Below are positions 1-29,101 of a stretch of DNA of 29,101 nucleotides, one piece after another. This DNA comes from a virus. The translations under genes were made by a program, and so were the position numbers. The first letter of the stretch is position 1. Every line of letters begins with the position of its first letter. The DNA lies in IMG/VR virus record IMGVR_UViG_3300004369_000101, positions 1 to 29,101 of that record; one strand, given 5' to 3'. The notes beneath the pieces were generated by a model. The model worked only from the letters and a program-made list of their open reading frames with translations, did no database searches and was not told the DNA's origin.

Positions 1-92
1 CCGCCGCCTGTGGGGCAGGTAAGACGACCACGATCAGCAGACAGCAGAGCGTCAAGCATACGCTGCTGGTGGGGGCGAAGGGTCAGGGTCAT
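1..92 (-). CDS. Superfamily 2 helicase, N-terminus only (cut by window edge)
   Basis: Reading leftward from the ATG at 92-90, about 30 residues are visible. They start MTLTLRPHQQRML and reach CPTGGG at the window edge. An RPHQ element followed about 20 residues later by PTGGG is the Q-motif plus Walker A (motif I) arrangement of DEAD/DEAH-type SF2 helicases such as UvsW or SSL2-like phage helicases. The protein would be a cytoplasmic ATP-dependent nucleic acid translocase used in recombination, replication or repair. Only about 8 residues precede the Q-motif, whereas T4 UvsW has a long N-terminal domain, so identity with UvsW is uncertain. The gene is visibly richer in G+C than all the genes upstream and is separated from them by a terminator, so it is probably a separate transcription unit. 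Confidence 0.6.
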   Translation of the reverse strand, partial: MTLTLRPHQQRMLDALLSADRGRLTCPTGG

Positions 93-114
93 GCGGTGCG
101 TCGTTGATGAGAAT

Positions 115-120
115 AGTATA
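115..120 (-). promoter_or_regulatory. Candidate -10 element for the helicase gene
   Basis: The minus strand reads TATACT about 22 bases upstream of the helicase ATG and just downstream of the terminator T-tract. One base differs from the sigma70 -10 consensus TATAAT. No convincing -35 box is visible, because that position falls in the terminator sequence. A promoter is expected here since the upstream operon terminates, but the site is a guess from position and one short match. Confidence 0.3.
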
Positions 121-127
121 GGGCATG

Positions 128-149
128 AAAAAGGGGGTGCGAGACCCCC
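128..149 (-). terminator. Rho-independent terminator ending the late operon
   Basis: On the minus strand a perfect 6-bp stem (GGGGGT at 149-144, ACCCCC at 138-133) with a 5-base loop is followed directly by five T residues (132-128). It begins 19 bases after the TGA of the last oxygenase gene. It is the only strong stem-plus-T-tract I saw in the window, so it probably ends the whole leftward transcript that carries the fibre and oxygenase genes. Confidence 0.85.
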
Positions 150-168
150 GTGTGACACTTGTTGACTG

Positions 169-813
169 TCACATCGATTTTAGATAGAAATTGCCTGAAA
201 CTGAGATTCTATAGTCATCCGATGTGTAGAATGGATACACACAATGCTTCATTGATGATGGAAACAACAGTATCATACCCTCATAAGATGGATCAATTGG
301 CAATTTGTGACTGTATATGCCACCAAGAGTATCATTGTAAAAGAATTCAAACTTACCATTGGATGTTAGAGAATCCTTGTGCAGTTTCTTAGTAAAAGAT
401 ACCGCATCTTCATCTTCTCGTGTATATGGTATACTCAACCACAATACAAAACTAAAGCAACCACCATGATCATGCACTGGATTGTACTCATACTTCTTCT
501 GAAAGTTTACCCATGCATCTCTCAAAAAGATAGGCACAGCATCAGATAACACACCGAGTTTTGCTCTGTCATATGTTGGATACTCTTGTAGGTATGTGCC
601 AACCATGGGCAAAACTAGTTTTTCTAACTGTTGTCTGCATTCATCAGGCAAAAAATACTCATGATCTATGTGACCAATCAGTTCTTGATTAGCGGGAGTT
701 GCACTATCAAAGTTATTGCGGATAGAATCAACCTGGCGATAAAGAAAATCTAGATCATCACGAGTGAATCTAGAGTATATAACACCAAATGTTTTTAGAT
801 CATCAAATTGCAT
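169..813 (-). CDS. Putative 2OG-Fe(II) oxygenase, HxH type
   Basis: The 214-residue protein looks like the 2OG-FeII_Oxy_5 family common in T4-like cyanophages. A segment WVNFQ (about 101-105) leads into NPVHDHGG (111-118), followed by a hydrophobic strand ending in SIPY. The presumed metal ligands are H114, H116 (HxH instead of HxD) and H190 in FPSSMKH. R202 lies 12 residues downstream, where the 2-oxoglutarate carboxylate is normally bound. The expected activity is Fe(II)- and 2OG-dependent oxidation of an unknown substrate. It is the last gene before the terminator and starts 1 base after the 74-residue gene stops, so it is probably translationally coupled. There is no signal peptide or membrane segment. 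Fold assignment is fairly secure; substrate and true metal set are unknown. Confidence 0.8.
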   Translation of the reverse strand: MQFDDLKTFGVIYSRFTRDDLDFLYRQVDSIRNNFDSATPANQELIGHIDHEYFLPDECRQQLEKLVLPMVGTYLQEYPTYDRAKLGVLSDAVPIFLRDAWVNFQKKYEYNPVHDHGGCFSFVLWLSIPYTREDEDAVSFTKKLHKDSLTSNGKFEFFYNDTLGGIYSHKLPIDPSYEGMILLFPSSMKHCVYPFYTSDDYRISVSGNFYLKSM

Positions 814-814
814 T

Positions 815-1039
815 TTATTCTACTCTATCAACAGATTCAATGTCACATACTGGCACCTCATGCTCACCAGCAACCAAATAGAATGGCATCATTTGACCAT
901 GATATTCTGGATGTGCTTCATATTCTGTAGTGTATTCTCTGTCACCACAATACATCAGTTCGCTATCGGGAATATTATGATCACGCAACATTGCTTGCAG
1001 TTGCAAGTGAGTTAATTGTGCTTGTGTTGGTACTTTCAT
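815..1039 (-). CDS. Small hypothetical protein (74 aa)
   Basis: I do not recognise this 74-residue protein. It starts MKVPTQAQLTHLQLQAML, a probable short helix, and has a Tyr/His/Glu-rich middle (YHGQMMPFYLVAGEHE). No signal peptide, membrane segment or known motif is visible. Its ATG shares one base with the stop codon of the upstream oxygenase (TAATG at 1041-1037), and the next oxygenase gene starts 1 base after its stop. This tight packing supports a real, co-translated gene. A partner or adaptor of the flanking oxygenases is possible from position alone. Confidence 0.7.
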   Translation of the reverse strand: MKVPTQAQLTHLQLQAMLRDHNIPDSELMYCGDREYTTEYEAHPEYHGQMMPFYLVAGEHEVPVCDIESVDRVE

Positions 1040-1623
1040 TACTGTCCTTGATAATTCTTACGAAGATGATAATCGAGAGGAGTTACTCTAAATGCTACAG
1101 ATGACCTATAAACATATGGTTCTGTTGGTCCAAGACCTCTATGAGGATGCTTTGATGGTACTAGAATGACTCTACCAGGGATATAGTCGTGTTCTTCAAC
1201 AACTTCATCATCCACAATCAATTGAAACTTTCCTCCCCACTCTTGTTTCCAAGTGCCATTAGACATCAGTAAGATAGTATAATCGTTTGGGTCTGGACTG
1301 TCAACATGCGTAGTGCCATCGCATCCAGAATGTTGAACATTAACAGTAATCTGAGAGCAATAGAAGTATGCATTGAGTTCTTTCTCAATTACTTTCAAGA
1401 TTTTGAAGAAGTCTTCACATTCAGGTTTCAGTGTGGTGATAGTATTAATATCCTCACGATTGAATAGTATTTGACCCATCAATCTATGTGTACCTTCTGT
1501 ACCATATGGATATGTTTTCCTATTGGCAATATTATTTGTACACAGAGGAATATCCCTCACCAATGCATCTATTTGATGTAGATATACTGGATCAAATAAT
1601 CCATCTAGAACTGTACAAATCAT
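1039..1623 (-). CDS. Putative 2OG-Fe(II) oxygenase, HxD type
   Basis: This 194-residue protein has the layout of prolyl-4-hydroxylase-like oxygenases (2OG-FeII_Oxy_3/P4Hc group). The first metal motif is THVDSPDPNDYTILLMSN, with H106 and D108. A W-x-x-EWGG-x-F strand pair (about 125-133) follows, then VPSKHPHRG carrying the distal His (H161 or H159). R173 lies 12 residues after H161 and is a good candidate for 2-oxoglutarate binding. The full facial triad suggests an active enzyme; the substrate is unknown. Its ATG overlaps the stop of the preceding oxygenase by four bases (ATGA, 1623-1620), and its own stop overlaps the start of the 74-residue gene. The protein is cytoplasmic by sequence, with no secretion signal. 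Confidence 0.85.
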   Translation of the reverse strand: MICTVLDGLFDPVYLHQIDALVRDIPLCTNNIANRKTYPYGTEGTHRLMGQILFNREDINTITTLKPECEDFFKILKVIEKELNAYFYCSQITVNVQHSGCDGTTHVDSPDPNDYTILLMSNGTWKQEWGGKFQLIVDDEVVEEHDYIPGRVILVPSKHPHRGLGPTEPYVYRSSVAFRVTPLDYHLRKNYQGQ

Positions 1624-2186
1624 TTTGGTTCAACATTAATATTATATGACAATGAGATTCGATCATCAGTTGATCTATTCTCCTCAACATAATGAACAAG
1701 ATGTGTTGGAAAAAAATATCCTACGCCAGCAGCAGGAACAATTTTTTGCTCTAATTTAACAGCGGCAAACATTGCTGTCATCCTTGCGGTATTTGAACAC
1801 TGATGTGGGTTCAAGATTCCTAGTATACCACAATCTTCAGGTGCTTGCAAATAATATACTCCAGTAAAATCTCCCTGATGCACATGAGGAACATGTCCTG
1901 CTCCAGGCGGATTAATATTACAGAACAGATTGCCAAGGTAGAATCTAGTTTCTACCAGTGGCAACATTTCATTGATAATAAATTTCTCAAACTCAATAGC
2001 AATCAGATCTGTTAGTGGTTTGAGTTGTGGAAACACTTCCAGATGATTCTTTTGCCATCCATTTCTGTTGGACCTGACATCAGAATCGGATTGTACTTTC
2101 TTATATTCGTATAAAAATTCAACTACTTGTTTGTTCAGTTCATCACAATCAAGTTTGTACTCATGAATAATATTGCCAAGGATCAT
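1620..2186 (-). CDS. Putative 2OG-Fe(II) oxygenase, 2OG-FeII_Oxy_5-like
   Basis: At 188 residues this matches the pattern of the 2OG-FeII_Oxy_5 family (PF13759) well. It has a SNRNGWQ element near residues 39-45, a strand containing NPPGAGHVPHVHQGDFTG with H101 and H103, then VYYLQAP. Distal His H165 lies in FFPTHLVHYVEEN, and R176 is in the closing strand RISLSYNIN. As in the gene at 169-813, the first metal motif is HxH, not HxD. Iron-dependent oxidation using 2-oxoglutarate is the family expectation; the substrate is not known. ATGA overlaps link it to both neighbours (2186-2183 and 1623-1620), giving tight translational coupling. Confidence 0.87.
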   Translation of the reverse strand: MILGNIIHEYKLDCDELNKQVVEFLYEYKKVQSDSDVRSNRNGWQKNHLEVFPQLKPLTDLIAIEFEKFIINEMLPLVETRFYLGNLFCNINPPGAGHVPHVHQGDFTGVYYLQAPEDCGILGILNPHQCSNTARMTAMFAAVKLEQKIVPAAGVGYFFPTHLVHYVEENRSTDDRISLSYNINVEPK

Positions 2187-3046
2187 ACTACAGTTTCAAA
2201 ATCACTTACATCGAATGTGTACAGTTTCTTATCAATCAGTTCTCCACCTCTATACTTAAACTTGATAGAGAATTGCTGCCATGATGGACTATTTGTTTTA
2301 CAGTATGCAACCTCAGCATCTGTTAGCAACTCTGCCTCAATCATTCTTTCAAAATAGAGATTTTTTCTATTGAGATAAGTATCATGATTACCATCACTGA
2401 TGTAGAAATCTTTCTGGAAAAAAGCACTGACAAATTCTACAGACAGTGTATCATCTTCTGGATCAACTTGCAAGCGAATTGGTGAACTAAAAGATGTAGC
2501 AGCACTAGTAGATGTCTTAAATTCTTCAAAACTGAGATCTACAAACTTTTGCATATTATCATAGTTTGGTAGATTCAAGAGTGACAGAACATGTGAATTG
2601 GGTCTGAATACGAAAATATACTTCTGTATCTCACCATCAGGAGAAATAGACACGCCTTCCAATCCAATGTCAAGTTTTTCTTGTCTGAGAACTGACATTA
2701 GTTCTGGTTCTTGCTTACCAAACATGTCAAATAATGCATCACGATCAACAATACTGTAATCTACTGTGCTGTATGCGTGAAATGCAAGATCTTCTACAAA
2801 TGTATTATCTGTGGTGGTGAACCACACACCAGAATCATTCTTCTTTAGAATTGCAGTTGAATTAAATCCTGGTCTAACTGTTGCATCTATAATAAAATTA
2901 CAAAACTCTTGTAATTTGAGACGAGCAGGTTCAGCAATCAGATCATACTTTACATATGCCTGAGGAACATATCTGTGATAGTTTAAAAAGGTTTCTGTGC
3001 TAACACTGTGCTCCTGAGCACCCATATAATGTTCTGTTACTGCCAT
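2183..3046 (-). CDS. Hypothetical protein (287 aa) within the oxygenase cluster
   Basis: I do not recognise this 287-residue protein. It is soluble, mixed alpha/beta in appearance, without signal peptide or membrane helices. Visible features are an aromatic N-terminal part (FLNYHRYVPQAYVKYD), a segment QEPELMSVLRQEKLDIGLEG near the middle, and a Lys/Tyr-rich C-terminal strand region. I see no HxD...H set, so it is probably not another oxygenase. The ATG follows the previous stop by 2 bases, and its TGA overlaps the next ATG (ATGA). Position between oxygenases suggests a substrate, partner or virion protein, but nothing in the sequence decides this. Confidence 0.8.
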   Translation of the reverse strand: MAVTEHYMGAQEHSVSTETFLNYHRYVPQAYVKYDLIAEPARLKLQEFCNFIIDATVRPGFNSTAILKKNDSGVWFTTTDNTFVEDLAFHAYSTVDYSIVDRDALFDMFGKQEPELMSVLRQEKLDIGLEGVSISPDGEIQKYIFVFRPNSHVLSLLNLPNYDNMQKFVDLSFEEFKTSTSAATSFSSPIRLQVDPEDDTLSVEFVSAFFQKDFYISDGNHDTYLNRKNLYFERMIEAELLTDAEVAYCKTNSPSWQQFSIKFKYRGGELIDKKLYTFDVSDFETVV

Positions 3047-3048
3047 GA

Positions 3049-3384
3049 TTATCTGTTATGGTACTCGATTCTTCCTTCATTATCATATACTTCGACCCCA
3101 ATATAAAAGTCAGGATCTCCATCAGAGTTGCGTGGAAAATTATCAACAGCGTATGCTCTAGCATCATCTAGAGTATCAAATGAGATGAAAATATATTCAT
3201 TATTCAAGAGTCCTTGCATCACATCAGAGGACAATAGCATTCTGTATGTGCCATAAACTTCATCTCTCTTCGCTTCGTCCGTGATTGCTCGTGGACCGAT
3301 ATTACGAACGAAAACAGTAGGTCTTCTCCTCCATTGGATTGCCTGCTCAATGATTTCTTGAAATTCGTATACCTGATAGTTCAT
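3049..3384 (-). CDS. Small hypothetical protein (111 aa)
   Basis: This 111-residue protein is unrecognised. It begins with a helix followed by a basic WRRRPTVFVRN segment, and later has YIFISFDTLDDARAYAVDNF, a strand then helix. The C-terminus is acidic and polar. No catalytic motif, signal peptide or membrane span is visible. Its ATG overlaps the upstream oxygenase stop by four bases (ATGA, 3384-3381), and the next gene starts 2 bases after its stop, so it is clearly part of the coupled operon. It could be a small accessory or chaperone-like protein; that is inference from position only. Confidence 0.75.
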   Translation of the reverse strand: MNYQVYEFQEIIEQAIQWRRRPTVFVRNIGPRAITDEAKRDEVYGTYRMLLSSDVMQGLLNNEYIFISFDTLDDARAYAVDNFPRNSDGDPDFYIGVEVYDNEGRIEYHNR

Positions 3385-3899
3385 TTTACTTTAATGAAGA
3401 GCTTCCATGCGATTGTTATTCTTAGTCCAGCAAATGTTCTTGAAGTTTCTTCTGCCCAATGTGGTATTGCACCAGGAAATATAATTGCTTTATTTGGTTC
3501 AGGAACAACATAACGATATTCATTTCCAAGTTTAAAAGCAGTCTTGCCATTCCACTCAGGATTCCAAGATTCAACTGGATAATATAATAGAGTTCTGCAA
3601 CTCTCATCAAATCCATCTTGATGAATACTGCCTCTCATGCCATAAGTTTGACCGTTTGCGTATACACGCTCAAGATCATATCCAATGCCAGTATTTTCTT
3701 CAATCTTATTTAGGAGATAGTTAGTAAAGAACTTATCATCATTCAGAGGCATCTGCCAAAATGGAGGAAGTCCCTGACTTTGTTTTGGATGACTGACATG
3801 ACCCCAATACCACGGTTTATTGCTTATAGATCTTGTGATTGATAAGAAATCTGTAGGACTAAAAAAGTTTTGGTATTCTACAATGTCAGAAAGTTGCAT
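3381..3899 (-). CDS. Putative 2OG-Fe(II) oxygenase, HxD type (172 aa)
   Basis: This compact oxygenase has all the core residues. RVYANGQTYGMRGSIHQDG carries H93 and D95, LLYYP and WNPEWNGKTAF form the next strands, IIFPGAIPHWAEE carries H147, and R160 in GLRITIAWK is the likely 2-oxoglutarate anchor. The arrangement resembles P4Hc/2OG-FeII_Oxy_3 proteins of marine T4-like phages, where a YANGQ-type element precedes the HxD. The start overlaps the end of the preceding oxygenase gene by 14 bases, with GAGA just before the ATG as a weak ribosome site. It is predicted cytoplasmic; substrate unknown. Confidence 0.87.
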   Translation of the reverse strand: MQLSDIVEYQNFFSPTDFLSITRSISNKPWYWGHVSHPKQSQGLPPFWQMPLNDDKFFTNYLLNKIEENTGIGYDLERVYANGQTYGMRGSIHQDGFDESCRTLLYYPVESWNPEWNGKTAFKLGNEYRYVVPEPNKAIIFPGAIPHWAEETSRTFAGLRITIAWKLFIKVK

Positions 3900-4530
3900 G
3901 TTCTCTAATCAAGTTTTGACGAATGGTTTCAAATTTCCATTTCAATGGATGGTCATGATCAAGTTCAGAAAGAACACGAGAGAAATCAGTGAGTATATCT
4001 CGAACTTTACCATTATCAATCATAGAGCAGAACCACCATGTAACTACATTTCGTTCGCCACTAATAACTGGTTTAACTCTATGTTGAAGTCCCGTGTGAT
4101 AAATTACTCCTCTACCTGCTTCAAGTTTATATTCTCTGACAGAATCCCCAACCTTAATTTCTAACTCGCCACCTTCATACTCATCAGGTTCGCTAAGAAA
4201 TACAGTTATACTATAATCTGTCTTGATACCATCCATAATCCACATATCATTATGCCAATCATAATGCATCCCTTCTTTATATCTAAGGAAGTTTGGATGT
4301 GTATGACCCCGAGGCATGAAATAATAATTAAATCCCTGATTTTCAGAGATATACTTATTCATCAAGGAAACCATTGTTGGATAATGAACTTGATCCAACA
4401 ATTGTTCATTATATTTGAGTTCTCGCTTTGAAGATCCAGACCAAGATCCATCAGTAAACTCACAGAACTGATAGAAATCTAATATATTTTTCACAACCCC
4501 CTTGGGGAGCATATTATATTCATAAATCAT
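3886..4530 (-). CDS. Putative PKHD/P4H-type 2OG-Fe(II) oxygenase
   Basis: The 214-residue protein has a classic prolyl-hydroxylase-like core. FLRYKEGMHYDWHNDMW carries H93 and D95, and FLSEPDEYEGGELEI (111-125) forms the typical GGEL strand. IYHTGLQHRVKPV carries H150, and R160 in GERNVVTWW is the predicted 2-oxoglutarate ligand. The FLSEPDEYEGGELE block closely matches LSSPDEYEGGELE in the oxygenase at 28414-29007, so the two are probably paralogues. After the core a helical C-terminal extension of about 45 residues is present. GAAGAG lies shortly before the ATG, and the gap to the upstream gene is 3 bases. An active hydroxylase is likely; the substrate is unknown. Confidence 0.9.
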   Translation of the reverse strand: MIYEYNMLPKGVVKNILDFYQFCEFTDGSWSGSSKRELKYNEQLLDQVHYPTMVSLMNKYISENQGFNYYFMPRGHTHPNFLRYKEGMHYDWHNDMWIMDGIKTDYSITVFLSEPDEYEGGELEIKVGDSVREYKLEAGRGVIYHTGLQHRVKPVISGERNVVTWWFCSMIDNGKVRDILTDFSRVLSELDHDHPLKWKFETIRQNLIREHATF

Positions 4531-4533
4531 AAA

Positions 4534-5481
4534 TTACTCTTCAGCAACAAACTTCTCGTAGTTTAGTCCCTCGTATACTGTTTCTAGACGCAGTTGTTTT
4601 GCTAAGTCTAGCACTTTTTTCTCAATAGGTCTAGTATTAGCATCATATGTCTCCAAGAACTGAATCAAGTTCAATTGTGTCTTACCAACAAAATCTTTTG
4701 CCACTTGGAAATCATACTTTTTAAACTGATCATCCGTCGATAGATATTCGACATCACGATTAGGATACATTTCTAGATAAACTCTAGGATCAATAGGATA
4801 CTTGAGTGTTTGTACAAACTTGAACATCTCAAAGTTATCTGCAAATTCTTCTCTTGGATTATCTGGCAACAATGTTCTTAGTTTCTGTCTCCATGTGATC
4901 CATAAATCTCTTTCACCATCAAACTTTTGTGGTGCATCTGGCAATACTCTAAAATCAGAATATAGTAGAAGTTTTTGGATTTCATCCATTTTCTTATACC
5001 ACTTGCTATCATAATAATAGTCAAGTGCTTCAAGATTCAGTTTTCTTACTTCTTCTAACAGGGTTGCTTCTTTTGCTTCTTTCTGGATAATAGCAACTGT
5101 ACGAATTGTCTCATAGATTGTTTTCACATCAGAGACATTTCCTTTCTTGTAAGTATACTCTACCCACCTTGTTGAATTTGTATCAAACTCATATCTAATT
5201 TTCTTTCTGAAACAAAGATATGTGTCATCACTATAAAGGACCAACATTTTAATTTCATCCTTGCCAGGATCATGCCACTCAGCAGAAATAGCGGGAAGAA
5301 CAATATCTGTCCATGCTTTTTCATCGACAAATGTAGTTCTTCCTCCCTCTGCAACATTACCGAGAGTGACTGCCTTTTCGGCAAAATTCAACTCCATGAC
5401 AGACTCTCTAGGTCTAATGGTATTTGACCAAAATTCCCTAATCTCGTCGTCCGTTGGTTTTTGATAGAAGTATTCTGCCAT
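4534..5481 (-). CDS. Hypothetical protein (315 aa), possible fibre-assembly chaperone
   Basis: I cannot assign this protein firmly. The N-terminal half looks beta-rich. Residues about 130-175 are probably helical, with many Lys and Glu. The C-terminal half includes ERDLWITWRQKLRTLLPDNP, which resembles the W-x-x-(Y/W)R-x-x-LR element of phage tail-fibre assembly chaperones (Tfa / Phage_tail_APC type). That resemblance, and the location just after the collar and adhesin genes, suggest a role in folding or attaching fibres. The similarity is short and could be chance. The ATG follows the preceding stop by 1 base. No signal peptide or membrane segment is seen. Confidence 0.7.
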   Translation of the reverse strand: MAEYFYQKPTDDEIREFWSNTIRPRESVMELNFAEKAVTLGNVAEGGRTTFVDEKAWTDIVLPAISAEWHDPGKDEIKMLVLYSDDTYLCFRKKIRYEFDTNSTRWVEYTYKKGNVSDVKTIYETIRTVAIIQKEAKEATLLEEVRKLNLEALDYYYDSKWYKKMDEIQKLLLYSDFRVLPDAPQKFDGERDLWITWRQKLRTLLPDNPREEFADNFEMFKFVQTLKYPIDPRVYLEMYPNRDVEYLSTDDQFKKYDFQVAKDFVGKTQLNLIQFLETYDANTRPIEKKVLDLAKQLRLETVYEGLNYEKFVAEE

Positions 5482-5482
5482 T

Positions 5483-6139
5483 TTAATTTGGAACCTTAAT
5501 GTACCATCCTGTCAAAATGTATTTATCTTGAGTGAACACCGTATTGCCTTTATGCACATGTGTCATACCTGCTGGCCAAACAACTACAGTTCCTACAGTA
5601 GGTCTGATTCTCCTTCTTTGATAAAGAAATTCAGTCTCTGCTTCACCTTCAGGCATATCATTCAGATAAATTGCCCAAACAAGTTCTCTTGCGTGATGAC
5701 CAAATCCTGCACTTTCATAGTGCCAAACATGATAACCGCCGCCTGGTTTTGTCTTCTGCATCTTAGAATCTTCAGACACATACTTACCATGCCTCAGTTG
5801 ATCATACTTTTGAACATAATGTTGAACACATGCTGTAAGATATTGATTGATTTCATAATTTAAATTAGGATCTGAATAATTCATAAGGATAGATTCATCT
5901 TTTCTACCCAAAGATCCTTGTGGAAACTGGTTAGTTCCATCCATGACACCACCCATGGTAGCATCATCTCCTCCTACCACAGACCCGTTAGCAACAACAT
6001 TCTCAAAATGTTTAATCATTGCATCACAACGAGATTTTGGCATGAAATTTTCCCACACACCAATAAAGTCCGTAAAGTCAGACTTAGTAATATTAGGATC
6101 GTCCATTAATTCCATCGGACGAATCGGTTGTGCTCCCAT
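5483..6139 (-). CDS. Putative 2OG-Fe(II) oxygenase with HxE motif
   Basis: This 218-residue protein has the pattern of a phage oxygenase family: QKTKPGGGYHVWHYE (about 128-142), VWAIYLNDMPEGEAETEFL (154-172), VVWPAGMTHVHKGN (187-199), then KYILTGWYI at the end. The probable metal ligands are H140, E142 (Glu instead of Asp) and H194 or H196. K206 sits where an Arg usually binds 2-oxoglutarate. HxE facial triads are known in AsnO and clavaminate synthase, so activity is plausible. It is the first gene after the last collar protein and has one of the few good ribosome sites in the operon, suggesting strong independent initiation at the head of the oxygenase block. Confidence 0.85.
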   Translation of the reverse strand: MGAQPIRPMELMDDPNITKSDFTDFIGVWENFMPKSRCDAMIKHFENVVANGSVVGGDDATMGGVMDGTNQFPQGSLGRKDESILMNYSDPNLNYEINQYLTACVQHYVQKYDQLRHGKYVSEDSKMQKTKPGGGYHVWHYESAGFGHHARELVWAIYLNDMPEGEAETEFLYQRRRIRPTVGTVVVWPAGMTHVHKGNTVFTQDKYILTGWYIKVPN

Positions 6140-6145
6140 AATCTA

Positions 6146-6149
6146 CCTC
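6146..6149 (-). promoter_or_regulatory. Ribosome binding site GAGG for the HxE oxygenase
   Basis: The minus strand reads TGAGGT overlapping the TGA stop of the collar gene. GAGG lies six bases before the ATG at 6139. It supports this start and is one of the clearer Shine-Dalgarno sites in the operon. Confidence 0.7.
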
Positions 6150-7815
6150 AATATGCTTTAATAATATACTTGACTCGATGATATTTAGTCAATAGTGGAA
6201 CAGTGGTTTCTGGTACAAGAGATGGTGTAGGTACAACTGTCTTTGATAAGTTTAACTCAAATGATGGTTCATTTGCAGCAATAGCAAGATCTGTTTGAGA
6301 AAAATTAATAGTAGTTGTATTGTTAGTTGCCATGCCACCAGCAGCAGTGCCACCACCATTCGCATTTCCATATCCATAAACATTCTCTGCATCACCAAAA
6401 TCCGTCTGCTGCAGATAGTGTGTATGCGTCACCAATGTTCCTGGGTTATAGACAATCATATTACCCTGAACTTCGTTTACACCAATACCAGCAGATGCAT
6501 TACCACCGCTAGGAAGTCCAGGAATGTTATTTTGCACATCTCCCGCCCAATAGTTGTTGAAGGTGAAGTTAAGTTCTCCACCAGGAGATACTACAGTATT
6601 ATAACCGATACTTGAGTATGTTGATGAACCAATTTCACCTGTACCGATTTGATAAAATGCTGGTGTTGCCCATGCAACATAACCAACACCAATCTGATCT
6701 ACGGTTGCGGTAATAACATCATGAGTATGTTGTGCTGGAATAGTTGGTGTGCCACCCAATGGTCCAATTGCCGCAGATAAATTACCAACGATATTAAACT
6801 CAGTTTGACCACCGATACCATCAATACCAGTTGTAGTAAGAGAACCTAGTTTAAAGAATTTACCCTCAGTATTTGTAGTAAATTCATCAGTTACAGTAAG
6901 AATTCTAAAGAACTGAGTAAGGGAGATGGTCCCACCACCAGGAGCAGCAGATGGGAATGTAATACCCATTGTATCACCAACTGTGTATCCTTCGCCAGGA
7001 TTTAATACAGAGATAACTTTAAATCTAGAATCACCAACAGTAACTCCATCATCTTCATATTGTGCTTCTGCTCTGATTCTTACCTCAAATCCTGTTCCAG
7101 ATCCACCAGAAACCGAAATGTCTGCTTCTTGGAAATCATTAACAGTGTTCCAATAGTTTTGAACACCACCCTCATCTCTTTGTACCCATTCACCAATTGC
7201 TTTAGTCACATATCCATTCGTTGGAATATCTTCATTCTGCCATAACTGAAATCCAACAATCTGTCCATCTGGTTCAGTAATGCCTGGGTATACTTGTTCG
7301 TCAGGTGGATTACCAACAGCATCAATCTTTTTAATAAACCAGTTTCCACCACTAGATCCTACAGTAGTAGAGTCTCCACTAGCACCTTGTGTAATATCTG
7401 GACCTTTATATGTAATAATAGATGGTGAAGATGGAGAGTTTCCATCTACATTTCCAATACCAAATAATTTTCTGTTGTGATAATTTGGTAACCTAAAATT
7501 TCCAGAATATGTTTTGGTATTGCCAGTCTGAGATACTGTTGCAGTACCACCATATTTCGCGCCAATAGCATCAAATAGATCTGGAAATTCAGTGGCATCA
7601 ACTGTTCTACCATCGCATTCAATCCATCCAGGAAATCTAGATGTAAGAGTTCCATCGAGAGTACCCCAGTTACCTGTCTTATCCCTAAAGATAGACATAA
7701 CTGTTCCGATGGTCATTCCATCTAATTTAGGATTTCTCTGACTGTACCAATGCCCGAACTGCACATTGTCAGCACTAGCATATGTAGATACAGACCAAGT
7801 AGTAGTATACGCCAT
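6148..7815 (-). CDS. Phage tail collar protein (555 aa)
   Basis: The N-terminal part holds a Phage Tail Collar domain (PF07484): GWIECDGRTVDATEFPDLFD near residues 63-82, then FRLPNYHNRKLFG near 107-119. Such domains occur in T4 gp12-like short fibres and other fibre tips. The rest is a long Gly/Thr/Asn-rich beta-structured region. HTHD near residue 362 and HTHY near 463 are HxH motifs of the kind that bind metal in trimeric T4 fibre proteins. The C-terminus YIIKAY resembles the ends of the two other collar proteins (YIIKF, YLIRAY). Its ATG shares one base with the adhesin stop (TAATG). It is a probable baseplate or fibre-tip component made late in infection. Confidence 0.88.
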   Translation of the reverse strand: MAYTTTWSVSTYASADNVQFGHWYSQRNPKLDGMTIGTVMSIFRDKTGNWGTLDGTLTSRFPGWIECDGRTVDATEFPDLFDAIGAKYGGTATVSQTGNTKTYSGNFRLPNYHNRKLFGIGNVDGNSPSSPSIITYKGPDITQGASGDSTTVGSSGGNWFIKKIDAVGNPPDEQVYPGITEPDGQIVGFQLWQNEDIPTNGYVTKAIGEWVQRDEGGVQNYWNTVNDFQEADISVSGGSGTGFEVRIRAEAQYEDDGVTVGDSRFKVISVLNPGEGYTVGDTMGITFPSAAPGGGTISLTQFFRILTVTDEFTTNTEGKFFKLGSLTTTGIDGIGGQTEFNIVGNLSAAIGPLGGTPTIPAQHTHDVITATVDQIGVGYVAWATPAFYQIGTGEIGSSTYSSIGYNTVVSPGGELNFTFNNYWAGDVQNNIPGLPSGGNASAGIGVNEVQGNMIVYNPGTLVTHTHYLQQTDFGDAENVYGYGNANGGGTAAGGMATNNTTTINFSQTDLAIAANEPSFELNLSKTVVPTPSLVPETTVPLLTKYHRVKYIIKAY

Positions 7816-9248
7816 TATGGACCAACTGTGATTGACATGCTTCCTGTTTGACTGAGACCATTGGGTGTAAGTATTCTTAAACGCAATGTCTCACCGTTAT
7901 TTATTTGACCGCTGGTAACCCAACCACCATTTCCAACTTTAAAATTACCACCAGTTACAGTAATATTTGCTGCAGCAGTAAGACCTTGAACAAGAACAGT
8001 ATTGCTGTATACAAATGTGTTTGGTGCTTGATTGGTTTGATTAATAAAATAGAAAGCATCTGGAATCTGGTCACCATCTGTAGTAGTGATAACTTTCCAA
8101 ACATCAGTAAGAGTTCCAATAGTAACATCTACTTCTACTTCACCGCCATAATCAGGACTAGAAGTAACTCTCAGTTGGACAGAATCATTTACATTAATAT
8201 TTCCACTGGTTTGCCATGCACCAGTGCCTACTCTAAACTCTGCTCCACCAGTTAGTGTTACTGGTGTAGGAACATTGATGCCACCAATGACCTGAGGTAA
8301 ACTCTCAGTCATTGTGTTAGCAGTTGCACCAACAACATTAACAAAGTCAAAATAATCTGGATCTTGATCAGCAGTTGCAACATTAGTTACATTCCAACTC
8401 TTATTAGGACTATCTCCAACAGTTATCGTTGTTCCAACAGTTTCTCCCAAGTTACCGCTAGTCAACACCCTTAATTTTAAAACCTCTCCATTATTAATAA
8501 CTTTCTGTGCTGTGCTATAAGCACTACCATTAACCGAAGATTCAAAACCATTTGTAGGAGAAGAAACTAGAACTGGAACTGTAATACCAGTAATTGTAAT
8601 TTCATTACTCTCAACATATGTACTGGTTGGAGCATCTAGAACATTCTCAAATTCAAATGCATTGGGAAACTGCCCTGGTTCACTAATAGTAGTAATTGAC
8701 CATGTGGCAACCGTTAATCCAATAGTTACTGTGCTAGTTTTCTGACTTGTATATGATCCAGAAGATTCCATTCTAACTTGAACAGTGTCTCCGTTTTCAA
8801 CGATCTGAACATTTTGACTAAATGCTCCACCATTGACAGAAATGAAAGCACCATTAGATGCAGATGCATTTACAGGAACTTGAATACCAGTAATAGTTGC
8901 CTCATTACTGAGATAATTTGTAGAAATATCAGCGTCAAAAATACTATCAAATGTAAAAATATCTGGAATATTATCTGGTGCTAAAACATTTACAGTAACT
9001 GCTCTTTGTGAAAATACACCAGCGTTACTTACAGTCATTGTATATGTGGTTGTGGAAGAAGGAGCAGTAATTGTATATGTCTGTCCATCACCAACATTAA
9101 CTTCACCAATGCCATTATCAATTTCAGCAAATGATGCTGTTTCTACCCCATTAAAGAATGTGCTCCATGATAATATTACAGGATCTCCCTCATATGCATC
9201 TGTAGTTGGAGAATCATCATTTGCTCTAAAATATTGAACTGACGGTGG
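7815..9248 (-). repeat. Ig-like domain plus four-repeat block, copy in the 1454-aa adhesin
   Basis: This encodes residues about 978-1454. It contains YFRANDDSPTTDAYEGDP, an Ig-like fold ending TTTYTMTVSNAG, then four repeats of about 96 residues. The repeats share the plan P-x-x-F-x-F ... ITGI..PV ... NG..LR.R..TSG ... T.TVG...W. It is homologous to the block at 12180-13622, unit by unit. Similar repeats occur in many bacterial surface proteins. Confidence 0.8.
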
Positions 9249-12179
9249 AACTGTGAAGGATAGAATTGCATATCCACTCGCAGTATTGGTACTTCCACCT
9301 TGGATTAACTCAAGTGCGTTATCATCATATCTAGATGTTCCTCCACCACCAGAAGAACCGCCAAAATTATTATCAACACCAGCGCCCCCGCCGCCGCCAC
9401 CTGAGTGACCGCCACCGCCGCCTCCACCACCGCCGCCGTCGCCACCAGCATTGGCACCAGCGCCACCATCAGCGTTATTGACATTTGTAGTAGCAGACCA
9501 AGATCCACCAGTTCCACCTGATCCAGAGCAACTGCGATTCCAAGATCCACCGCCTCCGCCTCCGCCGCCGCCACCAGCAGCAAACCAGCGTTGATTATCT
9601 GTGTCATAAATGCCAGATCCAGCGCCACCACCAGCACCAGATCCAGACCATCCACCACCTAAACTATCAGATCCACCGCCGCCGCCGTCCATGAATCCAG
9701 CAGCACCTGTACCACCTTGACCTCCAGGTTTTCCTCCAGGAGATCCAGATGCTCCATTATCACCTTGATTTCCAATTCTGAGAATTAAATTCCAATCATT
9801 TTGCCCAGCACCTGTTAATTTTACATAACCATTGCCAGAGTTAAAATTGTCTCCCTGAGATAAAACTCCAGCATTCTGTGAATACGCTAGATTGTAGTAA
9901 CCATTTCCTGTTTTACCACCAGTACCACCTTCACATGGTCCACCACCATCTCCAGGTAAATTTGTGGGAGTCCAACCACCACCAGCGCCGCCGCCACCGC
10001 CGCCTCCGCCGTTAGTTTGAGCATCACTACCATCCAATCCATCAGTTCTAGCACCTGTTGTATACAGAATGCCATTATCTTGACCGCCAGTTTGATTAAG
10101 TGTTCCACAAGCATCAACACCACCTGCACCACCTCCACCACCTGCTACAACTAATGTAGTGTTACCAATATGAATAGCACTAGATCCTCCACCGCCGCCG
10201 CCTCTCGTTCCTGTATTACCATCAACACTTAAATTAACGGGAGAAGTTGGTGCGTAAAACACATATCCAAACGCATTGTTTGTGGTGTCTAAAGTATATC
10301 CATTTGCATTTCCTTCCGTTGCATTAGAAGTCCACAAAACATCAGTTCCATTTGTTTTTGCATAAAAGAGAGTTGTTGCAATCTCAGTTACATCAATAAA
10401 GAATGGTGGTGTACCAGCTGGAGGGAAAGCATATGCAGTATATGTACTAGCTGGTTTGCCTGGTTCATTATCAGATATAGCAATTGTTCCTGGTGGTTGT
10501 GGATCAGTAAACACATTAGCAATCTGTCCCTCTAACGCATATCCAGTTGGAGGAGTAGCAGACAACCCAGTAAAATGATCTCCTGTTGTGCTATTAAAAT
10601 ACCTATACAATGGAACTGTAATATATGTACTACTAACTGTAGCACCTAATCCACCAGATCCACCATCATTGTAACCTTGACCAGGACTACCAAGATCAAT
10701 CGCAGAGTTACCAGCACCACCATTACCACCAACTTTAATTGATAAAGTTTGTCCAGCAATATTTGTTAAGACACCAGTGATTTTTTGTCCTAAATGACCA
10801 GTAGTAAATGCAGCGGTATCTCCTCCTTTACCACCTTGTATTTCATAGTTAAGTGTGTCTATATTAGCAGGAACTGCAACTGTAGTATCTTGATAAATTG
10901 TTTGATTTACAGATCCACCAGCGCCATATGGATTTCCAGCGCCATTATCATTTAGTCTAAATTGTCCTACTCTACCTGCACCACCAGGACAACCAGATCC
11001 GTTAGCATCAGATCCGCCACTACCACCTCTACCAGCAGCAATAGTTACAAATGCGTTGGTGGTTCCAGCAGGAACAAAAATTGTATGACTGCCAGTTCCA
11101 TATGTAGTAACAAATTCGTTAGTTAAACTATTTCCCTGAGGAACAACAGTAAGAGTAATGCTATCAGTTGTAACTCCACCAGGACCTTCGGCAACAAGTG
11201 TATAAATTGTTGTTGAAGTTGGAGAAACAGCAAGTGTTCCTGTAAATGCTACTGCTTGACCATTAATAGTAACAGATGTTGGTGCTGAAGCAGCATCTCC
11301 TGTAGCTGCCCACTCCAATGTAGCGCCAGTTCCATTAACAATAACAGCAGCAGGACTTACATTAAATTGAACTGTTGGTGGATCCCCAGTTTCATATGTC
11401 AACTCAAAAAATCCATCATTATCCCTGAATGCATTTGTTACAGTAGACGCATTGATAACGAAATTAGTGTCTCTATAACTTCCACCCTTCTGACCATGGT
11501 TACCACCAATATGATTTCCTTGAGCAACAGCAATACCACCAGAACCACCGTCATTATAATTGTTTCCGTTGTTTCCTCCACCACCGCCACCTGAACCAGC
11601 GTTAGCATTAATGTTTCCATTACCACCCGCTTGACCCGAGGAAGCATTTAGTGTAGTTCCAACAGTTCCAGGAGTTACAGCACTACCGTTTGGTTCTCTA
11701 TACTGAGAGTCCCACTGATCATAAGTAGCACCGCCTGCTCCACCACCGCCACCAGCAATAAGAACATATCCATTATCAATACTAACTGTCGTGGCAGAAC
11801 CTCCACCTGCTCCACCACCAGAGTTACAAATAACTTCGCCGCCAGGTTGTGTTCCACCTGCTCCACCATTAAATGAACCAGTTCCACCAGATGCAGCACC
11901 GTCGCTGCCAAAGTTGGTAGTTCCGTCGAAACCTTTTGTTCCAATAACAACAACTAATGTCTTACCAGAAACTGCTGAAGCACTAAATTCTCCAGTTATC
12001 CTTTCACCAGGACCACCGTCAATTTGAGCTCCAGGAGTAAAACCTTGGGAGATAACAACACCAGGACCAGTACCACCACCAGATGCACCACGAATCTCAT
12101 ATGTGAGAGATTTCACATTTGTTGGAAGATTTATATTATAAGTTCCCGCTGTATCGTATGTAACTGTCTGAATTGCCAT
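7815..12179 (-). CDS. Giant glycine-rich adhesin with Ig-like and repeat domains
   Basis: This 1454-residue protein is modular. Residues 1-260 are a glycine-rich beta domain starting TYDTAGTYNINLP; about 265-345 is an Ig-like domain (TSTTIYTLVAEGPGG). A short glycine-rich domain remnant starts near 350, and a second full copy near 430. A DUF5648-like insert occupies about 521-645 (VPLYRYFNSTTGDHF). More glycine-rich sequence with poly-Gly runs follows to about 975. A second Ig-like domain (978-1066) and four repeats of about 96 residues end the protein. The C-terminal part is homologous to that of the upstream gene. Glycine-rich loops recall T-even gp38-type adhesins, so host-receptor binding is likely. 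It starts directly after the previous stop (TAA ATG). Confidence 0.88.
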   Translation of the reverse strand: MAIQTVTYDTAGTYNINLPTNVKSLTYEIRGASGGGTGPGVVISQGFTPGAQIDGGPGERITGEFSASAVSGKTLVVVIGTKGFDGTTNFGSDGAASGGTGSFNGGAGGTQPGGEVICNSGGGAGGGSATTVSIDNGYVLIAGGGGGAGGATYDQWDSQYREPNGSAVTPGTVGTTLNASSGQAGGNGNINANAGSGGGGGGNNGNNYNDGGSGGIAVAQGNHIGGNHGQKGGSYRDTNFVINASTVTNAFRDNDGFFELTYETGDPPTVQFNVSPAAVIVNGTGATLEWAATGDAASAPTSVTINGQAVAFTGTLAVSPTSTTIYTLVAEGPGGVTTDSITLTVVPQGNSLTNEFVTTYGTGSHTIFVPAGTTNAFVTIAAGRGGSGGSDANGSGCPGGAGRVGQFRLNDNGAGNPYGAGGSVNQTIYQDTTVAVPANIDTLNYEIQGGKGGDTAAFTTGHLGQKITGVLTNIAGQTLSIKVGGNGGAGNSAIDLGSPGQGYNDGGSGGLGATVSSTYITVPLYRYFNSTTGDHFTGLSATPPTGYALEGQIANVFTDPQPPGTIAISDNEPGKPASTYTAYAFPPAGTPPFFIDVTEIATTLFYAKTNGTDVLWTSNATEGNANGYTLDTTNNAFGYVFYAPTSPVNLSVDGNTGTRGGGGGGSSAIHIGNTTLVVAGGGGGAGGVDACGTLNQTGGQDNGILYTTGARTDGLDGSDAQTNGGGGGGGGAGGGWTPTNLPGDGGGPCEGGTGGKTGNGYYNLAYSQNAGVLSQGDNFNSGNGYVKLTGAGQNDWNLILRIGNQGDNGASGSPGGKPGGQGGTGAAGFMDGGGGGSDSLGGGWSGSGAGGGAGSGIYDTDNQRWFAAGGGGGGGGGGSWNRSCSGSGGTGGSWSATTNVNNADGGAGANAGGDGGGGGGGGGGHSGGGGGGAGVDNNFGGSSGGGGTSRYDDNALELIQGGSTNTASGYAILSFTVPPSVQYFRANDDSPTTDAYEGDPVILSWSTFFNGVETASFAEIDNGIGEVNVGDGQTYTITAPSSTTTYTMTVSNAGVFSQRAVTVNVLAPDNIPDIFTFDSIFDADISTNYLSNEATITGIQVPVNASASNGAFISVNGGAFSQNVQIVENGDTVQVRMESSGSYTSQKTSTVTIGLTVATWSITTISEPGQFPNAFEFENVLDAPTSTYVESNEITITGITVPVLVSSPTNGFESSVNGSAYSTAQKVINNGEVLKLRVLTSGNLGETVGTTITVGDSPNKSWNVTNVATADQDPDYFDFVNVVGATANTMTESLPQVIGGINVPTPVTLTGGAEFRVGTGAWQTSGNINVNDSVQLRVTSSPDYGGEVEVDVTIGTLTDVWKVITTTDGDQIPDAFYFINQTNQAPNTFVYSNTVLVQGLTAAANITVTGGNFKVGNGGWVTSGQINNGETLRLRILTPNGLSQTGSMSITVGP
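9382..9450 (-). repeat. Poly-glycine low-complexity stretch
   Basis: GGC/GGT-rich coding for about 23 residues (about 911-933) of almost pure glycine, including a run of ten Gly, broken by single residues such as His-Ser. Local G+C is far above the surrounding gene. Similar shorter runs lie near 9550-9575, 9675-9690 and 9985-10010. The frame stays open throughout, so the tract is coding. Confidence 0.75.
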
Positions 12180-13622
12180 TTATCCGATCGTTATGCTTAG
12201 ATTAGAAGTAGTCGCCAATCCACCAGTTAAAATTCTAACTTTCATCTGGTCACCATTATTTACTTGTCCTGTTGCTGACCATCCACTCCACCCACTACCA
12301 GTGTTTTTTGCAAATTGACCACCAGTAACTGTTACATTAGATGGTGATGTAATTCCTTGAAGGACAACAACATTACTCTCAATATATGTATTAGGTGGTT
12401 GGTTGTCTCTATTTGAAAAATAGAAGGCATCAGGAGTAGTATCATTTGCTGTTGTAGTTGTCACCGTAAAGGTATCTGTCAAAGAACCAACAGTAACATC
12501 AGTTTCCACCACACCACCAGGATCTGCACTAGAAGTAATTCTAACTCTCAAATTCTGTCCATTGTTGATCGTAGTTCCAGTAGATCCAGCAACCCAACTA
12601 CCACTGCCAACTCTAATTTCAGCGCCATTTGTTGCTGTTACTTGAGTAGGAATATTAATACCATTAATTAAAACAGGATCACTTGTAATCACAGAACTGG
12701 CAGATGCATTATCGACATCAGTGAAGAAAAAATAGTTGGGATCAGTATCAGCAGTTCCCTGATTAGTAATATTCCAATCAACATTAGGACTACCACCAAC
12801 AGTAATAATTGTACTAGCAGTTTCTCCAGTATTGCCAGTTGTGGTATAACGCAATCTTAATGTTTGACCATTTGTAATAGTTTTTGCTGCAGTAGAGAAT
12901 GTGCCGCCATTCACAGAACTTTGAAATCCATTTGTAGGAGCAGAGACAGCAACAGATTGCGTAATGCCAGTAATTGTTACCTGATTACTCGTAATAGTCG
13001 TATTCAAACCAGCATCTGAAACATCATTAAAGTCAAATGTATTTGGAATCTGAGCAGGTTCTGTTTGGGTTGTGATGGTCCATGTTGCGGATGCGCTACC
13101 GACCTGAACCGTAGTTGTTTTTGCAGTGTTATACTGTCCAGATGAAACCATTCTAACTCTCAATGTCTGTCCATTAGAAATAGTTTTATTTGCGGTACTA
13201 AAAGTACCACCATTTACAGATGTTTGTGCTCCATTGGATGCTTGAACAGTAACACTAGTCTCAATACCACTAATAGTAGAAGTATTGCTTGTATATGTTG
13301 TGCTCAATGCAGCATTCTGAACACTGTCAAAAGTAAAAAGATCAGGATCACTGTCAGGAAGATCCATCTCTACTGTGACACTAGAACTCAAAGACCCTGT
13401 GGGACCCTGAACTGTTAATGTGTATGTGGTCTCAGTAGTTGGACCTGGGTTTAATGTAATAGAACCATTTCCAATTGGAGAGATATCGCCAACTCCTTGA
13501 TTAATTGAACCACTAGTTGCACCAGCAAATGATCCTAATAGTGTGTTCCATGATAAAGTGACTGGATCGCCAGGAGAAATTAAAGTGGTTGAAGAATCAT
13601 CATTTGCTCTGAAGTATGTGAT
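12180..13622 (-). repeat. Ig-like domain plus four-repeat block, copy in the 681-aa adhesin
   Basis: This encodes residues about 202-681 with TYFRANDDSSTTLISPGDP, an Ig-like domain ending TTETTYTLTVQGPTG, then four repeats. Repeat order matches that of the downstream gene: for example SGQYNTAKTTTVQVGSASATW here against SGSYTSQKTSTVTIGLTVATW there, and the last units both begin PDAFYF. Confidence 0.8.
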
Positions 13623-14225
13623 AGTTGTAGGAACCGTACCATAGATTCTAATTCTAGAAACAGCATACCTATCACCAGCATTCTGATTATTAGCAAATAC
13701 ACCGCCAGCACCTTGGAATTCAGGAGCAGATGCTGCCATAAAAATTTGCCAGAGAAAATTTCCTCTATTATTGGCAGGAATATTAACTTGTCGTGTGATC
13801 CATCCAGGACCACCTTCTACTCCAGGATATGGTCCATATCCAGCACCACCAGCAACCAACTGCTGTGTAGTTGTAGTTCCTCCCGTCGTACATTTAATCT
13901 TAAGTCCTTCATTAGCATCATTTGGTCTTTCTCCACCATTAAAGTCATCACCTGTAATAAGGTCGATGATCATATATTCCATATTAGTGGTATTCAAAGC
14001 AAACTGAGCAATTCTATTACCCACAAATAGGGTACTATTAAAAGTTCCCAAACTTAGATGTTTGGTTCCTACATTATTAATAAATCCGCCAAGTTCTCCA
14101 GTTCCAGCAGCACCAGAAACTCCATATCCACTATCATAAATGGCACATCCATTTAAATAATCATTGACTCCAGTGAAATCAAATCCAGCACTTCCTGGTC
14201 GTAAATCGTAAATTAAATCTGCCAT
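12180..14225 (-). CDS. Adhesin-like structural protein with Ig-like and repeat domains
   Basis: In this 681-residue protein, residues 1-200 form an N-terminal domain I do not recognise. It has hydrophobic strands (FVGNRIAQFALNTTNMEYMI) and Gly-rich loops (VAGGAGYGPYPGVEGGPG), and ends RIRIYGTVPTT. It looks like a carbohydrate- or surface-binding beta-sandwich, but that is a guess. Residues 202-295 are Ig-like and about 295-681 hold four repeats of about 96 residues. The C-terminal 480 residues are homologous to the end of the next gene, so the two proteins share a common stalk with different heads. The ATG lies 2 bases after the collar gene stop. Probable virion surface or fibre protein. Confidence 0.87.
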   Translation of the reverse strand: MADLIYDLRPGSAGFDFTGVNDYLNGCAIYDSGYGVSGAAGTGELGGFINNVGTKHLSLGTFNSTLFVGNRIAQFALNTTNMEYMIIDLITGDDFNGGERPNDANEGLKIKCTTGGTTTTQQLVAGGAGYGPYPGVEGGPGWITRQVNIPANNRGNFLWQIFMAASAPEFQGAGGVFANNQNAGDRYAVSRIRIYGTVPTTITYFRANDDSSTTLISPGDPVTLSWNTLLGSFAGATSGSINQGVGDISPIGNGSITLNPGPTTETTYTLTVQGPTGSLSSSVTVEMDLPDSDPDLFTFDSVQNAALSTTYTSNTSTISGIETSVTVQASNGAQTSVNGGTFSTANKTISNGQTLRVRMVSSGQYNTAKTTTVQVGSASATWTITTQTEPAQIPNTFDFNDVSDAGLNTTITSNQVTITGITQSVAVSAPTNGFQSSVNGGTFSTAAKTITNGQTLRLRYTTTGNTGETASTIITVGGSPNVDWNITNQGTADTDPNYFFFTDVDNASASSVITSDPVLINGINIPTQVTATNGAEIRVGSGSWVAGSTGTTINNGQNLRVRITSSADPGGVVETDVTVGSLTDTFTVTTTTANDTTPDAFYFSNRDNQPPNTYIESNVVVLQGITSPSNVTVTGGQFAKNTGSGWSGWSATGQVNNGDQMKVRILTGGLATTSNLSITIG

Positions 14226-14227
14226 CT

Positions 14228-15100
14228 TTAGAATTTAATAATATATTCAACTAGAATAAATGGTTGGACTGATTCTGCGAGAGTATCAATAGTTTTAGTT
14301 TGAACAGTCAATGTTGTTTGCAAATTATCTACTGGAACATTGAATGTTGGGTACGAATAAACAAAATTTTGTGAATAATCTGGAGAAGTAGGCCACTGAA
14401 TATTATGTAGATGGTTTGCAGCAGCATCGTTGGTAGGATTACCAGAACCAATAATACTATTTCCAGCAAATGGTGTCAGATCGGTTCCACTCTTTCCTTC
14501 AGCACCAACTTTAAAGTTACCAGTGTAGTTTAACACTTTAGCATTGGTTTGGTGACCATGTGCTTGGAAAGAAGATGCATCCAAAAATGTTTCTTGTGTC
14601 TGAATATCTTCGTTTGGTGGGGTAAATCTAGCATTACCCTGCATTGGAATGTCGGTTTGACCAACAACAGTAAAGTTTCCACTATATCCAATAGTAAAAC
14701 TATTTGCCTGTGAAGTAACTACTACCTCAGCACCAACTCTAGGTTTACCAGAAAAATTTTCAGTAACACTTTGAGCAACCACCATACTTTGATATGTGCC
14801 AGATGCTAGTCCAGGACTCAAATACTTTGCTCCAATATCTGGAACTTGGAATTGATCATCAGCAAGTGTTTGATTTTCTTTTTTAAACTTACAGGCACCA
14901 CCTGTTCCCAAAATAGCAGCAAGTTCTGGATAATCTCCAGCAGTGTATACTTTACCATCACAACGCAAAAATCCTGCGGGAATTTTTTGTCTCCACGATG
15001 GATCCGTAGGATCGCCTTGGAGTGGCAAATCACTAGTAAAAATTTGAATAGCGCCTACAACTCCGCCGTATTTTCCTCTTTCTCTTGCGTAATTTGCCAT
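14228..15100 (-). CDS. Phage tail collar protein (290 aa)
   Basis: The probable start is the second in-frame ATG (15100), giving MANYARERGKYGG. It overlaps the preceding stop by one base (TAATG), while a longer start at 15127 would overlap the upstream gene by 28 bases. The protein holds a tail collar domain: IPAGFLRCDGKVYTAGDYPE near residues 40-59, then a strand FQVPDIG near 83-89. HGH (near 181) and HLH (near 231) are HxH motifs. The end YIIKF matches the termini of the other collar proteins. It is likely a short-fibre or fibre-tip component. The substrate or receptor is unknown. Confidence 0.87.
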   Translation of the reverse strand: MANYARERGKYGGVVGAIQIFTSDLPLQGDPTDPSWRQKIPAGFLRCDGKVYTAGDYPELAAILGTGGACKFKKENQTLADDQFQVPDIGAKYLSPGLASGTYQSMVVAQSVTENFSGKPRVGAEVVVTSQANSFTIGYSGNFTVVGQTDIPMQGNARFTPPNEDIQTQETFLDASSFQAHGHQTNAKVLNYTGNFKVGAEGKSGTDLTPFAGNSIIGSGNPTNDAAANHLHNIQWPTSPDYSQNFVYSYPTFNVPVDNLQTTLTVQTKTIDTLAESVQPFILVEYIIKF

Positions 15101-16323
15101 TAGTATGCTCGAATTAAGTACAAACAAATAAGGGTTGGTGTTGGAACTGCCACATCCAAACGAAATGCCTTGTCAATATTTTCTGGAGTGACATTTGAGA
15201 TAGCAGTAGTATTGGTGGTAGTTGGAACCCTCAGATTTGCCTTATCAAATTGAACTTCAAATGGTTCGTGGTTGTGTGGTTGAATAACTACCTGCTGACC
15301 AGCAATAGAAGTGTTTTGGTTGAAACTAATAGCATTACTATCATACAGTGCTTTATTCCAAGAATCGGTAGTGCTATTTGCTCCACCTGGGTCAAAGTTT
15401 CTATTGCCAACTGTTTGAGTACCTCCACCAGGAGTGTATGCTAAAGTATCACCCTGCTGAAACTCTTCGTCCATTGTATTGCTAGCAGTAGTGTTTGGAA
15501 CCTGATATGGTCCAAACCAGTTAGAGATTGGAGATCCAACAACATTAAATGGTTTCAAGTTGAATGTTGGGTTCTCACCCTGAACATTAGCAATCACAAC
15601 ACCAGCAGCACCGCCACCAAATCCTTGGTCATTCGTGTACTGAATACTCAACTGCGCCTGAACCTGAGAATAGTCAAGTTGGTCAAAACTAGATCGAGCA
15701 ATACGATAATTAATTTCACCCCATGCAGTAACACCTTGTCCAGGTCGAGTTCCCGAAGAAGGAAGATACATTGTATCAAATGTAGTCGGGTGACTGTGAA
15801 TGGTAATATGTTTTCTTCCTAACTTTCGTTGAGACATATAAACTGTCTTGGAACCAAAAGTATCATTAAGCTGAGATCCAGTTAATTTACCAGTGAAGTC
15901 ACTCTCAGGTGTATAAGCAAAATTGATGTCCGTATATGCTCCATAATCAGTACCAACACCATTGTCAATGTCAGTTCCAATTAAATTTGCTTGGTTTACT
16001 GGATCAACTAGAGCAGCGAGTGCTTCAGTTGTATCAATAGTGTTACTACCATCAAAGTATGAAGAATCAAGATCAACTAATGCTCTCTGATTGATATTAG
16101 GGAGAGCAATTGATCCAGTATAGTTTGGAAATGTGCCAGATAAATTTGTTCCGCCGTAGTTATCTCCAATTACTTGAGCAAGTAATGGGAAATCATCTGC
16201 TTGCAGTGTCTGTCCATTGCAGATCAACCATCCAGGAGGGATGCCCGTCAAGTCGCCGCCCCATGGCATGATGGTGCCAATGGCGGCGGCTTTCATTGTC
16301 TTAAGTGTTCCGTAAGTTGCCAT
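15100..16323 (-). CDS. Phage tail collar protein (407 aa)
   Basis: The N-terminal collar domain is clear: GTIMPWGGDLTGIPPGWLIC near residues 16-35, then QTLQADDFPLLAQVIGDNYGG and LPNINQRALVDL. IHSHP near 176 and PHNHEPF near 351 give two HxH motifs. The C-terminus YLIRAY resembles the other two collar genes. The start lies 9 bases after the giant gene and lacks a strong Shine-Dalgarno site, so translation probably depends on reinitiation. Together with the two other collar proteins this suggests a set of related, probably trimeric receptor-contacting tips. It is a paralogue, not a duplicate: only the N-terminal fold and the ends are shared. Confidence 0.9.
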   Translation of the reverse strand: MATYGTLKTMKAAAIGTIMPWGGDLTGIPPGWLICNGQTLQADDFPLLAQVIGDNYGGTNLSGTFPNYTGSIALPNINQRALVDLDSSYFDGSNTIDTTEALAALVDPVNQANLIGTDIDNGVGTDYGAYTDINFAYTPESDFTGKLTGSQLNDTFGSKTVYMSQRKLGRKHITIHSHPTTFDTMYLPSSGTRPGQGVTAWGEINYRIARSSFDQLDYSQVQAQLSIQYTNDQGFGGGAAGVVIANVQGENPTFNLKPFNVVGSPISNWFGPYQVPNTTASNTMDEEFQQGDTLAYTPGGGTQTVGNRNFDPGGANSTTDSWNKALYDSNAISFNQNTSIAGQQVVIQPHNHEPFEVQFDKANLRVPTTTNTTAISNVTPENIDKAFRLDVAVPTPTLICLYLIRAY

Positions 16324-16332
16324 CTGTTTTTA

Positions 16333-19300
16333 TCAAATTTCCATTAACCACCAACCTTGTAGGTTGCTTGGAACGCCAGTAGCGGTTCCGTCTGCGTTCG
16401 TTGCTCCAGAGTAAACTAGACCAAACGATGCATTAGGTGTAGTAACAATTAGTTCGCCACCGTCATAATTAGTAAAGTCAACACTACTAATACTTAGGTC
16501 AGTATTGGTAGAGTCTCCTGCAACAGGAATGCCGTCAGGTGCTCTAATAATCATTCTGATATTATAAGTCAAAGCGCCGCCAATATCAACAAATCTAATC
16601 ATATCTCCAGTAGATGCATTAGCAGGCAACTTAAGAACGAGGTCAGAAGATGCTTTGACGAAGTAGTTAACATTAGCAGTTAAGACTCCACCATCACCAG
16701 ATACTGTAGATTGATAGATCCACTTTCTAGCACCAGTCTGACTGATGTAATCAGTGATACCACCAAGATCAATTCCACCATCATTATTTACCTTGAATCT
16801 TGTAGTCGATCCGCTGTTAACTGTTAAGTCACCACCATTGAGTTGAACATCACCTGCAAATAGGTTTGTTCCCGTTCCCTCAGTTTCAATGACACCAGCA
16901 ATAGTTAGGTTGCCATTACCGTTGATGAATTCAAGTTTCTTGGTGGTTCCAGCATTATCAAAGATGTCAATCGAACCACCTCTCATGGTGATATTTCCAA
17001 GATCACCATCAATTTCAAACTCTTGGAAGTTTGCACCAACTCTTAAATCACCAAGGATTCTGGTGTCACCATCAGAACTGTCAACATCAAATACAGTGAT
17101 AGGAGTAGAAGCGCCATTTGTGATGGTGAACATCTTATCATTATTTGATGTGCTACCAGTTAGAGTAATATCGTTTCTAACTTCGGTTGGACCTTCGATT
17201 GTCGTCTGACCTGTAGTAGAGAGAACCTCAAATACAGTGAAGGCAGTTGGTTCAGCACCATCATTGATGCGTAGACCCTGAATGTTTGCTGCATCAGTGC
17301 TTACCGCAGTAACATTGAACAATTCGATATCATTCAATCTGATGATATCATTGATATTGATGCTACCACCAAACTCAGCAGTTGTGATAGTTACCGAATC
17401 TCCTTGGGTTCCAGCAGATGGAATTGCATTGGTCAGATAACTTACATTGTTTTGCTTATTGAGTTTAACAATTTCGACATTATCTGGGTGATCAGTTCTG
17501 AGTGTTGTTCCTTCCTGTGCTCTTGAAACTTCAACTCTATAACCCTCAGAATCTGCAGCATTGGTGCCATTAATAATAGATTCGACTCTAACAATTTCAG
17601 AGTTTGCTTGGTTGCTACCACCAATTGTTGTAGATCTATCAATTAAGAGTAGATCACCAATAGCGATATCAGTAACACCAATTGCCTCATTGACTGGTAA
17701 GAAATATGTAGAAGATCCGTATAGGAAGGTGCTTCCACCCCAGAGAGAATTACCTTGTGAGTCAATTGTCTTACCAATCTCAACTCTTCTGTAGATATCA
17801 ATGTTGAGATTATCAGTTGCACCAACAGCATGTGATGAAGTAGATGTACTAAAGACACCTCTAGTTGCTGTGATAATACCAACAGATAAACCACCATTTA
17901 GTGTGATATTGCCGTCAACTTCCTCACTTGCCTTAACATATAGACTGTTATTGATGGTTGTTGTTCCTGCATCAGCACCAATGCTGAGGATAGAACCTGT
18001 ACGGCAAAGATCAATCTCGTTAGAACCACCAGATGCACTGAACAACTCCAGTCTTGGAGTGAATGAATACATCTTAGTGATACCAGTAGAAGGAGTACCG
18101 AACTGAATATCACCATCTGCCTTGAATAGTCTGTTTCTGACATTGAAGAGTGAGGATGTATTCTGGAAAGCACCACCCATGAGGATAGTAGACTGATAAG
18201 CAGCACTAGAGTTGGATACTGTACCAATATCGATAACAGAATTCTGTGAATTGCTGTGTAGATATAGTTGAGTTTGAGTTGCAGCAGATCCAATTGTGAT
18301 TGTTTGATTTGCTGTGTTATTACCAAGATTAATTTGTTGAGCTGCTGTTGCAGTGTTTGCAACATTCAAGGTAGTTGCTTCTGGGAATAGATTAATCGTG
18401 GTGCTTGTAGGACCAAGGTTGAAAGTTCCAGAAGGACTTTCAATTGTTCCGTTAGTCAATGTTAAAGTATTGGAGAATCTTACTTCACCATCAACAACAA
18501 ATGTCTTATCGAGAAGTGTATTGTTGTTGGCAATATTAATTCCAACTCTATTCGTAAGAGTATTGACTCTTAGAAGTGCTGTTGCATCAGGTGAATCTCG
18601 GAAGTAACCAACCAAGAATGCATTTGCTTGTGCTGTCTCTGTTCTATTGACTAGTGTGCCAGCAGATTCATCCAACCAAGATAGAACTTTCTTACCACTA
18701 ATCCAAGTAGTACCAACAACATCCAAGTTTGCTTTTGGATCTGTGTCAGCGGAAACAAATGCTGTTTCATATGCACTGTGTGCAGCAGCGGCAATAGTGT
18801 TAACACCTAACTTATAATCACCGATACTCTCGGTTGCTGTTCTCAGTGCTTCACCACCAATGATTCCAGTCTCTTTCCAGTTTGCGGAAGAGAAGTCCAT
18901 TGTAGGAGCAGGAGTTCCACCATTGATAGGTGTTCCAGCTCTTTGGACAAGGTTTGCCCATGTTGGATTGGAAACAGGATTATCAACAACACCGTCGCCA
19001 TCATTATCATAGGATACTGCAGCAATCGACTCACCAATTTGAATATAGCAGTAAGTGTCAGCTGGAGCAAATTGATATGTAATTCCCTGAATTGTTGGAG
19101 AAACGATCGGGAATCCTCCATTAGAATTCAGAGCACCGTTTGGATAGAAGTTATCAATTCTAATTCTAGAAGTTTCTCTGATTCCGATGGTTGCATTGGT
19201 CTGTTGTACAGAGTTAACAATGTTCCAGTTGATCTTGACATATACTGTTCCATTGAACTGGACAGAAGCAATAGAATCTGCAGCAATATTGCTGTAGTAG

Positions 19301-22300
19301 TTTGCATAGATCCATCCAAGAGAACCAGATCTCTCAACAGACTCACCCTTGAATAGGATGTCTCCATCAGTAGGAAGAATATATGCACCAGTTGTACCGT
19401 ACTTGACACTCTGTTTTGCATCTAAAGCAGTTCCGCCAGATCCACCAGAGTATAAACCAGATTGGTTTGGAGTTACATTAGATGGAAGTGCTCCACCAGT
19501 TTCAATCGTTGTGTGAGTTTGAATTTGATAACCCTGACCATTCTTGATTGGGTTAAGTACAAACTGTGCTGCCTTAATTTGATTCTTACCAATGAAGATG
19601 TCACCACTCTGACGAGGAATAAATGATGTGCGGTCTAGTAATGGGTTATTAGCAGGACCGTTTGGAGCACCTTGTTCATCTGGATCATTCTGATTTACAT
19701 TGGAGTAAACCTGAATTGCATTTGGTTGGAAGATTAAATCTTCGTTGTTAACATTAATTGCAATAGGAGCATTGAAGTTGCTGACCAGTTCACCTTCTCC
19801 ACCGTTAACTGTGATGTTCTGATTAAATGTGACGGGAACATCAAAGGTGGTGACGAGTGAACTGATATCATCATCGTCATCATCAGAATCTAGAAGTGCT
19901 GCTCTTTCAAGGAACTCTTCCTCACCAGTAATAGCATTAATCTTACGGTTACCAATGTAAAGTTCACCGTTGGAGTTAATACCCGTGTAGAAGACGATAC
20001 CACCGTCCTGACGCTTCGCTTGGGCATAGTAGTCCTGAGTCGCCGTTAGGACGATCTCCTGACGCGCTGGGAGACCTGTGGAGTAGTTACCAGGACCAAA
20101 TCCAAGGTACTCAAAGGTGTGGTTACCAGCACGAGCGATAGATGGTCTACGAAGTTCAACATACCACTTTTGATCTGTATAAACTCTGTTGTCACCAGAG
20201 ATAGGAATCTGTCTATCCTCAGCACCAGAAGATGCATTACCTTCCTGTGCTTGAATTCTAGAATCAATTTCACCTGATACAGTAGTATAAGTATTGTCTT
20301 CAAATGCAGGAGTTTGAACAAGATCAATGATCGTCTCCTTAGTCATTGAAGACTTAGAATCATTGGTTCTAACTAATCCATGTACATAGTTGTCAGCAGC
20401 AGAGTATGTTGCTGGTGGATCGATCAGAGTTAGTGCATTTGCTTTCTCATTCGAAGTTGTACCAGCATACTGGAACCAATATGGATCGTTCTTATAGTTC
20501 TGAGGATACAGATAAGAAACTGGTTGAGAGAACTTAAAGTTACGGAAGTTACTCTGGTTGCCAGCACCTAATGGTAGAGGAGAAATGTTACCACGAATTG
20601 CAGTCAGGTAGTAAATACCATCTTGCTGCTGTGGAATTCTGCGCTGTAAGGTTTCAATATCAAAGATGTAGAAGGTATCTTCAATCTCACCAAGATCTTC
20701 TACAGAAGCAACAACATATCTGTTCTCAGTTCCATCTTCCTTGATGGTATCACCAGGAGTAATAGTATATACAGGTGCTCCATCTTGCTTATAGAAGAGT
20801 TCATTTCTTTCCTTCTCAATGAGTCTCTTAAGTGGTAGAGACTTACCCATATCAGGATCATCTAGAAGATCGGCATAGATGCTACCTTGCTGGAATCTGG
20901 TGTTATAGAAAGGAGAATACTCTAGGTCACCATCACTGAATCCTTTTAGAATTAGATAATGATCGTTACCAACATTGGTATATGCATGAACAAATGCGCT
21001 ACCAGAACTATTACCAGACCATGTAATACGGTTTGGAGAATTGATAGTGCCACCATCTAGTGTCTTCTCAACTTCAAATGAACCACCTTGAGGAGCAGTA
21101 ATCTTAACAGTTCTGAATCTTGCCTTACCTAGACTTAGGATATTTGGATTTGGTTCATAATCATATACGGTCAACTCTAGAAGTTGAGAACCGTCAACAG
21201 TTTTAAATCTACCAGACTGAATCGTCATGCTGATATTACTATCAGTTACGATTGTCTTCTTACCCTGTGCTAGATTGTATGGATCATATGCATCGTTTAG
21301 AGATCCTATGTTGGTTATAATTTCATCTGTGGTCCAACCAATTCTTTCACCTGGGTTGGCATCATTCTGGAAGAATGCATCAGACTTAAAGTTGCCAGGT
21401 GCTGGTTTGAGTAGAATCTTCTGAGGTATTAGTCTACGGTTAGTATCAGTTCTTGTCTTAAGAACAAATCCATTAATAGGATCTCTAACACCCTCAAGAT
21501 ACTTAGGAATGACATAACGAAGTTTATATGTTCTATCATCTGCACCACGGTTATCTTCCTGTCTAAAGTACCAAGAGTCAGCAGTCTTAGGATCAGGAGA
21601 CTGAGTATAGTCAGACTGATGAGTTCTCCAAAGAATGCTTTCTTGCTGTACAGAAAGTGTATTTGCATTGCTAGAATTATCCTTAACCTTAATATACCAT
21701 CTACCACTAGAGCTATTCGAATAAGAAATGCCTCTTGGGTCGAAACCAAATGGAGACTTCGCTTTGTTAGCGTAGACTGTAAACTGTAGATTTGGATCTA
21801 GAGTCTGGAAAGTAATTCTGCTCTGATCGTTGATTGCATCAGCAAATGTCTTATAGATGGTGAAGACTTTGTTTGGTTTCGTTAGAGAAACCTGATAGCG
21901 AACATAGAATTCATATTCAGGGTTTAGTCTACCAGCAGAATCAGCAACACCAGCAGTAGAATCATTGTTATTAGCGGCAGCATTGTCGCTCTGGAATGAT
22001 GCTGCAAGGAGTGGTAGATTGGAATTTCCAATAGGTCTAAAGAAGACTCGCTGCGCTACATTCTGTGGTGCGTCAAAAACATGTGCAACATTGGCTACAA
22101 TACCACCAGTAACAGCATTTCCACCACTGACAGCAATGTCTAGACCACACTTATAAGTAGTTAGATCATACTTCTCATCTAAAGTAAACTGATAGAGATC
22201 GATCTCAACATCCTTATCAATTGTGTCGGATTCTGATGAATAGATGTAAATACCAGCAGCTGCATTTGCTTTGGTTTCTGCAAGCATTAACTTGGTAGAT

Positions 22301-25300
22301 TCAGTCTTAGCAAATCCAGTAGAAGAATAATCCCAAGGAGAAGTCTTTCTACCAGGAGCAATTACATAGTAGGTTCTGTTTGTCTCAAAACCGTTAGGTA
22401 GTCTGACAAGACGCTTATCAACATCAACATACTTGCTTGCCTCATCATCCCAACGAGGACGAGGAACAAGTCTTACAGCAGTTCCAGTCTCAAGTAAGTG
22501 TGGATTTGGAGAACTTGTACCAGTTGTATCGATAGTCCAAATTGTCGATCTCTTAGCATAGTCAGCAGAAGTTGCAACTTGCTCTACAAGATCAACAGAT
22601 CCAATACCATTATTGATAATAGTAATGATATTATCAACAAGAGTTGCAACAGCAGATGCGGTATTTGCACACTCTGGATATCCAGCATTGGATGTAGAAA
22701 TAGTAGGATCGGTTACAGGTAGAGTATCTGCCCAGTATCCTTTCTCCAGTTCGAAGTAAAGGGTGATGTTATTACCACCAGAACCAATAACAGGTTTTGT
22801 AGCTCCAGTATTAAGTCTTGCATTTTCAACACCAAGTTCAATCTGATCACTACCGATCAATCTCTTGATGAATGTACCAGATTCAATATTGGTAACAATT
22901 GGTGTAGCACTAACATTCAATTGACCATCAGATGAGAAATCACTAGGTAGATACTCAGTAACTTTCATGCCAATGGCAAGACCAGTGTTAGATCCAACAT
23001 TAACAATAGCACTGCCGTTGACTAACTGACAACCATTTACTTGGGTTGTGTGATTACGGAGAGCAGAGATTGCAAGGTTCTTGATAGCACCCCATGCATC
23101 GAGAGTTTCTGTCTTTTCACCATCGATGTATGCTAGGTTGTTACCGATGAAGTATGCCTCACCTGCTTGGATGCTGTTGAGGTTGCCACCAAAACGCAAG
23201 TCATTAATAACTGCGTCTGTAATGATGCCAACATCACGGTAGCACTTAGAAGATAGTCTGTCTAGAGCAAAACCACCAGAGTTTACATCAGGCAATCCAG
23301 CAAGACTAGAAGACTCAATAGCATCGATAATGATTGAGGTCAAGGTGTCAATTGTGCTTCTTACATTAGCACAATCCCAAAGACCATTGCTGATGCTTGG
23401 TAGTGAATTTAGATTGCCAGCATATAGATTATCAACAAAGATATTGATAAGAGTGTCAATGTTTGCAAGTACATCAGAGCAGTTACCAGCAGTGTAAGTT
23501 GTTGGTTGTGTTGGGACTGTTCTAGTAATTCCCCCAAGATTTCCAACGCCAGCATCAGTTCCGATTGCTTGAATTACAATACCAAACAATGTGCTTAGAG
23601 AGGAAGCAACACCTTGGCATGTAGGATTGGTAACATCAACAATAATAGTTAGATCAGTTACTTGAAGAGTATCACCTGCAGGAACCCATCCAGTTGGAGT
23701 AACTGAGATGTTACGCATTACATCAATAGCGATATCTCTTGCTTCTTGGAATACTCTAGAAGCTTCATCACGCTCAGCATCAATAAATGTAGTTACTGGT
23801 TGACCGTTAAGTGTATTGGTTACATAAACATTGGCAGCATCATATGTTTTGTGGTTACCACCAAACTTCAAGTTGTAAAGAATCTCATCAATTACATCAT
23901 AAACATCATCTAAACAATCCTGTTCTGTATTACCTGCTTGTGGTGTGTATGCTGGGAATGCAGAAAGCATACGCTGATATGCTTCTTTGGCAATAAACTT
24001 CTTGTTCTTTCTGATTAGTTGCTCAGCATCAGCATGACTGTCATCAACGACAACAGGATCTCCATCCCCATCAAGAGTTAGAGTGTTGTCTACACTTGCT
24101 AATTGGTTGTTGATAGCAAGGTTAATTTGATCTTGAACTTTTTGAAGAGCAATGATTGTCTCATTAACTTCACCAGCAACACCATTGCTTAGAAGAGAGT
24201 TACCATCGAAGTATTCAATTACATTAGCAACAGTATACTCGTTACCACCGAACCAAAGGTCTTGTGCAATACCATCAATGATAAGTCCTAAGTCACGCTT
24301 ACACTTGGCATCGCTTCCACCTGGGAAGACAAAACCAGGATTGTATGCATTGATAGCAGCAATAGCAGCGTCAATAATATCATTCTTGTTGGCAAGGATT
24401 AGATTTCTAGAATCCTTATTTCTGCCAGATGGAGTGAGAATATTAGATACTGGATAGATTGTAACTGCATTGTCCGTTGCTCTAACAAATGTATGAACAG
24501 ACTGAGGTAGATGTCTTACAGCATTTGCAGTTGAACCAACAAAGGTATGCTGAGTTTGTGGTTGGTGGATAACAGCGTTAGTTGCTGCGGATACAAAAGT
24601 ATGAAGAGAACCAGATGCAGTTCCTGCATTTCCAACATTAATTGTAAATGTACCATCTTGACGATCTACACCGTTAGTAGTTGCACTAACGAAAGTATGA
24701 ACACCAGTGTAAGAAGAAGATCCAATATTGATTTCAAATGTATTTGTAGTTACATTGCTGATTGCTAACCATCTACCACTTGGATAGTCATATCCAGCAC
24801 GAGGATATGCTTTGTTTACAGTGTTGCCATCTAACTCACAAGAGAAGGTTAGAGAATTATCTGCAACTTTGATGTAGTCACCGTTAGAGAATCCATGAGT
24901 TGGGATAGTCAGTGTAACAACACCACTAGCAGCGTTATACAATGCATTTGTTACTGTGTGTTGTGTAGATCCAACAGATGTAATAGCAATTGCCTGACCA
25001 GCATATGGATCTTGACCAGGGCGTGGATATGTATGCTGCGTAGCATTGCCATCCTGATCACAGGTAAAGGTAAATGAGTTGTCTGCTAACTTTACGCTGC
25101 GTCCAACACCTAGACCATGTTGTCCAACAGTAACTGTTAAATCTCCAGTAGCAGCGTTATAAACAGCATTTGTTGGGGTGAATGCGACATTAGGACCAGA
25201 TGCACCAGCATTTACGGTGATGCTGGTAGCAGTGGTTGCCGTGATAGGCATTGATCTACCAGCATAAGGATCAATACCAGGGCGTGGGTATGTCTTTGTA

Positions 25301-28260
25301 GACTGATTATTATCAAAAGCACAAGTAAAGCTCAGTGAGTTATCATTGATAACAATACCTTCGCCATTTGATAATGTGTGAGCACCAATTTCTAGTACAA
25401 GATCACCAGTTGCTGGGTCGTATGTAGCAGCAGATGGTGTAAAGGTGACATCAGGACCAGAAGCACCAACATTAACAGTTAGAGTATTAGCAGTTACAGA
25501 CTCAACTGAGATAGTTTTGTTATAAGCAAACTGACCAGAAGTTGGTAGTGAATGCTCAGTCTTGTTACCATCCATTGCACATGTAAATGTGAATGACTGG
25601 GGATTAATTTCTAGATAATCACCAACAGCAAAACCATGATCATCAATAGTAATTACAAACTCACCATTCGATGGATCATATGTTGCACCAGTTGGTTTGA
25701 ATGACTGAGGAACAGTGTTAGCAGGATCAATGGTAATGCTGGTGTCGGTTACAGTCAAGAGGTTTGCAATTGCTTGCTTACAGAGATCACGAGCTCTGCG
25801 GAATGCAAAAATGGCAAACTCTTCCTCGCCAACTAGACCATTTGCTAGTGGAGTTCCATCTGGATTGAAATACTTTTTGGTTGCAGCAATAATGTTGCTG
25901 TTTCCACCATCTCTAAGATCTTCTGCAATAGCGTCAACAATGTATCCAATGTCACGCTTACACTTGGTTTCATCGTTTCCTGCCAAGAACTGAGCATTAT
26001 TCTCACCAGCAGGACCAAATGCAGCATACATGGAATCATATGCTTCAGTTACAATCTCATCTCTGTTTGCGATGATAAGATTGCGAGCATCTTGGTAGCG
26101 ATTCGACTCTGGATCTAGACCAGGGTTAACATAAGAAATTTGCTGCAGATCAGGATACTTCTCTAGAACATATCCAAATACTTCTTCTTGGAAGAATGTT
26201 CTGTTTGCTTCGATCAGATTAGCAGCATCCAGAGAAAGGTTATCAATTACACCACCAGTAGATGGAGCAATGATATCTGGTTTAGCAATATACTTAACAA
26301 AACCAGTTGGACTTAGTTCTGCACTATACTCCTGGTCATCAGTAGCATATCCTTTCTCAAGTTTTACATAAATCTTGTCGTTCTGTCTAGCACCTAGTCT
26401 ATATCCATCGATGGATACTGCAGGACGATTTGCAGGGTCTAGAGCATCATCATTAGACTCAATGTATAGTCTAGTGTGGTTGAGAACAGGAATGCCTTGG
26501 TTAGCAGTCTGAATACCTTCTACACCATTGATGGTTGCAGGAAGGTTGAATGGATAGTAGTTGATCCTCTTTTCCGTGGTCTCAATAATCCTAGGAGGAA
26601 TAATAGCATCGATGTAACCACCTTTGTCACTGTTGAATGCAAATCCTTTATGACCGATTGCATGAAGTGATGTATTACCAAAGTTGGAGTTCGAGTTGGT
26701 GATAGACATGTCACCACCACTTTCCATTAGGAAGTGATCAGCGAAACCAACAGCGAAGATCGAAACGTTCTGAATGAATGCATCTTCAGAAGCGCGGACG
26801 TGGAAGTTTCTCCACTCATCTTTCCAGAAAGCATCACCCTTGGTGTGGTAGGGGATGCTATCAAATGCGTCTTTTAGAGATGCTTGATTGAATGTGTTGG
26901 TAAACTCGTCGTAACGAATGAACGCTCTATCATCTTTCTGGAGTGAAACACCCGTGTACTGCGCGATAACCATGGATTTGAATCCAGTGGCTTTCAAACC
27001 ATTTGCCCAAATACCGCAAATACCCCATGTGGAGCGGATAGAACAGTTGAAAACATATGGAGATGCGGACTCAACTGAGTCAACTTCCGCGAGAGTTAAA
27101 GCACTAGTTCCTAATGCAGGAGATGTTGAGATTGTTAGTACATCACTAGGAAAAATGCTACTAGGACCACTGTTTGAACCAGGACCAATCGTAGTTACAA
27201 CTTCACCTTCAACAAAATAAGTGAACTTTCTACCATCCGTAGGATCAATATCTGCAATTACAAAAGTTCCCTCAATCTTATCATCAATATCAGTATTGAG
27301 AACAGCAACAGACTGACCAGCAAAGTATCCATGCTCAATTTTTGTGGTTACAGTGACTCTGACATTAGAACCAGGAATAGATGGGTCAGATGTAGCATCG
27401 TCGAACTGTAGACTTTCAATTGCTCTAGAGTCAGACAGTGGACCTACAATTCGGTTTTCCTGAATTCTTACATCAAATTCAGGTTTACCACTAGCGTTGA
27501 TGTCATCAATGGTTGGTTGGAATGCAGAGAATGCCTTTGCAATCTTTCTGTAAAGTAGACCCAACTCTTCTTTGTCTGCATATTCAAATACAGTCAGTTT
27601 GTGGTGAGAATAGTTAGGAGCAGTTTTCTTGGTAAAATCGGACTTAGAGTAATAAACTTCACCACTAGGGATAGCAGCAGAAGTATTGTAAAGAGGGGAT
27701 AGAGAAGAAGTCTCACCATCTTTGATAGTGAACTGCCAGAAGTAACAACCACCAGTTACATTGAAGATAGCAGAACGCTTCTCTCTAGAATCTGCAGGGT
27801 CAGGAACATAGAGAGGTTTGACCATCGTTCTACGAAGGTCATAACCAACAAGAGAAGTACCACGAGGGATAATTGCACCACCCTCAGTGTTGTTAAACTT
27901 GTAAAAAATGTTGTCTGGATTGGACAGATCTAGAATAGAGTTGTCTGTCCACTCATTTGTAGTCTGATCGAAACCAAATACATCGATAACTGATACATCT
28001 TCGACACCAGGACGGTTATCGATGAAGTGTTCACCAGGCATTAGCATGATGGTGAACTGGTCAAACCTGTCGTTGTCTACACCAGGAAGATATGAGTATC
28101 TCGCTACTTCAAGGAAAGCACGCTGGATGCTCTTAAAAGGTCTAACAGGGGAATTACCTCTATTATTCAGTTCATCTGATGCATTAAAATCATCGGGTGA
28201 AACATAAAGATATTTACCTGTTTTGCTGGTGATCAGGTTGTCCAGTCTTGTTAATGGCAT
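16333..28260 (-). CDS. Giant modular tail-fibre-like structural protein (3975 aa)
   Basis: This single gene occupies 41% of the window. The start MPLTRLDNLITSKTGKYLYV and the segment RPFKSIQRAFLEVARYSYLP followed by IMLMPGEHFIDNRPG are of the kind found in giant structural proteins of T4-like cyanophages. Residues about 1-640 look like a beta-helix. About 700-1900 hold helical Cys repeats, four beta repeats and HTFV repeats. About 2000-2790 is unassigned beta-rich sequence; a DDDDDD segment near 2797 leads to a fibre-shaft-like part (TINLFPEATTLNVAN). The last 100 residues (YFVKASSDLVLKLPAN ... GWWLMEI) look like a fibre tip. No lysozyme or peptidase motif was seen. A late promoter lies 42 bases upstream; the ribosome site is weak. 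Confidence 0.9.
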   Translation of the reverse strand: MPLTRLDNLITSKTGKYLYVSPDDFNASDELNNRGNSPVRPFKSIQRAFLEVARYSYLPGVDNDRFDQFTIMLMPGEHFIDNRPGVEDVSVIDVFGFDQTTNEWTDNSILDLSNPDNIFYKFNNTEGGAIIPRGTSLVGYDLRRTMVKPLYVPDPADSREKRSAIFNVTGGCYFWQFTIKDGETSSLSPLYNTSAAIPSGEVYYSKSDFTKKTAPNYSHHKLTVFEYADKEELGLLYRKIAKAFSAFQPTIDDINASGKPEFDVRIQENRIVGPLSDSRAIESLQFDDATSDPSIPGSNVRVTVTTKIEHGYFAGQSVAVLNTDIDDKIEGTFVIADIDPTDGRKFTYFVEGEVVTTIGPGSNSGPSSIFPSDVLTISTSPALGTSALTLAEVDSVESASPYVFNCSIRSTWGICGIWANGLKATGFKSMVIAQYTGVSLQKDDRAFIRYDEFTNTFNQASLKDAFDSIPYHTKGDAFWKDEWRNFHVRASEDAFIQNVSIFAVGFADHFLMESGGDMSITNSNSNFGNTSLHAIGHKGFAFNSDKGGYIDAIIPPRIIETTEKRINYYPFNLPATINGVEGIQTANQGIPVLNHTRLYIESNDDALDPANRPAVSIDGYRLGARQNDKIYVKLEKGYATDDQEYSAELSPTGFVKYIAKPDIIAPSTGGVIDNLSLDAANLIEANRTFFQEEVFGYVLEKYPDLQQISYVNPGLDPESNRYQDARNLIIANRDEIVTEAYDSMYAAFGPAGENNAQFLAGNDETKCKRDIGYIVDAIAEDLRDGGNSNIIAATKKYFNPDGTPLANGLVGEEEFAIFAFRRARDLCKQAIANLLTVTDTSITIDPANTVPQSFKPTGATYDPSNGEFVITIDDHGFAVGDYLEINPQSFTFTCAMDGNKTEHSLPTSGQFAYNKTISVESVTANTLTVNVGASGPDVTFTPSAATYDPATGDLVLEIGAHTLSNGEGIVINDNSLSFTCAFDNNQSTKTYPRPGIDPYAGRSMPITATTATSITVNAGASGPNVAFTPTNAVYNAATGDLTVTVGQHGLGVGRSVKLADNSFTFTCDQDGNATQHTYPRPGQDPYAGQAIAITSVGSTQHTVTNALYNAASGVVTLTIPTHGFSNGDYIKVADNSLTFSCELDGNTVNKAYPRAGYDYPSGRWLAISNVTTNTFEINIGSSSYTGVHTFVSATTNGVDRQDGTFTINVGNAGTASGSLHTFVSAATNAVIHQPQTQHTFVGSTANAVRHLPQSVHTFVRATDNAVTIYPVSNILTPSGRNKDSRNLILANKNDIIDAAIAAINAYNPGFVFPGGSDAKCKRDLGLIIDGIAQDLWFGGNEYTVANVIEYFDGNSLLSNGVAGEVNETIIALQKVQDQINLAINNQLASVDNTLTLDGDGDPVVVDDSHADAEQLIRKNKKFIAKEAYQRMLSAFPAYTPQAGNTEQDCLDDVYDVIDEILYNLKFGGNHKTYDAANVYVTNTLNGQPVTTFIDAERDEASRVFQEARDIAIDVMRNISVTPTGWVPAGDTLQVTDLTIIVDVTNPTCQGVASSLSTLFGIVIQAIGTDAGVGNLGGITRTVPTQPTTYTAGNCSDVLANIDTLINIFVDNLYAGNLNSLPSISNGLWDCANVRSTIDTLTSIIIDAIESSSLAGLPDVNSGGFALDRLSSKCYRDVGIITDAVINDLRFGGNLNSIQAGEAYFIGNNLAYIDGEKTETLDAWGAIKNLAISALRNHTTQVNGCQLVNGSAIVNVGSNTGLAIGMKVTEYLPSDFSSDGQLNVSATPIVTNIESGTFIKRLIGSDQIELGVENARLNTGATKPVIGSGGNNITLYFELEKGYWADTLPVTDPTISTSNAGYPECANTASAVATLVDNIITIINNGIGSVDLVEQVATSADYAKRSTIWTIDTTGTSSPNPHLLETGTAVRLVPRPRWDDEASKYVDVDKRLVRLPNGFETNRTYYVIAPGRKTSPWDYSSTGFAKTESTKLMLAETKANAAAGIYIYSSESDTIDKDVEIDLYQFTLDEKYDLTTYKCGLDIAVSGGNAVTGGIVANVAHVFDAPQNVAQRVFFRPIGNSNLPLLAASFQSDNAAANNNDSTAGVADSAGRLNPEYEFYVRYQVSLTKPNKVFTIYKTFADAINDQSRITFQTLDPNLQFTVYANKAKSPFGFDPRGISYSNSSSGRWYIKVKDNSSNANTLSVQQESILWRTHQSDYTQSPDPKTADSWYFRQEDNRGADDRTYKLRYVIPKYLEGVRDPINGFVLKTRTDTNRRLIPQKILLKPAPGNFKSDAFFQNDANPGERIGWTTDEIITNIGSLNDAYDPYNLAQGKKTIVTDSNISMTIQSGRFKTVDGSQLLELTVYDYEPNPNILSLGKARFRTVKITAPQGGSFEVEKTLDGGTINSPNRITWSGNSSGSAFVHAYTNVGNDHYLILKGFSDGDLEYSPFYNTRFQQGSIYADLLDDPDMGKSLPLKRLIEKERNELFYKQDGAPVYTITPGDTIKEDGTENRYVVASVEDLGEIEDTFYIFDIETLQRRIPQQQDGIYYLTAIRGNISPLPLGAGNQSNFRNFKFSQPVSYLYPQNYKNDPYWFQYAGTTSNEKANALTLIDPPATYSAADNYVHGLVRTNDSKSSMTKETIIDLVQTPAFEDNTYTTVSGEIDSRIQAQEGNASSGAEDRQIPISGDNRVYTDQKWYVELRRPSIARAGNHTFEYLGFGPGNYSTGLPARQEIVLTATQDYYAQAKRQDGGIVFYTGINSNGELYIGNRKINAITGEEEFLERAALLDSDDDDDDISSLVTTFDVPVTFNQNITVNGGEGELVSNFNAPIAINVNNEDLIFQPNAIQVYSNVNQNDPDEQGAPNGPANNPLLDRTSFIPRQSGDIFIGKNQIKAAQFVLNPIKNGQGYQIQTHTTIETGGALPSNVTPNQSGLYSGGSGGTALDAKQSVKYGTTGAYILPTDGDILFKGESVERSGSLGWIYANYYSNIAADSIASVQFNGTVYVKINWNIVNSVQQTNATIGIRETSRIRIDNFYPNGALNSNGGFPIVSPTIQGITYQFAPADTYCYIQIGESIAAVSYDNDGDGVVDNPVSNPTWANLVQRAGTPINGGTPAPTMDFSSANWKETGIIGGEALRTATESIGDYKLGVNTIAAAAHSAYETAFVSADTDPKANLDVVGTTWISGKKVLSWLDESAGTLVNRTETAQANAFLVGYFRDSPDATALLRVNTLTNRVGINIANNNTLLDKTFVVDGEVRFSNTLTLTNGTIESPSGTFNLGPTSTTINLFPEATTLNVANTATAAQQINLGNNTANQTITIGSAATQTQLYLHSNSQNSVIDIGTVSNSSAAYQSTILMGGAFQNTSSLFNVRNRLFKADGDIQFGTPSTGITKMYSFTPRLELFSASGGSNEIDLCRTGSILSIGADAGTTTINNSLYVKASEEVDGNITLNGGLSVGIITATRGVFSTSTSSHAVGATDNLNIDIYRRVEIGKTIDSQGNSLWGGSTFLYGSSTYFLPVNEAIGVTDIAIGDLLLIDRSTTIGGSNQANSEIVRVESIINGTNAADSEGYRVEVSRAQEGTTLRTDHPDNVEIVKLNKQNNVSYLTNAIPSAGTQGDSVTITTAEFGGSININDIIRLNDIELFNVTAVSTDAANIQGLRINDGAEPTAFTVFEVLSTTGQTTIEGPTEVRNDITLTGSTSNNDKMFTITNGASTPITVFDVDSSDGDTRILGDLRVGANFQEFEIDGDLGNITMRGGSIDIFDNAGTTKKLEFINGNGNLTIAGVIETEGTGTNLFAGDVQLNGGDLTVNSGSTTRFKVNNDGGIDLGGITDYISQTGARKWIYQSTVSGDGGVLTANVNYFVKASSDLVLKLPANASTGDMIRFVDIGGALTYNIRMIIRAPDGIPVAGDSTNTDLSISSVDFTNYDGGELIVTTPNASFGLVYSGATNADGTATGVPSNLQGWWLMEI
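22625..23640 (-). repeat. Cys-x-n-Ile-x-Thr-Leu helical repeats in the giant protein
   Basis: Four related segments occur: NPTCQGVASSLSTLFGIVI (about 1548), GNCSDVLANIDTLINIFVD (1593), WDCANVRSTIDTLTSIIID (1631) and PECANTASAVATLVDNIIT (1863). Each pairs one Cys with a helix built on a Leu/Ile heptad-like pattern ending in a small-residue turn. They alternate with the CKRD repeats. Confidence 0.6.
24466..24703 (-). repeat. Four HTFV micro-repeats in the giant protein
   Basis: Short repeats of about 17-35 residues, each starting HTFV and reading HTFVSATTNGV, HTFVSAATNAV, HTFVGSTANAV, HTFVRATDNAV at residues about 1187, 1222, 1237 and 1256. They directly follow the beta-repeat block. Their regular aromatic/hydrophobic spacing suggests short beta-strands in a fibrous segment. 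Confidence 0.75.
24707..25698 (-). repeat. Four beta repeats with F-T-C motif in the giant protein
   Basis: Residues about 855-1180 hold four units of about 80 residues with the plan Y-(D/N)-x-(A/S)-(T/S)-G, a strand, HG or HT, then NS-(L/F)-(T/S)-F-(T/S)-C and three copies of PR-x-G. Cores read SFTFTCAMDGN, SLSFTCAFDNN, SFTFTCDQDGN and SLTFSCELDGN. One conserved Cys per unit is striking. Confidence 0.75.
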
Positions 28261-28301
28261 AGTAATAAACCGACCGAATTCGTCTAAGATTCTCTTCGAT
28301 T

Positions 28302-28309
28302 TATTTATA
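28302..28309 (-). promoter_or_regulatory. T4-type late promoter (TATAAATA) for the fibre operon
   Basis: The minus strand reads an exact TATAAATA, the T4 late promoter -10 element recognised through gp55/gp33/gp45-type late factors. It lies 42 bases upstream of the giant-gene ATG, in the only sizeable gap of the operon. I saw no other exact copy. It would drive expression of the giant protein and, by read-through, of everything down to the terminator near 130. Confidence 0.7.
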
Positions 28310-28412
28310 CAGAAGGTCTATACCTATCTCCAAAGATAAGCATTTTGACTATTTCCTTGAAACACAGGTAAATGTATCCAAATTGTTCTGACCATGTGCA
28401 ATCGCCACGCAT
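28305..28412 (-). CDS. Possible 35-residue small ORF in the 153-base gap
   Basis: The gap 28261-28413 holds the late promoter and a short ORF. It starts at 28412, one base after the oxygenase stop, encodes 35 residues (MRGDCTWSEQFGYIYLCFKE near its start), and its TAA lies inside the TATAAATA element. No ribosome site is visible and I do not recognise the product. It may be chance. A weak TATCT/AGATA hairpin near 28324-28337 is too short to call a terminator. Confidence 0.2.
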   Translation of the reverse strand: MRGDCTWSEQFGYIYLCFKEIVKMLIFGDRYRPSV

Positions 28413-28413
28413 T

Positions 28414-29007
28414 TTATTTAAATGAAGGTCCATTCATCCACGCAACTAATGATATTCGCTTTCCAGCAGTAACTGGGTTAACTTTATGTGGTAACCAAGC
28501 AGGAAAAATAACTGCAGAACCTCTTTCTGGTTTTACAGATTTGCTCCACCTACCAATAGAAAATTCTAGTTCGCCACCTTCATATTCATCTGGACTACTC
28601 AATACCAAAGAACAAGACAATTTTCTTTCGATTAAAATGCCATCCGACCTTCTAGGTGCAGTAACTGAAGTTCCATTGTCGGTATGCCAATCATAAAAAT
28701 CTTTTCTATCACCACTATAGACTGTTGCTTGGATTGGTTGATCAAAATATTCGAGATCATACAAAAAGTATTCTCTATTTGCTGATATCATCATATTATG
28801 AATAATACCACTAATCCACTCATCCCAGTTTATCCATGTATTTTTTGATGATCGTATATTGTCTCCCGTATTTGTTCCATCAATAGCAGAATCTAACATA
28901 ATATTAGATCTTTCATCAATATACTCAATGATAGAGTCGATCAAACCATCAGACAATTTAGTTGGTGTTGTATAAACTGTCTTATCTGTAAATGCAAAAC
29001 TATTCAT
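28414..29007 (-). CDS. Putative PKHD/P4H-type 2OG-Fe(II) oxygenase, first of the window
   Basis: The start at 29007 (MNSFAFTDKT) is chosen because a longer in-frame reading to 29055 would translate the tRNA-Asn gene. The protein has 197 residues. The core has FYDWHTDNG with H108 and D110, LSSPDEYEGGELEF, VIFPAWLPHKVNPV with H174, and R184 in GKRISLVAW. This is a complete facial triad plus 2-oxoglutarate Arg. It is the probable paralogue of the gene at 3886-4530. The ATG follows the tRNA by two bases and uses a Shine-Dalgarno inside the tRNA. It stands upstream of the late promoter, separate from the main oxygenase block. Confidence 0.9.
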   Translation of the reverse strand: MNSFAFTDKTVYTTPTKLSDGLIDSIIEYIDERSNIMLDSAIDGTNTGDNIRSSKNTWINWDEWISGIIHNMMISANREYFLYDLEYFDQPIQATVYSGDRKDFYDWHTDNGTSVTAPRRSDGILIERKLSCSLVLSSPDEYEGGELEFSIGRWSKSVKPERGSAVIFPAWLPHKVNPVTAGKRISLVAWMNGPSFK

Positions 29008-29009
29008 AA

Positions 29010-29082
29010 CTCCTCCACCTGGGCTCGAACCAGGGACATAGTGATTAACAGTCACTCGCTCTACCGACTGAGCTATAGAGGA
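29010..29082 (-). tRNA. tRNA-Asn (anticodon GTT)
   Basis: A complete 73-base cloverleaf can be folded by eye. The acceptor stem is TCCTCTA/TGGAGGA with one T-G pair. The D-arm is GCTC/GAGC, and the anticodon stem is AGTGA/TCACT with loop CTGTTAA. The anticodon GTT is at 29049-29047, the variable loop is ATGTC, and the T-arm is CCTGG-TTCGAGC-CCAGG. The discriminator is G and CCA is not encoded. Phage tRNAs of this kind are usual in cyanophage genomes and may support translation of Asn-rich late proteins in a host of different codon use. Confidence 0.95.
29012..29016 (-). promoter_or_regulatory. Shine-Dalgarno GGAGG located inside the tRNA acceptor stem
   Basis: The minus strand reads AGGTGGAGGAGTTATG. 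GGAGG lies 4 bases before the ATG at 29007 and forms part of the 3' acceptor strand of the tRNA. It supports the chosen start of the oxygenase. Spacing is a little short. Confidence 0.65.
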
Positions 29083-29101
29083 ATGTATTCGCTATTCGGA
29101 A

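Follow-up and report, generated by a model that had tools for sequence, protein, structure and literature searches.

Two tandem adhesins and the collar fibre protein encoded directly downstream of them carry complementary parts of one Ig-like repeat in a 29,101-nt stretch of DNA from a T4-like marine cyanophage (here called the window, meaning the whole stretch analysed, which is itself a complete entry among virus records). At the sequence level, profile comparisons and structure models show that the incomplete last repeat (R4) of adhesins A and B and the N-terminus of the fibre protein C correspond to complementary parts of a single repeat. It is probable that both adhesins dock by completing this split repeat on C as their one common fibre protein, a binding that we infer from the complementarity. 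Among named relatives, Synechococcus phage Sf-CH1b is nearest to the window: its gene order is identical, and 98% of the first 25 kb aligns to it with 82% nucleotide identity.

A, B and C belong to a cassette with the order giant fibre, gp12-like collar, collar, adhesin(s), collar fibre, 2OG-Fe(II) oxygenase and tail assembly chaperone (Table 1), which is also the order in S-PM2, ACG-2014e, Syn1 and Sf-CH1b. The cassette is found throughout marine T4-like cyanophages (Kyanoviridae), where one to six tandem 'virion structural proteins' are encoded upstream of a 'short tail fibre' gene (S-PM2 223-226, Syn1 035-038, S-CAM3 229-234; T4-GC 737-740). The run of adhesins comprises two genes in ACG-2014j, three in S-PM2 and Syn1 and six in S-CAM3. 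Protein C passes the PF07484 gathering score (39.1 bits vs a cut-off of 24); A and B have no Pfam match, even at E 0.1. All three are homologous to the phrog_4924 short tail fibre, A (E 1e-32) and B (E 1e-30) via their repeats and C (E 6e-72) via its collar. The phrog_4924 architecture has repeats followed by a collar in one protein; in the window the repeats lie on the A and B genes and the collar on the C gene.

Table 1. Features of the adhesin cassette in the window (positions in the 29,101-nt stretch)
Feature	Coordinates	Strand	Basis
Adhesin A, 681 aa (head, Ig-like domain, R1-R4)	12180..14225	-	ORF; AF2 mean pLDDT 82, stalk mostly 85-95
Head A, residues 1-199, jelly-roll-like beta sandwich	13629..14225	-	VIA-align
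Ig-like domain of A, residues 200-290	13356..13628	-	39% identity to the Ig-like domain of B
Complete repeats R1-R3 of A, residues 291-594	12444..13355	-	Repeat HMM positions 1-99; AF2 final strands
Incomplete repeat R4 of A, residues 595-681, without final strand	12183..12443	-	Repeat HMM 1-86 of 100; AF2
Adhesin B, 1454 aa (glycine-rich multi-domain head, Ig-like domain, R1-R4)	7815..12179	-	ORF
Head B, residues 1-978: glycine-rich domains, Ig-like domain (267-350), DUF5648-like insert (520-648)	9246..12179	-	Pfam matches below cut-off; Ig-like domain matches canonical cyanophage adhesins
Ig-like domain of B, residues 979-1068	8976..9245	-	Comparison with the Ig-like domain of A
Complete repeats R1-R3 of B, residues 1069-1369	8073..8975	-	Repeat HMM positions 1-99
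Incomplete repeat R4 of B, residues 1370-1454, without final strand	7818..8072	-	Repeat HMM 1-86 of 100
Protein C, 555 aa, tail-collar, proposed common docking partner	6148..7815	-	PF07484 Collar E 7e-10; phrog_4924 short tail fibre E 6e-72
N-terminal strand of C, residues 5-12, TTWSVSTY, proposed completion of R4 of A and B	7780..7803	-	Fused-fibre HMM and model
TAATG, B stop codon overlapping C start codon	7813..7817	-	Sequence; equally tight spacing in relatives
gp12-like collar protein, 407 aa, conserved in cassette, without the strand	15100..16323	-	Pfam/PHROG matches; N-terminus comparison
Tail collar protein, 290 aa from likely ATG, conserved in cassette, without the strand	14228..15100	-	Pfam/PHROG matches; N-terminus comparison
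Tail assembly chaperone homologue, downstream of cassette	4534..5481	-	phrog_4697 E 7e-55

The preliminary description of this locus proposed that A and B arose by tandem duplication and share a C-terminal block below unrelated heads. Alignment of the two blocks bears this out. Residues 197-681 of A match residues 976-1453 of B with 51% identity (E 6e-114; BLASTP, SEG-filtered), and the common block, whose units are arranged identically in the two proteins, is made up of an Ig-like domain and four repeats, each about 98 residues long. Counterpart units are 39% (Ig), 54% (R1), 59% (R2), 52% (R3) and 55% (R4) identical, vs 26-52% for units inside one protein, where R1 and R2 of A (52%) equal the weakest cross-protein pair of repeats. 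A FastTree repeat tree joins each of R1-R4 of A to the corresponding repeat of B, and among the 24 possible pairings the colinear one has the highest summed identity (220, runner-up 188). Generic repeat similarity, under which the repeats would be more alike within than between the proteins, is ruled out as the source of the A/B likeness by the counterpart identities, the tree and the colinear pairing. Comparison of the heads (A 1-199 vs B 1-978) gives no match with E below 3. A duplication with different heads is supported. Structural matches of the stalk obtained with Foldseek and VIA-align correspond to generic Ig/Fn3 rods and are uninformative on function.

At the nucleotide level, the A and B repeats exhibit a weak similarity (58-65%), and identical residues use identical codons in 43-66% of cases per repeat, vs 45% expected. 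Since synonymous sites are near saturation, the duplication of A and B is, by this codon measure, old and not recent. A scan of viral contigs identified 18 loci with a window-type stalk, the closer of which retain A and B. Three adhesins, of A, M and B types, are carried on the same stalk in L025, L026, L031 and L032. The stalk tree groups these sequences by position and not by genome (support 83/95 for A, 74/74 for B and 100/100 for M, that of the A and B lineages being moderate) and therefore indicates no recent gene conversion. The difference between the A and B stalks thus appears old and stable rather than the result of a recent swap in the window genome. The near-saturation of synonymous sites, together with the separate A, M and B stalk lineages, rules out that the window genome underwent tandem duplication or gene conversion recently.

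Head replacement is seen at the M position. L025_M and L026_M are 64% identical from just before the Ig domain to the C-terminal end and their heads are unmatched. Across the M type, the L026 head is unrelated to the L025 and L031 heads and the remainder is 58-64% identical from just before the Ig domain onward. The M proteins of these relatives thus show directly that a head has been replaced while the stalk is orthologous. The same arrangement is found in canonical Kyanoviridae. Neighbouring canonical adhesins in L098, L077 and L078 have tails with 86.8% identity and no head match over half the length, and among 109 canonical adhesins, 98 of the 265 pairs with a tail identity of at least 60% lack a significant head match that covers half of the shorter head. 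Within each canonical genome, neighbouring adhesins have about 250-340 C-terminal residues in common (36-72% identity) and differ in their heads. As canonical tails are conserved and heads variable, the pattern initially described for A and B is a family-wide design. The head exchange proposed with it is therefore observed directly, at M in relatives and in canonical neighbours, but the A/B pair of the window is not a recent swap, its two stalk lineages being separate.

Against the repeat HMM (100 positions), R1-R3 of A and B match positions 1-99 while R4 matches 1-86 only, and wherever a relative's A, M or B protein has a complete end, its R4 is cut at this same position 86. The missing piece is the final beta strand, with the pattern W-x-I/V-T-T. 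In the AF2 model of A this strand is present in R1-R3 (378-386, 482-488, 582-590) and absent from R4; the model stops at strand 677-680 and R4 additionally lacks the first strand. Protein C starts with MAYTTTWSVSTYAS, its ATG overlapping the stop codon of B, and its relatives start with M[AS]Y[NT]T[TS]W[ST]V[ST]TY. Canonical phages have this stretch inside a fused repeat-collar fibre, where it closes the last repeat as its final strand. On an HMM of these fused fibres, the window-type adhesins L025_B, L026_A, L026_B and L031_M end at position 204, whereas the match of the C proteins begins at 212/213 with their residue 5/6, at E-values near 1e-50 (window C from 212, E 2.7e-50). The segment equivalent to the N-terminus of C forms the final strand (213-220, pLDDT ~80-84) of the last repeat in the fused-fibre AF2 model, of which the collar part is unreliable (pLDDT below 50). 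Both the HMM and the AF2 models thus place in the window a split Ig-domain joint, in which the acceptor lacks one strand that its partner carries terminally. The strand was not found at the N-terminus of the other two collar proteins of the cassette (407 and 290 aa); only C starts with it. Docking on either of these two proteins is rejected on the basis of their N-termini. That R4 might be merely a shorter repeat is disfavoured, since the missing piece opens C and stands at that very point in the fused fibres.

In the proposed mechanism, the N-terminus of C would complete the last repeat of A or of B, as in a nicked Ig domain. A window-type adhesin would supply all strands but the last and a canonical adhesin about five of eight, the collar fibre supplying the remainder N-terminally. 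If C is a trimer like T4 gp12, there would be room on each fibre for three heads at most, either of a single type (A or B) or mixed. Since the plug is the same in several adhesins and a single fibre protein serves them, the alternative heads would share or compete for one socket on C. C may be trimeric and both heads may occur on one virion, and it is the common plug that suggests two different receptor-binding proteins on one attachment site. In the window lineage the fibre stalk would have become part of the adhesins, the last strand alone being left on C. The common block had previously been described as a stalk, through which both proteins might assemble on one site. It probably does lead A and B to one site, and it is more than a stalk, as R4 is incomplete and the N-terminus of C complements it.

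The canonical Kyanoviridae cassette resembles that of the window in the conserved C-terminus and variable head of its adhesins, in the tandem genes directly upstream of the collar fibre and in the partial repeats at the joint. It differs in that the repeats are in the fibre and are split mid-repeat, whereas in the window lineage they are in the adhesins and are split before the last strand. The canonical joint therefore falls earlier, the adhesin carrying the first half of the repeat and the fibre the second half. A conserved plug (...LSDPIxVTDIDIPVEIKSxxPIQV...) closes the canonical adhesins, and the fibre encoded downstream opens with M..YSF...PLYVxEGQxxxFRY...IGxxxxFWxIxT. The canonical half-repeat plug (DIDIPVEIK...) is absent from A and B of the window, whose C-terminal sequence is a different one and stops at repeat position 86; they represent a variant form. 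In profile comparisons, 25 adhesin C-termini match repeat columns 3-63 (E 1e-4, moderately significant) and 8 fibre N-termini match columns 53-102 (E 1e-8), while the controls give 0.08 (block before the plug) and 0.13 (collar region). The two canonical partial repeats overlap by about ten columns.

In a survey of 80 loci, biased toward fibres with a motif adjoining the fibre N-terminus because the query contained it, 114 of 116 adhesins are matched by the plug profile to within 0-2 residues of their end, and 74 of 75 fibres have a partial repeat that starts at residue 1. Four genomes without adhesins (S-H9-1, S-RSM4, S-WAM2 and S-MbCM7) have collar fibres without any partial repeat, and S-CAM1, with three adhesins, has both repeat halves. 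Among the window-type repeats, R1 has the specific counterpart of the canonical fibre N-terminus in its second half, which reaches 22.5 bits against the profile of that N-terminus, vs 3.5-7.0 for R2-R4; with the canonical adhesin plug profile, the first half of R1 gives neither a top score nor a preference. Window-type R1 may correspond to a Rosetta-stone fusion of two parts that are separate elsewhere. Halves split elsewhere are thus in one chain in the window lineage, which an association of the separate halves would lead one to expect. Similarity of the terminal plug is higher within genomes (0.64) than between them (0.47), vs 0.39 and 0.34 for the preceding block, and the plug tracks the fibre N-terminus better than this block does (partial r 0.40 vs 0.23), a relation confounded by common phylogeny. 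This co-variation of plug and fibre lends weak support to docking. A family-wide split-Ig docking code, with one partial repeat on the fibre, one to six tandem adhesin genes with complementary ends, combinatorial heads per virion and new heads acquired by replacement, can be put forward tentatively.

Joints inside repeats could also be relics of gene fission or fusion, in which case the partial repeats would no longer interact and the adhesins would attach elsewhere. Breakage and fusion are indeed frequent in repeat proteins and the split point varies between lineages. However, the same cut occurs in every paralogue of a genome (2-3 of window type, 1-6 canonical) and is conserved to the last residue, whereas a relic should decay in non-partner paralogues; moreover the complementary piece is absent where adhesins are absent. 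Such an origin by itself therefore seems an unlikely explanation. Phage fibres mostly attach by their N-terminus, and the N-terminal heads might accordingly anchor to the virion, leaving the repeats as the distal part in contact with the host. This polarity is highly improbable given N-termini that are variable and unrelated between neighbours, conserved C-termini, and a head A that resembles carbohydrate-binding and adhesion domains.

Docking of A and B on C could furthermore be restricted, the two being placed on separate fibres or used as host-specific alternatives and never together on one C trimer. The missing strand opens C only and not the two other collar proteins (407 and 290 aa), although the presence of the latter in the same operon would suit separate fibres; we consider such a separation rather doubtful. 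Homotypic A and B fibres are still allowed by the docking model, of which separate fibres represent a sub-case.

A and B presumably act as receptor-binding proteins or host-contact adhesins. The AF2 model of head A, of moderate confidence in this region, can be superposed by VIA-align on reelin, MAM and a xyloglucan-binding protein, with 126-146 residues aligned at an rmsd of 3.0-3.8 A (Z 8.7-10.2), and looks like a jelly-roll of MAM/reelin/carbohydrate-binding type. Head B has matches to Gly_rich_2, ALK_LTK_GRD and DUF5648, all below the Pfam cut-offs; DUF5648 is also carried by the head of S-CAM3 232 (E 4e-11). Heads were compared pairwise because Ig and glycine-rich segments join them in single-linkage clustering, which is therefore uninformative. 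A receptor-binding role of the cassette adhesins is suggested by their position, their variability and the early mutation of the S-PM2d fibre gene: in a chemostat study, S-PM2d224, the fibre of this cassette, was one of those genes in which mutations arose early while the phage coexisted with its host (PMC9910659).

Genes 30-32 of Sf-CH1b are the same three genes (80-82% identity), with a truncated R4 and the N-terminal strand in gene 32; they differ in nothing essential, B having 1466 aa. More distant systems share features with this arrangement. In the donor-strand exchange of chaperone-usher pili and in SpyTag/SpyCatcher (CnaB), a strand-deficient Ig-like domain is completed by another polypeptide. 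These are not homologous to the window proteins and no chaperone-usher pathway is involved. The gp38 tip adhesins of T2/S16-like phages are likewise separate adhesins on a fibre, with a glycine-rich domain and a variable recognition part; to our knowledge, gp38 differs in sitting at the gp37 tip, with neither tandem paralogues nor Ig repeats. In the branched fibres of the T5-like phage DT57C, the two receptor-binding proteins LtfA and LtfB are reported to be combined at one tail attachment point and to broaden recognition (PMC4728585). There LtfB is reported to be attached through LtfA, and the passages considered describe neither a shared C-terminal plug nor a split repeat (PMC4728585). Neither donor-strand joints in phage or cyanophage fibres nor a split-repeat socket for tandem adhesins were found in the open literature, within an incomplete coverage. 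Several receptor-binding proteins on one site are thus already known from branched fibres, and mosaic adhesins are common; the new point would be gene joints that fall inside a repeat, adhesin and fibre holding complementary parts.

Cyanomyoviruses have no recognisable T4 tail-fibre genes (among them g10, g11, g12, g34, g35 and g37), and their structural replacements are an open question (PMC2984593). The conserved cassette is named here as a candidate host-recognition organ, with its tandem paralogues explained as interchangeable heads. The complementary terminal strand in C would designate the probable attachment site of A and B. If the docking model is true, the heads that fit a given fibre could be predicted from sequence across an abundant marine virus group.

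The adhesins seem to exchange head modules: in the 1454-residue adhesin (B), the second glycine-rich domain of the head is interrupted by a DUF5648-like insert, and much of the head of the related cyanophage protein S-CAM3 232 is a DUF5648 match (E 4e-11). PA14-domain proteins of S-MbCM6, Syn9 (gp220) and ACG-2014g are distant relatives of residues 29-110 of the head of the 681-residue adhesin (A; E 1e-4 to 7e-3), a domain that these proteins and head A may have in common.

Features of the adhesin and fibre region (window coordinates)
Feature	Position	Strand	Remark
DUF5648-like segment	10236-10622	-	B residues 520-648
Head A	13629-14225	-	
2OG-Fe(II) oxygenase-like genes (seven)	172-813, 1042-1623, 1623-2186, 3384-3899, 3889-4530, 5486-6139, 28417-29055	-	Pfam, two below cut-off
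299-aa ORF	14228-15127	-	TTG start
Giant tail-fibre-like protein	16333-28260	-	3975 aa, first in cassette

Genes 22-28 of Sf-FR1 represent a third arrangement of adhesins and fibre, in which full repeats lie within the adhesin-like proteins, whose C-termini are different, and the fibre (1853 aa) bears repeats at its N-terminus and in its middle. As a rule the plug (the conserved C-terminal half-repeat) forms the very end of an adhesin; the exceptions are one adhesin in each of two further loci, L101 and L104, which continues for 11 residues past it. The giant protein at the head of the cassette is also kept in Kyanoviridae.

The TAA of A directly abuts the ATG of B in the same frame (12179-12182). 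Stop-codon readthrough would yield an A-B fusion protein; the junction probably reflects tight translational coupling only. Relatives align to the collar ORF of 299 aa from residue 10 onward, so translation probably begins with the ATG at 15100 rather than with the TTG.

Seven 2OG-Fe(II) oxygenase-like genes flank the cassette, and in most relatives oxygenase genes adjoin the fibre genes. The fibre or adhesin proteins might be hydroxylation targets of these oxygenases.
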